A stretch of 50,273 nt of DNA, from positions 1 through 50,273 of the forward strand of contig NZ_CATNVD010000025.1 of assembly GCF_951230155.1 (NCBI RefSeq), written 5' to 3'. The stretch comes from Parablautia sp. Marseille-Q6255. Its GTDB lineage: Bacteria; Bacillota; Clostridia; Lachnospirales; Lachnospiraceae. Of this stretch, positions 1-50,273 are shown one piece after another (within the stretch, counting starts at the first letter, position 1; every line of letters begins with the position of its first letter). Under the pieces are notes generated by a model that worked only from the letters and a program-made list of their open reading frames with translations, did no database searches and had not been told where the DNA came from. Made by a program: the position numbers and the translations under genes.

Positions 1-14
1 ATTGAACTCATCAT
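1..14 (-). CDS. 5' end of a minus-strand gene cut by the window edge
   Basis: On the minus strand an AAGGAG ribosome binding site (positions 20-25) is followed after five bases by two consecutive ATG codons at 14 and 11, then AGT TCA. Only four whole codons (Met-Met-Ser-Ser) are inside the window, so no product can be named. A TATAAT box at 114-119 lies upstream in the right orientation. The call rests only on the start signals. Confidence 0.35.
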
Positions 15-70
15 ACAGACTCCTTATGTTTTTTCTCAGCAATTAAACAATAAGATAAATCTGTATGATT

Positions 71-103
71 GGGAAGAGGTTTCGATCTCTTCCCTTTATT
101 TTT
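71..103. terminator. hairpin with 8-bp perfect stem and T-rich tail
   Basis: GGGAAGAG (71-78) pairs perfectly with CTCTTCCC (87-94), with an 8-base loop, and on the plus strand is followed by TTTATTTTT, which fits an intrinsic terminator for something transcribed from the left. On the minus strand the same hairpin would sit in the 5' leader of the gene starting at 14. No plus-strand gene is recognisable before it. Confidence 0.35.
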
Positions 104-113
104 GCCAATGATA

Positions 114-143
114 ATTATACTCTAAGTTTTCCAGATTAATGAA
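114..143 (-). promoter_or_regulatory. candidate promoter for the gene at the left edge
   Basis: A perfect TATAAT box lies on the minus strand at 114-119. The -35 region (about 137-143) is poor, so the assignment depends mainly on the -10 box and on the start codon with ribosome binding site about 100 bases downstream. Confidence 0.35.
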
Positions 144-159
144 ATATGAGTTATTTTTT

Positions 160-204
160 GGTGCGAATCTCCTGGAAAATTTATGTTTACTTCCCATTCG
201 CACC
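160..204. repeat. 9-bp perfect inverted repeat, unexplained
   Basis: GGTGCGAAT (160-168) and ATTCGCACC (196-204) are perfect inverted copies with a 27-base loop. There is no terminal T-run in either direction, so it does not look like a terminator. It may be a transposon-end remnant, a regulator site or a structured RNA; nothing seen decides between these. Confidence 0.4.
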
Positions 205-239
205 TAGTATTTTCATTATACCTGTCTGTTTTTAGTAAG

Positions 240-381
240 TCATTATAGCATCAGTGGACAAGGGGCAACACGCCTCACGCCATGTAATTTCGCCTATTTT
301 CTACGTTATCCTCAGTCGGCGTACGTCCATCCATCGTCTGCCTTGAAAATAGGCGGAATTCCGATGGCTGAGGTCGGAGAA
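240..381. other. gene-free stretch with an 11-bp perfect inverted repeat
   Basis: CGCCTATTTTC (291-301) and GAAAATAGGCG (345-355) form perfect 11-bp arms around a 43-base loop. A second set, CCTCAG/CTGAGG with TCGG/CCGA, interleaves with it. The DNA is visibly more GC-rich than its surroundings. No convincing protein is encoded. It may be the structured remnant of a mobile element or a non-coding RNA. Confidence 0.35.
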
Positions 382-693
382 TCAGAAATAGTTCGATTTG
401 TGTGCCCCTGCAAGGCACTTGAACGACGCGTACTGGATGTACGCGGAGCGAAAGTAACGACGCAGGAGCGCAAATTCGGACATTTCTGACCGTGTTGTTC
501 CCTGTTCACTGACGCTATCATCTCTTGTGGGGGAATTAGGCTTTTTGGTAATAAAATCAGGTAACCTTATGTCAGAAATCCAATTAAAAGTACCTTTGTT
601 GCCGTAATTCACATCGCATACATCTTCCTGCCATCAGAATCCTTCACGTGTTGAAACAACATACTCAAAGAAACTTTCCCATTTTGCAATCTG
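382..693 (-). pseudogene. possible decayed small gene with an in-frame TGA
   Basis: A minus-strand frame reads as plausible protein from about 693 down to a stop at 382, interrupted once by TGA at 634-636. Before the stop it encodes an aromatic-rich segment containing AKWESFFEYVVSTREGF, and after it continues WQEDVCDVNYGNKG and onward to a basic C-terminal part containing ALLRRYFRSAYIQY. The part after TGA alone is a 76-codon open frame with no good ribosome binding site. I do not recognise the family. Continuity of protein-like sequence across the stop suggests one broken gene. An overlapping 69-codon frame (312-521) on the same strand is equally long, so the coding claim is weak. Confidence 0.3.
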
Positions 694-770
694 TCTTATA
701 GCTCATCTTAAGCGTGTATGCCACTGCACATAGCACACTAATCGCTTGCTGATATGCGCTACCTCCCTGA

Positions 771-1010
771 TTATTTCTTCTTACACGTAGTCACAGGCAA
801 TTCATCATACATTTCTTCAAATAATTTTGTCAGATATTTTTTGAGTCAACATTGTCCACGCAAAGCATTTCTTTTGCTCCTTCATAAAGCTGTTCGGATG
901 ATGCCTCTGGCATATAAGAAAGAGCTGTTTTTGTTGGCTTTACTAATAATCTGTCATCATATATTCCACCGACAATCTTACCACGGCAATATATCAGATC
1001 GGTTCAGCCA
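771..1010 (-). pseudogene. TfoX/Sxy N-terminal-domain family pseudogene (frameshifted, 5' truncated)
   Basis: Minus-strand translation from about 997 gives LIYCRGKIVGGIYDDR, then a KPTK-A-YMPEAS segment and YEGAKEML, which match my memory of the TfoX_N domain (small proteins related to the competence regulator TfoX/Sxy). The frame ends at a TGA near 833, but the neighbouring frame continues at once with LTKLFEEMYDELP and a lysine-rich tail to a TAA at 771-773, exactly what the family has next. One missing base near 833-836 explains this. The 5' end is also broken: a stop lies just before the homology and no start or ribosome binding site is seen. It lies directly downstream of the permease gene on the same strand. 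Confidence 0.65.
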
Positions 1011-1063
1011 ACTAATAGCTGACTGAACTGTCTGACAAAACCTGGCAACGCAGTTACCTATTT

Positions 1064-3277
1064 TTACATCATAGTATCGTCTCTGAGTACCTCTGCCAGA
1101 CTAATTTTACGCACATTTCGCCATGCAAGATAATACGCCAGAGCTACAGAGCCTAAAATAGCCAACATAAATATAATGATTGGAATGAATGGGGCTTCAG
1201 CCATGAAAACTCCCACTTCTACATAACTCGTCCGCAACAAATATCCTACTGCAATAAGCACAATCGGAAGACTAATTATAATCGGTTTCCCGGCTATCAC
1301 CAATGCCTCTGTACAAAACATTTTTTTGAGTTCTTTCGGTGTCAGACCGACTGACATATACCTTGCAAATTCTCTTTTCCTTTGACGTACAAATCCCAAT
1401 GTATTGGAGAACACATTGCCGATTCCAATAATTGCCAACAGGGTGCAGAAAGCACCGATTATAGTCATCATTCCCTGTATCTGACTTTCATTCGTTTCAT
1501 ACTCCTGAATCCGGTTTTCCTGTTCTATCTCATATTTTTCGCCGGTAAACCCTGCGATCTCATTTTGCAGTGTATTCAATTCTTCTAAAGTTGCATCTTC
1601 TCCTGCTTTGACACAGATATAACTCTCCTCTTCCGTTCCCCCTATCTGTCCTTTTATCTCTTTCCATACAGAAACCGGAATAAAATGCACCAGTTCATAA
1701 TAGTCAAGTTTTGCATATTCCTCCCTCAAAATAGGAGCCTCTTCTGTATAGGACAGAACAGGTATCTCTGCTGTCATTTCTTCTTTTCCTGACTGTCTTA
1801 AAACACTTGTTGCATTTTCTTCTTTTATATAGGGCATAAACTCCGGGTGCCGGAAATCCGAATTTGTCACATCGCGGATTTGATTTAGAATTACCGCCCC
1901 ATCAAGCCGTGGCGTGATACCAATCTGCTCACAATAGGCCAAAAAGCTGTTATCATCCAGTATGACGATTGGGGCATTAATCAGCCATCCGCCATCCACT
2001 TGTGTTACATAGTTACCGGAAGCAAGGGAAAATCCGCCAAAGGACTTCATATCTTCACTCATTTCTTCCTCAGTAATGATTCTTTTTGCTTCTGCCTTCT
2101 GATACACAATAGCACTTTCTACCCCATCAAGTCTTTGGACAGCCTCTCTTTCTTCAAAATTATCCACGTCAACGTCTTTAACTGTAACCATTACATCCCA
2201 TACATCCTGATATCTTTCAAAATAGGTTTCTCTTGTACTGATTCCAGAAAGAGAAAAGAAACACTCCATGACCGCAAATGCCATAAACGATAGTATGAGT
2301 GATAACGATGCTGTCCGTAAGGCTTTTTTCTGCGCTTTTAGCGCGTTGCCTGCCAACTCTCCCTCCACTCCGAAAAGCAGAGTAAGTAAACGGGAGTTTT
2401 TTCTTCTCTTTAATTGTAGTTCACCGGTATTTCTGATTGCTTCAAGCGGTGTCAGTTTGCTCAGTTTTCTGGCTGGCAGCCATGCAGAAATCCATATGGT
2501 AACAACCGTTACCAATAATGTCAGCGCCAGGACCAGCGGATGATAGCCAAAAACTGCTCTATGTCTTCCTGCGATATCGCTTCCCAACAGAACATTTACC
2601 ATTTGCAAAAGCCCCATACTTCCTGCGATACCTAACAGGTTTCCAGCAATAACCGGCACAGCGCAGAGAGCAGCTGCCTCCTGCAAAAGACATGAGCGAA
2701 TTTGCTTTGGTGTAGCTCCAATACTTGAAAAAATACCAAACTGATGAATTCTGGCGTTCATTGATACCGCAAATGAATTATGGATAATGATTATCAGCGA
2801 GAACGATGCCAATAGTGTAACCAATATAAACATCGGAAACAGAAGTCTTGGCGCTGTATCTCCTCCGCCACGGATCAAATACATTGCCAGAAGCTCATAG
2901 TTATAAACTATTTTTTTCGTCGAGTTCCCAGTCAATTCCGCAATACGGGGAGTATCCGAAAATACAGATTTCATATCATCAAAATAAATATCTATTGTGG
3001 GTTCTGCTTCCTCATAGCCTTTTTCATTTACCACTACATCTTTTACATTGGCATAGTTTTTTATGGATTCCACATCTTCCTGAGTAAATTCTCCAATAAG
3101 CCGACTCTGCCAGCCGCCTTCCTCCAATTCAATCCTTTCAACCTCGTATTTCCATGCATTATAAAACAGTCCGCACAACAAAGACAAAAGCAGGGCTGAG
3201 ATAAATGCCGCAATCATCACTGAAAGTCCAGAGGAGCGGTTGTTTTTAATATAGCCTGATGAATAATCTTTCCACAT
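1064..3277 (-). CDS. FtsX-type ABC transporter permease, 737 aa
   Basis: Integral membrane component of an ABC transporter, partner of the ATPase gene immediately upstream (5-base gap), preceded by GGAGG. Hydrophobic segments occur near residues 20-42, three between about 145 and 275, one near 320-340, and three in the last 130 residues. There are two FtsX-like blocks, each ending in a basic cytoplasmic motif (GIFSSIGATPKQ near 190; a comparable RYMSVGLTPKEL near 650), plus a small N-terminal and a large central extracellular region (about 345-600). This duplicated-FtsX layout is typical of MacB/BceB-like exporters in Firmicutes that remove peptide antibiotics or lipoprotein-like substrates. 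Together with the sensor kinase and regulator it suggests an inducible antimicrobial-peptide resistance unit. The substrate cannot be read from sequence. Confidence 0.88.
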   Translation of the reverse strand: MWKDYSSGYIKNNRSSGLSVMIAAFISALLLSLLCGLFYNAWKYEVERIELEEGGWQSRLIGEFTQEDVESIKNYANVKDVVVNEKGYEEAEPTIDIYFDDMKSVFSDTPRIAELTGNSTKKIVYNYELLAMYLIRGGGDTAPRLLFPMFILVTLLASFSLIIIIHNSFAVSMNARIHQFGIFSSIGATPKQIRSCLLQEAAALCAVPVIAGNLLGIAGSMGLLQMVNVLLGSDIAGRHRAVFGYHPLVLALTLLVTVVTIWISAWLPARKLSKLTPLEAIRNTGELQLKRRKNSRLLTLLFGVEGELAGNALKAQKKALRTASLSLILSFMAFAVMECFFSLSGISTRETYFERYQDVWDVMVTVKDVDVDNFEEREAVQRLDGVESAIVYQKAEAKRIITEEEMSEDMKSFGGFSLASGNYVTQVDGGWLINAPIVILDDNSFLAYCEQIGITPRLDGAVILNQIRDVTNSDFRHPEFMPYIKEENATSVLRQSGKEEMTAEIPVLSYTEEAPILREEYAKLDYYELVHFIPVSVWKEIKGQIGGTEEESYICVKAGEDATLEELNTLQNEIAGFTGEKYEIEQENRIQEYETNESQIQGMMTIIGAFCTLLAIIGIGNVFSNTLGFVRQRKREFARYMSVGLTPKELKKMFCTEALVIAGKPIIISLPIVLIAVGYLLRTSYVEVGVFMAEAPFIPIIIFMLAILGSVALAYYLAWRNVRKISLAEVLRDDTMM

Positions 3278-3282
3278 ATCTG

Positions 3283-3963
3283 TTACCTCCGCCGCTCATC
3301 GCTGATGATACGCCCATCCTCAACAGTAATGATACGCCCTGCTTCCAGGGCAACCTTTTCATCATGGGTAATTAATAAAATGGTCTGCTCCAGATTGCGA
3401 TTAGAGAGTTTCAACATATCAATAACCTCTTTGGAATTTTTCTGATCCAGATTTCCGGTCGGCTCATCTGCCAAAAGCAGAGCCGGACGGTAAATCAGCG
3501 AACGTGCGATTGCAACTCTTTGCTGCTGGCCGCCAGATAACTGGTTCGGCAATGCGTCCAATCTATCGGTAATACCAAGAGAGCCGACAACCTTTTCAAA
3601 ATATTCCTGATTTTCTTTTTTCTTATCAAGAGCCAGAGGCATAAGGATATTTTTCCGCACTGTGAGGGTAGGGATCAGATTATAAAACTGATATACCAGT
3701 CCAACCTTCCTGCGCCGGAAAATTGCCGCCTGTGTCTGGTTTAATTTAGATAGATCAGTTCCATCTATGATAACCTTTCCGCTTGTTGGCTTATCTACAC
3801 TGCCAAGAATATGTAACAATGTAGATTTTCCCGATCCTGACGCGCCTAATATTGCCACAAATTCACCTTTACTTACGGACAGGTCAATTCCATCAAGTGC
3901 CACCACCTGGTTACCGCCAGAGCCATATACTTTTCTGACTCCTTCACATTTCAAAATTTCCAT
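3283..3963 (-). CDS. ABC transporter ATP-binding protein (MacB/LolD/BceA type), 226 aa
   Basis: Hydrolyses ATP to drive the FtsX permease encoded just downstream. Walker A is GASGSGKST at residues 40-48, the signature LSGGQQQR lies near 142, Walker B LLLADEPTGNLD near 162, and the H-loop histidine is in LITHDE. The length is normal for the LolD/MacB/BceA group. The start ATG at 3963 has GAAAGGAG about 9 bases upstream. It is separated from the kinase gene by 123 bases, a longer gap than elsewhere in the unit, which contains AT-rich -10-like boxes on the minus strand and could hold a second promoter. Confidence 0.93.
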   Translation of the reverse strand: MEILKCEGVRKVYGSGGNQVVALDGIDLSVSKGEFVAILGASGSGKSTLLHILGSVDKPTSGKVIIDGTDLSKLNQTQAAIFRRRKVGLVYQFYNLIPTLTVRKNILMPLALDKKKENQEYFEKVVGSLGITDRLDALPNQLSGGQQQRVAIARSLIYRPALLLADEPTGNLDQKNSKEVIDMLKLSNRNLEQTILLITHDEKVALEAGRIITVEDGRIISDERRR

Positions 3964-4086
3964 TTTTGCTGGTCTCCTTTCATCTGTTTATCTGTTTTTC
4001 AAGGCATTTAGATATATCCCTTGTGGTATTTCTTTTGCGTATGATATACCTTTACAATAAACAGTATAGCAAACGAAAATTACAAC

Positions 4087-5271
4087 TCAGTGACTGTAAA
4101 AACGGATTTCAAAAAAAGCGCCGCCATCGGGCACATTTTTCGCTCGTATCGTCCCGTTCTGACGTTCAATAATTTCCTTTGATAGAGCCAGTCCAATACC
4201 AATGCCGCCCTCATTCGCATTCTGTCCACGGTAAAACCGTTCAAAAAGATGAGGAATATCCTCTTCGACGAATCCTTCCCCATTATCCCAAATTAATATT
4301 TCTGTGTATAATGGATTCTGTGCATAAGAACAATGAATTGTTCCACCAGGGCTATGCTCTATACAGTTTTTCATCAGGTTCATGATTGCCTCCATTGTCC
4401 AATCCAGATTTGCAATGACCAGCATTTCCCCCAACTCTGGTATATCAACAGTAGTACCAGAACCTTCAGATAATTCCTGTAAGTTATCCGCCGCAAGAAC
4501 AAGAAGGGTAAAGACATCCACTTCATCTTTATGTAAAAATAATGTTCCGGCATCAATTCTGGATAAGACCAATAAGGCTTCCTCTAAATAAGTCAGCCGT
4601 AAAAGCTGTTTCTCTACCTGTTTCAGATATTTACTGTCAGAATCTTGCTCCATTCTCTGGACTGACAGAGAGATAGCAGTAATCGGCGTTTTGATCTGAT
4701 GTGCGATATTGGATAAATTTTCCGCATAATGGTTTTTTGCCTGTACTGCCAGATCCTTAGTTTGATAAAGTGAGGTTACCGTCTTATATATTTCATCTTC
4801 CAGTTTAGAGAACTCATCCTCCCCGGAAGCAGAAAGAACAACCGCCTTTCCAATATTCACCTGTTCCAAATACTCCGCTAAAGCCCGAATCCGCATAATT
4901 TCTATCTTATTCCGACACAGAAAAGTAAAAACAAAAAGCAAAATTCCTACCATGAAACCTGTTGTCACAAATATAATATTTTGCTCATCAGTTAAGCCTG
5001 AAAAATCAGATGTACGGTAGCCCAATGCAGACAATATATCATCTTCCCTTACACCGTCTGAATTCCCGCCTGTATATTCCTTTAATGCAGCAGATATTAT
5101 TTTTTCTGCTTCTGGCTCTTGCTCCACTACTTCACCACAAACTGCATTTAACAGGTCAAACTGAAGCTGACTGTAATGATAAGAAACAAGCAGAACAGAA
5201 ACAGCGACGGCAATCAAACTGACGGATAATACAAATCCAAAAGTCACTAACATATTTTTCTTGCCGTTCAT
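4087..5271 (-). CDS. membrane sensor histidine kinase, 394 aa
   Basis: Two-component sensor that autophosphorylates and passes phosphate to the regulator encoded upstream. I choose ATG 5271 (MNGKKNML), which overlaps the regulator stop as ATGA and has GGAGG before it; a longer frame to 5319 lacks such signals. A first membrane segment (about residues 7-30) and a second (about 105-127) enclose a roughly 75-residue outside domain, so this is a classical periplasmic-sensing layout and not the short-loop BceS form. The H-box is in NIAHQIKTPITA, with N-box NLMKNCIEHS, G1 IWDNGEGF, F-box FERFYRG and G2 GIGIGLAL. It probably controls the adjoining ABC transporter. Confidence 0.92.
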   Translation of the reverse strand: MNGKKNMLVTFGFVLSVSLIAVAVSVLLVSYHYSQLQFDLLNAVCGEVVEQEPEAEKIISAALKEYTGGNSDGVREDDILSALGYRTSDFSGLTDEQNIIFVTTGFMVGILLFVFTFLCRNKIEIMRIRALAEYLEQVNIGKAVVLSASGEDEFSKLEDEIYKTVTSLYQTKDLAVQAKNHYAENLSNIAHQIKTPITAISLSVQRMEQDSDSKYLKQVEKQLLRLTYLEEALLVLSRIDAGTLFLHKDEVDVFTLLVLAADNLQELSEGSGTTVDIPELGEMLVIANLDWTMEAIMNLMKNCIEHSPGGTIHCSYAQNPLYTEILIWDNGEGFVEEDIPHLFERFYRGQNANEGGIGIGLALSKEIIERQNGTIRAKNVPDGGAFFEIRFYSH

Positions 5272-5939
5272 ATGGTGTCCTCCATGCGATATCCCACGCT
5301 TCTGACAGTTTTCAGACATTTCGGTTGATACAGTTTATCCCGCAGCCGCTTGATGGTAACTGTTAAGGTGTTATTACTCACATAGTTTCCATTCAAATCC
5401 CATACCTGCTCCAAAATCTTTTCTCTGGTCACCGTCTTTCCTTTGTTTTCCATCAGGCACAAAAGCAATTGAAATTCTGCTGCGCTTAAAGTTATTTCCT
5501 CTGAATGGCAGAAAACTACATGGCGATTTTTGTCAATGACGATTCCGTCACAGGAAAGATATTGTTTTGCCACATTACCTGTTCTTCGCAGCAATGCCAA
5601 AATCCGTGAATGCAATACCTCTAATTCAAAAGGCTTTACCACATAATCATCTGCACCATTTCTGAAACCCGCAACAATATCCGCGCTGTCTCCACGAACG
5701 GTAAGAAAAATTATAGGAAGTTCTTTCCAGTTGCTGCGAATCCACTGGCACAAACCGTCTCCATGACCGTCGGGCATATTCCAGTCCAATAACACAAGAG
5801 TTGGAACACGCTCGTTTAATATCTGCTTCGCCTGTGCGAGTGTCATGCAGATTGTTACCTTAAAATTCTTTTGTTCCAGATATTCCTTTACAGCCGATGC
5901 AATATTAGGATCATCTTCAATATAATACAAATCTACCAT
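5268..5939 (-). CDS. OmpR/PhoB-family response regulator, 223 aa
   Basis: DNA-binding regulator phosphorylated by the kinase encoded next. The receiver domain (about 1-115) has the acidic pair in YYIEDDPN, the phospho-acceptor aspartate in LVLLDWNMPDGHG and the conserved lysine in VVKPFE. The C-terminal winged helix (about 130-220) shows LSAAEFQLLL, TREKILEQVW and IKRLRDKL followed by VRSVGYRME. The start ATG at 5939 has AAAGG upstream. It is first gene of the four-gene unit, behind an extended -10 promoter at 6072-6080. The likely target is the transporter operon itself. Confidence 0.93.
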   Translation of the reverse strand: MVDLYYIEDDPNIASAVKEYLEQKNFKVTICMTLAQAKQILNERVPTLVLLDWNMPDGHGDGLCQWIRSNWKELPIIFLTVRGDSADIVAGFRNGADDYVVKPFELEVLHSRILALLRRTGNVAKQYLSCDGIVIDKNRHVVFCHSEEITLSAAEFQLLLCLMENKGKTVTREKILEQVWDLNGNYVSNNTLTVTIKRLRDKLYQPKCLKTVRSVGYRMEDTI

Positions 5940-6071
5940 AGCTCATTTACACCTTTCTCTTTTATATTTGTCGGACTAACTAATGAGATTCAATCAGATA
6001 TACTTCACCCACAGCAAATCGGTTTGCTCTCTTATGAATTTTCCCTTACAAGCAAACTTCTTTTATTTTAC

Positions 6072-6100
6072 ATTATACCAAACACAAGTGACAGTTTAAT
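6072..6100 (-). promoter_or_regulatory. extended -10 promoter for the two-component/ABC unit
   Basis: The minus strand has TGG directly before TATAAT (ATTATACCA on the plus strand, 6072-6080), an extended -10 element, about 135 bases before the regulator start. The -35 region near 6095-6100 is weak, which fits dependence on an activator. No clear regulator-binding dyad was recognised. Confidence 0.5.
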
Positions 6101-6177
6101 GACTGGTTTTTGAAATCATTCCAGTAAATCTGATAACGTCCTCCATTTCATTATGTTTTAACTCGTTCTACCTCTCA

Positions 6178-6228
6178 AAATGAAAAACAGGACACGATAG
6201 TTCTCTTATATAAACCACCGCGTCCTGT
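6178..6228 (-). terminator. intrinsic terminator, minus strand
   Basis: On the minus strand ACAGGAC-G-CG pairs with CG-T-GTCCTGT (plus-strand positions 6219-6228 and 6187-6196, one wobble), followed by TTTTTCATTTT. It would end leftward transcription coming from the 6.2-7.1 kb remnant region before it reaches the regulator promoter. Between 5940 and 6337 I see only this, the promoter at 6072 and a possible gene remnant. Confidence 0.5.
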
Positions 6229-6235
6229 ATTTATT

Positions 6236-6340
6236 CTAACTTGCAAAGCCCCTGGCTCCATCTAAGAAATATGTTCCATTTGTCTGTAGTTTCCTGGGCC
6301 GCATAACTGACCGCATTTCTTCTACTGTTATATTTCTTTG
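6236..6340 (-). pseudogene. possible C-terminal gene remnant
   Basis: A minus-strand frame from about 6340 to a TAG at 6236 encodes RNITVEEMRSVMRPRKL and then TNGTYFLDGARGFAS, ending directly before the terminator at 6178-6228. The spacing stop-then-terminator is what a real 3' end looks like, but the upstream part overlaps the XRE gene on the other strand, so only a fragment can remain. Family not recognised. Confidence 0.25.
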
Positions 6341-6631
6341 CAGAAACGCATAAAGCAGTTGATGGAGGAACGTGGCTGGACAGATTACCGTCTGGCAAAA
6401 GAAGCAAACCTCTCTCACTCCACAGTTACAAATATGTTCAACAAGAACAATGCACCTACGTTTCCAACTTTAGAGGCAGTATGCAGGGCATTTGGTATTA
6501 CACTGGCACAGTTTTTCACTGAAGATGGAGAATCTCCAATAACTGAAGAACAGCAAAAACTATTTTCGACATGGAGTACACTCACGGATGATCAGAAGCG
6601 GCTCTTGCTTGATTTAATGAATACGATGTGA
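6338..6631 (+). CDS. XRE-family HTH regulator, 97 aa, atypical start
   Basis: Small cytoplasmic DNA-binding protein. The Cro/CI-type helix-turn-helix covers about residues 3-60 (RIKQLMEERGWTDYRLA, then NLSHSTVTNMFN, then PTLEAVCRAFGITLAQFF), followed by a short acidic tail and a C-terminal helix. Relatives of this family usually begin a few residues earlier. Here the frame is closed by a TGA at 6308, and the only usable starts are TTG at 6338 or ATT at 6332, without a good ribosome binding site. The gene may have lost its true start at a recombination junction and may be poorly expressed. It is followed by a strong terminator. Confidence 0.7.
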   Translation: MQKRIKQLMEERGWTDYRLAKEANLSHSTVTNMFNKNNAPTFPTLEAVCRAFGITLAQFFTEDGESPITEEQQKLFSTWSTLTDDQKRLLLDLMNTM

Positions 6632-6671
6632 AAAGCATGTTGATTCTGCTGAAGGAACAACGTGCTTTTTT
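6632..6671 (+). terminator. intrinsic terminator after the XRE gene
   Basis: AAAGCATGTTG (6632-6642) pairs with CAACGTGCTTT (6658-6668, one G-U), followed by a T-run to 6671. It begins immediately after the XRE stop codon. Confidence 0.75.
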
Positions 6672-6740
6672 CGTTTTAACAATCTCGTCAACTCCCCGCC
6701 GTTTTCACAGTAGACCAGTTCCCACTTACCCGTAAAATGA

Positions 6741-6789
6741 AAAAATCCGGGAACCCGAACCCGTCCTCTGACAAGCCCCGGCTCCCGGA
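6741..6789 (-). terminator. intrinsic terminator, minus strand
   Basis: On the minus strand TCCGGGAGCC pairs with GGTTCCCGGA (plus-strand arms 6746-6755 and 6780-6789, one wobble), followed by TTTTTTC. It lies about 30 bases downstream of the minus-strand stop codon at 6821-6823, as expected for a short transcription unit starting at the promoter near 7062. Confidence 0.6.
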
Positions 6790-6820
6790 AATCCCTTGTT
6801 TTCTACACTTTTTCGCTATT

Positions 6821-6955
6821 CTATTCTTTGACTTTTGACATCAGTACCACAGTCTCCACATGGCACGATACGTCCTGATTGATGTCAGTTTTCGGGAACC
6901 GATCCAGACTAATGTAGACTGTAGCAAAATATCTCCGTTTGTTTGCGGAAACATA
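6821..6955 (-). pseudogene. short C-terminal-like fragment, resembles the end of a 23S rRNA uracil methyltransferase
   Basis: A 44-codon minus-strand frame ends at TAG 6821-6823 with LDRFPKTDINQD then CHVETVVLMSKVKE. The neighbouring frame just upstream contains VDMFPQT. In RlmCD/RumA-type enzymes a DMFP-x-T motif is followed closely by HVE-x-V-x-L near the C-terminus, so this could be a broken or duplicated 3' end of such a gene. No ATG starts the frame. The rest of 6672-7230 holds only the promoter, palindrome and terminators listed separately; no intact gene is seen. Confidence 0.3.
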
Positions 6956-7030
6956 TCAACAAATTCTGTAGCAAAAAAGTATTAATACAATTCGCATCCA
7001 TATCACAGTCTGAACCTCGCCTGTCCACGG

Positions 7031-7047
7031 AAAAAGTTCAACTTTTT
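7031..7047. promoter_or_regulatory. 17-bp palindrome, possible operator
   Basis: AAAAAGTT, one central C, and AACTTTTT are perfect 8-bp inverted arms. The site lies 15 to 31 bases downstream of the TATAAT box of the promoter at 7062-7090, where a repressor would block transcription. Confidence 0.4.
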
Positions 7048-7061
7048 TATTCGTTTCTACT

Positions 7062-7090
7062 ATTATAGTGATTCCAACATAAAAGTCAAA
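7062..7090 (-). promoter_or_regulatory. sigma-A type promoter, minus strand
   Basis: TTTGAC (minus, 7085-7090) and TATAAT (minus, 7062-7067) are separated by exactly 17 bases. It reads away from the RhuM gene into the remnant region and would give a transcript of about 300 bases ending at the terminator at 6741-6789. No complete gene is seen in that transcript. Confidence 0.6.
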
Positions 7091-7230
7091 TTTAATGAAA
7101 AACTGCCATCGCCTCAACCTTGTCCTTTCTTCCTACAAAGAACAGGTCAACGGCTATTTTTCGCCCCGACTGATGCCCCAACTCCCATGCACTCGACCTT
7201 GGCAAGCTAAAAATCTTAATGGCGATACTA

Positions 7231-8277
7231 CTACTTCTTCGCATTCTCTTCCAGTTCCAGCATGTACTTATCAAAGTCAGACATAAATAATCTGTCCTGA
7301 ATCACGCGGTATTTTTCAAATTCGGTCTCCGCTTTTGCCTTTGCAATCTCCGCTGTGATTTTGCCTGCATCCTGAAGAATCTCTCTGTCATCTGCCATCA
7401 GGAATAAATCCAAACGCTTTGACCAGTCTTCCATTGTCATTGGAATATGACGTTCTGCACGGTCTTCTGCCAAATCCAAATATGCAGATACAATACGCTC
7501 TAATGAACGCATTTCCTTCTCTGAAAGATAATTCTTCGCAATGCTGACATCGCTTTTTACAATCTTTCCTTCAGGAGCTGCTGCCCATGTAGTTAATCCC
7601 ATATGTGGCTTATCAGCATCGGCCCGCTCGTAAATCAACTCCGCCGCTGTGTGTCCATGAACCGCATAATGCATCTTGTTTTGAACCTTTGCAAAGAACT
7701 GCTTTGTTGTTTTTGCTGTTCGGTCATAATCAAGAGCTGTTGCATAGATGTCTGTTATCTTCTGATAGAATCTACGCTCAGAGAGACGGATTTCACGAAT
7801 TTGCTCAAGCAAACGGTCAAAGTATTCTACTGTAAGCACAGAGCCACCATTTTTCAGGCGTTCATCATCCATGACCCAACCTTTGATGGTATAATCCTTC
7901 ACGATGCCATTGGCCCACTTGCGAAACTGTACTGCTCGCTCATTATTAACCTTGAATCCAACCGCAATAATCATTTGAAGATTATAATGCTTTGTATCAC
8001 GAGTCACCTGACGTGAACCTTCGGTTTGAACTATCCGGAAATTCCGGATAGTTGCCTCTTCCTCAAGTTCTGAGTCGGAATAAATCTTCTTAATATGCTC
8101 ATTGATTGTACGAACATCTACATCATACAATGTGGCCATCATCTTCTGTGTCAGCCATATATTCTCATCCTCATAGCGCATCTCAATACTGTCCTGCTGA
8201 TCACCCACAGAGGCAACATAGGTCAGGTATTCCGCTGCACTGGAACGGATGGTTACTTCGTCTTTTTTCTTTTTCAA
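7231..8277 (-). CDS. RhuM-family (Virulence_RhuM) protein, 348 aa
   Basis: The N-terminal two thirds match the RhuM family as I remember it: ENIWLTQKMMATLYDV, then INEHIKKIYSD, RNFRIVQTEG and HYNLQMIIAVGFKVN, with GWVMDDERLK further on. The family was named after a Salmonella pathogenicity island gene, but in most bacteria it accompanies type I restriction-modification and other defence genes; its biochemical activity is not established. The start is TTG at 8277, preceded by AAAGGAGG inside a perfect palindrome (GGAGGCCTCC), which might modulate translation. It is the last gene of the defence run, 31 bases after the DUF262 gene. Confidence 0.85.
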   Translation of the reverse strand: MKKKKDEVTIRSSAAEYLTYVASVGDQQDSIEMRYEDENIWLTQKMMATLYDVDVRTINEHIKKIYSDSELEEEATIRNFRIVQTEGSRQVTRDTKHYNLQMIIAVGFKVNNERAVQFRKWANGIVKDYTIKGWVMDDERLKNGGSVLTVEYFDRLLEQIREIRLSERRFYQKITDIYATALDYDRTAKTTKQFFAKVQNKMHYAVHGHTAAELIYERADADKPHMGLTTWAAAPEGKIVKSDVSIAKNYLSEKEMRSLERIVSAYLDLAEDRAERHIPMTMEDWSKRLDLFLMADDREILQDAGKITAEIAKAKAETEFEKYRVIQDRLFMSDFDKYMLELEENAKK

Positions 8278-8308
8278 ATAGGAGGCCTCCTTTTACGTCG
8301 CAAAATCA

Positions 8309-10375
8309 TTATTCTGCCTGTGCATCAAAGGATTGTTTCACAATTTCCATGATTTGATCCAATTCATCCTGATGCTCCATGAACAATTCTACATCGCCAT
8401 TTCCCCAACGTCCTAAACCGGTAATATCTTTACAAATACCGTTAGGATCATTAATCTCTGAAAACTTCATATTAATCGAGATACGCAATCTTTGTTTCTG
8501 AAAAACAATATCAACAAAATTAGTATCCAGTTTATAGGCAACATACAACTTTTTATATTCCTTCTTAACCGCAGGGGATAAGTTCATAATACGCTTATCT
8601 AAAGACTCGAACAGTATTCTTGTAAAAGCATTCACATCATACGTTTCCAATGAATACTTCTGCACTGCTTTTTCTTCTACTTGATATGGCGCAAGTTCTG
8701 CGGCTGTTAAAGTTGGATATGGCCAAATAGATTCTGCTTTCTTTGCTAATTCGTTTGCTCGCTCTTGGATATGTTTTTCATTCCACTTATTTTGCAAAAC
8801 CACATATTTATTAAGCCTAAGTGCACTTTCTTTGAATCCACCCGGCATATCCATCTTTTCCAAGAAAGGCCTGTCACTCATTTCAGAATTATATGCAGTC
8901 AAAGTAAGATTGCCAATTGTATGTAAATACTTTTTCTGAACCTCTTGCCACTCAGTACCAAGATCAGCTTGCCACTCTAAAGAAAGATTTTTGTTCTGCG
9001 GCATAATATGCTCAATGGTGTAATTCTCTATTATAATTGGAGCTTTGTTTTCAAAGTTTTCCAAACGACTAAGAATATAATTTCTAGCACGCATATTATA
9101 AACATCACGGCTTACAAATGCACCTTCAAACTTATCGTTATCTGGGAATTCTTTATATGTATCCTGCACCACGAAAAATGCCTTAACAGAATTCAGATAA
9201 TCATCTGGTCTAATATAATTCTTCAATGTTGCAAAGGTTTTGTTCATTGAGTTGGTCGGGATCTCACAAATTGCACGTCTCAGAACATAGCTAATACAAA
9301 GCCTCAGAATTTCCTTTAGTTCATCTGATGTAATTAGTCCTTCTACGCAATCATGATGAATTTTCAGTAAGAATGGGTAAGATACTTCCATTCTTAAATC
9401 GATAATGTCTTCATATAACTTCTTTAAATTCGTATCAGTATTTCGCTTGAATACAATGTTTGTATAATATTTTGCATATTCAAGCAAATCTTGACATAAT
9501 TCTCTGATAGTTCCAAATTCACAATTCAAATGATACAATTTGAATTCTTCATATACGCGTCCTTGCTTTGGAATGCGAGAAAGTTTCATGGTCAAGTAAT
9601 GGCGGAAGAAAGCATCCATTACTGTTCCTTGCGTTTCATAAATAAACAGCTGTTCCATAGGCCGCCAAAGATGTTCATATACATAAGTTTGTTCTGATGG
9701 CTCTAGCCCCATCAAAACAGAGTTACGAATCAAATCAGATTCAGAAAGTTCCTTACCGGTAGAATTCAAACTTTCAAAAATTGCCTGTGCATCGTCAACA
9801 GCACGATCTAATGTGATATTAACAATTTGTAATTTTCCAATTGACTCATATACCTCTGCAGGCTGAATTTCTTTATCAGCTAGCTTGTTAGCAAAAAAAT
9901 TGTAATTATCAATCAGTCTTGATCTAGTGCCTTCTGCAATTGGTTTTTCCTCAACGAGGCTTATAAGAATATCTCTATCTGTTTCAGTCAGCAGTAACTT
10001 ATATCGTTCATCACCACTTTCATACTCGTTTTTTAGAAGCATATTATCTATACGACGAGCATTGATTGTTGTGTCACTTGGATTCTTTATTGCATAATCG
10101 CGCAAAGCCAGAAGAAGCAGCGTTAAGGTAGTCATTCGCTGTTGGCCGTCAATAATCATATATTTCTGAACACCTGTTGGCATTGCCTGTTCAGCAATAT
10201 TAACAATAGAACCTACAAAATGGCCCACTTTACCTTTTCTCTGCATCTCTACAATATCGTTCCAAAGTCGTTTACACTGATCTATATCCCAGCTGTAGAA
10301 TCTCTGATAAACCGGAATCAAGAATTGCTTATTTCCGTTCAATATCTCATAAATATTGCCTTTACGTGCATCCAT
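8309..10375 (-). CDS. DUF262/DUF1524 (GmrSD-like) protein, 688 aa
   Basis: The N-terminal DUF262 domain (ParB/sulfiredoxin-like NTPase fold) is seen in LIPVYQRFYSWD near residue 20 and the diagnostic IDGQQRMTTL near 76. The C-terminal DUF1524 HNH-like nuclease domain is seen in YTIEHIMPQN near 455 followed by HTIGNLTLT and an asparagine-containing NSEMSDRPF. This architecture is that of single-chain relatives of GmrSD, the type IV restriction enzymes that cleave modified (for example glucosylated) phage DNA. It starts 12 bases after hsdR, so it is translationally close to the type I system. Inference: it broadens protection to phages whose DNA modification blocks HsdR. Confidence 0.85.
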   Translation of the reverse strand: MDARKGNIYEILNGNKQFLIPVYQRFYSWDIDQCKRLWNDIVEMQRKGKVGHFVGSIVNIAEQAMPTGVQKYMIIDGQQRMTTLTLLLLALRDYAIKNPSDTTINARRIDNMLLKNEYESGDERYKLLLTETDRDILISLVEEKPIAEGTRSRLIDNYNFFANKLADKEIQPAEVYESIGKLQIVNITLDRAVDDAQAIFESLNSTGKELSESDLIRNSVLMGLEPSEQTYVYEHLWRPMEQLFIYETQGTVMDAFFRHYLTMKLSRIPKQGRVYEEFKLYHLNCEFGTIRELCQDLLEYAKYYTNIVFKRNTDTNLKKLYEDIIDLRMEVSYPFLLKIHHDCVEGLITSDELKEILRLCISYVLRRAICEIPTNSMNKTFATLKNYIRPDDYLNSVKAFFVVQDTYKEFPDNDKFEGAFVSRDVYNMRARNYILSRLENFENKAPIIIENYTIEHIMPQNKNLSLEWQADLGTEWQEVQKKYLHTIGNLTLTAYNSEMSDRPFLEKMDMPGGFKESALRLNKYVVLQNKWNEKHIQERANELAKKAESIWPYPTLTAAELAPYQVEEKAVQKYSLETYDVNAFTRILFESLDKRIMNLSPAVKKEYKKLYVAYKLDTNFVDIVFQKQRLRISINMKFSEINDPNGICKDITGLGRWGNGDVELFMEHQDELDQIMEIVKQSFDAQAE

Positions 10376-10387
10376 ATCGCACCTCCA

Positions 10388-13300
10388 TTACCTCTTTTCT
10401 CCATAAGAAACCGTATCCTCTGCCACTTTGCTTAGTTCTATTTCAGATACATATTTATAGAGTTTTTCCTCTTTTCGTGGTTCCACATTATCCGTCCAAA
10501 GCTCACACTGACTAATTACTGTGCTTATTGCAAAATCATAGTCTTCCGGCGGATACTTATATTTCTTAAGGAGTCGCTTAACCATCTTACGCATCTGTGC
10601 TCTAGCAGTTTCTTTCTTCTGCCAATCGATAGTGCGATTCTTACGAAGCATTTCTGTAAGTTCTCTTGTCAGAGCAATCAATTCATCATTCTTATAAAAA
10701 TCCTTGATATGCTCAGGTTTTGTAAGAGCATCATAAAATGCAAGTTCTTCTTGTGAAAGTCCCAGTTTCTGACCATTCTTATAGAGATTTGCAATCTCTT
10801 CTGCAGTTTTCAGAAGTTCTTTAATAACCTCTTCATTGGTGATTAGTCCGTTATAATAAGAGTTCATCAGTTGTGCTATTTTCTCCGAAAATTTTTGTGA
10901 TTGTACCACATTTGTTCTCTTATAGAGAGCCACTTGCTCAGCCATAAGTTTTTTCAAAATCTCGACAGCTATATTTTTTTCCTTCATTCTAGAGATTTCG
11001 TCCAGGACTGCTGGATCAAACAGGCTGAAATTTTCACCGCCACTCTTGCTGCTGTCAAATAAGCTGATGACACCTTCGCTCTGTACTGCCGCTTTCAAAA
11101 GTTCATTGATTTGATCATTGATCTCAGTAAGCGACAAACTTTTTCCACCTGTTCCACCATACGTGATCTTAATAACCGTAGAACGCAAAGCCTCCATATA
11201 AGCCGCTTCATGCCGTTCCTGCTCTGTTGTCATACTGGAACAGAGCGAGTGTGATTGTTTCAAAAGCATGGCTTCCTTCAAGAACAAATCTTTTCTTTCT
11301 GGTATACTTGCATCGAGAATAAAGTTTACGCCACCCGTAATAAGCTTAGCCATTGTAAGTGGAGAGCCACCTACAAATCCGCTAAAATCAAAGCCATGCA
11401 ATAAATCTTTGCAAACTTGTAGCTTTTCCTGAAACTTCGGATATGCCATCTTTGCAATGTTCATATCACCGTATTTAGACTGATCACGTTTCGTATATTC
11501 ATTCATTGCAGCCTTTAAGGCCGAGGCAATTCCAACATAGTCTACGATCAATCCGCCCTCTTTATCCTTGAATACACGGTTAACACGGGCAATAGCCTGC
11601 ATCAAGTTATAACCATGCATCGGCTTATACACATACATGGTAGCCAAAGAAGGTACATCAAAACCGGTGAGCCACATATCAACTACAATGGCAATCTTCA
11701 TCGGGTCATTGTTGTCTTTAAACTTCCTTGCGAGCTCTTCTTTGTGCGATTTAGTTCCGATGATCTCTTTCCAATCTTCCGGATCGTTGTTGCCGCCAGT
11801 CATAACTACACCGACTTTATTCGTCCATTCAGGTCTAATTTTCAAGATTCGGCGATAGATTTTCATTGCAATCGGACGAGAATACGCCACAATCATGGCT
11901 TTACCCGTCAGAAGATTTGCTCTATATTTTTCGTAATGTTCAACAATATCATCACAAAGAGATTCTATTGTTGAATCAGCTCCCAGTACACTTTCCATCT
12001 GACCAAGCATTTTTTTACTCTTCTCGATTGTTTGTGCATCGGACTGCTGCTCTAAGACATCATAAGTAGAATCAATTAACGCCAATGTGTTCTCATCCAA
12101 CTTCAAATGAACAACTCGGCTTTCATAATAAACCGGACAAGTAGCACCATCTTCCACGGCCTGTGTCATATCATAAACATCGATATAATCACCAAAAACT
12201 TCACGAGTGTTTCTGTCTTTGGCTGAAATCGGTGTACCAGTAAATCCGATAAAGGTAGCATTCGGCAACGCGTCATGGATAATACGAGCATTACCAATTA
12301 CAGTATGCGCTTCCTTTTCACCGTTTTCATTCTCTGACATAACGATTTTTTCATCAAAACCATACTGCCCACGATGTGCTTCATCTGCCATAACAACAAT
12401 GTTTCTGCGTTCTGACAAAGCCTTCTCTCCACGTTCAAACTTGAACATTGTTGTAAATATAATTCCATTTGCACTTCTGCCATCAAGAAGTGACTTCAAA
12501 TGTTCTTTGCTCTCTGCCTGTACCGGTGTCTGACGCAAGAAATCTGCGCATTGTGAGAACTGTGCATAAAGCTGATCATCCAGATCAATACGGTCTGTCA
12601 TAACTACGATAGTTGGGCTATCTAATGCATCTTGCAACAAATGTGCATAGAATACCATCGACAATGACTTACCAGAGCCCTGTGTATGCCAGAACACGCC
12701 GCCTTTACCATCGGTCTTAGTGGCTACCTTCGCCTTTTCAATTGCCTTGCGTACTGCAAAATACTGATGATATCCAGCTAATACTTTGAATCGACTATTG
12801 CTGACGCCTGAGAAAAGAATAAAATTTTTCAAAATATCAAGTAGACGTTCCTTTTGGAACATACCCTCATAGAAGGTTTCAAAGGAAGCATACGCAGTAT
12901 CTTCGTAATTACCGTCTTTGGTTTTCCATTCCATAAAACGATCTAATCCGGAGGTAATAGTTCCGGCCTTATTCGTAGACAAGTCGCTAATTACACAGAT
13001 TGCATTGTAATAAAAGATAGATGGAATATCCTGCATATAATTGCGAATCTGATGATAGGCATTCTCAGCTCCTACCTCGTCCTTAGCCGGGCTCTTCAAT
13101 TCCATCAAAACAAGAGGCAATCCATTAATAAATAAAATAATATCTGGACGACGGTTATTTCCGTTTTCTAAAAACGTAAACTGATTTACCACATAGAAAG
13201 AGTTGTTCTTTACGTTGGCGTAATCAATCAAACGTACAATAGATGATTGCTCCTCGCCCTTTACAAAGAACTTAACCGTGATACCATTTTGCAGATAATC

Positions 13301-13555
13301 CATGAAAATGATGTTCTTCTGCAACAGACTTCCAGTATCAAAATTCTTCAATTTGGCTAGTGCCTCATCTATAGCTTCTACAGGCAGACCACGGTTGATA
13401 CGCACCAAGCTATCTCTCAGAATAGAGTCCAGAAGCGGACTGGTATAATCTCTATCAAAATCCGGAGCGTAGAGGTGGTCATAGCCCATGTTTTCAAACA
13501 ATTCAATGATTGCTTGTTCGTATGTATCTTCTGTAAATAAACTCGGCATATTCAA
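10388..13555 (-). CDS. hsdR: type I restriction endonuclease, R subunit, 1055 aa
   Basis: Motor and nuclease subunit of the type I restriction complex; with HsdM and HsdS it translocates and cuts unmethylated DNA. The N-terminal nuclease domain has PDIILFINGLPLVLMELK (the PD...ExK pattern) near residue 137. The helicase part follows with TQGSGKSLS (Walker A, near 290), VVMADEAHRGQ (DEAH box, near 385) and GFTGTP, then QAIARVNRVF in the second RecA-like domain (near 660), and a helical C-terminal region. Length is normal. The start ATG at 13555 has AGGAGG directly upstream, only about 30 bases beyond the start of the inverted hsdS segment. Confidence 0.95.
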   Translation of the reverse strand: MNMPSLFTEDTYEQAIIELFENMGYDHLYAPDFDRDYTSPLLDSILRDSLVRINRGLPVEAIDEALAKLKNFDTGSLLQKNIIFMDYLQNGITVKFFVKGEEQSSIVRLIDYANVKNNSFYVVNQFTFLENGNNRRPDIILFINGLPLVLMELKSPAKDEVGAENAYHQIRNYMQDIPSIFYYNAICVISDLSTNKAGTITSGLDRFMEWKTKDGNYEDTAYASFETFYEGMFQKERLLDILKNFILFSGVSNSRFKVLAGYHQYFAVRKAIEKAKVATKTDGKGGVFWHTQGSGKSLSMVFYAHLLQDALDSPTIVVMTDRIDLDDQLYAQFSQCADFLRQTPVQAESKEHLKSLLDGRSANGIIFTTMFKFERGEKALSERRNIVVMADEAHRGQYGFDEKIVMSENENGEKEAHTVIGNARIIHDALPNATFIGFTGTPISAKDRNTREVFGDYIDVYDMTQAVEDGATCPVYYESRVVHLKLDENTLALIDSTYDVLEQQSDAQTIEKSKKMLGQMESVLGADSTIESLCDDIVEHYEKYRANLLTGKAMIVAYSRPIAMKIYRRILKIRPEWTNKVGVVMTGGNNDPEDWKEIIGTKSHKEELARKFKDNNDPMKIAIVVDMWLTGFDVPSLATMYVYKPMHGYNLMQAIARVNRVFKDKEGGLIVDYVGIASALKAAMNEYTKRDQSKYGDMNIAKMAYPKFQEKLQVCKDLLHGFDFSGFVGGSPLTMAKLITGGVNFILDASIPERKDLFLKEAMLLKQSHSLCSSMTTEQERHEAAYMEALRSTVIKITYGGTGGKSLSLTEINDQINELLKAAVQSEGVISLFDSSKSGGENFSLFDPAVLDEISRMKEKNIAVEILKKLMAEQVALYKRTNVVQSQKFSEKIAQLMNSYYNGLITNEEVIKELLKTAEEIANLYKNGQKLGLSQEELAFYDALTKPEHIKDFYKNDELIALTRELTEMLRKNRTIDWQKKETARAQMRKMVKRLLKKYKYPPEDYDFAISTVISQCELWTDNVEPRKEEKLYKYVSEIELSKVAEDTVSYGEKR

Positions 13556-13581
13556 CCTCCTGTATTTTTCGTTATGTTTCT

Positions 13582-14262
13582 ATGGTAAACAAGAATTTAG
13601 AGCAGCAAGCAATGGCAATTTTTAATAATGCAATAGAACAGTCAAAGTCTGTTACTTATGTTGAGTTAGGATCATTGGCTGATGTTAAAGGTGGAAAAAG
13701 GCTTCCTAAAGGAGCAAATTTGATGAGTATACCTAATTCACACCCTTATATTCGTGTTCGAGACCTCAATGATGTCGTATTTGCCAGTCTTTCAGCAAAT
13801 TACGAGTATGTTGATGATGAAACACAAAAGACGATTTCACGTTACATTACGACAACAGGTGACGTATTGATATCTATCGTTGGAACAATTGGATTAACAG
13901 CAATTGTAGATAAATCATTGAACATGGCAAATTTAACGGAAAATTGTGTTAAGGTCACGAACCTACATGGCATCTCCCCAGAATACCTTCTCTTATATCT
14001 TCGTTCTCAACACGGATCTGAAGAAATTAAAAAAGGTACTGTTGGAGCTGTTCAAGCAAAATTACCAATTAAAAATATTCAGGCGCTCAGTGTTCCGTTG
14101 TTACCACAATCTGACTTGCAGCCATTAAATGATACATTAAAAGTACTTTTTAATCAGCTGTCCATAAATGTTGCAGAATCCAAGTGTTTAACAGATATTA
14201 GAGATTCATTATTACCAAAGCTGATGTCCGGCGAATTGAATGTCTCCAACCTTGACCTCTAA
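13582..14262 (+). CDS. hsdS: inverted second half of hsdS (target recognition domain 2 and C-terminus), 226 aa
   Basis: This is the only plus-strand gene in the defence run. It encodes a type I specificity subunit from the central conserved helix (NKNLEQQAMAIFNNAI) through a second target recognition domain (LADVKGGKRLPKGA, YIRVRDL, GDVLISIVGTIG) to the C-terminal conserved helix ending RDSLLPKLMSGEL. It has no convincing ribosome binding site. Residues 3-6 lie in a 15-bp sequence (13586-13600) repeated in inverse orientation near the 3' end of the other hsdS half. Flipping the segment would join the halves in frame into about 397 residues, the normal HsdS length. In the present orientation it is probably silent. 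Confidence 0.88.
   Translation: MVNKNLEQQAMAIFNNAIEQSKSVTYVELGSLADVKGGKRLPKGANLMSIPNSHPYIRVRDLNDVVFASLSANYEYVDDETQKTISRYITTTGDVLISIVGTIGLTAIVDKSLNMANLTENCVKVTNLHGISPEYLLLYLRSQHGSEEIKKGTVGAVQAKLPIKNIQALSVPLLPQSDLQPLNDTLKVLFNQLSINVAESKCLTDIRDSLLPKLMSGELNVSNLDL
13586..13600 (+). repeat. left inverted repeat of the hsdS inversion segment
   Basis: TAAACAAGAATTTAG, identical to the reverse complement of 14267-14281. It encodes part of NKNLE in hsdS in both places and in the same codon phase, so recombination between the copies keeps the reading frame. Confidence 0.85.
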
Positions 14263-14798
14263 GCCACTAAATTCTTGTTTATCCTATCATTGAGTGCAAT
14301 TTTATCATCAAACGCCTTCAGGAATGAGCCGATTTTTTCTTGTTCAATCAATGGTGGAACATCAATTTCAAGATTCTTTACCACATCCGTCTGCACACGC
14401 TGTCGTCCAGATGAGCCGACCATAGATTTTATCGCTGGTTCTCTTACTTCCGGGCTGCAAACGAGATAGTACAAGTAGTCTTTATCAGCGATTCCTTCTT
14501 TTGCTCGGAATACGATATATTCCGTTGAGCCAAAGCCAACTTCTCCATCATTTAAGATTGAAACCTGAGCTGTTTTTCCGTTTTCTAAACACGGCGTAAT
14601 TCGTGCCATAATTGTATCTCCATTACGGAACTTCGTACCACCAGAAAAACATTCTTCAACATAATATGGAATATCGCGATAAAATGGGCGGAGCACATCC
14701 ATAGGGATTTTCTTAGCTATAGCACCTTTTTTTATTGTTTCTCTCGGATTGAAATCTGCAATATCAGAGAGCTTCTTTTTTGTCCATTCAGATTTCAT
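14259..14798 (-). CDS. hsdS: first half of hsdS (target recognition domain 1), 179 aa
   Basis: Encodes the N-terminal half of the DNA-specificity subunit of the type I system: WTKKKLSDIADFNPRE, a proline-rich TRD (KKIPMDVLRPF, GGTKFRNGDTIMARITPCLENGK, GFGSTEYIVFR), then VPPLIEQEKIGSFLKAFDDKIALNDRINKNL of the central conserved helix (written here in overlapping pieces: VPPLIEQEKIGSF and FDDKIALNDRINKNL). The frame then ends after two extra codons. I choose ATG 14798 with GGAGG upstream; a frame to 14822 lacks support. A half-size HsdS could in principle dimerise to give a palindromic specificity, but the normal reading is a switched-off gene. Confidence 0.87.
   Translation of the reverse strand: MKSEWTKKKLSDIADFNPRETIKKGAIAKKIPMDVLRPFYRDIPYYVEECFSGGTKFRNGDTIMARITPCLENGKTAQVSILNDGEVGFGSTEYIVFRAKEGIADKDYLYYLVCSPEVREPAIKSMVGSSGRQRVQTDVVKNLEIDVPPLIEQEKIGSFLKAFDDKIALNDRINKNLVA
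14267..14281 (-). repeat. right inverted repeat of the hsdS inversion segment
   Basis: Reverse complement of 13586-13600, perfect over 15 bp. It lies within codons for NKNL of the first hsdS half. Confidence 0.85.
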
Positions 14799-14862
14799 AC
14801 TCAATCGCCTCCAGTTTTTCACGAATTACAAATTCGTTTATTCTTTCTTGTCCTGTATTCAT
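14788..14862 (-). CDS. 24-codon open frame before hsdS, possible leader peptide
   Basis: ATG at 14862 opens a 24-codon frame (MNTGQERINEF, then VIREKLEAIEYEI) that overlaps the hsdS start by 11 bases. Its end resembles the HsdM C-terminus (KKLGAIGYEL), so it may be a remnant of a duplicated hsdM tail or a translational coupler. No ribosome binding site of quality is seen. Confidence 0.25.
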   Translation of the reverse strand: MNTGQERINEFVIREKLEAIEYEI

Positions 14863-14865
14863 AAG

Positions 14866-15006
14866 CTAACTCTCACTTTCAGTTTCATCTTCATCCGTTC
14901 TATAAGCATCTTCAACCGAATAAGTAGCATCATCCAGCATCTTAACATCTATGCCTACGTTGATTGTGTCCTGTGTTTTTCCTCCATCTTTCAATTCGTA
15001 TATAAA
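14866..15006 (-). pseudogene. in-frame continuation of the PIN gene after its TAG
   Basis: This stretch is open for 46 codons in the PIN frame. The encoded pattern of alternating hydrophobic residues followed by an acidic tail looks like a beta-rich C-terminal end, continuing naturally from IEYYIEAAL before the TAG. No start codon with a ribosome binding site serves it alone (a TTG occurs at codon 5). The simplest reading is the cut-off C-terminus of the PIN protein. Confidence 0.45.
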
Positions 15007-15915
15007 CTACAAAGCTGCTTCAATATAATATTCAATTCCATTCTCGTCCGAATTCAAGGATTCAATATTATCAATGCTAATCAAATGAGCTGTAGTTGAA
15101 GTAATCAACCGTCCTTTTTCAACAAGACCAAAGTCTCGCTCTATTATCTGCACAGAAAAATCTCCAGAATTTAACCAATCAACAATTTCCTTATTTTCAT
15201 CATAATCTTCAATTGGTTGATACGAATATTTGTCAATTTCCTTTGCCCACGCTTCTAACTGCACCTTAACTTCATTTTCATTTTTGCATATGAACAGTGA
15301 TGAATCTGATACATTTTCTGCAAACTCCTTTAGCAGAAATTCTCCAAAAGCATTATCTTTGGAATAGTATATGATTTTTGAGTTGCGGTGTTTTAATGCA
15401 AATTCCAAAACACTTTCCCATAACAATGCATCCTTAAATCCTTTATCAGACTTTTTATCTTTTCCTTCAAAAGGAGGTAATTTACTAAATGCACGATTCA
15501 CTATACTTTCAAATCTATCATTAGAAGCAATTGGAATTTCTATAACGCTATTTCCTCTTCCTGAAATCTCCTTCTTATATTCCTCAATCTTAATTTTTAT
15601 ATATTCTGGATAATTTATTGTAGGATTCTCCTGTATAGAATACTCAGGAAACTGTTTCTTTGATATTGTACTTTTATATGTAACAAGCAATTCATCATGC
15701 TTTTCTATAATCTGCTTCTCCATTTCACTCCAGACAACTGATGGGATAGCTATGGTTACATATTCATATATATCAAGTTGTTCAATCATACCAACTACAT
15801 GTTCAAATGTTGCATTGAAGCTAAAGGTTGTGAAATCTGCCTTCTTTTCATATGCTTGAAACAACGCATTCGTATCAAAAATCAAACAATACGTTATTTC
15901 ACTGCTTGAGCTCAT
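15007..15915 (-). CDS. PIN-fold nuclease-like protein between hsdM and hsdS, 302 aa
   Basis: The N-terminus CLIFDTNALFQAYE places an aspartate where PIN domains have their first metal ligand. Further acidic positions fit the fold: WSEMEKQ (near residue 83), GFKDALLWE (near 160) and YYSKDNAFG (near 190). PIN domains cut RNA in toxins and RNA-processing enzymes; here the operon position suggests a defence accessory, possibly an RNA-cleaving back-up. ATG 15915 overlaps the hsdM stop by 17 bases, indicating coupled translation. The TAG stop at 15007-15009 is followed in the same frame by 46 sense codons (YELKDGGKTQDT, VGIDVKMLDD, EDAYRTDEDE) to a TAG at 14866, so the protein may be truncated by a point mutation. 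Confidence 0.75.
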   Translation of the reverse strand: MSSSSEITYCLIFDTNALFQAYEKKADFTTFSFNATFEHVVGMIEQLDIYEYVTIAIPSVVWSEMEKQIIEKHDELLVTYKSTISKKQFPEYSIQENPTINYPEYIKIKIEEYKKEISGRGNSVIEIPIASNDRFESIVNRAFSKLPPFEGKDKKSDKGFKDALLWESVLEFALKHRNSKIIYYSKDNAFGEFLLKEFAENVSDSSLFICKNENEVKVQLEAWAKEIDKYSYQPIEDYDENKEIVDWLNSGDFSVQIIERDFGLVEKGRLITSTTAHLISIDNIESLNSDENGIEYYIEAAL

Positions 15916-17407
15916 ATCCGATCGCCCCCAGCTTCTTCCTGATTTCGTCCTCCAGTTCATGCGACTTTGCAAACATTTCCGCAAGTTCAGATGTTAACCG
16001 ATCCATCTTTTCTTCAAAGGGCTCATCGTCATCTTCCTGCTCTTCAATACCCACATAGCGTCCAGGTGTAAGTATATAATCTTGTTTCTCAATTTCAGCT
16101 GTATCCGTAACAGCACAAAATCCCTTAATATTTTCAAGTGTTCCGTCAACAAAAGCTTCGTAGGTTTCTGAAATCTTATTGATGTCTTCATCCGTCAGCT
16201 CACGAAGCTTTCGGCTCACCATTGTTCCCATCTTTCGAGCATCAATAAATAAAGTCTTTCCCGGTTGTTTTTTCTGCTTATTGATAAACCAAAGTGAAAC
16301 TGGAATCTGCGTTGTATAAAAAAGCTGAGTAGGCATTGCAACAATACACTCAATTAAATCAGCATTGATAATATTCTTACGAATATCACCCTCTCCGCCT
16401 GATTGAGAAGAAAGGGAACCATTTGCTAATACCATACCAATACGGCCTGCTGGTGCAAGATGAAAAATCATATGCTGAAGCCATGCAAAGTTGGCATTTC
16501 CTGCTGGTGGTGTTCCGTATTTCCATCGCTGATCTTCTTTTAGTTTATCCAATCCCCAATCGGAAAGGTTAAAAGGGGGATTAGCCATAATATAATCTGC
16601 TCTCAACGTTGGATGACGATCATCAAGGAATGTATCTGCCGCATAGGTTCCAAGATCAGGCTCAATTCCACGAATTGCAAGATTCATCTGCGCCATCTTC
16701 CATGTAGTAGGATTTGAGTCCTGACCATAGATAGAAATATTGCTGATATTACCACTGTGATTCTCAACAAACTTAGCAGACTGAACAAACATACCTCCTG
16801 AACCACAACAAGGGTCATATACTCGTCCCTTGAAAGGCTTCAAAACTTCCACCAAAGTGCGTACTACGCATGAAGGTGTAAAGAATTCACCGCCACGTTT
16901 TCCCTCTTGTTCAGCAAACATAGAAAGACAATATTCATAGGTACGGCCCAAGATATCTTTTTCACTACCGTGTTCAATCATCTGGATGTTGGTGAACAGG
17001 TCCACAACATCACCAAGTCTACGCTTGTCCAGCTCCGGACGTGCAAAGTTCTTAGGCAAAATATCCTTCAAACGCTTATTTTCTTTTTCGATGGCACGCA
17101 TGGCATCATCGATCACCGTTCCGATTTCCGGAGTATGTGCTTTTGCTGCAATCTCACTCCAACGTGCACCTGCTGGTACAAAGAAGATACCCTCAGAAGT
17201 ATATTCGTCGATATCCTCCTCGAATCCATCGCCTTCTTCAACAAGTTCCTGATACTTATCATCAAATCTATCTGAGATATACTTCAAAAAAATCAATCCC
17301 AGAACAACGTTCTTATATTCTGATGCATCCATATTACCACGAAGCACGCAGGCCGCATCCCATATTTGTTTTTCAAATCCAATATCGGCTGTATTTTTAT
17401 CTGCCAT
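15899..17407 (-). CDS. hsdM: type I restriction-modification DNA methyltransferase, M subunit, 502 aa
   Basis: Adenine-N6 methyltransferase that, with HsdS, protects host DNA and forms the core of the type I restriction complex. The N-terminal HsdM domain (FEKQIWDAACVLRGNMDASEY) is followed by the Rossmann-fold methylase with motif I DPCCGSGGMF near residue 195 and the catalytic NPPFN near 278. The C-terminal tail carries a helical region that ends KKLGAIGYELKQ. ATG 17407 is chosen because AGGAGG lies just upstream; the frame extends to 17434 without such a signal. The gene overlaps the PIN gene downstream and follows the XRE gene by 41 bases. Confidence 0.95.
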   Translation of the reverse strand: MADKNTADIGFEKQIWDAACVLRGNMDASEYKNVVLGLIFLKYISDRFDDKYQELVEEGDGFEEDIDEYTSEGIFFVPAGARWSEIAAKAHTPEIGTVIDDAMRAIEKENKRLKDILPKNFARPELDKRRLGDVVDLFTNIQMIEHGSEKDILGRTYEYCLSMFAEQEGKRGGEFFTPSCVVRTLVEVLKPFKGRVYDPCCGSGGMFVQSAKFVENHSGNISNISIYGQDSNPTTWKMAQMNLAIRGIEPDLGTYAADTFLDDRHPTLRADYIMANPPFNLSDWGLDKLKEDQRWKYGTPPAGNANFAWLQHMIFHLAPAGRIGMVLANGSLSSQSGGEGDIRKNIINADLIECIVAMPTQLFYTTQIPVSLWFINKQKKQPGKTLFIDARKMGTMVSRKLRELTDEDINKISETYEAFVDGTLENIKGFCAVTDTAEIEKQDYILTPGRYVGIEEQEDDDEPFEEKMDRLTSELAEMFAKSHELEDEIRKKLGAIGYELKQ

Positions 17408-17448
17408 TTTAGTTTTCCTCCTCTGATGATCCATCTTCGACCGAAAAA

Positions 17449-17676
17449 TTAAGTTTCTTTTTCTCCCGGTTTTTCATCAGGTATTACCTGCATAATATCT
17501 GCAAAATCACAATCAAGTCCTTTACATATTCTCAGCAAAACATCTGTTGTAATATTGTCGCCTTTCGTGAGTTTTGCAACCGATGCCGAACTAATACTGC
17601 ATCGTTCCATCAAATCTTTTTTCTTCAAATTTTTATCTATTAAAAGTTTCCATAATCTGTTGTAACTGATACGCAT
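17449..17676 (-). CDS. XRE-family HTH regulator of the defence operon, 75 aa
   Basis: Small helix-turn-helix protein: NRLWKLLIDKNLKKKDLM, then CSISSASVAKLTKGDNITTDVL in pieces (SISSASVAKLTKG; TTDVLLRICKGLDCDFADIM). It belongs to the short Cro/CI-like group common beside restriction-modification genes, where such proteins act as controllers that delay or limit nuclease expression. It has GGAGG before ATG 17676 and lies between the ABC-3C-like genes and hsdM. No separate promoter is obvious in the 40-base gap upstream, so it is probably co-transcribed. A plausible operator is the dyad at 21031-21050, but that link is only inferred. Confidence 0.85.
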   Translation of the reverse strand: MRISYNRLWKLLIDKNLKKKDLMERCSISSASVAKLTKGDNITTDVLLRICKGLDCDFADIMQVIPDEKPGEKET

Positions 17677-17716
17677 TTTCTACCTCCGTCGTTACAGCTA
17701 TAAATCAAAAACAGTA

Positions 17717-19549
17717 TCAATATACATCATGAAGGAATCCATATCGTCCTTCATTAAGTTTCTTTGTAAATGTGATGACATTGGCTCCGAGAGCCTCAAA
17801 ATCAATATTACTCGGAACGTGATCTGTATTTTCCACAATAATCAACTGTCCCGTCAAATGATGAACAAAATACTTAAACAGACCATCCTTCATGCTATCG
17901 GGTAATTCAGTATCATTTTCATCAAATCCATGCAATGGAGTATCTATAATCAAGAAATCTGCATTGTACTTTGCGTGATCATGAAAATAGTTTCTAAAGG
18001 CAAGAGCTACAACTGTATTCAAGTAAGAGTGATATCCCTTACCGTGAGAAGCCTTTGTCTCACCATTTACTTCTATATCAAAACTGCTTAAATTAAATCG
18101 AGCACCAGTCAAATTCAAGTACTGACATTCTCTTAATATCGAATCCATATCCTCGCTTACAGTCGTCTGGAATTCAGTATCAAAATATTCTTTTGGATGA
18201 TATTCGATTGCCTTCTCTTCTTCATTTTCTGCAATGTCATATCTAGTCAAATCCTGTTCCCAGCCTTTTGCATATTGAACAATAAGATCGACCTCATTTG
18301 ATAACTGAATATAACTTCTGTATGTCTCTATAGTCTTTTCTATTTCTGATGCCTGTGGCTTCAGTTCTTGTTGTATGAGCTTCTCAATGTCAGCTCTCTG
18401 TTCCTTGAGTTCTCTCAATTTTTCTTCGGCAGCAGCTTTTTCCACCTGAACATCTTTTTCTGATGCTGCCAACCCATCCATTTGAGAAACTATTCGAGAC
18501 AATTCACCACGAGATGCCTCAATGTATGATTTCTTTGCACGAGGAGTAATCTTTCCATCGCAGAACGGACAAGTTGAAACCTTCGGTGCTGTGCTCATAT
18601 TTTGCTCGCCATCAACAATGAAAGTCAAGCGTTGAATATCTGCTCTATATTGACTACGCAGATGTCCATATCTTGAAAGAAGCACTTCGCATTCTGTTAC
18701 TTTTGCTTCTTGTTCCATAATATCCGCAAGCAGTTTCTGGCTGGTTTCAATTGCAGCAGAAATAGATGATTCGGTTTTCTGTAAAGATTCCACCATCTCA
18801 CGTAGTTGTTCTTCTACATTAGCATCGTCCAAATTTTCTATTTGAACTGCCAGTTCTTTCTGACGCTGATTTGCTTCCCGAATTTTCTGATTCACATAGT
18901 CATGAACTGCTTCCTTACGAGCCTTCTTTATCTCTTTTTGGGTCTGAGCATCATGTTCACTAAAATCTCTACCAGTAAGCAGGAATAATAGAGACGAAAG
19001 AAATAATGTTTTTTCGTAGGTCGCAACTGGCTCAAACAGTGGATCTGTTTTATCAATTCTCTCTTCCTTAATGTAATACAAGCGAAGAAGATTTTCCCAA
19101 GTCATACGTTTCTTCTCAAAGCGCATATTACCAGGCACTTCAGGTTCACCATCGATGCCTAACAGTTTCATCATCACTAAATTAAGGACCGGCTTCGGCT
19201 TTTTTACATTCTTGCCTGGCTTTTTAACGACATATATCCCGTTCTCAATTTCTTCAGAATCCGCAACCACCTCTACTTGTCCAGAGCCAACTTTACGTGA
19301 AAGAATCACGTCACCATATTGTTCTGTGCCAATAACAACGGACGCTGAATCATATCCTGATGATTCTTTGAATGGGTTTTTTAGTTTATCGTAATTTCCA
19401 CCGAACACGAACTCCATACACTTCAGGACGCAGGACTTTCCTGTATCCGAACGTCCCTGTATTATATTCAAACCGGAAGTAAACTCGACAATGGCATCTT
19501 CTTTCGAATCACTTCTGGCGATTATTCTTTTTATATAAAAACCAGCCAT
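17717..19549 (-). CDS. ABC-3C-like ATPase with Rad50-type coiled coil and CxxC hook (DUF3732-like), 610 aa
   Basis: SMC/Rad50-type ATPase. Walker A is GRSDTGKS near residue 32 in a LNIIQGRSDTGKSCVL context. Two coiled-coil arms (about 210-290 and 340-425) flank CPFCDGKITPRAKKSY near 330, which resembles a zinc-hook half-motif. An ABC-signature-like GKGYHSYLN lies near 500, and Walker B is FLIIDTPLHGF near 537 with the histidine/aspartate region after it. The two preceding genes fit the middle and C-terminal-domain components of ABC-three-component conflict systems as described by comparative genomics; the ATPase is expected to sense phage or plasmid DNA structures and trigger an effector. Activity here is inferred. 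ATG 19549 lies 4 bases after the middle-component stop and has GAGG upstream. Confidence 0.8.
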   Translation of the reverse strand: MAGFYIKRIIARSDSKEDAIVEFTSGLNIIQGRSDTGKSCVLKCMEFVFGGNYDKLKNPFKESSGYDSASVVIGTEQYGDVILSRKVGSGQVEVVADSEEIENGIYVVKKPGKNVKKPKPVLNLVMMKLLGIDGEPEVPGNMRFEKKRMTWENLLRLYYIKEERIDKTDPLFEPVATYEKTLFLSSLLFLLTGRDFSEHDAQTQKEIKKARKEAVHDYVNQKIREANQRQKELAVQIENLDDANVEEQLREMVESLQKTESSISAAIETSQKLLADIMEQEAKVTECEVLLSRYGHLRSQYRADIQRLTFIVDGEQNMSTAPKVSTCPFCDGKITPRAKKSYIEASRGELSRIVSQMDGLAASEKDVQVEKAAAEEKLRELKEQRADIEKLIQQELKPQASEIEKTIETYRSYIQLSNEVDLIVQYAKGWEQDLTRYDIAENEEEKAIEYHPKEYFDTEFQTTVSEDMDSILRECQYLNLTGARFNLSSFDIEVNGETKASHGKGYHSYLNTVVALAFRNYFHDHAKYNADFLIIDTPLHGFDENDTELPDSMKDGLFKYFVHHLTGQLIIVENTDHVPSNIDFEALGANVITFTKKLNEGRYGFLHDVY

Positions 19550-19553
19550 ATCG

Positions 19554-20000
19554 TTACCTCCTCAAAAATTCTGTCGATGTATTACTTATTGTTTTCATAA
19601 TTTTCTGCTCGCTTTGTCCTTTGAAATGTTCCACCGTCTTTAGAGCCAACATCTTATAATTATTTGCATATTCTGATTTCATTTTTCCTGCCACAGTTTT
19701 GCCAACTACAGAAATAGAATATTGAAATCCATTCTGTCTACGTTTTACAGATACCAGACCATCAAGCACCAACGATTTCATCGTGCTTTGCATCATTCCT
19801 CTTCGTGCAGCAAATTCACTAAGACCGAACTCATTCTCTCCATGCAGTGCCATATCGCTGATACCAAAGTACTTACTGTAAATTGTAATGAAATCATAAT
19901 TCGCTATTCTATCCAGCGTCATCTGTTCATCTTCCGAAACAGACAAAAGCAATAGTATTCTAAGGCTAGATTCAAATGTGGTGTTAAATATTTTATTCAT
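19554..20000 (-). CDS. ABC-3C-like middle component (winged-helix), 148 aa
   Basis: An alpha-helical protein with a predicted winged helix: FESSLRILLLLS, MTLDRIANYDFITIY, FAARRGMMQSTMKSL, DGLVSVKRRQNGFQYSIS (wing) and VVGKTVAGKM. The layout matches the wHTH middle component of ABC-3C systems, thought to link the ATPase to the large C-terminal-domain protein. ATG 20000 overlaps the preceding gene's stop by 8 bases and the following ATPase starts 4 bases later, so the three are tightly coupled. The DNA-binding potential is inferred from the fold pattern only. Confidence 0.75.
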   Translation of the reverse strand: MNKIFNTTFESSLRILLLLSVSEDEQMTLDRIANYDFITIYSKYFGISDMALHGENEFGLSEFAARRGMMQSTMKSLVLDGLVSVKRRQNGFQYSISVVGKTVAGKMKSEYANNYKMLALKTVEHFKGQSEQKIMKTISNTSTEFLRR

Positions 20001-21003
20001 CAATATCCACCCACGAATTTATAGTTCCGTCATTCACCAGAATATGGCAAATACCTTTCTTGTGTACATTCTTCATAAGGCTTTTTATCCTATCAATCGA
20101 AGAAGTGTCTAATGTCGTATTGGTGATTTTATCAAGGACCGCTTGCAATCGCTGGTACCCATTATCGTAATCCTGAAGATATGTACTTTCTATACCATCG
20201 TAGGCATCCTTTTTTAGCGCTTCAAATTTTTCTTCTCCGCCATCAAATACATCCCTTACGGAATGATGCAGCCATTCTGCCTCATAATAAGATGTCCTTT
20301 GTGAAGTGAAATCTCTACGGTATCTCCCCGGCAACGTTCCAATAACATCTGGAGTGACGGCTTGGGCAAGCGCATCTGCATACGCTGCACAAAGAGCATT
20401 AACATACGGCATTTCTTCCGGTTTAATATCTTTTTCAGGAGCAAGTGCTGTCGGTAGCTCTAAAACCTCATCTCCAACATGTAGCTTTCCGTCTTTTACA
20501 TAAACTGTGCTTACTTCAACCGTTACATATCTATTTCCATAGGAATCAATATGAACCGGAAGCGTCGTATCAATGTATCCTTTATTAGATGCCATAGCAT
20601 CAATAAAGCGATAGAAAAGCTCTGCACACACTTCATCGATATTATCAGCTTCAAGGTTTCCTTGTATTCCAAATTCCTTTAGCTTGCCGATCAATTCTTC
20701 TCTAGCTTCATAGTCCGCTGTTTGGAAAGCATCAACAAACTTACTTTTGCTAAATCGGCTCTGAATAGTGCGTGCGTCATCCTGCTTTATTTTTCTATTC
20801 TGAGCACCAGAATATATCTTAGATAGAGTTGAAACATCTTTACTCGATAGTGGATTAAAGTCATCGTTTTCATCTAACTTTTCTTCATCATCCGTCATCG
20901 GGTCACGAATAACGAGATTCGTCAGATACAGCACATACTCCTGCTGTGTCACACTACAACCGATATATCGATGCATCAATTGTACGAAATCACTAAATCT
21001 CAT
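19993..21003 (-). CDS. ABC-three-component-like C-terminal-domain protein, 336 aa
   Basis: First gene of the defence run. No catalytic motif is obvious. The protein is acidic and helical, with YSGAQNRKIKQDDARTIQ near residue 65, a central region (about 120-180) with VDSYGNRYVTVEVST-like beta segments and a C-terminal part containing RRDFTSQRTSYYEAEWLHHS and DRIKSLMKNVHKKG. In ABC-3C systems the corresponding protein carries the conserved CTD, often fused to a variable effector; here no effector fusion is seen, so the effector may be supplied by another gene of the island. ATG 21003 has GGAGG six bases upstream. The long leader contains phased repeats at 21031-21068. Confidence 0.7.
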   Translation of the reverse strand: MRFSDFVQLMHRYIGCSVTQQEYVLYLTNLVIRDPMTDDEEKLDENDDFNPLSSKDVSTLSKIYSGAQNRKIKQDDARTIQSRFSKSKFVDAFQTADYEAREELIGKLKEFGIQGNLEADNIDEVCAELFYRFIDAMASNKGYIDTTLPVHIDSYGNRYVTVEVSTVYVKDGKLHVGDEVLELPTALAPEKDIKPEEMPYVNALCAAYADALAQAVTPDVIGTLPGRYRRDFTSQRTSYYEAEWLHHSVRDVFDGGEEKFEALKKDAYDGIESTYLQDYDNGYQRLQAVLDKITNTTLDTSSIDRIKSLMKNVHKKGICHILVNDGTINSWVDIDE

Positions 21004-21030
21004 CGTTTACCTCCAACTTCAGATTTTTCT

Positions 21031-21068
21031 TTGGACAGTTCACTGTCCAACACTGTCCACTGGTGTCC
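21031..21068. promoter_or_regulatory. dyad plus 10-bp phased half-sites in the defence operon leader
   Basis: TTGGACAGT (21031-21039) and ACTGTCCAA (21042-21050) are perfect 9-bp inverted arms two bases apart. The half-site ACTGTCCA recurs at 21052, and a weaker GGTGTCC at 21062, giving three units at exactly 10-bp spacing, one helical turn. The block lies about 30-65 bases before the first defence gene and about 85 bases downstream of its promoter. It could be an operator for a cooperatively binding repressor or an RNA hairpin near the ribosome binding site. Confidence 0.6.
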
Positions 21069-21150
21069 GGCCGGTGGATTTTTATTTTGTTATGCTGTAA
21101 TTGTAATCGCAAGAGAGCTAGATACACTCCTACCGATATTACACTTTTTA

Positions 21151-21179
21151 ATTATAGCAGAAGCATATAAGAAAAACAA
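21151..21179 (-). promoter_or_regulatory. sigma-A promoter of the defence operon
   Basis: On the minus strand TTGTTT (21174-21179) and TATAAT (21151-21156) are 17 bases apart. Predicted transcription starts near 21144, leaving a leader of about 140 bases. This is the best promoter upstream of the whole 21003-to-7231 gene run. Confidence 0.7.
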
Positions 21180-21237
21180 TAACTTTGCGATGACAAAATT
21201 ATGAACAGCGATACGAAAAAGAATTTTTCTTATTTGC

Positions 21238-21442
21238 TTGCTATAACCACATCACTTCAGCAGTTTGCGCAGACAGCTTTCCAGTGCTGAAGTGACCACA
21301 CAACAGAATATATCGCTCCCAGCAACTGGAAAGGCTGGTGGCACACATGAGATGGAGATTTCTCCTGACCGTGGTACCACTATACCCTTTTGCCGGTAGC
21401 ATCAAGGAACCTCCATCTCGGATTGACAAGATGGAGGTTTTT
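21238..21442 (+). promoter_or_regulatory. structured leader RNA with alternative terminator/anti-terminator helices before the phage sigma gene
   Basis: CACTTCAGCA (21253-21262) pairs perfectly with TGCTGAAGTG (21285-21294). A segment inside and beside this helix (21275-21289) can instead pair along 15 bases with 21320-21336 (two single-base bulges). GAGATGGAG (21349-21357) pairs perfectly with CTCCATCTC (21411-21419). That right arm is also the left arm of the terminator hairpin at 21408-21439, so the two are mutually exclusive. The terminator's right arm contains the GGAGG ribosome binding site of the sigma gene. This is the architecture of a riboswitch or attenuator. Known classes I checked by eye do not fit. 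Confidence 0.65.
21408..21442 (+). terminator. attenuator-type terminator overlapping the sigma gene ribosome binding site
   Basis: AACCTCCATCT (21408-21418) and AGATGGAGGTT (21429-21439) form an 11-bp perfect stem with a 10-base loop, followed by T residues to 21442, three bases before the sigma start codon. GGAGG at 21433-21437 is buried in the stem, so the hairpin can block both transcription and translation. Confidence 0.7.
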
Positions 21443-21444
21443 AT

Positions 21445-21963
21445 ATGTCAAACAATGCAAATCAGAGTAAACAGTATCGTATCTACATCAAGGAATCCAA
21501 GAGCTGGGTGGATGTAAACAAGGAATTCTATACGAACTACTATCGTGACATCAACGCCTATCGCAAACGTCAGCAAGAGCATGGCCGCTGTGTCTGCCCT
21601 GCAAGCAAACGCTACTTATGTGACATGGATTGTTTAACCTGTCCTTATGCTAAGGCTGGCGATCAGCTTTCTCTCGACAACACCATTAGTGACGGTGACG
21701 GAAACGAAAAGAGTTGGCTTGATGATATGCCAGATGAGTCTGCAGCTATCGCTGAAGTATTAGAGGATGCAGAACTTCTTCACGCTCTCTATGCAAAGCT
21801 GAATGAGCTGGACCCGGAAGGTCGTCTTATCTGTCAGCTTATTATGGAAGGAAAATCGGAACGTGACTGCGGCAAGGAAATGGGCCTCTCTCGTAATACA
21901 TTCGTGTATCGCAGGGACAAGCTGTTCCAGAAGCTCCGCTCCGAGCTTAAGGACTACATCTAA
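21445..21963 (+). CDS. phage sigma-70-like RNA polymerase sigma factor, 172 aa
   Basis: First gene of the phage early operon. The C-terminal half has the region 4 helix-turn-helix: LDPEGRLICQLIMEGKSER (in pieces LICQLIMEGKSERDCGKEMG and LSRNTFVYRRDKLFQKL). The N-terminal half lacks a recognisable region 2 but has five cysteines (49, 51, 59, 63, 66) that could bind a metal. Such short sigma-like proteins are common in prophages of Clostridia and are thought to direct transcription of phage genes; whether it is a full sigma factor or a region-4-only activator is open. Expression is probably controlled by the leader hairpins directly upstream. A strong terminator follows 9 bases after the stop. 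Confidence 0.8.
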   Translation: MSNNANQSKQYRIYIKESKSWVDVNKEFYTNYYRDINAYRKRQQEHGRCVCPASKRYLCDMDCLTCPYAKAGDQLSLDNTISDGDGNEKSWLDDMPDESAAIAEVLEDAELLHALYAKLNELDPEGRLICQLIMEGKSERDCGKEMGLSRNTFVYRRDKLFQKLRSELKDYI

Positions 21964-21972
21964 TATGAATGG

Positions 21973-22007
21973 TCGTCCTCTGATTTTTCAGGGGACGATT
22001 TTTCTTT
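21973..22007 (+). terminator. strong intrinsic terminator after the sigma gene
   Basis: TCGTCCTCTGA (21973-21983) pairs with TCAGGGGACGA (21988-21998; one G-U) around a TTTT loop, followed by a T-rich tail. The rest of the 145-base gap to the next gene holds the repeat motif at 22027-22066. Confidence 0.85.
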
Positions 22008-22026
22008 TCAAAAAAAATTTCTTATA

Positions 22027-22066
22027 TTTTTCGGCCAAACGACCATCTCACCTCCATTGAGTAGTG
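22027..22066 (+). repeat. phage leader motif, copy 1
   Basis: A 40-base block beginning TTTTTCGGCCAAACG that recurs at 26734-26773 with 34 of 40 bases identical and no gaps. Both copies stand between a stop codon and the next gene's start, suggesting a cis-acting RNA or promoter element. It precedes the operon that leads to the DUF2800 and DUF2815 genes; published conserved RNA motifs are named after these families, but I cannot verify that this is one of them. Confidence 0.65.
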
Positions 22067-22108
22067 TAAGGCGAAACAAAGCGACCTACAGAAAGCGAGG
22101 TGAACATC

Positions 22109-22318
22109 GTGAGTAAGACTTTTCACAACAAAAGCGGCACTGACGCAGAAATGATTGCAACTCTCACTGCAATCAGTCAAGTATCCGCAAGAATGGCGAA
22201 GAATCTCAGAATCATCGCCGCACACAGACAATCCGAGGAAGGAGGAACAGTAAATGTCAAAAATGAACGATATGGCTATGACCATCGAAGAACTGAGAAA
22301 TGCTGCCACTGCTATTAA
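22109..22318 (+). CDS. small conserved phage protein, 69 aa
   Basis: GTG at 22109 has GAGG eight bases upstream; an in-frame GTG at 22100 would overlap that site. The peptide starts V(M)SKTFHNKSGTDAEMIA and continues TLTAISQVSARMAKNL, then an RRTEKCC tail. I recall similar small proteins at this position in clostridial prophages but know of no function. It overlaps the next gene by 65 bases, unusually long, which may mean that only the first 45-50 residues are conserved. Confidence 0.6.
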   Translation: MSKTFHNKSGTDAEMIATLTAISQVSARMAKNLRIIAAHRQSEEGGTVNVKNERYGYDHRRTEKCCHCY

Positions 22319-22574
22319 CGATGCAGCAAACTGGCTCGCACAGCAGTTTTCATCTGATGATAAGCAGCAAGCTAAAAATATTGCTGCTAGACCAGAAAAG
22401 AAAACAAAACCTGCACTGACTCTTGAGGATGTTCGAGCTGTTCTGGCTGATAAATCTCGTGCCGGACACACAGCTGAAATTCGAGAACTTCTTAAAAAGT
22501 ACGGTGCAAGCAAGTTGTCACTCGTAGACCCGAAACATTATGAAGCCCTGCTTAGGGAAGCGGAGGTGCTCTAA
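22254..22574 (+). CDS. conserved phage hypothetical protein, 106 aa
   Basis: Helical, charged protein: MTIEELRNAATAINDAANWL, then a lysine-rich linker (AARPEKKTKPA) and a C-terminal helical hairpin LTLEDVRAVLADKSRAG with EIRELLKKYGASKLS. The last part resembles short SAP-like or recombination-accessory helices in phage proteins (sometimes mis-labelled as rRNA biogenesis factor). The start has GGAGGAACAG upstream. Its stop overlaps the DUF2800 start signals, so the two are coupled. Function unknown; a role in DNA replication or recombination is guessed from context. Confidence 0.75.
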   Translation: MSKMNDMAMTIEELRNAATAINDAANWLAQQFSSDDKQQAKNIAARPEKKTKPALTLEDVRAVLADKSRAGHTAEIRELLKKYGASKLSLVDPKHYEALLREAEVL

Positions 22575-22575
22575 T

Positions 22576-23715
22576 ATGCCACCTAAAGGACATGCAATTC
22601 TCTCCGCATCCTCGTCTGACCGCTGGCTCCACTGCCCACCGTCAGCAAGGCTCTGCGAAACCTATGAAGATAAAGGTAGTGACTATGCAGCTGAAGGCAC
22701 CGACGCACACGCTCTTTGTGAGTACAAGCTCCGTAAAGCTCTCGGCATGAAAGCTACTGATCCAATCAAAAGTCTCGACTGGTACAACGCTGAAATGGAA
22801 GATTGTGCCACTGGGTACGCCAGCTTTGTTATGGAGCTTTTAGAAGATGCCAGGCAGACCTGCTCCGATCCAGTTGTTCTGATTGAACAGCGAGTGGACT
22901 TCTCCCGCTGGGTGGAGCAAGGCTTTGGAACCTCGGATGCCATTCTCATCAGCGATGGAACTATGCACGTAATTGACTACAAACATGGTCTTGGAATCCT
23001 CGTATCCGCTGAAGACAATCCGCAGATGAAGTGCTACGCTCTTGGCGCACTGGAACTCTTCGATGATATTTACGACATCGATACGGTCAGCATGACCATC
23101 TATCAGCCAAGACGCCAGAACATTTCTACCTACGAAGTCAGCAAGGATGACCTGTATCAATGGGCCGATGAAGTTCTGAAGCCTACCGCAGACCTCGCCT
23201 TTGCCGGTGATGGTAATTTCCTGTGTGGTGAATGGTGCGGATTCTGCAAGGCAAAGCATGAATGCAGGGCCAGAGCAGAAGCCAATCTTCTACTCGCACA
23301 GCACGATTTCAAGTTGCCGCCACTGTTGGAGGATTCGGAAATTGAAGTCATCCTCTCCCGTGTCGATGAACTGGTCTCTTGGGCCAATGATATCAAGGAG
23401 TATGCACTCCAACAGGCAATCAGCGGTAAAGAATGGACTGGCTGGAAGCTGGTCGAGGGTCGCTCCAACCGTAGATATACCAACGAAGGCGCCGTATCGA
23501 AGGCTGTCGAAGCTGCTGGCTTTGACCCTTACGAAAAGAAGCTGCTTGGTATCACAGCCATGCAGAAGCTGCTCGGTAAGTCTCGCTTCGAAGAGCTTCT
23601 TGCAGCCTATATCGAAAAGCCACAAGGCAAACCTACTCTTGTGCCGGAAAGTGATAAACGCCCGGCAATTAACACAGCAAAAAATGATTTTATGGAGGAA
23701 TATGACAATGAGTAA
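22576..23715 (+). CDS. DUF2800 protein, PD-(D/E)XK nuclease-like, 379 aa
   Basis: Phage nuclease of the RecB/Cas4-like superfamily. Motifs seen: AAEGTDAHALCEY (N-terminal G...H motif near residue 36), DAILISDGTMHVIDYKHG (catalytic D and DYK near 122-137) and QMKCYALGALELF. Near 215 there are cysteines in CGEWCGFCKAKHEC, as in iron-sulfur-cluster nucleases of the AddB/Cas4 type. The start ATG 22576 (MPPKGHAILSAS) has GGAGG upstream; a longer frame from 22540 overlaps the preceding gene without a signal. It ends in an ATGAGTAA overlap with the DUF2815 gene. It probably processes DNA ends in phage recombination together with that protein. Confidence 0.88.
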   Translation: MPPKGHAILSASSSDRWLHCPPSARLCETYEDKGSDYAAEGTDAHALCEYKLRKALGMKATDPIKSLDWYNAEMEDCATGYASFVMELLEDARQTCSDPVVLIEQRVDFSRWVEQGFGTSDAILISDGTMHVIDYKHGLGILVSAEDNPQMKCYALGALELFDDIYDIDTVSMTIYQPRRQNISTYEVSKDDLYQWADEVLKPTADLAFAGDGNFLCGEWCGFCKAKHECRARAEANLLLAQHDFKLPPLLEDSEIEVILSRVDELVSWANDIKEYALQQAISGKEWTGWKLVEGRSNRRYTNEGAVSKAVEAAGFDPYEKKLLGITAMQKLLGKSRFEELLAAYIEKPQGKPTLVPESDKRPAINTAKNDFMEEYDNE

Positions 23716-24280
23716 AAATGTAAAAATGAAAAATCCCATGAAGGTTATCACTGGTCCTAACACACGCTGGAGCTACGCCAACGTCTGGGAACCGAAGTCC
23801 ATCAACGGTGGCACTCCGAAGTATAGTGTCAGCCTGATTATCCCGAAGTCCGACACAAAGACTGTCGCAAAGATTGAAGCTGCTATCGAGGCTGCATACC
23901 GTGAAGGGGAAGCAAAGCTCAAGGGCAACGGCAAGTCTGTACCAGCTCTTTCCGTACTTAAGACTCCTCTTCGTGACGGAGATCTTGAAAGGCCGGACGA
24001 CCCTGCTTACGCTGGCAGCTACTTTGTGAATGCCAATGCAACCTCTGCTCCGGGCATCGTAGATGCAGACCGCAATCCTATCCTCACTCGCTCTGAGGTT
24101 TACTCTGGAGTCTACGGTCGTGCCAGTATCAGCTTCTACGCTTTCAACAGCTCTGGTAATAAGGGCATCGCCTGCGGCCTTAACAATCTGCAGAAGATTC
24201 GTGATGGCGAGCCTCTTGGTGGTAAGGCTTCTGCTGAATCTGACTTTGCAACTGATGACGATGATGATTTCCTTGACTAA
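23708..24280 (+). CDS. DUF2815 phage protein, probable ssDNA-binding, 190 aa
   Basis: The family is thought to have an OB-like fold and bind single-stranded DNA, acting in phage replication or recombination. Seen here: TRWSYANVWEPKSINGG, then YSVSLIIPKSD, PLRDGDLERPDDPAY, YFVNANATSAPGI and VYGRASISFYAFN, with GIACGLNNLQKIRDGEPLGG and a strongly acidic tail (DDDDDFLD) as in SSB proteins, where the tail recruits partners. ATG 23708 is nine bases after GGAGG; ATG 23702 is too close. It overlaps the DUF2800 gene by eight bases. Confidence 0.85.
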   Translation: MSKNVKMKNPMKVITGPNTRWSYANVWEPKSINGGTPKYSVSLIIPKSDTKTVAKIEAAIEAAYREGEAKLKGNGKSVPALSVLKTPLRDGDLERPDDPAYAGSYFVNANATSAPGIVDADRNPILTRSEVYSGVYGRASISFYAFNSSGNKGIACGLNNLQKIRDGEPLGGKASAESDFATDDDDDFLD

Positions 24281-24295
24281 CGGAGGTGACAAACT

Positions 24296-24484
24296 ATGGA
24301 GACAATTATGATTAGCACAATTCTTGTAAACATCTGTATCGCCTGCTTTGCGTGTGTTGGCCTTACTACTGCAATCTCTATAATTCAGAGTATCATCAAT
24401 GACCACAAACGAGAAAAGCGTGAACAGGAAAAGGACAAGCGTGATCTCGAATATCATAAAAAACGCATGAAAGACTTTAAGTAA
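24296..24484 (+). CDS. small membrane protein with charged tail, 62 aa
   Basis: One hydrophobic helix (about residues 5-30, ISTILVNICIACFACVG) followed by a highly charged helix (HKREKREQEKDKRDLE). GGAGGTGACAAACT precedes the ATG. No family recognised. It stands between replication genes and could anchor replication proteins at the membrane or be a superinfection factor; this is a guess. Confidence 0.65.
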   Translation: METIMISTILVNICIACFACVGLTTAISIIQSIINDHKREKREQEKDKRDLEYHKKRMKDFK

Positions 24485-24495
24485 TCTATCAACCT

Positions 24496-24522
24496 GCTGG
24501 CGGTGGTCTTACTTCCGCCAGC
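24496..24522 (+). other. 8-bp perfect hairpin between two small membrane genes
   Basis: GCTGGCGG (24496-24503) and CCGCCAGC (24515-24522) pair perfectly with an 11-base loop. There is no T-run, so it is more likely an mRNA stability or processing element than a terminator. Confidence 0.45.
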
Positions 24523-24549
24523 ACATCTTTCGACAAAAGGAGACAATCT

Positions 24550-24735
24550 ATGAATGAATTTGCAGAAATCTTAAATCTATTTATTGCTAACGTCATCGCA
24601 TACACCTTTTTTGTAGCGGTATATGGCTTCATCATTTATAACGTAGGGAAAATTATTCTCTATCTTATCCGCTATGCGATATACCACATCCGCCGTGACA
24701 TCAATAAATACAAATCCAATAAAGATAAACAGTAA
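24550..24735 (+). CDS. small membrane protein, 61 aa
   Basis: A single long or two short hydrophobic segments (residues 8-45: LFIANVIAYTFFVAVYGFII, then VGKIILYLIRYAIY) and a basic tail (HIRRDINKYKSNKDKQ). The start has AAGGAG upstream. No family recognised. It follows another small membrane gene and precedes DNA polymerase, so it may have a replication-linked membrane role. Confidence 0.65.
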   Translation: MNEFAEILNLFIANVIAYTFFVAVYGFIIYNVGKIILYLIRYAIYHIRRDINKYKSNKDKQ

Positions 24736-24740
24736 GCACG

Positions 24741-24774
24741 ACAGGCGACAGGGATTTCTCTGCTGCCTGTTTTA
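24741..24774 (+). other. hairpin before the DNA polymerase gene
   Basis: ACAGGC (24741-24746) and GCCTGT (24765-24770) pair around an 18-base loop, followed by TTTTA. It lies just upstream of the polymerase ribosome binding site and may be a weak attenuator. Confidence 0.35.
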
Positions 24775-24790
24775 CAGAAAGGACAATCTC

Positions 24791-26731
24791 ATGAAAACAC
24801 TCAGTATTGATATTGAGACCTACAGTGATGTGCCTCTTCAGAAAACAGGCGTCTATCGCTATGTGGAGTCTCCAAATTTTGAAATCTTACTCTTTGCCTA
24901 TAGCGTAGACAACCAGCCCGTTCAAGTTATCGACCTCGCCTGCGGAGAACAGATTCCCAAAGAAGTCCTTCTCGCCCTGGAAGATGACTCTGTCATCAAG
25001 TGGGCATTCAATGCAGCTTTTGAACGCATCTGCCTTTCTCGTTTCTTAGGATACTCGACCGGAGAATATCTGGATCCAGAAAGCTGGCGCTGCTCTATGA
25101 TTTGGGCAGCTACAATGGGACTCCCACTCTCCTTGGAAGGTGTCGGTGCTGTTCTCGGTTTGGAAAAACAAAAGATCTCAGAAGGAAAAGATCTCATCAA
25201 ATATTTTTGCCAGCCCTGTGCTCCCACGAAGACCAATGGGCAGCGTACAAGAAATCGCCCCTTCCATGCTCCGGATAAATGGGCCATGTTCAAAAAATAT
25301 AATGTCCGAGATGTGGAGACCGAAATGGGCATCCAGCAGAGGCTCGCAAAATTTCCCGTTCCGGATCAGGTCTGGGATGAATACCATCAAGACCAAGAAA
25401 TCAATGACCATGGTGTACGCTTGGACATGGAACTTGTTGCTGCTGCCATTGAAATGGATACTCGCTCCAGAACGCAACTGACCGATACCATGAAGGAAAT
25501 CACGCAGCTGGAAAATCCAAATTCCGTCCAACAGATGAAAGCATGGCTTTCAGATAATGGATTGCAGACAGATACCCTTGGCAAGAAAACTGTTGCAGAA
25601 CTCTTAAAATCTGCTTCTCCGAAGCTCTCACAGGTCCTCACCTTAAGGCAGCAGCTGGCCAAGTCATCTGTCCGCAAATATCAGACGATGGAAAAGACTG
25701 TCTGTGCCGATGGTCGTGCCCGTGGCATGTTCCAGTTTTATGGAGCCAATCGAACCGGCAGATTCTCCGGTCGTAATATTCAGCTGCAGAACCTACCGCA
25801 AAATCATCTTGCAGACCTTGCAGAGGCACGCTCTCTAGTGCGCTCCGGTGACTTTGAAGCTGTGGAACTTCTCTACGAAGATGTGCCAGATACCCTTTCC
25901 CAGCTCATTCGTACTGCTTTTATTCCCAGAGAAGGTGCACAATTTTTGGTGGCTGACTTTTCTGCTATTGAGGCCCGTGTCATTGCATGGTTTGCCGGTG
26001 AAAAATGGCGTCAAGATGTCTTTGCCAAAGGCGGCGACATCTACTGCGCCTCTGCATCGCAAATGTTCAAAGTTCCTGTTGAAAAACACGGTATCAATGG
26101 TCATCTCCGTCAAAAAGGCAAAATTGCAGAACTTGCCCTTGGATACGGTGGTTCTGTGGGTGCACTAAAAGCAATGGGTGCTTTGGATATGGGGCTCACC
26201 GAAGAAGAACTCCATCCGCTGGTAGATGCATGGAGACAGTCTAACCCGAATATCGTTAAGTTTTGGTGGGATGTGGACTATGCTGTCATGGAAGCTGTAA
26301 AGTTCAAGCACACAACTTCGGAATATGGACTGACCTTCTCCTGCAGAAGTGGCATGCTCTTTATTACTCTCCCATCAGGGAGAAAGTTGGCGTATGTAAA
26401 ACCGAAGATTGGGACCAATAAATTTGGTGGCCAATGTATCACCTATGAAGGCATCGGCGGCACAAAGAAGTGGGAACGTCTCGATTCCTACGGTCCGAAA
26501 TTTGTTGAGAACATCGTACAGGCAACTGCTCGTGATATTCTCTGCTATGCTATGCAGACACTCCGCTGCTGTTCTATCGTCATGCATATTCACGATGAAG
26601 TTGTCATCGAAGCGGATCCCAGTATGTCGTTGGATGCAGTTTGTGAGCAAATGGGCCGTACACCACCTTGGGCCAAGGGACTGCTTTTAAGAGCCGATGG
26701 CTATACGACACCTTTTTATAAAAAAGATTAG
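24791..26731 (+). CDS. phage family A DNA polymerase (PolA-type) with 3'-5' exonuclease, 646 aa
   Basis: Replicates phage DNA. The N-terminal DnaQ-like exonuclease domain starts SIDIETYSD (DxE motif, residues about 5-9), with NAAFERICL near 78 and a third acidic motif in NVRDVETE near 178. The polymerase domain has motif A VADFSAIEARVIAWF near 385, motif B RQKGKIAELALGYGG near 440 and motif C MHIHDEVVIEAD near 600. ATG 24791 (MKTLSIDIETYS) has GAAAGGA upstream; the frame is open further left to 24674 but overlaps the small membrane gene without a start signal. Lacks the 5'-3' exonuclease domain of bacterial PolI, as usual for phage enzymes. Confidence 0.93.
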   Translation: MKTLSIDIETYSDVPLQKTGVYRYVESPNFEILLFAYSVDNQPVQVIDLACGEQIPKEVLLALEDDSVIKWAFNAAFERICLSRFLGYSTGEYLDPESWRCSMIWAATMGLPLSLEGVGAVLGLEKQKISEGKDLIKYFCQPCAPTKTNGQRTRNRPFHAPDKWAMFKKYNVRDVETEMGIQQRLAKFPVPDQVWDEYHQDQEINDHGVRLDMELVAAAIEMDTRSRTQLTDTMKEITQLENPNSVQQMKAWLSDNGLQTDTLGKKTVAELLKSASPKLSQVLTLRQQLAKSSVRKYQTMEKTVCADGRARGMFQFYGANRTGRFSGRNIQLQNLPQNHLADLAEARSLVRSGDFEAVELLYEDVPDTLSQLIRTAFIPREGAQFLVADFSAIEARVIAWFAGEKWRQDVFAKGGDIYCASASQMFKVPVEKHGINGHLRQKGKIAELALGYGGSVGALKAMGALDMGLTEEELHPLVDAWRQSNPNIVKFWWDVDYAVMEAVKFKHTTSEYGLTFSCRSGMLFITLPSGRKLAYVKPKIGTNKFGGQCITYEGIGGTKKWERLDSYGPKFVENIVQATARDILCYAMQTLRCCSIVMHIHDEVVIEADPSMSLDAVCEQMGRTPPWAKGLLLRADGYTTPFYKKD

Positions 26732-26733
26732 AT

Positions 26734-26773
26734 TTTTTCGGCCAAACGGCAAACTCATCTCCATTTAATAGTG
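26734..26773 (+). repeat. phage leader motif, copy 2
   Basis: Starts TTTTTCGGCCAAACG and aligns without gaps to 22027-22066 (34 of 40 bases). ATCTCCA and TGGAGAT within and just after it (26757-26778) form a 7-bp hairpin. A related stretch starting TTTTTCGTCAAAATG follows at 26796. Confidence 0.65.
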
Positions 26774-26810
26774 GAGATAGAAAATTTCATTTCTGTTTTT
26801 CGTCAAAATG

Positions 26811-26853
26811 GGACGTTCATCTCCAATGGATATTAGAGATGGGCGTCCTTTTT
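26811..26853 (+). terminator. terminator-like hairpin before the DUF4406 gene, possible attenuator
   Basis: GGACGTTCATCTC (26811-26823) pairs with GAGATGGGCGTCC (26836-26848) over 13 bp with two G-U pairs, followed by TTTTT. Its left arm includes ATCTCC, which the TGGAGAT of the upstream motif could also pair with, so an anti-terminated form is possible. The gene starts 30 bases later with its own AAAGGAGG. Confidence 0.65.
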
Positions 26854-26883
26854 CCATGTCCATCCGGAAAGGAGGAACCTGAC

Positions 26884-27303
26884 ATGTCAATCAGCAAATA
26901 CAACAATGAAGGCTATCCTGACCCTACTGCTTTCGGTGCTCTTTCTTCAATCGAAAACGAGACCCGTGCACTACGTGCTTTCAGACCAATCGTGTATATC
27001 TGCTCTCCCTTTGCCGGAGACATCGAAAAGAACGTAACTGCTACCAGAGCCTACAGCCGCTTTGCAGTGGAGCAAGGATACATCCCCATCGCGCCACACC
27101 TGCTGTTTCCACAGTTTTTGAACGATAATGACCCGAAAGAACGTGAACTTGGCCTTTTCTTTGGAAATGCCATCATGAGCAAATGTTCTGAAATTTGGGT
27201 TTTTGGAAGTCATATATCTCCTGGCATGGAAGCAGAAATCAAACGAGCCAAGTGGAAAAATTACCGCCTGCGCTATTTCACTGAAAATCTTGAGGAGGTT
27301 TAA
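26884..27303 (+). CDS. DUF4406 protein (nucleoside deoxyribosyltransferase-like), 139 aa
   Basis: The sequence YICSPFAGDIEKN near residue 36 starts the Rossmann-like fold of the DUF4406/nucleoside 2-deoxyribosyltransferase group; PIAPHLLFPQFLND, then GLFFGNAIMSKCSEIWVFG and SPGMEAEIKRAKW give the remaining core with the catalytic-type glutamate in GMEAEI. Such enzymes in phages may handle nucleotides for DNA modification or salvage. ATG 26884 is used because AAAGGAGG lies just before it; the frame to 26839 runs through the terminator hairpin. The next gene starts 3 bases after its stop. Confidence 0.8.
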   Translation: MSISKYNNEGYPDPTAFGALSSIENETRALRAFRPIVYICSPFAGDIEKNVTATRAYSRFAVEQGYIPIAPHLLFPQFLNDNDPKERELGLFFGNAIMSKCSEIWVFGSHISPGMEAEIKRAKWKNYRLRYFTENLEEV

Positions 27304-27306
27304 CAC

Positions 27307-27636
27307 ATGTACGAAGTAAAAGAAAATTCAAGGATATTAAAAGACGGAACCGAAATCACAACATACAGTAGAGACGTCATCAGCTGCAATATCTTAGAAG
27401 TTGAGGCTGGAACCACGGGCTATTGTGGCGGTGATACCGGTCACGGTGGACGCACCTATTTTCGTATTCAAGATGCAGCCTGCACAGACATGGAAATTCA
27501 TAGCTATACCACTCGCTGTGGCAGTAACGGTTTTGAGGTCTGCCTCGGTGGTGATTGCGAACTGGAAACCATGATCCGTGCTTTAAAATTTATCACCAAG
27601 GTTCTGGAAGATGAATCCAAGGAGGTGTATGACTAA
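27307..27636 (+). CDS. conserved phage hypothetical protein, 109 aa
   Basis: A mostly beta protein with glycine-rich turns (EAGTTGYCGGDTGHGGRTYF) and cysteines at the middle, then SYTTRCGSNGFEVCLGGDCE and a C-terminal helix (MIRALKFITKVLEDESKE). GAGGAGG precedes the start and its stop overlaps the primase start codon. I recall it as a regular neighbour of the phage primase but know no function. Confidence 0.75.
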   Translation: MYEVKENSRILKDGTEITTYSRDVISCNILEVEAGTTGYCGGDTGHGGRTYFRIQDAACTDMEIHSYTTRCGSNGFEVCLGGDCELETMIRALKFITKVLEDESKEVYD

Positions 27637-29909
27637 TGTTCACCATTTATTCTGCAGACGTTACCGGTAATCCTGGCAACTGCTCCTATCCGCACAAACA
27701 TGTCATCTTAGATGAGGACAGCCTGAAAGCTGCTATCTGCCATGATTATGTCTGTGCCGAATATAAAAACAACTACCGCAATGGCGATAACTTCATTGGC
27801 AGCGACTGCCTTCCTGTGGATTGCGATAACGACCACTCTGAAAATCCGGATGATTGGGTTACTCCTGATAATATCATGCAGGCCTTTCCTGGCGTCAGCT
27901 TTGCGATCCACTATAGCCGCTACAATAACCGTGAGAAAAACGGCAAGGCTGCAAGGCCAAAGTTTCATGTCCTGTTTCCAATCGAATATATATCGGATTC
28001 CTCTCTTTACAGCGATATGAAGAAGCTGGTCAATTCCATCTTTCCGTATTTCGATACACAGGCGCTGGATGCAGCACGTTTCTTCTTTGGAACGACCACT
28101 GCAGATGTTGCCCTTTATCCAGGACGCATGAATCTGACTGAATTCTTGGATGAGGACCTATTCGATGTGGATTTACCGGATGGTCAATACAATGGATCCG
28201 CTATCCCAGAAGGAAGCCGAAATGCCACCATGTCTCGTTTCGCTGGTCGTGTCATCAAAAAATACGGAGACAGCGACAAAGCATATCAAACATTTATGGA
28301 GGAATCAACAAAGTGCACACCTCCACTGGAAGCAGCCGAGCTCGCTACTATTTGGCACAGTGCCCAGCGTTTTTATGCAAGACTCTCCCAGCAGGACGGC
28401 TACATTGCACCGGAAGTATATAATGATCCTTCCTGTTACAAACCCGGAGATTTTTCCGATGTTGGACAAGCTGAGGTATTAGCAAAATACTTTTCTGGTG
28501 AGCTCCGCTACTCTCCAGCCACCCACTTCATCCGATACTCTAACCATTACTGGCAGGAATCTGAACCGGGTGCGCAGGCAGTGGCCCACGAACTTACCAG
28601 AAGGCAACTAAAGGAAGCTGGCAATGATATGCTCGAAGCACTCGATAAGCTGAAAAACTCCGGTGCACAGTCCCTTCTCGACTCCATGTCTAAAAACAAA
28701 GCAGAACAACTGATGAATGAGGATCAGATGGAAGCCTATCAGGAATTTATGGCCGCAAAGACATATCAGCAGTTCGCCGTAAAACGCAGAGATTCCAAGA
28801 ATATCACTTCTACACTGAAAGAGTCCCGTCCAATGCTGGAGATCTCACCTCGTGACCTTGATGCTGATTGCTTTGCTCTGTGTACGCCAGAAGCAACCTA
28901 TGACTTGCGCAAAGGAATGGCCGGTGCCAGAGAACATCTGCCGGAAGATTTCATTACCAAAATTACATCGGTATCTCCAAATTACAAGGGACAGCAGATT
29001 TGGCTGGACTGCCTTGACCTCATCTTTCAGGGTAATCAGGAACTCATCGATTATGTTCAGATGATTTGTGGTCTGGCTGCCATCGGCAAGGTTTACGTAG
29101 AAGCACTTATTATCGCCTACGGTGATGGACGTAATGGCAAATCCACCTTCTGGAATGCTATCTCCAGAGTACTTGGTCTTTACTCCGGTAACATTTCTGC
29201 AGATACGCTCACTGTCGGATGCCGCAGAAACATCAAGCCTGAAATGGCTGAGGTCAAAGGTAAAAGACTCCTCATCGCTGCCGAGATGCAAGAAGGTGCT
29301 CGTCTGAATGATTCCACCGTTAAGCAACTCTGCTCCACAGATGACGTCTTTGCTGAGAAGAAATACAAGGACCCGTTCTCCTTCAAGCCCTGTCACACAC
29401 TGGTGCTTTACACCAACCATCTGCCTCGTGTCTCTGCATCCGATGACGGCATCTGGAGACGACTTATCGTCATCCCGTTCAACGCCAAGATTACCGGCAG
29501 CAGCGACATCAAGAATTATAGCGAGTACCTTTACGACAACGCTGGCGGTAGCATTTTGGCGTGGGTCATCGAAGGTGCCAAAAAGGTCATCGAGTCTGAT
29601 TACCAGATTCCCGTGCCGGATTGCGTGCAGGAAGCTATCGATGAATACCGCAGTCAGAACGACTGGTTCGGTCACTTCCTTGCAGATAAATGCGAAGTCG
29701 ACCCGTCCTATAAAGAAAGTTCCTCTTCTCTTTATCAGGCTTACCGCAACTATTCTTTGGACTGCAATGAGTATGTGCGCAGTACCGCTGACTTCTACTT
29801 TGCACTGGAGAAGGCTGGCTTTGAGCGAATTACGGTGAACAGAAAGCGTTACTTTAAAGGTTTGCACTTACGTGAAGACACTGGTGCAGACGAAGATTTT
29901 ATGAATTAA
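27636..29909 (+). CDS. phage primase-helicase, P4/D5 type, 757 aa
   Basis: Makes primers and unwinds DNA for phage replication. The N-terminal archaeo-eukaryotic primase-like region contains IGSDCLPVDCDNDHSENP (acidic metal-binding pattern, near residue 55) and KFHVLFPI near 108. A D5_N-like linker follows (about 300-460). The C-terminal superfamily 3 helicase has Walker A GDGRNGKST near 497, Walker B-type KGKRLLIAAEMQEG near 543 and sensor LYTNHLPRVSASDDGIWRR near 605 (in pieces LYTNHLP and DDGIWRRL). The start overlaps the preceding stop by one base. A large inverted repeat lies right after the gene. Confidence 0.92.
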   Translation: MFTIYSADVTGNPGNCSYPHKHVILDEDSLKAAICHDYVCAEYKNNYRNGDNFIGSDCLPVDCDNDHSENPDDWVTPDNIMQAFPGVSFAIHYSRYNNREKNGKAARPKFHVLFPIEYISDSSLYSDMKKLVNSIFPYFDTQALDAARFFFGTTTADVALYPGRMNLTEFLDEDLFDVDLPDGQYNGSAIPEGSRNATMSRFAGRVIKKYGDSDKAYQTFMEESTKCTPPLEAAELATIWHSAQRFYARLSQQDGYIAPEVYNDPSCYKPGDFSDVGQAEVLAKYFSGELRYSPATHFIRYSNHYWQESEPGAQAVAHELTRRQLKEAGNDMLEALDKLKNSGAQSLLDSMSKNKAEQLMNEDQMEAYQEFMAAKTYQQFAVKRRDSKNITSTLKESRPMLEISPRDLDADCFALCTPEATYDLRKGMAGAREHLPEDFITKITSVSPNYKGQQIWLDCLDLIFQGNQELIDYVQMICGLAAIGKVYVEALIIAYGDGRNGKSTFWNAISRVLGLYSGNISADTLTVGCRRNIKPEMAEVKGKRLLIAAEMQEGARLNDSTVKQLCSTDDVFAEKKYKDPFSFKPCHTLVLYTNHLPRVSASDDGIWRRLIVIPFNAKITGSSDIKNYSEYLYDNAGGSILAWVIEGAKKVIESDYQIPVPDCVQEAIDEYRSQNDWFGHFLADKCEVDPSYKESSSSLYQAYRNYSLDCNEYVRSTADFYFALEKAGFERITVNRKRYFKGLHLREDTGADEDFMN

Positions 29910-29921
29910 GGCCACAAATGA

Positions 29922-30012
29922 CAAGGTGTATCAATGTGCTATATAAAACTTTTCTTAGGCCTATAAAAATATCAGTAAGAAAAAGTATGGAAAATACCAT
30001 TGATACACCTTG
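29922..30012. repeat. 15-bp perfect inverted repeat with nested arms, candidate replication or regulatory site
   Basis: CAAGGTGTATCAATG (29922-29936) and CATTGATACACCTTG (29998-30012) are perfect inverted copies around 61 bases. Inside, ACTTTTCTTA and TAAGAAAAAGT form a second pair, so the block can fold as one long interrupted cruciform. It fills the gap between the primase-helicase and VRR-NUC genes. No terminator T-run follows. Position beside the primase suggests an origin or a protein-binding site. Confidence 0.6.
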
Positions 30013-30048
30013 CACATCTTCAAATTAACGGCCTGATGGAGGACAAGT

Positions 30049-30330
30049 ATGTTAGAAAAAACGATAGAAAAGAAATTGACAACCGCAGTAAAAAAGGCTG
30101 GTGGTATCGCACCGAAGTTCGTGTCTCCTTCTTTCGCAGGTATGCCCGACCGCCTGATCTTATTACCTGATGGGAAGTTTGCCTTTGCAGAATTAAAAGC
30201 ACCGGGAGAATCCCCACGCCCATTGCAAAAGGCAAGGCACCGGCTCCTTCGCTCTTTGGGCTTTCGTGTCTATGTAATTGATAGCATCGAGCAGATTGGA
30301 GGAATGATTGATGAACTTCGCACCTCATGA
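30049..30330 (+). CDS. VRR-NUC domain nuclease, 93 aa
   Basis: A minimal PD-(D/E)XK endonuclease. The catalytic pattern is seen as GMPDRLILLPDGKFAFAELK (D at about 35, E-x-K at about 50), followed by SPRPLQKARHRLLRSLGF with the family glutamine. Stand-alone VRR-NUC proteins of phages act on branched DNA such as Holliday junctions and are usually next to an SNF2 helicase gene, as here (the two overlap by 20 bases). GGAGGACAAGT precedes ATG 30049. Confidence 0.9.
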   Translation: MLEKTIEKKLTTAVKKAGGIAPKFVSPSFAGMPDRLILLPDGKFAFAELKAPGESPRPLQKARHRLLRSLGFRVYVIDSIEQIGGMIDELRTS

Positions 30331-31654
30331 TTATCAGACATATGCCATTGATTATATTGAGACGCATCCTGTGGCAGCAGTCCTGCTCGATATGGGTCTT
30401 GGAAAAACAGTCATCACCCTGACTGCCATCGCAGACCTGCTGTTCGACAGCTTTGAGGCCCATCGCATTCTGGTGATTGCCCCACTTCGAGTTGCCAGAG
30501 ATACATGGCCTGCAGAAATCAGAAAGTGGCAGCACCTGAATCACCTGACCTTCGCTGTCTGTGTGGGCACCCCGAAAGAGCGAAAAGCTGCTTTGATGGC
30601 TGGTGCAGACATCACCATCATCAATAGAGAAAACCTACAGTGGCTCATCGAATCCAGCGGTTTTCCCTTCGACTACGATATGGTGGTCATCGACGAGCTC
30701 TCATCCTTTAAGAATCACAATTCAAAGAGATTCAAGTCTCTCCTGAAGGTAAGGCCCAGCGTCAAACGTATCATTGGCCTGACTGGAACGCCAAGCAGTA
30801 ACGGTCTCATGGATTTATGGGCAGAGTTCCGACTGCTGGATTTAGGGAAACGCCTCGGACGCTTCATTACCGAATACCGAAACAACTACTTCGTGCCGGA
30901 CAAGAGGAATGGGCAGATCATCTATTCCTACAAGCCACAACCATATGCAAAGGAACGCATCTATGGCCAGATTTCCGATATCACTATTTCCATGAAATCG
31001 ACAGACCACCTAAAAATGCCAGAACTTATCTCCTCTGAATACGAGGTTTATTTATCCGAAGATGAAGTGACCCGATATGAAGAATTGAAGCAGGAGCTAG
31101 TATTGGAACTCCCAGATGGAGAAATCACTGCTGCCAATGCAGCTTCTCTCACCGGAAAGCTATCCCAGCTTGCCAACGGTGCCATTTATTCCGATACCGG
31201 CGACATCATCGAGTTCCATGACAGAAAGCTATATGCGCTGGAAGATATCATTGAATCCGCAAACGGAAAACCGGTCCTTGTGGCTTACTGGTTCAAGCAT
31301 GACCTCTCTCGTATCAAAAAACGCTTTGATGTGAGAGAAATAAAATCCAGCAAGGATATCACCGACTGGAATGCCGGAAAGATACCAGTCGCAGTCATTC
31401 ATCCTGCTTCTGCCGGTCATGGGCTCAACCTGCAGGCTGGTGGTTCCACCCTCATCTGGTTTGGGCTGACATGGTCACTGGAATTATATCAGCAGACCAA
31501 TGCCCGTCTCTGGAGACAGGGCCAGACTTCTGGAACCGTGGTGATAGAACACATTATCACAAAAGGAACCATCGATGAGCGCATCTTAAAGGCTCTCTCC
31601 AAAAAGGAGCTGACCCAGAACGCCCTTATCGATGCGGTAAAAGCAAATCTATGA
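30311..31654 (+). CDS. SNF2-family DEAD/DEAH helicase, 447 aa
   Basis: ATP-driven DNA translocase. Motif I is LLDMGLGKTVIT near residue 28, motif II VVIDELSSFKN near 124 (DELS rather than DEAH), motif III GLTGTPSSNG near 155, and motifs V-VI HGLNLQAGGS and QQTNARLWRQGQ near 370-400. GGAGGA lies seven bases before ATG 30311; the TTG at 30308 is not needed. Compact phage SNF2 proteins like this are paired with VRR-NUC and likely work with it in replication-fork or junction processing. Confidence 0.92.
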   Translation: MNFAPHDYQTYAIDYIETHPVAAVLLDMGLGKTVITLTAIADLLFDSFEAHRILVIAPLRVARDTWPAEIRKWQHLNHLTFAVCVGTPKERKAALMAGADITIINRENLQWLIESSGFPFDYDMVVIDELSSFKNHNSKRFKSLLKVRPSVKRIIGLTGTPSSNGLMDLWAEFRLLDLGKRLGRFITEYRNNYFVPDKRNGQIIYSYKPQPYAKERIYGQISDITISMKSTDHLKMPELISSEYEVYLSEDEVTRYEELKQELVLELPDGEITAANAASLTGKLSQLANGAIYSDTGDIIEFHDRKLYALEDIIESANGKPVLVAYWFKHDLSRIKKRFDVREIKSSKDITDWNAGKIPVAVIHPASAGHGLNLQAGGSTLIWFGLTWSLELYQQTNARLWRQGQTSGTVVIEHIITKGTIDERILKALSKKELTQNALIDAVKANL

Positions 31655-31723
31655 CAATCTTCGACGAAATACGACAATCCGTGCCAATCCGAGGGAAATC
31701 TATTTTTTCGGAGGTACCAATCA

Positions 31724-32158
31724 ATGACTGCAAAAGAATACTTATCTCAAGCACGCTACTTGGATAATAGAATCAAAAGCAAACTGTTACAGATCGATTC
31801 CTTAAATGAATTAGCTACCCGTTGCACACCGTCCTACTCCGATATGCCAAAGAGTCCTAACCGTGAAGGCTCAAGAATGGAATCTGCCATTCTTGACATC
31901 ATCGAGCTGGAGGATGAAATCAGCAAAGACGTCATAGAGCTGGTGGCGTTAAAGAAGGAAATCGTGGAGGTTATCAAACAGGTCGGCAATACTGAATACC
32001 AGACCTTGCTTGAGGAACGCTACCTCTGCTTTATCACATGGGAGCAGATTGCTGTTGATATGGGATATGAGCTGCGTTACATCCACAAACTTCATGGAAA
32101 GGCACTGGAAGAAGTAAAAGTTCCGGCTTCCTATGAAGGTGGACATGAAATGACATAG
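31724..32158 (+). CDS. DUF1492 family (ArpU/sigma-like) phage regulator, 144 aa
   Basis: Helical protein starting MTAKEYLSQARYLDNRI, typical of DUF1492. A central coiled segment (LDIIELEDEISKDVIELVAL) is followed by a region-4-like helix-turn-helix at the end: YQTLLEERYLCFITWEQIA, then GYELRYIHKLHGKAL. These proteins sit just before packaging genes in Firmicutes phages and are regarded as late-gene transcription regulators. GGAGG precedes the start. A terminator follows 55 bases after the stop. Confidence 0.82.
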   Translation: MTAKEYLSQARYLDNRIKSKLLQIDSLNELATRCTPSYSDMPKSPNREGSRMESAILDIIELEDEISKDVIELVALKKEIVEVIKQVGNTEYQTLLEERYLCFITWEQIAVDMGYELRYIHKLHGKALEEVKVPASYEGGHEMT

Positions 32159-32212
32159 AAAGACACTAAGCTCTTCTGATATTATTATACTAGCGAAAGT
32201 GAGAATCGTAGA

Positions 32213-32248
32213 AAGCCTTGTGGGACGAATCCTGCAGGGCTTTTCTTA
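32213..32248 (+). terminator. intrinsic terminator between early and packaging genes
   Basis: AAAGCCTTGTGGG (32213-32225) pairs with CCTGCAGGGCTTT (32232-32244) through a 13-bp stem with three wobble pairs, followed by TTTCTT. The region just before it contains TATTATTATACT (about 32181-32192), a -10-like sequence that could belong to a late promoter, without a good -35. Confidence 0.6.
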
Positions 32249-32272
32249 TACCCAAACGGAAGGAGGAATACG

Positions 32273-32656
32273 ATGCCAAGAAAGCCAAAACGTCCCTGCT
32301 CCTATCCCGGCTGCCCTAATCTGACAGACGGACGCTTCTGTCCGGAGCATGAAAAGAAGGAAGCCAAACGCTACGAGAAGTACAACCGAGATCCGAATAC
32401 CAAGCGTCGCTACGGACGTGCATGGAAACGTATCCGTGACAGCTATGCTGCTGCCCACCCGCTTTGTGAAAGGTGCCTTGAGAATGATGTCTACACACCA
32501 ACCGAGCAGATACACCATATAAAGCCTCTTTCACAAGGTGGAACACATGATAGAGAAAACTTGATGGCTCTTTGCAAATCCTGCCATGCCAAGATTCATG
32601 CGGAACATGGCGACCGCTGGCACAACCGGCAGGGGCGGTCTACTTCTCTACGGTGA
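32273..32656 (+). CDS. phage HNH endonuclease, 127 aa
   Basis: Packaging-associated nuclease. The N-terminus has a zinc-binding set (CSYPGCPN...CPEH), and the HNH motif follows in CERCLENDVYTPTEQIHHIKP (H-H), RENLMALCKSCHAKIH (N, then CxxC-H). This is the size and motif order of the HNH proteins encoded beside terminase in HK97-like phages, where the nuclease helps terminase cut at cos sites. GGAGGAATACG precedes ATG 32273. Confidence 0.92.
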   Translation: MPRKPKRPCSYPGCPNLTDGRFCPEHEKKEAKRYEKYNRDPNTKRRYGRAWKRIRDSYAAAHPLCERCLENDVYTPTEQIHHIKPLSQGGTHDRENLMALCKSCHAKIHAEHGDRWHNRQGRSTSLR

Positions 32657-32742
32657 AGTCACCGGGGAACGGGCGTGGGGTCTCACGCACAAAGTCGCAA
32701 TTTCAAACGGGGTATATAGGCCCCTGAACTGGAGGTGTACAA
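32657..32742. other. candidate cos/packaging site between HNH and small terminase
   Basis: An 86-base G-rich gap with GCGTG/CACGC hairpin arms (about 32669-32685) lies between the HNH and small terminase genes. In HK97-like phages with this gene order the cohesive-end site is often exactly here. Only position and composition support the call. Confidence 0.3.
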
Positions 32743-33297
32743 ATGGCTAAGGACGGTACAAACCGTGGCGGCGCTCGTATCGGCGCTGGAGCCAAGAAAA
32801 AGCCCTTAGCTGAGAGAATCGCTGAGGGAAATCCAGGCAAACGTGAGTTGACTGTCATCGACTTTACAGACAGCACCGTCGATTTAGAAGGTCAGCCGAT
32901 GCCCAAACTATCCAAGATGTTATCTGCTAAGCAAAAGAACGGTAAGAAGCTGGTTGCTGCGGATGTCTATAAAAAAACATGGAACTGGCTGCATGAACGT
33001 GGCTGTGCTGCTCTCGTCTCTCCTGAGCTTTTGGAGCGCTATGCCATGAGTGTTGCTCGTTGGATTCAATGTGAGGAAGCGATCACTGAGTTTGGCTTTC
33101 TTGCAAAGCATCCGACCACTGGCAATGCTATCCAATCACCCTATGTGGCTATGAGTCAGAACTTCATGAGCCAAACCAATCGTCTCTGGATGGAAATCTA
33201 CCAAATCGTAAAAGAAAATTGTGCCACTGAATACAACGGAGCCACACCACAGGATGATGTAATGGAACGTCTTCTACTGGCACGGAAAGGAAATTGA
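32743..33297 (+). CDS. terS: phage terminase small subunit, P27 family, 184 aa
   Basis: Recognises phage DNA for packaging with the large subunit. The N-terminus RGGARIGAGAKKKPLAER and EGNPGKREL, then helical segments with DVYKKTWNWLHERGCAALVS (in pieces) and LLERYAMSVARWIQCEEAI, and a late SPYVAMSQNFMSQTNRLW are typical of P27-type small terminases. GGAGGTGTACAA precedes the start. It is separated from the large subunit by about 3.3 kb containing a methyltransferase and small genes. Confidence 0.9.
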   Translation: MAKDGTNRGGARIGAGAKKKPLAERIAEGNPGKRELTVIDFTDSTVDLEGQPMPKLSKMLSAKQKNGKKLVAADVYKKTWNWLHERGCAALVSPELLERYAMSVARWIQCEEAITEFGFLAKHPTTGNAIQSPYVAMSQNFMSQTNRLWMEIYQIVKENCATEYNGATPQDDVMERLLLARKGN

Positions 33298-33298
33298 T

Positions 33299-33457
33299 AT
33301 GGATTTATCGGAATTTATGAGCTTGCTAAAGAAATATCGCAAGCATTTAACTTTCCAGCAGTTTAGCACGCTCAAAGGGCAGGCTAAAGCTGGTGACATA
33401 GATGCTGCTTTCAAGGGATTAAAAAAACTATTACACAGGAGGGCTGCATCATGCTAA
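33299..33457 (+). CDS. small conserved phage protein, 52 aa
   Basis: ATG 33299 opens a 52-codon frame, one base after the small-terminase stop, with AAAGGAAA upstream. The peptide (MDLSEFMSLLKKYRKHLTF, then QQFSTLKGQAKAGDIDAAF, then GLKKLLHRR) is helical and basic, has normal codon use, and its stop overlaps the methyltransferase start by seven bases. I recall similar peptides at this place in related prophages. Function unknown. Confidence 0.65.
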   Translation: MDLSEFMSLLKKYRKHLTFQQFSTLKGQAKAGDIDAAFKGLKKLLHRRAASC

Positions 33458-34701
33458 TTGAAAAGAAAGATGTCGCAGAGCTTCTTCCTGCTGATTACAA
33501 TCCTCGAAAAGATCTAAAGCCCGGCGATAAAGAATATGAAAAATTGAAACGCTCCATTGAGCAGTTCGGCTATGTCGAACCTGTCATCTGGAATGCCACC
33601 ACCTCTCGTGTCGTTGGCGGCCACCAGAGACTAAAGGTCCTCATCGACATGGGCATCACGGAAGTGGAATGCGTCATTGTTGAAATGGATGAGGATAAAG
33701 AGAAAGCACTGAATGTTGCTCTCAACAAAATCAGTGGTGAATGGGATAACGACAAGTTGGCCCTTCTTATCTCTGACCTGCAAGGCGCTGACTTCGATGT
33801 CTCTCTCACCGGATTTGAGCCGGAAGAACTGGAAAACCTGTTCCAAGAAGATACAAAAAAAGGTATTCAGGATGACGACTTCGATGTGGATGCCGAGCTT
33901 GCAAAGCCGACCTTTTCAAAAGCCGGTGACCTGTGGCTCCTTGGTGATCATCGTCTTGTCTGTGGTGACTCCACAAAGCCTGAAACCTATGAACTTCTGA
34001 TGAACGGAAAGAAGGCAAATCTGGTTGTGACTGACCCTCCATACAATGTCAATTATGAAGGTAGCGCCGGTAAGATTAAGAACGACAATATGGAAAACGA
34101 TGCTTTCTATCAATTCTTGCTCGATGCCTACACTCGCATGTACGAATCGATGGCAGATGATGCTTCTATATATGTTTTCCACGCAGACACCGAAGGACTC
34201 AATTTCCGTAGAGCCTTTGCCGATGCTGGCTTTTATCTCTCTGGCTGCTGTATCTGGAAAAAGCAATCCCTTGTTCTTGGACGCAGCCCATACCAGTGGA
34301 TGCATGAGCCTTGCCTCTTTGGTTGGAAGAAATCTGGTAAACATCAATGGTATACCGGACGAAAAGAAACGACCATCTGGGAATTTGATAAGCCTAAAAA
34401 GAACGGTGATCATCCTACAATGAAGCCTATTCCTCTTCTGGCCTATCCGATTATGAATTCCAGCATGACCAACTCTCTGGTCCTCGATCCGTTTGGTGGT
34501 TCCGGCAGCACACTCATCGCATGTGAACAGACGGGTCGTATCTGCTACACCATTGAACTGGATGAGAAATTCTGCGATGTTATCGTCAAACGCTACATCG
34601 AACAGGTCGGCTCCTCTGAAAAAGTCTCCATCATCCGTGATGGCTTAACCTATTCCTACGATGAAATCGCTCCGGAAGCTGAGGATGCCACTCTTTTGTA
34701 A
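33451..34701 (+). CDS. ParB-domain / DNA methyltransferase fusion, 416 aa
   Basis: N-terminal ParB/sulfiredoxin-like domain (about 1-135: LLPADYNPRK, VGGHQRLKVLIDMG, VALNKISGEWD) fused to an N6-adenine or N4-cytosine methyltransferase. The catalytic DPPYNVNYEG (near residue 195) precedes the AdoMet motif DPFGGSGSTLIA (near 348), the order of beta-class enzymes. Phages use such orphan methylases to protect DNA from host restriction or mark packaging; here this is notable because a type I and a type IV-like system lie upstream. GGAGGGCTGCATC precedes ATG 33451. Recognition sequence unknown. Confidence 0.9.
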   Translation: MLIEKKDVAELLPADYNPRKDLKPGDKEYEKLKRSIEQFGYVEPVIWNATTSRVVGGHQRLKVLIDMGITEVECVIVEMDEDKEKALNVALNKISGEWDNDKLALLISDLQGADFDVSLTGFEPEELENLFQEDTKKGIQDDDFDVDAELAKPTFSKAGDLWLLGDHRLVCGDSTKPETYELLMNGKKANLVVTDPPYNVNYEGSAGKIKNDNMENDAFYQFLLDAYTRMYESMADDASIYVFHADTEGLNFRRAFADAGFYLSGCCIWKKQSLVLGRSPYQWMHEPCLFGWKKSGKHQWYTGRKETTIWEFDKPKKNGDHPTMKPIPLLAYPIMNSSMTNSLVLDPFGGSGSTLIACEQTGRICYTIELDEKFCDVIVKRYIEQVGSSEKVSIIRDGLTYSYDEIAPEAEDATLL

Positions 34702-34759
34702 GTCGGTAATGTACACAATCCAGAAGGCACATATTTGTCGATGTTTTTCTCCGATATCG

Positions 34760-34802
34760 CTTGCTATTATGTGCTTTTAGAGTGATATATGTACTACCAA
34801 AA
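34760..34802 (+). repeat. promoter-like repeat block, copy 1
   Basis: The 31 bases from 34760 are identical to 35771-35801, and the similarity extends through TACTACCAAAA with one inserted base in the other copy. The block contains TGCTATTAT (an extended -10 pattern) and stands just before the ribosome binding site of the gene at 34820. A phage promoter, perhaps served by the phage sigma-like protein, is the simplest reading. Confidence 0.65.
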
Positions 34803-34819
34803 CAAAGGAGGACACCTAC

Positions 34820-35506
34820 ATGAAGATCATTTTAAACGCAACCGAAAGAAAGCCGCTGGCCGCCCTGCTTGGCGAGTACAAAAACACAAAGCCTCAATAC
34901 CTGAGAGCTCCTTCCTACGCCTATCAGGTTGGGGACCTTATCCTAACACGAGAAGGAAACATTGAAGGCCCGGACTCTATGAGCCAAGCTGAATACGACA
35001 AACTGCTTGCCCTCTTGAACGCAAGCTGCTACTGTCCGAAAGAAACAGACTTTCATCCGGCTCAGGAACCTGAAGCTAAATCAACTTCTACAGAAGAAAC
35101 TGGACTTAACATTACCATTCCGCTGGACAAGGTCAATGTTGGAAACCTAACCAACCTTCTGGATGCCAAAGGATTTCTCATCAAGCGTGCACTGCACATT
35201 GATGACCTACGCTTTGAACTGAATGGAGACAGCATTTCCTTTCCTTGGTTTTCAGAACTTCCTGAGCCAGATGAAGTCCATGCCTACAGCACACTGATTG
35301 CTGCCATTTGTAAAATGAGCAAGGATCAAAAACGAATCAGCGCCACAGAAAAGCCAGTAGACAACGAACGCTACGCTTTCCGCTGTTTCCTTCTTCGCCT
35401 CGGCTTCATCGGAAACGAGTACAAAACAGACCGTAAAATCCTGATGAGATATCTTCCGGGTAACAGCGCATTCAAAGGAGGTGAAGGCCATGCAATTTCC
35501 AAGTAA
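34820..35506 (+). CDS. conserved phage/mobile-element protein of unknown function, 228 aa
   Basis: Relatives are often labelled virulence-related protein without experimental basis. The N-terminal part begins MKIILNATERKPLAALLGEY; the linker is rich in E/S/T (about 90-105). The C-terminal half has ITIPLDKVNVGNLTNLLDAK, RALHIDDLRFEL and then VDNERYAFRCFLLRLGFIG with RKILMRYLPGNSAFKGG, all shared with mobile-element proteins as I remember them. No catalytic motif is apparent. GGAGGACACCTAC precedes the start. It is headed by the repeat block at 34760 and overlaps the DUF4314 gene by 17 bases. Confidence 0.75.
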   Translation: MKIILNATERKPLAALLGEYKNTKPQYLRAPSYAYQVGDLILTREGNIEGPDSMSQAEYDKLLALLNASCYCPKETDFHPAQEPEAKSTSTEETGLNITIPLDKVNVGNLTNLLDAKGFLIKRALHIDDLRFELNGDSISFPWFSELPEPDEVHAYSTLIAAICKMSKDQKRISATEKPVDNERYAFRCFLLRLGFIGNEYKTDRKILMRYLPGNSAFKGGEGHAISK

Positions 35507-35720
35507 GGAACAGGTGGCCCGCCAGCGCCGCCTTTATCCTACTGGTACACGTGTTGAGCTAATCCAGATGGACGACGCGCAGGCGCCTCCATCAGGCACA
35601 CGTGGCACTGTCATCGGTGTCGACGATACCGGAAGCATCATGGTAAATTGGGACAACGGCTCCGGACTTAACATAATCTACGGTGTGGACCGCTGCCGAA
35701 AAGTTTCGATCAACGACTAA
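35490..35720 (+). CDS. DUF4314 protein, 76 aa
   Basis: Small beta-barrel-like protein: RRLYPTGTRVELIQMDD, GTRGTVIGVDDTGSIMV, then WDNGSGLNIIYGVD. The SH3-like pattern of turns is what DUF4314 shows; the family is common in Firmicutes phages and conjugative elements and has no known function. ATG 35490 is seven bases after AAAGGAGG; a GTG at 35481 overlaps that signal. It overlaps the previous gene. Confidence 0.8.
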   Translation: MQFPSKEQVARQRRLYPTGTRVELIQMDDAQAPPSGTRGTVIGVDDTGSIMVNWDNGSGLNIIYGVDRCRKVSIND

Positions 35721-35770
35721 AATGCACAGTTTTCTCCATGAATATTTGTGTACTATATGCCCCGAATTGA

Positions 35771-35814
35771 CTTGCTATTATGTGCTTTTAGAGTGATATA
35801 TAGTACTACCAAAA
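35771..35814 (+). repeat. promoter-like repeat block, copy 2
   Basis: Same block as 34760-34802, with one extra base before GTACTACC. It stands 30 bases before the ribosome binding site of the gene at 35844. That two separate small-gene units start with the same block argues for a shared promoter or regulator site. Confidence 0.65.
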
Positions 35815-35843
35815 GAAAAACACATTTTTAGGAGGAACCTACC

Positions 35844-36212
35844 ATGAAAGAAATCAGAACATTTGAAGAAGCCATCAAGCAGAACGCAAGAAGCCTTAAA
35901 AACCTCGGAATCAACGGAACTTTATTCTGGGCTTACAGAACCAGCAAGGAAAACGGAAATGAGCTCATCGACTTTAACGAGGTCATTTGGGATTATGACA
36001 TTGAAGAAATCGCTCAGACCTTGAAATCAAACGGTATCACAGAATTCACAATCAGCTCCACCTTCTCAAGTCTCATCGAAACCCTCGCAGCCTTCGAGAA
36101 GCACGGAATCAGCATGGCAGGCCTTACCACAGTCAAGGCACGCTACACCGATTTGAAGACCGGCGATCACGCCCTTATCCCTGCAATCAAGATGACGATA
36201 AAGGAGGCATAA
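35844..36212 (+). CDS. conserved phage hypothetical protein, 122 aa
   Basis: Alpha/beta protein: FEEAIKQNARSLKNLGIN, then LFWAYRTSKENGNELIDF, EVIWDYDIEEIAQTLKSNG and FTISSTFSSLIETLAAFEKHG, ending in RYTDLKTGDHALIPAIKM. It looks like a small stand-alone fold (alternating helices and strands) of phage proteins without assigned function. AGGAGGAACC precedes the start and the next gene begins 3 bases after its stop. It is controlled by the repeat block upstream, if that is a promoter. Confidence 0.72.
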   Translation: MKEIRTFEEAIKQNARSLKNLGINGTLFWAYRTSKENGNELIDFNEVIWDYDIEEIAQTLKSNGITEFTISSTFSSLIETLAAFEKHGISMAGLTTVKARYTDLKTGDHALIPAIKMTIKEA

Positions 36213-36215
36213 GCC

Positions 36216-36458
36216 ATGTGGAAAGAAGGAACCATCGGAATCCCGAAGAAAGACGGCAAATACAAAAGTATAAAATACTGGGTCAAATATTTTGAAGATC
36301 CTAGTGAAGACTATGGCATCAACGGCGGTAAGATTTCAAAGCTCAGCCTGAAGATGGATGGTGAATGGATCGCCAACTACGACAGAGGCTGGGACATCGA
36401 ACCAACCTGTGAAGAGGCCAACCTGGCACTTTGTATCCTGCTTAACGAATTAAACTAA
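36216..36458 (+). CDS. conserved phage hypothetical protein, 80 aa
   Basis: Small protein with strands KYWVKYFEDPSEDYGING, then KISKLSLKMDGEWIANYDRG and a C-terminal helix EEANLALCILLNELN. It is found with the preceding gene in related prophages as I remember; a role is unknown. AAAGGAGG lies before ATG 36216 and overlaps the end of the previous gene. Confidence 0.7.
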   Translation: MWKEGTIGIPKKDGKYKSIKYWVKYFEDPSEDYGINGGKISKLSLKMDGEWIANYDRGWDIEPTCEEANLALCILLNELN

Positions 36459-36561
36459 CTCACCCGAAAAGAATATCAGGCAGGACGGTCCCAAATGGGG
36501 CTGTTCCTCGTTATAGACGTCGCCACCAGACGGCTATTTTTATTTCTGCGAAAGGAGGCGC

Positions 36562-38169
36562 ATGCATTTGCGTAAGCTTGAAAACTACACTCCGACACGC
36601 TTCATGGCTGCGGACTCCACCTACAATAAACAGATGGCGGATTACGCAGTCAATTTTATTGAATGTCTCTGCCACACCAAAGGCACATGGGCCGGTAAGC
36701 CCTTTGAACTTATCGATTGGCAAGAACAAATTATACGAGATATCTTTGGCACTTTGAAACCGAATGGCTATCGACAGTTTAATACTGCCTATGTGGAAAT
36801 CCCTAAAAAAATGGGCAAGTCAGAGCTTGCGGCCGCTGTCGCCCTACTCCTTACCTGCGGTGATGGCGAAGAACGAGCTGAGGTTTATGGCTGTGCAGCT
36901 GACCGCCAGCAGGCAACAATCGTTTTTGATGTTGCTGCAGATATGGTGCGTATGTGTCCTGCACTGAATAGGCGAGTAAAAATTCTCGCTTCTCAGAAAC
37001 GTATTGTCTACCAACCGACCAACAGCTTCTATCAGGTATTATCCGCTGAGGCTTACTCAAAGCACGGTTTCAATATTCATGGTGTCGTATTCGATGAGCT
37101 ACATACTCAACCTAACCGAAAGCTCTTTGATGTTATGACCAAAGGCTCCGGTGATGCCAGAACGCAACCACTCTACTTTCTTATTACTACCGCCGGAACG
37201 GATACAAACAGCATCTGCTATGAAACACACCAGAAGGCCAAGGATATCTTGGAGGGAAGAAAAATCGACCCAACTTTCTATCCGGTCATCTATGGTGCCG
37301 ACGAAACCGATGACTGGACAGACCCAGAGGTCTGGAAGAAAGCCAATCCTTCTCTTGGAATCACGGTCGGTATCGATAAAGTCGAAGCTGCCTGTGAATC
37401 TGCAAAACAGAATCCCGGTGAGGAGAATTCCTTTAGGCAACTAAGACTCAACCAGTGGGTTAAACAGGCAGTCCGTTGGATGCCAATGGAAAAATGGGAT
37501 GCCTGCTCCTTCAAAGTTGATGAAGAATCCTTAGAGGGTCGTGTCTGCTATGGCGGTCTGGATCTTTCCTCAACTACGGATATTACAGCCTTCGTTCTGG
37601 TATTTCCTCCGCTGGATGAGGATGACAAGTTCTGCATCTTACCGTACTTCTGGATACCAGAAGATACGCTGGAACTTCGAGTAAGGCGAGACCATGTCCC
37701 TTATGATGTCTGGGAACGACAAGGCTTTCTGGAAACTACTGAGGGAAATGTCGTCCACTACGGTTACATTGAAAAATTCATCGAGCGTCTTGGAGAACGA
37801 TTCAATATTAGAGAGATTGCCTTTGACCGCTGGGGAGCTGTTCAGATGGTTCAAAACCTTGAAGGCATGGGCTTTACTGTTGTTCCTTTCGGTCAGGGAT
37901 TTAAGGATATGTCCCCACCGACAAAGGAACTTATGAAGCTAACGCTGGAGCAAAAGCTGGCTCACAGTGGTCATCCGGTACTCCGTTGGATGATGGATAA
38001 CATCTATATCCGCACTGATCCAGCTGGCAATATAAAGGCTGACAAAGAAAAATCCACAGAGAAAATCGACGGAGCCGTCGCCACTATTATGGGACTTGAC
38101 CGTGCGATCCGCTGTGGAAATAATACAGGCACTTCTGTCTATGATGACAGAGGAATTTTATTCATATAA
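36562..38169 (+). CDS. terL: phage terminase large subunit, 535 aa
   Basis: ATPase-nuclease motor that packages DNA into proheads. The ATPase has a Walker A variant IPKKMGKSELAAAVALL near residue 82 and Walker B HGVVFDELHTQ near 175. The nuclease domain has the first acidic residue in GGLDLSSTTDITAF near 332, a second in IAFDRWGAVQ near 420 and a third in KIDGAVATIMGLDRA near 510. Length and motifs are those of the Terminase_1 / HK97 group. AAAGGAGG precedes ATG 36562. The small subunit is unusually distant (3.3 kb upstream). A toxin-antitoxin pair in the opposite direction follows. Confidence 0.95.
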   Translation: MHLRKLENYTPTRFMAADSTYNKQMADYAVNFIECLCHTKGTWAGKPFELIDWQEQIIRDIFGTLKPNGYRQFNTAYVEIPKKMGKSELAAAVALLLTCGDGEERAEVYGCAADRQQATIVFDVAADMVRMCPALNRRVKILASQKRIVYQPTNSFYQVLSAEAYSKHGFNIHGVVFDELHTQPNRKLFDVMTKGSGDARTQPLYFLITTAGTDTNSICYETHQKAKDILEGRKIDPTFYPVIYGADETDDWTDPEVWKKANPSLGITVGIDKVEAACESAKQNPGEENSFRQLRLNQWVKQAVRWMPMEKWDACSFKVDEESLEGRVCYGGLDLSSTTDITAFVLVFPPLDEDDKFCILPYFWIPEDTLELRVRRDHVPYDVWERQGFLETTEGNVVHYGYIEKFIERLGERFNIREIAFDRWGAVQMVQNLEGMGFTVVPFGQGFKDMSPPTKELMKLTLEQKLAHSGHPVLRWMMDNIYIRTDPAGNIKADKEKSTEKIDGAVATIMGLDRAIRCGNNTGTSVYDDRGILFI

Positions 38170-38203
38170 AAATGGAGCTCTTGTTTTCACACAAAAAGCT
38201 CCA
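38166..38203 (-). terminator. bidirectional hairpin between terminase and toxin gene
   Basis: TGGAGCT (38173-38179) and AGCTCCA (38197-38203) pair perfectly. On the minus strand the stem is followed by TTTTTAT, making it a terminator for the toxin-antitoxin operon; in the plus direction the T-run is weak, so phage late transcription may pass. Confidence 0.65.
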
Positions 38204-38210
38204 CTTCTGT

Positions 38211-38540
38211 TTATTTATTTGAATTTATAATTCCTTCGATATCTCGACCACCGTAGAATATTCGTGCTACTGTAACTTTCTTCTCTTTATCATCGACAAG
38301 ATAATACACAATAAAGTTGTCTACCGGAAGCTGATGCATTTTCATCGAATGCCAAGGCTCCCATTCAACTAACGTATAACGAGCTGGCATAAAATCCAAT
38401 GAACGAACTTCCTTTCGTATGCGCCCCAGCTGAGCTGCAGCTGTCTCCGGAACAAGAAGTTCATTCGCAATATACGAATAGATTTCACGTAAATCACCAA
38501 GTGCATCTACAGAATAGCCGACATTGTAGCTATCCGTCAT
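38211..38540 (-). CDS. RelE/ParE-family toxin, 109 aa
   Basis: Toxin of a type II pair. It starts YNVGYSVDALGDLREIYSYI, then RIRKEVRSLDFMPARYTLVE and ends with NFIVYYLVDDKEKKVTVARI FYGGRDIEGI (two pieces), the strand-helix order of RelE/ParE plasmid-stabilisation toxins. RelE members cleave mRNA at the ribosome and ParE members poison gyrase; the sequence does not decide. Its start overlaps the antitoxin stop by four bases (ATGA type), as usual. It is transcribed against the phage late genes. Confidence 0.9.
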   Translation of the reverse strand: MTDSYNVGYSVDALGDLREIYSYIANELLVPETAAAQLGRIRKEVRSLDFMPARYTLVEWEPWHSMKMHQLPVDNFIVYYLVDDKEKKVTVARIFYGGRDIEGIINSNK

Positions 38541-38842
38541 ATGCCAAACTCCTTTGCAAGTACCGCGTCGACTTCATCTGCAGAATATACCTTTCCTGCT
38601 TTGATGGAATCAACACCCTTCTGGAGTTCTGCATCAAGTTCTTCTCTGGTCATTGCACCAACAGCTAATGGCTTAGAAGAAGGAAGTTTCAATTCAAACG
38701 GCATACCCTTTTTCAGTACGATCTGGCTATAAAGCATCTGAATTGCACTGGATGGAGAAATGCCAAGCTGAGAAAGAATGCTCTCGGCATTATCCTTGAG
38801 ATTAGTATCTATTCTTGCATAAACAGCGGATGTATTTGCCAT
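38537..38842 (-). CDS. RelB/DinJ-family antitoxin, 101 aa
   Basis: Ribbon-helix-helix antitoxin that binds the toxin and represses the operon. The N-terminal DNA-binding part is SAVYARIDTNLKDNAESIL and LGISPSSAIQMLYSQIVL, typical of RelB/DinJ; the C-terminal part (about 60-101) is acidic and expected to wrap the toxin. ATG 38842 (MANTSAVYARID) has AAGGAGG eight bases upstream; the frame is open to 38902 but runs through the promoter. An 18-bp palindrome over the -35 box is the likely operator. Confidence 0.92.
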   Translation of the reverse strand: MANTSAVYARIDTNLKDNAESILSQLGISPSSAIQMLYSQIVLKKGMPFELKLPSSKPLAVGAMTREELDAELQKGVDSIKAGKVYSADEVDAVLAKEFGI

Positions 38843-38863
38843 AGTATCGCCTCCTTTTTCTTT

Positions 38864-38895
38864 ATTATATTCGCTTTTGCTTGCAATTGCAAGCA
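38864..38895 (-). promoter_or_regulatory. promoter and palindromic operator of the toxin-antitoxin operon
   Basis: On the minus strand TTGCAA (38887-38892) and TATAAT (38864-38869) are 17 bases apart. The 18-bp perfect palindrome TGCTTGCAATTGCAAGCA (38878-38895) covers the -35 box, an arrangement that fits autorepression by the ribbon-helix-helix antitoxin. Confidence 0.8.
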
Positions 38896-38962
38896 TTTGC
38901 ATAAATTATTTTGTGACGAAACTTTGAATTTTATACGCCTCTTAAGGCAGAAAGGAATATTT

Positions 38963-40333
38963 ATGGGATTTTTATCGGGTCTATTTCATTCCAGAGACAA
39001 GCCCACCAACAGCACCAATGGCAGCGCCTATCGTTTTCTCTTTGGTGGAAGCAACTCTGGCAAAGCCGTCAATGAACGAAGTGCCATGCAGATGACCGCA
39101 GTTTATGCCTGCGTCAGGATTCTTTCCGAGTCCATCGCTGGACTTCCGGTCCATATCTATAAATACACTGACTCCGGTAGTAAAGAAAAGGCAATCAAGC
39201 ATCCTCTGTATCGATTGATTCACGATGAGCCAAATCCGGAAATGACATCTTTTGTCTTCCGAGAGACCTTGATGACGCATCTTCTCCTTTATGGAAATGC
39301 CTATGCGCAAATTATACGAAATGGCAAAGGCGAAGTCATCGCGCTCTATCCGCTGATGGCCAATCGAATGAGTGTGGATCGTGACGATAAAGGTCACCTC
39401 TACTACCAATATCAAATGCAGGATTCAGATGCACCTACCATGAAAAATGGAACCGTAATCTTGAAATCGTCCGATGTTCTCCATGTTCCGGGCCTCGGCT
39501 TTGACGGTTTGGTCGGTTACTCTCCTATTGCTATGGCCAAGAACGCTATCGGACTTGCTATCGCCACAGAGGAATACGGTGCTAAGTTCTTTGCAAACGG
39601 TGCCACACCAGGAGGCATCCTGGAATATCCCGGCACTGTAAAAAATCCAGAAGCTGTCAGAGAAAGCTGGACCAAAGGCTTCTCTGGTAACAATTCTCAT
39701 AAGGTAGCTGTTTTGGAAGAAGGCATGAAATACACGCCTATCTCCATCTCCCCAAATGAAGCACAGTTTCTGGAAACAAGAAAATTTCAGATTGATGAAA
39801 TAGCTCGAATCTTCAGAGTACCGCCACACATGGTCGGTGATCTTGAGAAGTCGAGCTTTTCTAATATTGAGCAGCAATCTCTCGAATTTGTGAAGTACAC
39901 CTTGGAGCCCTGGATTGTCCGTTGGGAGCAGTCCATCAACCGAGCCCTTCTATCTGAATCGGAGAAAGCTGCTTATTTTGTAAAGTTCAACGTTGACGGC
40001 CTCTTACGTGGCGATTACCAAAGTCGTATGAACGGTTACGCTACTGCAAGGCAGAATGGCTGGATGTCCGCAAATGATATCCGTGAACTTGAAAATCTAG
40101 ACCTCATCCCACCGGAACTTGGTGGTGACTTATATCTCATCAATGGAAACATGACCAAGCTGGAGGATGCAGGAATATTCGCAGCAACTACTGCTGAAGG
40201 AAAGGAGGACGAGAACGATGAAGAAGTTTTGGAAGTGGAAGAATCAGACGGTGACCAATCAGGAGACGCAGGAGCAGACACTAGAGAGGACACTATTTCT
40301 AAACGGCACCATCGCAGAGGAAAGCTGGTTTGA
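38963..40333 (+). CDS. phage portal protein (HK97 type), 456 aa
   Basis: Forms the twelve-fold channel through which DNA enters and leaves the head. The sequence matches HK97-like portals: AMQMTAVYACVRILSESIAGLP near residue 50 (in pieces), HPLYRLIHDEPNPEMT, YGNAYAQIIRNGKGEVIALYP, and IARIFRVPPHMVGDLEKSSF with IEQQSLEFVKYTLEPW near 300-325. ATG 38963 (MGFLSGLF) has GAAAGGAAT upstream; the frame to 38897 overlaps the toxin-antitoxin promoter. The C-terminal tail is very acidic and is encoded in DNA that is also read, in another frame, as the start of the protease. Confidence 0.93.
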   Translation: MGFLSGLFHSRDKPTNSTNGSAYRFLFGGSNSGKAVNERSAMQMTAVYACVRILSESIAGLPVHIYKYTDSGSKEKAIKHPLYRLIHDEPNPEMTSFVFRETLMTHLLLYGNAYAQIIRNGKGEVIALYPLMANRMSVDRDDKGHLYYQYQMQDSDAPTMKNGTVILKSSDVLHVPGLGFDGLVGYSPIAMAKNAIGLAIATEEYGAKFFANGATPGGILEYPGTVKNPEAVRESWTKGFSGNNSHKVAVLEEGMKYTPISISPNEAQFLETRKFQIDEIARIFRVPPHMVGDLEKSSFSNIEQQSLEFVKYTLEPWIVRWEQSINRALLSESEKAAYFVKFNVDGLLRGDYQSRMNGYATARQNGWMSANDIRELENLDLIPPELGGDLYLINGNMTKLEDAGIFAATTAEGKEDENDEEVLEVEESDGDQSGDAGADTREDTISKRHHRRGKLV

Positions 40334-40961
40334 CGACGATATCACACCTAAACTCTTTCGAGATGAGCTGTTTGCCGGAAACGGAGACATCACCATTTGG
40401 ATTAACTCTCCGGGAGGCGACTGCGTGGCCGCAGCTCAAATTTACAACATGATGATGGAGTATCCCGGAAATGTCACTGTGAAGATTGATGGAATCGCAG
40501 CCTCTGCTGCATCTGTCATCGCTATGGCTGGTACAAAGGTGCTGGTATCTCCAGTATCCATGCTAATGATTCATAACCCAATGACAGCAGCTATGGGAGA
40601 TACCTCTGAGATGCAGAAGGCAATCACCATGCTAGATGAAGTCAAGGAATCCATCATCAATGCCTACGAAATCAAGACCGGTATGAGTCGCGCCAAGCTA
40701 TCCCATCTCATGGATGCAGAAACTTGGATGGATGCACATACAGCCATCGATATGGGCTTTGCCGATGAAATCCTTACAAGACCTGCAGAGATACCTGTAG
40801 AAAATAACATCGCTAGCCCTATGCTCTTCTCTCGTGCATCTGTCACCAACTCTCTTATGGATAAACTGGCTGCCAAATGCCACATCAAGAAACCAGAAAT
40901 ACCAGAACGCTCCGTAGATTCTCTCATGGAGCGTCTTGACCTAATCAAACAACACATTTAA
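40218..40961 (+). CDS. ClpP-like head maturation protease, 247 aa
   Basis: Serine protease that trims scaffold or capsid N-termini during head assembly. ClpP fold signs are WINSPGGDCVAAAQIYN near residue 66, the nucleophile serine in KIDGIAASAASVIAMAG near 95-110, the histidine in LMIHNPMTAAMG near 127, and the acidic site in AETWMDAHTAIDMGFADEI near 175. ATG 40218 follows AAAGGAGG and lies 116 bases inside the portal gene; the longer frame to 40167 has no signal. Capsid gene follows at 16 bases. Confidence 0.92.
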   Translation: MKKFWKWKNQTVTNQETQEQTLERTLFLNGTIAEESWFDDDITPKLFRDELFAGNGDITIWINSPGGDCVAAAQIYNMMMEYPGNVTVKIDGIAASAASVIAMAGTKVLVSPVSMLMIHNPMTAAMGDTSEMQKAITMLDEVKESIINAYEIKTGMSRAKLSHLMDAETWMDAHTAIDMGFADEILTRPAEIPVENNIASPMLFSRASVTNSLMDKLAAKCHIKKPEIPERSVDSLMERLDLIKQHI

Positions 40962-40976
40962 TGGAGGTATTCGATT

Positions 40977-42161
40977 ATGACTATTTTAGAACTGCGTGAA
41001 AAGCGCAATACTGCATGGAATGCTGCAAAGGCATTTCTTGATTCTCATCGTACCGAAAAAGGTACTCTCACTGCAGAGGACGATGCGACTTATTCCAGAA
41101 TGGAACAGGAAATCGCAGATCTTGGCAAGGAAATCGCTCGTCTTGAAAGACAAGAAGCATTGGATGCCGAGCTTAATAAGCCGGTAAATAAACCACTCAC
41201 TACTAAGCCGGGCAATTCTACCACAGATAAGCCTATAAAAACCGGTCGTGCTTCTGATGAATACAAAAATGGTATGCTTCAGGCACTCCGCACCAACTTC
41301 CGTCAGGTATCTAATATTTTACAGGAAGGTGTTGATGCAGACGGTGGCTACCTTGTTCCGGAGGAATATGACAGTCGTCTGATTGATGTTCTTACCGAAG
41401 AAAATATCATGAGAAGTCTTGGACACACCATCACAACTTCCGGTGAGCATAAGATCAACATCGCTGCTACGAAACCTGCAGCTGCATGGATTGAAGAAGG
41501 CGGTGCTCTTCAGTTTTCTGATGCAACCTTCAGTCAGATACTTTTGGATGCACACAAGCTCCATGTAGCTATCAAGGTAACTGAGGAACTTCTCTATGAT
41601 AATGCCTTCGGTCTTGAAAATTACATCATCGATCAGTTTGGTAAGGCTTTGGCAAATGCCGAAGAGGATGCATTCCTCAATGGAGACGGTTCCGGTAAAC
41701 CGACAGGACTTTTTGCTGCAACTGGTGGTGGTACGGTAGCCGGTACACTTTCTGCTGCGATCAAATCTGATGATATGCTTGATCTGGTATATGCTCTTAA
41801 GCGTCCGTATCGTAAGAATGCAAGTTTCATCATGAATGATAAAACACTGGCTCAGCTTCGCAAACTGAAGGACAACAATGGCGCATACATCTGGCAGCCA
41901 TCTTACCAGTCCGGTGAACCGGATAAGGTACTGGGTTATGCTGTTCATACCTCTGCGTATGCACCAGAGAACGCCATCGCATTTGGTGATTATAGTTACT
42001 ACAACATCGGCGATCGTGGTACTCGCTCCTTCAAGCAGCTCACTGAGCTCTTTGCAGGCAACGGTATGATTGGCTATGTGGCAAAGGAACGTGTCGATGG
42101 CAAGCTGATTCTCCCGGAAGCAGTACAGATTTTGAAACTCAATGGTTCTTCTAAGGGCTAA
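40977..42161 (+). CDS. HK97-fold major capsid protein, 394 aa
   Basis: Main head protein. The N-terminal part (about 1-105; LRTEKGTLT-like helices RMEQEIADLGKEIARLERQ) is the coiled delta domain expected to be removed by the protease encoded just before. The mature part starts near LRTNFRQVSNILQEGVDADG and has GYLVPEEYDSRLIDVL, EDAFLNGDGSGKPTGLF and the C-terminal IAFGDYSYYNIGDRGTRS, all standard for HK97-like capsids. GGAGGTATTCGATT precedes ATG 40977. Confidence 0.95.
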   Translation: MTILELREKRNTAWNAAKAFLDSHRTEKGTLTAEDDATYSRMEQEIADLGKEIARLERQEALDAELNKPVNKPLTTKPGNSTTDKPIKTGRASDEYKNGMLQALRTNFRQVSNILQEGVDADGGYLVPEEYDSRLIDVLTEENIMRSLGHTITTSGEHKINIAATKPAAAWIEEGGALQFSDATFSQILLDAHKLHVAIKVTEELLYDNAFGLENYIIDQFGKALANAEEDAFLNGDGSGKPTGLFAATGGGTVAGTLSAAIKSDDMLDLVYALKRPYRKNASFIMNDKTLAQLRKLKDNNGAYIWQPSYQSGEPDKVLGYAVHTSAYAPENAIAFGDYSYYNIGDRGTRSFKQLTELFAGNGMIGYVAKERVDGKLILPEAVQILKLNGSSKG

Positions 42162-42228
42162 GCATGAAAGACAGCGTCGTCCTCTTTCGATGGCGCTGCC
42201 CACCTTTTCAAGATTGGAGGCGATAACG

Positions 42229-42501
42229 ATGATTATCACTTTAGAAGAAATGAAACAGTATCTACGAGTGGACTTTGACGATGACGATTTTCTCATTGAA
42301 ACACTCATCACATCGGCTACACGCCTCTGCATGGATATCACAAGACAGGATCAGGATGCCTTTGAAGAAAGTGAAAATGCAAAGCCTGCCATCTATTACG
42401 CTGTCGCCTATCTTTACGAACACCGTGAAGAAGCAGACCATCATGCTCTGACACTGACTTTACGCTCTCTTCTCTTCGGATCCAGAAAGGAGGCCTTCTG
42501 A
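42229..42501 (+). CDS. head-tail connector protein (gp6-like), 90 aa
   Basis: Small helical adaptor that binds below the portal. MIITLEEMKQYLRVDFDDDD and LIETLITSATRLCMDIT, then AIYYAVAYLYEHREEAD are characteristic of phage gp6-like connectors. ATG 42229 has GGAGG eight bases upstream; the longer frame to 42142 overlaps the capsid gene. Its stop overlaps the next gene's start by one base. Confidence 0.9.
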   Translation: MIITLEEMKQYLRVDFDDDDFLIETLITSATRLCMDITRQDQDAFEESENAKPAIYYAVAYLYEHREEADHHALTLTLRSLLFGSRKEAF

Positions 42502-42833
42502 TGAATATTGAGCTACTCAATGTCCGCATCTATATTCAGAAGAATGAAGTCATCTCTGATGCAATCGGAAATCGAAAGAACGCTTGGAAAGATTACTACA
42601 CCTGCTATGCCACCGTTAGTGCAGAAGCTGGGAAGGAATCCACCGATACCGGTCTTGTGATAGACGATTCCAAGATTGATTTCACGATCCGTTACTGCAA
42701 GAAAGTGGCTATTCTCACTTCTACAGGATATCGGATTCAGTTTGGAAATGAACTATATGATATTTTGGCAGTAGACCATATGAATTTTAAACGAAAATGT
42801 ATCAAGCTCTCCTGCCAGAAAGTGAGGCGATGA
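42501..42833 (+). CDS. phage head closure protein (SPP1 gp16-like), 110 aa
   Basis: Stopper protein at the head-tail junction. The beta-rich sequence LNVRIYIQKNEVISDAIGN, then KDYYTCYATVSAEAGKESTD, IDFTIRYCKKV and YRIQFGNELYDILAVDHMNF matches this family. GGAGG precedes ATG 42501 and the next gene starts after one base. Confidence 0.88.
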   Translation: MNIELLNVRIYIQKNEVISDAIGNRKNAWKDYYTCYATVSAEAGKESTDTGLVIDDSKIDFTIRYCKKVAILTSTGYRIQFGNELYDILAVDHMNFKRKCIKLSCQKVRR

Positions 42834-42834
42834 C

Positions 42835-43218
42835 ATGACCCAGAAAGTAAAAATTGACGGTCTTGCCTATGCCGTAATGAAGGAATTGACCGAATATGCG
42901 GACCTCGCAACAGTAGATATGAAAGCCGCTGTCAAAAAAGCAGGTAATACAGTTAAAAAGCAAATTCAAAGTACTGCTCCAAAGGATACCGGCGCCTACA
43001 GCAAGAGTTGGTCTGTGAAGAACACCAAGGAAACTTCCCAATCGCTAGAAGTCACTGTGTATTCCAGAAATCGCTATCAGCTAGCTCACCTTCTTGAATT
43101 TGGTCATGCCAAACGTGGCGGTGGTCGTGTGGCCGGTCGTTCTCATATCGCTCCTGCAGAAGAAGTTGGTATCAAAGAACTGGAGTCTGAGATTGAGAGG
43201 TGTCTGAAAAATGGATAG
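42835..43218 (+). CDS. HK97 gp10-family tail completion protein, 127 aa
   Basis: Tail-head joining protein. It has a long N-terminal helix (YAVMKELTEYADLATVDMKA, then VKKAGNTVKKQIQS), the family motif TAPKDTGAYSKSWSVK and a beta part ending YQLAHLLEFGHAKRGGGRVA GRSHIAPAEE (two pieces). This is the usual HK97 gp10 layout. It overlaps the next gene by eight bases. Confidence 0.92.
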   Translation: MTQKVKIDGLAYAVMKELTEYADLATVDMKAAVKKAGNTVKKQIQSTAPKDTGAYSKSWSVKNTKETSQSLEVTVYSRNRYQLAHLLEFGHAKRGGGRVAGRSHIAPAEEVGIKELESEIERCLKNG

Positions 43219-43528
43219 ATTACTGAAGATTCTATCGGAGATGGCCCTTCCCTTTGCCTATGACCACTTTGCTGAGGGAGAATCACCAAATCCACCATTT
43301 ATCTGCTACCTGCTTCCGGGAAGTGATAATTTCTCTGCAGATGGCCGTGTCTATTACAAAATCAATGAGGTCCATATTGAACTCTACTGTGATAGTAAGG
43401 ACCCGGCATTGGAAGCAACACTAGAAGCTGTGCTTGACGAGCACGGCATTTTTTATAACAAAACAGAGGTCTGGATTGAGAGCGAGAAGCTCTATGAAGT
43501 CCTCTACACATTTGAAATGGAGGTTTAA
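43211..43528 (+). CDS. probable tail terminator protein, 105 aa
   Basis: Located between gp10-like and major tail protein genes, where phages encode the protein that caps the tail tube. The fold pattern (helix MDRLLKILSEMALPFAYDHF, then FICYLLPGSDNFSADG, strand INEVHIELYCDSKD, helix ALEATLEAVLDEHGIF and last strand VLYTFEMEV) fits minor tail/terminator proteins. No specific motif identifies it, so the call rests on order and fold pattern. Confidence 0.78.
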   Translation: MDRLLKILSEMALPFAYDHFAEGESPNPPFICYLLPGSDNFSADGRVYYKINEVHIELYCDSKDPALEATLEAVLDEHGIFYNKTEVWIESEKLYEVLYTFEMEV

Positions 43529-43533
43529 TCAAC

Positions 43534-44106
43534 ATGGGTAATAAAGTCAAATATAACCTGAAAAATGTTCATGCCGCCAAGCTGACTCGTGGCGAGGATG
43601 GCGCCTTTACCTACGCCAAACCGAAAGCTATCCCCGGAGCAGTCAGCATCAGCTTAGATGCGGAGGGTGACAGTTCTCCGTTCTATGCCGACGGTATTGT
43701 ATATTTCCGTTCCACTGCAAACAACGGTTACAGCGGTGATTTGGAAATTGCACTCATTCCGGAATGGTTCCGTACAGAAATCCTAAAGGAAGAACTGGAC
43801 ACAAATGGTGTGCTCATTGAAAACGCAAGCATCACTGAGCTTGAAAAGTTCGCTTTACTCTTCGAGTTTGATGGTGATGTCAGAAGCATTCGCCATGTAC
43901 TATACAACTGCACTTCCTCTCGTCCGTCCATCGAGTCTGAAACCCAAGAAGACACCATCGAGCCTGGTAAAGAAAAGCTCACGCTCACTGCTGACCCTAG
44001 AGAAGATGGTCTTGTAAAGAGCCGTACCGGTGATGAGACTGACGCAGAAACCTACAAGAACTGGTATCAGCAGGTTTATGTGCCGGTACCTAAGACAGAA
44101 GGATAA
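43534..44106 (+). CDS. major tail protein (phi13/tube type), 190 aa
   Basis: Forms the tail tube. It begins KVKYNLKNVHAAKLTRGEDG, then PGAVSISLDAEGDSSPFYAD GIVYF (two pieces), SGDLEIALIPEWFRTEIL and FALLFEFDGDVRSIRHVLY NC, and near the C-terminus has SIESETQEDTIEPGKEKLTLTA (in pieces). These are standard features of phi13-type major tail proteins of Firmicutes siphophages. GGAGGTTTAATCAAC precedes the start. Confidence 0.92.
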   Translation: MGNKVKYNLKNVHAAKLTRGEDGAFTYAKPKAIPGAVSISLDAEGDSSPFYADGIVYFRSTANNGYSGDLEIALIPEWFRTEILKEELDTNGVLIENASITELEKFALLFEFDGDVRSIRHVLYNCTSSRPSIESETQEDTIEPGKEKLTLTADPREDGLVKSRTGDETDAETYKNWYQQVYVPVPKTEG

Positions 44107-44120
44107 GGAGGACGTAAGGC

Positions 44121-44495
44121 ATGTTAGAAAAAACAATTGCAATCGGTGATAAGCAGGTCAAATTCCGTTCCTCCGCTACTATTCCCAGACTCTACCGTGC
44201 AAAATTCAAGCGTGATATCTTCAAAGACCTCTCACGCCTTGAATCATCCTATAAGGATAACTCTGATGATGGTTCATCCTTTGAGATCGAGGACTTGGAG
44301 ATTTTTGAGAATGTGGCCTATATCATGGCCTACCATGCAGACCATAGTATTCCGTCAACCATTGAGGAATGGCTGGATGAATTCGAGATGTTCTCCATCT
44401 ATGAGGTACTTCCTGAAATTCTCGAACTTTGGGGCATGAACCTCCAAACAGAAATCGAATCTAAAAAAAACTTCATCGCAGTAGCCGGGAAATGA
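44121..44495 (+). CDS. tail assembly chaperone (gpG-like), 124 aa
   Basis: Chaperone that keeps the tape measure soluble during tail assembly. Short helical protein: IAIGDKQVKFRSSATIPRLY, FKRDIFKDLSRLESSY, DLEIFENVAYIMAYHADHS, IEEWLDEFEMFSIYEVLPEI LELWG (two pieces). Codons 115-117 are AAA AAA AAC, containing the slippery heptamer A_AAA_AAC; a -1 shift there would fuse it to the next frame. AAGGAGG precedes ATG 44121. Confidence 0.9.
   Translation: MLEKTIAIGDKQVKFRSSATIPRLYRAKFKRDIFKDLSRLESSYKDNSDDGSSFEIEDLEIFENVAYIMAYHADHSIPSTIEEWLDEFEMFSIYEVLPEILELWGMNLQTEIESKKNFIAVAGK
44465..44471 (+). promoter_or_regulatory. A_AAA_AAC programmed -1 frameshift site
   Basis: The heptamer is in the correct phase of the gpG-like gene (codons 115-117). 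After a -1 shift the reading continues from 44471 without a stop through the ATG at 44492 to the stop at 44654-44656, giving a gpGT-like fusion of 178 residues. Conserved in function among long-tailed phages. Confidence 0.82.
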
Positions 44496-44656
44496 CCACA
44501 CCGTTGTTTCTCCTGCGTTGCATAGAAATCGGCATCTCTATTCGAGATCTTGATCTTCTGACCATTGGAATGGTTATGGACATCTGGACGGAAAAGGCGA
44601 ATGACGATGTGAAATACCAGCAAATCGCAACGCAGGAGGACTTCGACAAATTCTAA
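44492..44656 (+). CDS. tail chaperone T part (gpT-like), 54 aa alone or frameshift fusion
   Basis: The frame encodes PLFLLRCIEIGISIRDLDLLT and MVMDIWTEKANDD (given here in pieces: LLRCIEIGISIRDLD), ending QEDFDKF. It corresponds to the short T region encoded after gpG in siphophages, normally made only as a fusion through frameshifting. Independent initiation at ATG 44492 (ATGA overlap with the gpG stop) is possible but has only GCCGGG upstream instead of a good ribosome binding site, which supports frameshifting as the main route. Confidence 0.85.
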   Translation: MTTPLFLLRCIEIGISIRDLDLLTIGMVMDIWTEKANDDVKYQQIATQEDFDKF

Positions 44657-44671
44657 GGAGGTGACGTACAC

Positions 44672-47600
44672 TTGGCAAACCGAATCAAAGGTATCACCGT
44701 TGAAATTGGCGGTGATACGACCGGCCTAGATAAAGCCTTAAAGTCGGTCAATACTTCAATCCGCTCTACACAGTCTGCCTTGAAGGACGTCAACCGCCTT
44801 CTGAAGCTGGACCCTTCCAATACGGAACTACTCTCTCAAAAACAAAGACTCTTAAAAGATGCCATCGCAGCCACAAAGGAAAAGCTGGATTCACTCAAGG
44901 TAGCACAGGAGCAGGCCAAACAACAGCTGGAAAATGGCGAACTCGGTCAGGACAAATACGACGCTCTCCAGCGTGAAATCGTAGAGACTGAGGAAGAATT
45001 ACGACGCCTGCAACAGGAAGCTGCCACTACAAACACTGCACTTTCTAAAATAGATGTGGCTGGTCAAAAGATGGAGGCCGTTGGCAATTCCATCGCTGGC
45101 GCCGGTAAAAAGATGATGGGCGTAACCACTGTAATAGGTGGTGTTGGTGTCGCCGCAGTAAAAACAGCAGCTGACTTTGACTCTGCAATGAGTCAGGTGG
45201 CTGCTGTTTCTGGTGCTACCGGTAAGGACTTCGATGCCCTCAGAAATAAAGCTCGTGAGATGGGCGCTAAGACTAAATTTTCTGCAACTGAAGCCGCAGA
45301 AGCTATGAACTACATGGCGATGGCTGGCTGGAAAACAGAAGATATGTTATCTGGTATCGAAGGCATTATGAACTTGGCTGCTGCCTCTGGTGAGGACCTA
45401 GCAACCACTTCTGATATCGTGACCGATGCTCTTACCGCTTTCGGACTTTCCGCTAAAGACTCCGGTCATTTCGCAGATATCCTTGCAGCAGCATCTTCCA
45501 ATGCCAATACGAATGTATCTATGATGGGGGAAACCTTCAAATACTGTGCTCCTATTGCCGGTGCGCTTGGGTTTTCCGCTGAAGATACTGCGGAAGCGAT
45601 TGGTCTTATGGCCAATGCCGGTATCAAGTCATCTCAGGCTGGTACTGCTCTTCGTACTATCATGAATAACCTTGCCGGTGATGTAAAAATCAGTGGTAAG
45701 GCTATCGGAGATGTCACTATTGCTACCACCAATGCGGATGGCTCCATGCGTGATCTTTCCAATATTTTGGCAGACTGTCGTTCTGCTTTCGGTAACTTAA
45801 CAGAATCTGAAAAAGCCCAAGCTGCAGAATCACTTGTTGGTAAGAATGCCATGTCCGGCTTTCTCGCTCTAATGAATGCTGGCGAAGGCGATATCGAAAA
45901 GCTGTCCTCTGCTATTGAAAACTGTGACGGATCAGCTGAAAAAATGGCTATGACTATGCAGGATAATCTTGCCGGTCAAATCACCATCTTAAAGTCACAG
46001 CTTCAGGAGCTTGCCATTTCCTTTGGTGATATCCTGATGCCTGCCATCCGCTCCATCGTGTCAAAGTTACAAGGCTTTGTAGATAAACTCAACGGAATGG
46101 ATGAAGGTACTAAGAGGACCATTGTTACCATTGCTCTTTTGGTAGCCTCTATCGGACCGCTCCTAATTATCATTGGAACGACCATATCCAAAATTGGTGT
46201 GGCGATGCAGGGCTTTGTAAAACTGGCAAATGGTATTAGCAAATTGAAGATCGCCATTCAAGGTGGAACCGGGGTTCTGGGTAAACTTGGTGCTGCTCTT
46301 GGCGGCATCTCTGCTCCCGTGCTGGCTGTTGTTGCAGTTATCGCTGTTTTAGTGGCTGCCTTTGTTCATCTTTGGAAAACCAACGAAGGCTTCCGTGATG
46401 CGATTATTGGGACTTGGACTCGTATCAAGGATACTATCTCCGGTTTCTGTCAAGGCATTGTTGATAGGCTGAATGCTCTGGGATTTCAATTCACTGATAT
46501 TGTGGATGTTCTAAAGGCAGTATGGAACGGTTTTTGTCAGATCCTTGCTCCAATCTTTGAAGGAGTGTTTAACAATATTGCAAATATTCTCTCCACAGTA
46601 ACCGGAGTAATCACCGGCATTCTGGATGTTTTCATCGGCATCTTTACCGGGAACTGGTCGCAGGCATGGAATGGCATAAAAGAAATATTTTCTTCTATCT
46701 GGAATGGAATCAGCAGCTTCTTTTCAAACATACTCAATGTCATCAAAGGTGTCGCAGATGTGGTCCTTGGTTGGTTTGGCACTAGCTGGAATGAGGTCTG
46801 GACCAATATCAAGACCTTCTTTGAAGGAATCTGGAACGGTATTGCTACGTTCTTTACCACCATCTGGGAGACACTGAAAAATGTCGTAACCGCCGGCATC
46901 ATGGCGATAGGTTCCATTTTAAGTGCTGCATTTGATATTATCACACTTCCATTTCGTTTTATTTGGGAGAATTGTAAAGAAATTATTATCTCAGTCTGGG
47001 ATGCAATTAAATCCAAGGTATCCACTGTCATCCAAGCGGTAGCATCGATTATCAGCACCGTGATGAATACCATCAAAACAGTATTCACGACCGTATGGAA
47101 TGCGATAAAAACCGTAGTTACTACCGTCGTCAATGCAATCAAATCTGTAGTAACGACGGTATTCAATGCGATAAAGAGCACAGCGACCACTGTTTGGAAC
47201 GCAATCAAAACAGCAGTCACGACTCCGGTCAACGCCATTAAATCGACGGTCACTTCTGTATTTAATTCTGTAAAGAGCGCAGTTGCCAGTATCTTTAACG
47301 GAATCAAATCGACCGCCACTTTCGTGTGGAATGGAATAAAAACCGCCATCACTACTCCTATCGAAGTCGCAAAGAACAAGGTCAAAAGTGTAGTTGATGC
47401 CATCAAGGGATTTTTCTCTGGCATGAAAATTTCTCTTCCACATATAAAACTGCCGCATTTCAAGGTGACTGGTAAATTTTCTATCGCTCCACCTTCTGTA
47501 CCACATCTTTCTATCGATTGGTACAAGGAAGGTGGTATCATGACCAGTCCTACTATCTTTGGAATGAATGGAACTTCTTTGATGGCTGGAGGTGAAGCCG

Positions 47601-47824
47601 GTGCAGAAGCTATCCTTCCTCTCGCCGGTTTCTACAAACAGCTAGAAACGATGATTTCCAGTCATCTCAATACCAGTGCAATGGAAAAATATCTGGCAGT
47701 CATTGCGGATAATTCCAGTAAAGGCATCTACCTTGAGGACGGTACACTTGTTGGACACCTGCTCCCTGCAATCGATGGTGAGCTCGGCAAAACTCAAAAG
47801 TTACAAAGGAGGCTCAGTCTATGA
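44672..47824 (+). CDS. phage tail tape measure protein, 1050 aa
   Basis: Sets tail length and takes part in DNA ejection. Start is TTG 44672 after AAGGAGGTGACGTACAC. An N-terminal coiled coil (about 15-130) is followed by the TP901-type domain (FDSAMSQVAAVSGATGKDFD near 170, FSATEAAEAMNYMAMAGW near 208). Hydrophobic segments (IVTIALLVASIGPLLIIIG near 485; VLAVVAVIAVLVAAF near 550) may insert in the membrane. Residues about 774-905 are twelve 11-residue units of the type TVWNAIKTVVT. The C-terminus ends with a conserved GGEAGAEAILPL segment. Length suggests a tail of about 150 nm by the usual 0.15 nm per residue rule. Confidence 0.94.
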   Translation: MANRIKGITVEIGGDTTGLDKALKSVNTSIRSTQSALKDVNRLLKLDPSNTELLSQKQRLLKDAIAATKEKLDSLKVAQEQAKQQLENGELGQDKYDALQREIVETEEELRRLQQEAATTNTALSKIDVAGQKMEAVGNSIAGAGKKMMGVTTVIGGVGVAAVKTAADFDSAMSQVAAVSGATGKDFDALRNKAREMGAKTKFSATEAAEAMNYMAMAGWKTEDMLSGIEGIMNLAAASGEDLATTSDIVTDALTAFGLSAKDSGHFADILAAASSNANTNVSMMGETFKYCAPIAGALGFSAEDTAEAIGLMANAGIKSSQAGTALRTIMNNLAGDVKISGKAIGDVTIATTNADGSMRDLSNILADCRSAFGNLTESEKAQAAESLVGKNAMSGFLALMNAGEGDIEKLSSAIENCDGSAEKMAMTMQDNLAGQITILKSQLQELAISFGDILMPAIRSIVSKLQGFVDKLNGMDEGTKRTIVTIALLVASIGPLLIIIGTTISKIGVAMQGFVKLANGISKLKIAIQGGTGVLGKLGAALGGISAPVLAVVAVIAVLVAAFVHLWKTNEGFRDAIIGTWTRIKDTISGFCQGIVDRLNALGFQFTDIVDVLKAVWNGFCQILAPIFEGVFNNIANILSTVTGVITGILDVFIGIFTGNWSQAWNGIKEIFSSIWNGISSFFSNILNVIKGVADVVLGWFGTSWNEVWTNIKTFFEGIWNGIATFFTTIWETLKNVVTAGIMAIGSILSAAFDIITLPFRFIWENCKEIIISVWDAIKSKVSTVIQAVASIISTVMNTIKTVFTTVWNAIKTVVTTVVNAIKSVVTTVFNAIKSTATTVWNAIKTAVTTPVNAIKSTVTSVFNSVKSAVASIFNGIKSTATFVWNGIKTAITTPIEVAKNKVKSVVDAIKGFFSGMKISLPHIKLPHFKVTGKFSIAPPSVPHLSIDWYKEGGIMTSPTIFGMNGTSLMAGGEAGAEAILPLAGFYKQLETMISSHLNTSAMEKYLAVIADNSSKGIYLEDGTLVGHLLPAIDGELGKTQKLQRRLSL
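46991..47386 (+). repeat. twelve 33-bp units encoding an 11-residue repeat in the tape measure gene
   Basis: Units read SVWDAIKSKVS, TVIQAVASIIS, TVMNTIKTVFT, TVWNAIKTVVT, TVVNAIKSVVT, TVFNAIKSTAT, TVWNAIKTAVT, TPVNAIKSTVT, SVFNSVKSAVA, SIFNGIKSTAT, FVWNGIKTAIT and TPIEVAKNKVK. The 11-residue period is typical of right-handed helical rods and gives a way to change tail length by unit gain or loss. Confidence 0.85.
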
Positions 47825-48471
47825 CACCGGATATTAAATTAAACGGAACATCAGTCGCTTCTATGGGCTGGCTCCGAGAAACCATCTCTTTCCCTGTACC
47901 ACAGTCGCAAAGCAACACGATTGTAGTGCCGGGAAGGAACTCTCCCATTCGTTATACAGAAGCTCTGGGGCGTATATCCTATCAGCCTCGGAGCTTTTCT
48001 TTAACGTTTTCTATGCTGGGAACCAGAGCAAAATATGACCAAATGGTATCTGAGATAGCAAACCGATATGTGGGCCAATTAGTACAGGTATCGACCAGCG
48101 AAGAGCCAGAGCTGTATGCTATCGGTACTTTAGAGATTTCATCTGAATATGATCCACTTTCAGGTAAAGGCCAGCTTGCGATTTCCTGTGAAGATGCAGA
48201 TTCGTATCGTTATCACAATAAAGAGACCATCGTTAATCTAACTGGTTCCGGTACGCTCATTATCGAAAATGATTTTATGCCTGTGGTTCCTGTCATCACG
48301 ACCACCGTCGAAACATCTCTCAGTTGGACAATCGGCAGTGATTCTTTCAGGAAATCACTGAGCGCCGGTATTTGGACTCTTCCAGAATTTGAATTACAAG
48401 CTGGCAGAAATACAGTCACAATCCAAGGAACCGGCACCACAACTTTTCGATTCAGGGAGGGGCGCCTATGA
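47821..48471 (+). CDS. distal tail protein (Dit-like), 216 aa
   Basis: Hub protein between tail tube and tip. It begins DIKLNGTSVASMGWLRETIS and has SFSLTFSMLGTRAKYDQMVS, LYAIGTLEISSEYDPLSGKG QLAISCEDAD (two pieces) and a C-terminal galectin-like part ending GRNTVTIQGTGTTTFRFREG, typical of Firmicutes phage tail-family proteins. The start overlaps the tape measure stop by four bases (ATGA) after AAAGGAGG. Confidence 0.9.
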   Translation: MTPDIKLNGTSVASMGWLRETISFPVPQSQSNTIVVPGRNSPIRYTEALGRISYQPRSFSLTFSMLGTRAKYDQMVSEIANRYVGQLVQVSTSEEPELYAIGTLEISSEYDPLSGKGQLAISCEDADSYRYHNKETIVNLTGSGTLIIENDFMPVVPVITTTVETSLSWTIGSDSFRKSLSAGIWTLPEFELQAGRNTVTIQGTGTTTFRFREGRL

Positions 48472-50177
48472 GTATCTTTCGTATTTTTGTAGACGGTCAG
48501 CTTTTCTATCATCCACAGTTATCTCAGCTTGCTATCACAGAAGCAAAGCTGTCTGAAGATGCCGAAAACATCGACAGTCTGACACTGTCTGCTCCCTTTA
48601 ATCATCCGTATTTGAATTCTATCTGGCCGATGGCTTCTACCATCGTTTGCAAAAAAGGCGATGCAACGGTCTTTGAAGGACGTGCCTTAAACGATGGCAG
48701 TGATTTTTATAATACACACACTTGGACCTGTGAATCGGCTCTGGCATATCTCAAGGATAGCCAGCAGCCACCTTTCTCCTATAAAGGACCCCTCAAAGGT
48801 CTGTTGGAATATTTTCTATCTGTCCACAATAAGGCAGTCGAAGAAAAGAAGCGTTTCAAGCTAGGAAATATTACAGTCACGGATAACAATGACTATATCA
48901 GTTATAGCAATTCCGAATATTCCTGCACGCTGGATGCCATCAAAAGCAAGCTGATCAATACACATGGTGGTTATTTAATGGTCCGTTATACGGATGCCGG
49001 GAAAGTTTTGGATTATCTTGCTGAATTTAATGAACGCTCCATTCAATCTGTAGAATACGGAAAGAATCTGTTGGATGCCAAAATATCTCGCGACCATACT
49101 GAGCGCATTACAGCTTTTATCCCACTTGGAGCAAAGAAAAAGACAACCGATGAAGAAGGAAATGAAGTCGAATCCGATGAACGTGTTGATATCACTTCTG
49201 TAAACGATGGGCTAAATTATATATTTGATGAAACTGCTGTAAAAGAAATCGGCTGGATCTGGACCACAGAAGTCTGGGATGATGTCACGCTTCCGAGCAA
49301 CCTTCTCCGTAAAGCAAAGGCCCGTCTTGCAGAGCTTATTGCCGGTATCACCAGTATGGAACTGACCATTGTGGATGAATCAGACACCGGTGCCGATATT
49401 GGAAGCATTCATGCCAGACAGTTTGTGAACTGCTCATCTCCGCCTCATGGCATTGATGGACGCTATGCCTGCATGAGTAAGACCGTAGATTACTTAAATC
49501 CGTCTGGAAACACCATAACCATTGGAGCCAGCGGCATCAAGCTGACTTCCCTATCGGCCAAACAGAATGAAAATATCACTGAACTCACCGATGACTTGAT
49601 TGGAAAAACCGCAGAAATACAAAGTGCGATAGCAAAGGCGGATGCCGCAGAAGCTACAGCCAAAGATGCGAAGGAAGCAACTGACACAGTAATTGATGAT
49701 GTTACTGCGTTACAGGAAAGCGTACGCGAGTGTTACTCAGAAATCTCCAAAACTTCAGAAGAAATCAGTCTAACCGTGCGAGAAGAATACATCTCACGCT
49801 CAGAAATGGCAACTATCCAGCAGGATTTTCAATCCACGATTACGCAAAACAGTAGTGAGATCCGCATGGATTTCTCTGCTGTCACAGATGAACTGAAGGA
49901 CAATATCGCAACTAATCAGGAGCTCCTTGAAGAATATATACGCTTTAAAGGAGCTCTTATTGAGCTTGGTAAAGTAGGAAATGCTTTCACTGCTGAGCTC
50001 TCAAACAATGAACTGGCCTTCAAAGAAAATGGTCAGAAAATCGCCTACATCTCCAACAACAGCTTAGTTATTACCAATGCAGAGATTCGTAACAAGCTGT
50101 CCCTTGGCAATAAGACCAGAGGATGGTTTGACTTTATTCCAAGAAATGGTCCTATGTCAAGAAAAAGTACAAATTAA
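48468..50177 (+). CDS. phage tail spike / tail endopeptidase-like protein (Tal), 569 aa
   Basis: Tail-tip protein that contacts the host. The N-terminal baseplate-hub domain (FRIFVDGQLFYHPQLSQLAI; SLTLSAPFNHPYLNSIWPMA in pieces) and following LGNITVTDNNDYISYSNSEY SCTLDAIKSKL match prophage tail (PF06605-like) proteins. Residues about 370-470 are a coiled coil, and the C-terminus ends with LSLGNKTRGWFDFIPRNG and a short basic tail. It is shorter than many tail lysins and has no visible peptidase motif. Start overlaps the Dit stop by four bases. No lysis genes follow within the window. Confidence 0.85.
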   Translation: MSIFRIFVDGQLFYHPQLSQLAITEAKLSEDAENIDSLTLSAPFNHPYLNSIWPMASTIVCKKGDATVFEGRALNDGSDFYNTHTWTCESALAYLKDSQQPPFSYKGPLKGLLEYFLSVHNKAVEEKKRFKLGNITVTDNNDYISYSNSEYSCTLDAIKSKLINTHGGYLMVRYTDAGKVLDYLAEFNERSIQSVEYGKNLLDAKISRDHTERITAFIPLGAKKKTTDEEGNEVESDERVDITSVNDGLNYIFDETAVKEIGWIWTTEVWDDVTLPSNLLRKAKARLAELIAGITSMELTIVDESDTGADIGSIHARQFVNCSSPPHGIDGRYACMSKTVDYLNPSGNTITIGASGIKLTSLSAKQNENITELTDDLIGKTAEIQSAIAKADAAEATAKDAKEATDTVIDDVTALQESVRECYSEISKTSEEISLTVREEYISRSEMATIQQDFQSTITQNSSEIRMDFSAVTDELKDNIATNQELLEEYIRFKGALIELGKVGNAFTAELSNNELAFKENGQKIAYISNNSLVITNAEIRNKLSLGNKTRGWFDFIPRNGPMSRKSTN

Positions 50178-50209
50178 ATGTAACCAATTTTCTCTGTTCT
50201 GAGCGAAGT

Positions 50210-50273
50210 TTAACTTGCTATTTTTATTGCATTCTCCTCGATGTTTTCAAGATATTGTTCCTCATATTCATTT
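50210..50273 (-). CDS. C-terminal end of a possible minus-strand gene running off the right edge
   Basis: Twenty codons are open from the edge to TAA at 50210-50212, encoding NEYEEQYLENIEENAIKIAS. The acidic helical character looks coding. If real, a gene points back towards the tail genes here, so the phage late operon would be interrupted or end at this place. Too short to identify. Confidence 0.3.
   Translation of the reverse strand, partial: NEYEEQYLENIEENAIKIAS

Follow-up and report, generated by a model that had tools for sequence, protein, structure and literature searches.

The window, by which we mean the whole 50,273-nucleotide contig analysed here (Parablautia sp. Marseille-Q6255), carries a type I operon in which hsdM, two halves of hsdS and hsdR stand together (Table 1). 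The stop codons of the two hsdS halves overlap on opposite strands, and hsdR starts 36 bp outside arm 1 of the inverted repeat. Both halves match the Methylase_S family PF01420, with E-values of 1.1e-18 and 3.4e-11, and the reading frames of hsdM and hsdR are open throughout. From the substitutions that separate them from their closest relative, both hsdS halves look to be under purifying selection (dN/dS of 0.070 for the N-half and 0.136 for the C-half, one pairwise value each). Scans of the window with Rfam at the gathering threshold and for tRNA genes gave no matches.

Table 1. Features of the split hsdS locus (positions in the window)
Feature	Position	Strand	Remarks
hsdR	10388..13549	-	HSDR_N, SWI2_SNF2; ATG at 13549, AGGAGG upstream
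hsdS C-half (TRD2 + C-terminal conserved helix)	13582..14262	+, inverted relative to operon	PF01420
Inversion site, arm 1	13586..13600	+	TAAA-CAAGAA-TTTA(G); NKNL codons of C-half
Segment standing where relative L102 has 2.9 kb (C-half, recombinase, second N-half, second C-half)	13611..14267	.	homology resumes at outer sites
hsdS N-half (TRD1 + first part of central helix)	14259..14798	-	PF01420; 179 aa from ATG 14798; ends NKNL-VA-stop
Inversion site, arm 2	14267..14281	-	sequence same as arm 1; NKNL codons of N-half
PIN_12-domain gene, between hsdM and hsdS	15007..15984	-	Pfam domain
hsdM	15899..17407	-	PF02384, PF12161

The operon is part of a defence island. Upstream of it (17717-21003, minus strand) lie genes of Lamassu type, LmuB, LmuC and LmuA according to PADLOC, with the Pfam domains ABC-3C MC2 and CTD6, and downstream are GmrSD (8309-10375) and RhuM/PDC-S05 (7231-8277). 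Prophage genes adjoin the island and extend on the plus strand to near the contig end (22540-50273), among them those for DUF2800, DNA_pol_A, D5_N, the small and large terminase subunits, portal, capsid and tail.

The two arms, of sequence TAAACAAGAATTTAG, are identical over 15/15 bp on opposite strands, and 20-nt arms around this 15-bp core repeat are 90% complementary. Each arm supplies the NKNL codons of its own hsdS half in that half's frame. With up to one mismatch allowed, the sequence occurs twice in the 3.79-Mb draft assembly, both times at hsdS. Inversion in silico of positions 13586-14281 (696 bp) generated one frame of 397 amino acids, 177 from the N-half and 220 from the C-half. 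A preliminary description of this DNA had proposed perfect repeats in the same codon phase, this very 397-residue product and a single partner, and it was right on all three counts: PF01420 finds one N-half and one C-half in the assembly. The same search found no full-length hsdS elsewhere; the presence of one is what the description would have taken as a sign that this copy is a dead fragment. Repeat length by itself is modest evidence for a switch, uncommon but not decisive: a 15-bp inverted repeat with arms 200-3000 bp apart was present in 8 of 400 first-order Markov resamples of the 3-kb region, and the whole window holds four matching 15-mer pairs at that spacing.

The joined 397-residue protein was used to query about 5.8 billion proteins, and the best 120 of 7749 matches were examined. 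P0001, encoded on a 1.62-Mb contig, is identical to the joined HsdS of the window at 397/397 residues, and fourteen more full-length relatives (P0002-P0015, 94-98% identity) are among these best 120 of 7749. The same split layout, with a 15-bp site of its own, was found in a second genome, the same-genus Lachnospiraceae MAG SUG1168 (G025; locus L055, identical to L101), and its joined product is also on record, as P0016 (397/397 identical; 9 member sequences, 8 contigs). Split forms are represented as well, by 226-residue C-halves (P0128 and P0155, 94-98%) and by many N-halves of exactly 179 residues at 90% identity or more. These matches are protein-level records of which genomic context forms no part; at that level both orientations occur in nature, and P0001 may derive from a four-site locus such as those described below. 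The preliminary description had looked to related strains for the alternative orientation, and P0001 and P0016 provide it as exact joined products. A chance origin of the arms is excluded by the combination of homologous codons in register, the same design in a second species and the existence of the predicted product.

Comparison with close relatives suggested how the single-partner layout arose. Locus L102, on a contig of Hominisplanchenecus murintestinalis NM72_1-8, encodes HsdM, PIN_12, HsdR and GmrSD proteins 99, 98, 99 and 96% identical to those of the window, respectively. Between the PIN gene and hsdR, it contains an N-half joined to a C-half, a tyrosine recombinase of 329 residues, a second N-half and a second, inverted C-half, with four sites of alternating orientation. 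In the oriented window, positions 1-3233 align with 5300-8531 of L102 at 97.5% and positions 3891-7500 with 11451-15060 at 92.0%, so that homology breaks at the first and last, outer sites. Breaks in these places would follow if two directly oriented sites had recombined and the recombinase had been lost with the DNA between them. The C-half of the window matches neither C-half of L102. A further four-site locus with a recombinase and a split N-half, L104, is present in Emergencia sp. 1XD21-10, with HsdM 97% and HsdR 98% identical to those of the window; we take this strain to belong to a different family than the window's host, and on such near-identity the locus seems to move between families. 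Precedents for the deletion have been reported in pneumococcus, where a recombinase segment is excised at the tvr locus (PMC6265443) and strain G54 lost creX in an apparent deletion (PMC6620402). The preliminary description had set the window apart from multi-cassette systems. One partner is indeed all that the window has, whereas L102, L104 and L053 carry multiple hsdS copies or partner halves, but the two kinds are really related, the window looking like a deletion product of such a system.

The specificity cassette itself may have a separate history. The hsdS halves of the window and G025 are 91% identical whereas their HsdM and HsdR proteins are 70 and 63% identical, respectively, which indicates that the cassette moved or evolved separately. 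The PIN_12 gene occupies the same place in L102, L103 and L104 and is absent in G025. It was not seen in most relatives, L126 having a 24% match, and is possibly an accessory nuclease of this lineage.

A wider survey started from HsdM searches of 47 genomes of the genus (17 matched), 397 of the family (26) and 392 of the order (34), overlapping sets that each include the window's own assembly (G000). Outside G000, neighbourhoods were fetched for 10 of the 24 genus matches and for all 49 family and order matches, and 19 extra loci were taken from named genomes. Frames of hsdS were located by BLAST with the window's halves, a procedure that may miss distant hsdS genes. A site was counted when it had at most one arm mismatch and codons for N-x-N/H-L inside hsdS, or, for the outer arm, when it lay within 60 nt past the stop; under this rule the protein itself restricts part of the core but leaves the x codon free. 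In the relatives, sites of tyrosine-recombinase type, TAAA-six bases-TTTA, recur at two places: in the central helix, at the N-x-N/H-L codons, and immediately beyond the C-half's 3' end. A typical relative carries two N-halves, two C-halves and four sites, which enclose a tyrosine recombinase gene; N-halves were found both joined and split.

The six-base cores differ from locus to locus (CAAGAA, CAATAA, CGATAA, CGAGAA, TGATAA, TGAAAA, TAAGAA, TCATAA, TCATCA and CAATCA). Thirty loci have at least two sites, 21 of them with a recombinase of at least 280 residues and nine without. A single core is used throughout in 19 of the 21 recombinase-bearing loci, a count that leaves out a palindromic self-match in L147 and in-frame matches with cores TCAACA, TCAGCA and TGAACA, whose position was judged to be other than the central-helix site; keeping the matches with these three cores would make L111, L137 and L140 mixed and reduce the figure to 16 of 21. 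The two exceptions, L116 and L118, are labelled Bacteroidota and differ in layout. Among the nine two-site loci devoid of a recombinase, cores are matched in seven and unmatched in L142 and L157. L101 and L145 duplicate L055 and L102 and were not counted (L145 is the L102 contig reached through G713), and the outer arm of L132, 212 bp past the stop, falls beyond the 60-nt rule. Strand exchange inside the core would give rise to this pattern of agreement within each locus and difference among loci, and the common ancestry of duplicated halves could add to the agreement.

Six of the matched, recombinase-less, single-partner loci have hsdR in view. Three are split (the window, L055 and L108, the latter from Ruminococcus flavefaciens 007c) and three joined (L054, L056 and L123); hsdR of L054 is in two frames, which may reflect decay. 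The seventh matched locus, L141, ends before hsdR. Further recombinase-less loci carry one full-length hsdS, with no second site to match. In L147, a related hsdS in the joined orientation (3299-4616) is broken into two same-strand frames.

Assemblies often stop at these sites. Among the 49 fetched loci, 41 had an inner-site match, as chosen by a loose rule that admits off-register matches and with L145 left out, and in 10 of these 41 the contig ends within 130 nt past the inner site, considering sites only. In L103, a 99% relative of the window, it ends 40 nt past. A 15-bp repeat is shorter than usual assembly k-mers and should not stop an assembler, so that contig ends at the sites are expected from mixed orientations. 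The window and L055 were assembled straight through the segment, which fits loci that are homogeneous in their samples.

Relatives of HsdR were also retrieved from viral contigs (IMG/VR). Seven loci were obtained, of which L051 has four sites, a recombinase and the same CAAGAA core as the window. In L047 (core TCATCA, hsdM in two frames) and L048 (core TGATAA), a single-partner hsdS is in the joined form, the sites are matched and no recombinase is in view; none of these three loci entered the core counts. No matched site pair was found in the other four, and no relative of the joined HsdS among viral contigs. A megablast search of phage and plasmid records with the operon gave no match, in a comparison that may leave out records very near the window's own genome.

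A search with the tyrosine recombinase family PF00589 gave 18 matches in G000, none of them on the contig that makes up the window, in agreement with the preliminary description. The genome-wide search that the description had proposed was run with the L102 enzyme as query and a cut-off of E 1e-20, and it revealed no hsd-type recombinase in the assembly. The hsd recombinases are 55-100% identical among themselves; the closest enzymes in G000 are three at 38-40% (L169, L170 and L171, on contigs C1, C2 and C27). These three lie in regions that look phage-like by eye, two of them near TACAAAACACGAA inverted repeats, which are unlike the hsdS site, and no TAAA-N6-TTTA site was found in the stretches fetched around them. 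On these grounds, they were rejected as enzymes acting on hsdS in trans; as invertase-like recombinases, two with TACAAAACACGAA, they are candidate phage invertons of the same genome. At the same cut-off, there were zero matches in G025, G036, G323 and G760, the genomes of the four other single-partner loci L054, L055, L108 and L123, whereas a recombinase of 63% identity is present in G032, the genome of joined single-partner locus L056, on a different contig from the locus. Neither G000 (a 40-contig draft, 95.7% complete) nor G025 (89% complete) is a full genome, and each could lack a small contig with a recombinase.

What the split state does was addressed through the predicted structure of HsdS. 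An AlphaFold model of the joined protein has an HsdS-like fold (mean pLDDT 78, residues 212-263 poor), and its best Foldseek matches are the S subunits 7vs4, 3okg, 1yf2 and 5ybb, with TM-scores of 0.40-0.66. The junction falls in the middle of a predicted helix spanning residues 150-191. The split N-half frame ends at residue 179, so that about the last dozen residues of this helix would be lost and the central conserved region left incomplete. A stop exactly two residues after NxNL is found in 20 of 27 split N-halves, and the other seven have tails of 3 to 49 residues; the short tail of the window's N-half results from the stop codon of the C-half, which lies 4-5 bp from the site on the opposite strand. 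Completion of HsdS in trans by a separately expressed C-half was also considered. An in-frame ATG within three codons of NxNL is present in seven of 22 inverted C-halves, including that of the window, where no Shine-Dalgarno sequence was seen before it, and this ATG was taken as incidental. Given the lack of a conserved C-half start, a two-chain HsdS is unlikely.

It is conceivable that the 179-residue N-half forms a homodimer which, with HsdM bound, methylates a palindromic half-site target, so that the split state would be a second specificity, but we consider this unlikely. In its favour are the recurrent ending two residues after NxNL and the recurrence of forms of exactly 179 residues, such as P0230 (30 contigs), P0242 (22 contigs) and P0296 (152 contigs), as well as reports of activity for an engineered half-HsdS (PMC6158711) and for the natural HsdS1 half of NgoAV, of 208 residues (PMC9577141). 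However, the engineered half is described as having the whole central region (PMC6158711), whereas the window's frame stops within helix 150-191, the conserved end may merely reflect an extended recombination site, and a quarter or so of split N-halves (the seven noted above) have other tails. A more far-reaching proposal, which takes the split state as a working one, with the clean half (NxNL-AA-stop) making a palindromic methyltransferase, and the recombinase-less two-site loci as reduced switches between palindromic and asymmetric specificities, operated in trans by recombinases from incoming copies of a mobile locus, appears decidedly unlikely. OFF is the likelier meaning of the split state. 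The preliminary description had called the locus an ON/OFF switch; an hsdS inversion switch with one partner, seen in its split state, stands, and its equation of split with OFF is partly supported, half-HsdS proteins being active elsewhere. P0296, which is 77% identical, is attributed by one source to Clostridium symbiosum and possibly comes from a culturable organism.

The reading that we favour, and regard as probable, is that the window holds an OFF-state deletion derivative of a known inverting type I system, either stalled or in need of a recombinase in trans. An operon of hsdM, PIN gene, hsdS and hsdR, with hsdS cut at an invertible site, would have lost its recombinase, one C-half and one N-half when two sites in direct orientation recombined, so that two sites and a single partner remain. 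Given a recombinase, the 696-bp segment could then only flip between a full HsdS of 397 residues and the split form. The assembly would have caught the split state, most likely OFF, where HsdM and HsdR would be produced but no full HsdS. Lacking a recombinase, the locus would stay split until its cassette is replaced or a cognate enzyme comes in, perhaps on another copy of the transferred locus. In pneumococcus, inversion at a 15-bp repeat was reported to be 0.0% in a creX mutant as compared to 4.1%, longer repeats still inverted without creX, and xerD, xerS and SPD_0921 were reported to have no effect on inversion (PMC6620402). By analogy, the switch in the window would need its cognate recombinase, which is absent from the assembly. 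Some observations sit less easily with a stalled derivative. The six matched single-partner loci in both orientations, together with joined L047 and L048, are more than expected if all were long frozen, and their persisting matched cores may reflect recent loss of the recombinase or visits by an enzyme acting in trans. Moreover, the genome of L056 has its 63% recombinase, G000 and G025 are incomplete, P0001 may come from a four-site locus, and cores are not uniform in recombinase loci L116 and L118.

The same observations bear on the alternatives. That the locus is an actively flipping ON/OFF switch, served by a recombinase encoded elsewhere, was the view of the preliminary description and draws on the matched cores in seven of nine recombinase-less loci, in both orientations, on the 18 PF00589 matches of G000 and on the recombinase of G032. 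It is nevertheless rather unlikely, considering the distance, phage-like surroundings and dissimilar repeats of the closest G000 enzymes, the lack of a match in G025, G036, G323 and G760, the unbroken course of the window contig across the segment, and the reported inactivity of the pneumococcal 15-bp repeat without CreX, with no effect reported for xerD, xerS or SPD_0921 (PMC6620402). Collapse of a true four-site locus in the draft, its outer pieces joined and the recombinase segment dropped, is suggested by the frequent contig breaks at sites in this family (10 of 41) and by the incompleteness of the draft. Yet repeats below the usual k-mer size imply that both junctions should exist in the reads, the rest of the assembly yielded neither a second hsdS piece nor an hsd-type recombinase, and the same layout appears in G025 and R. 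flavefaciens 007c, which makes such a collapse very unlikely. Finally, a dead hsdS fragment with a chance repeat would agree with the lack of a full-length hsdS in the assembly, but it is already contradicted by the exact joined homologue, and with both halves seemingly under purifying selection and hsdM and hsdR intact in frame, it is extremely improbable.

Tyrosine recombinases are well-known partners of inverting hsdS loci (PMC6620402, PMC7096588, PMC7394358, PMC5903667), also in gut Firmicutes (PMC11892184). As described, the SpnIII/cod/ivr locus of Streptococcus pneumoniae (CreX/PsrA) is a type I operon with hsdS cut by inverted repeats, one of them of 15 bp, and with the recombinase in the locus, and the loss of creX in G54 is akin to the recombinase-less state of the window (PMC6620402, PMC7096588). 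By contrast to the window, with one partner and no recombinase, SpnIII swaps among several hsdS copies, and the conserved 10-bp core quoted for it differs from the site reported here. At SpnIV/tvr, a recombinase segment is reported to leave as a circle, producing a shortened locus; direct repeats and reintegration are described there, whereas excision from the window is deduced from comparison (PMC6265443). Group 145 of the hCom2 invertons, from gut Firmicutes_A and Bacteroidota, resembles the present loci by its description, with an inverton over hsdS, a tyrosine recombinase near and signs of horizontal spread (PMC11892184). NgoAV of Neisseria gonorrhoeae likewise toggles one specificity subunit between full and half forms, but according to the published accounts it does so by poly-G slippage instead of inversion, and its half is longer (208 residues) and active (PMC9577141, PMC7394358).

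In the literature searched, largely outside subscription journals, we found no account that treats single-partner hsdS loci lacking a recombinase as a recurrent class. Surveys that require duplicated hsdS genes, or repeats longer than those shown to recombine (PMC7394358), are likely to miss it. The suggested route is that an inverting restriction system loses its own invertase through the very sites on which that enzyme acts, and ends as a switch with a single partner, found either full or split. Whether the two sites share their core may distinguish recently recombined loci (seven of the nine recombinase-less ones) from those that have drifted (two of nine). The phage resistance and the methylation of a strain would then hinge on an orientation that may go unseen in draft assemblies.
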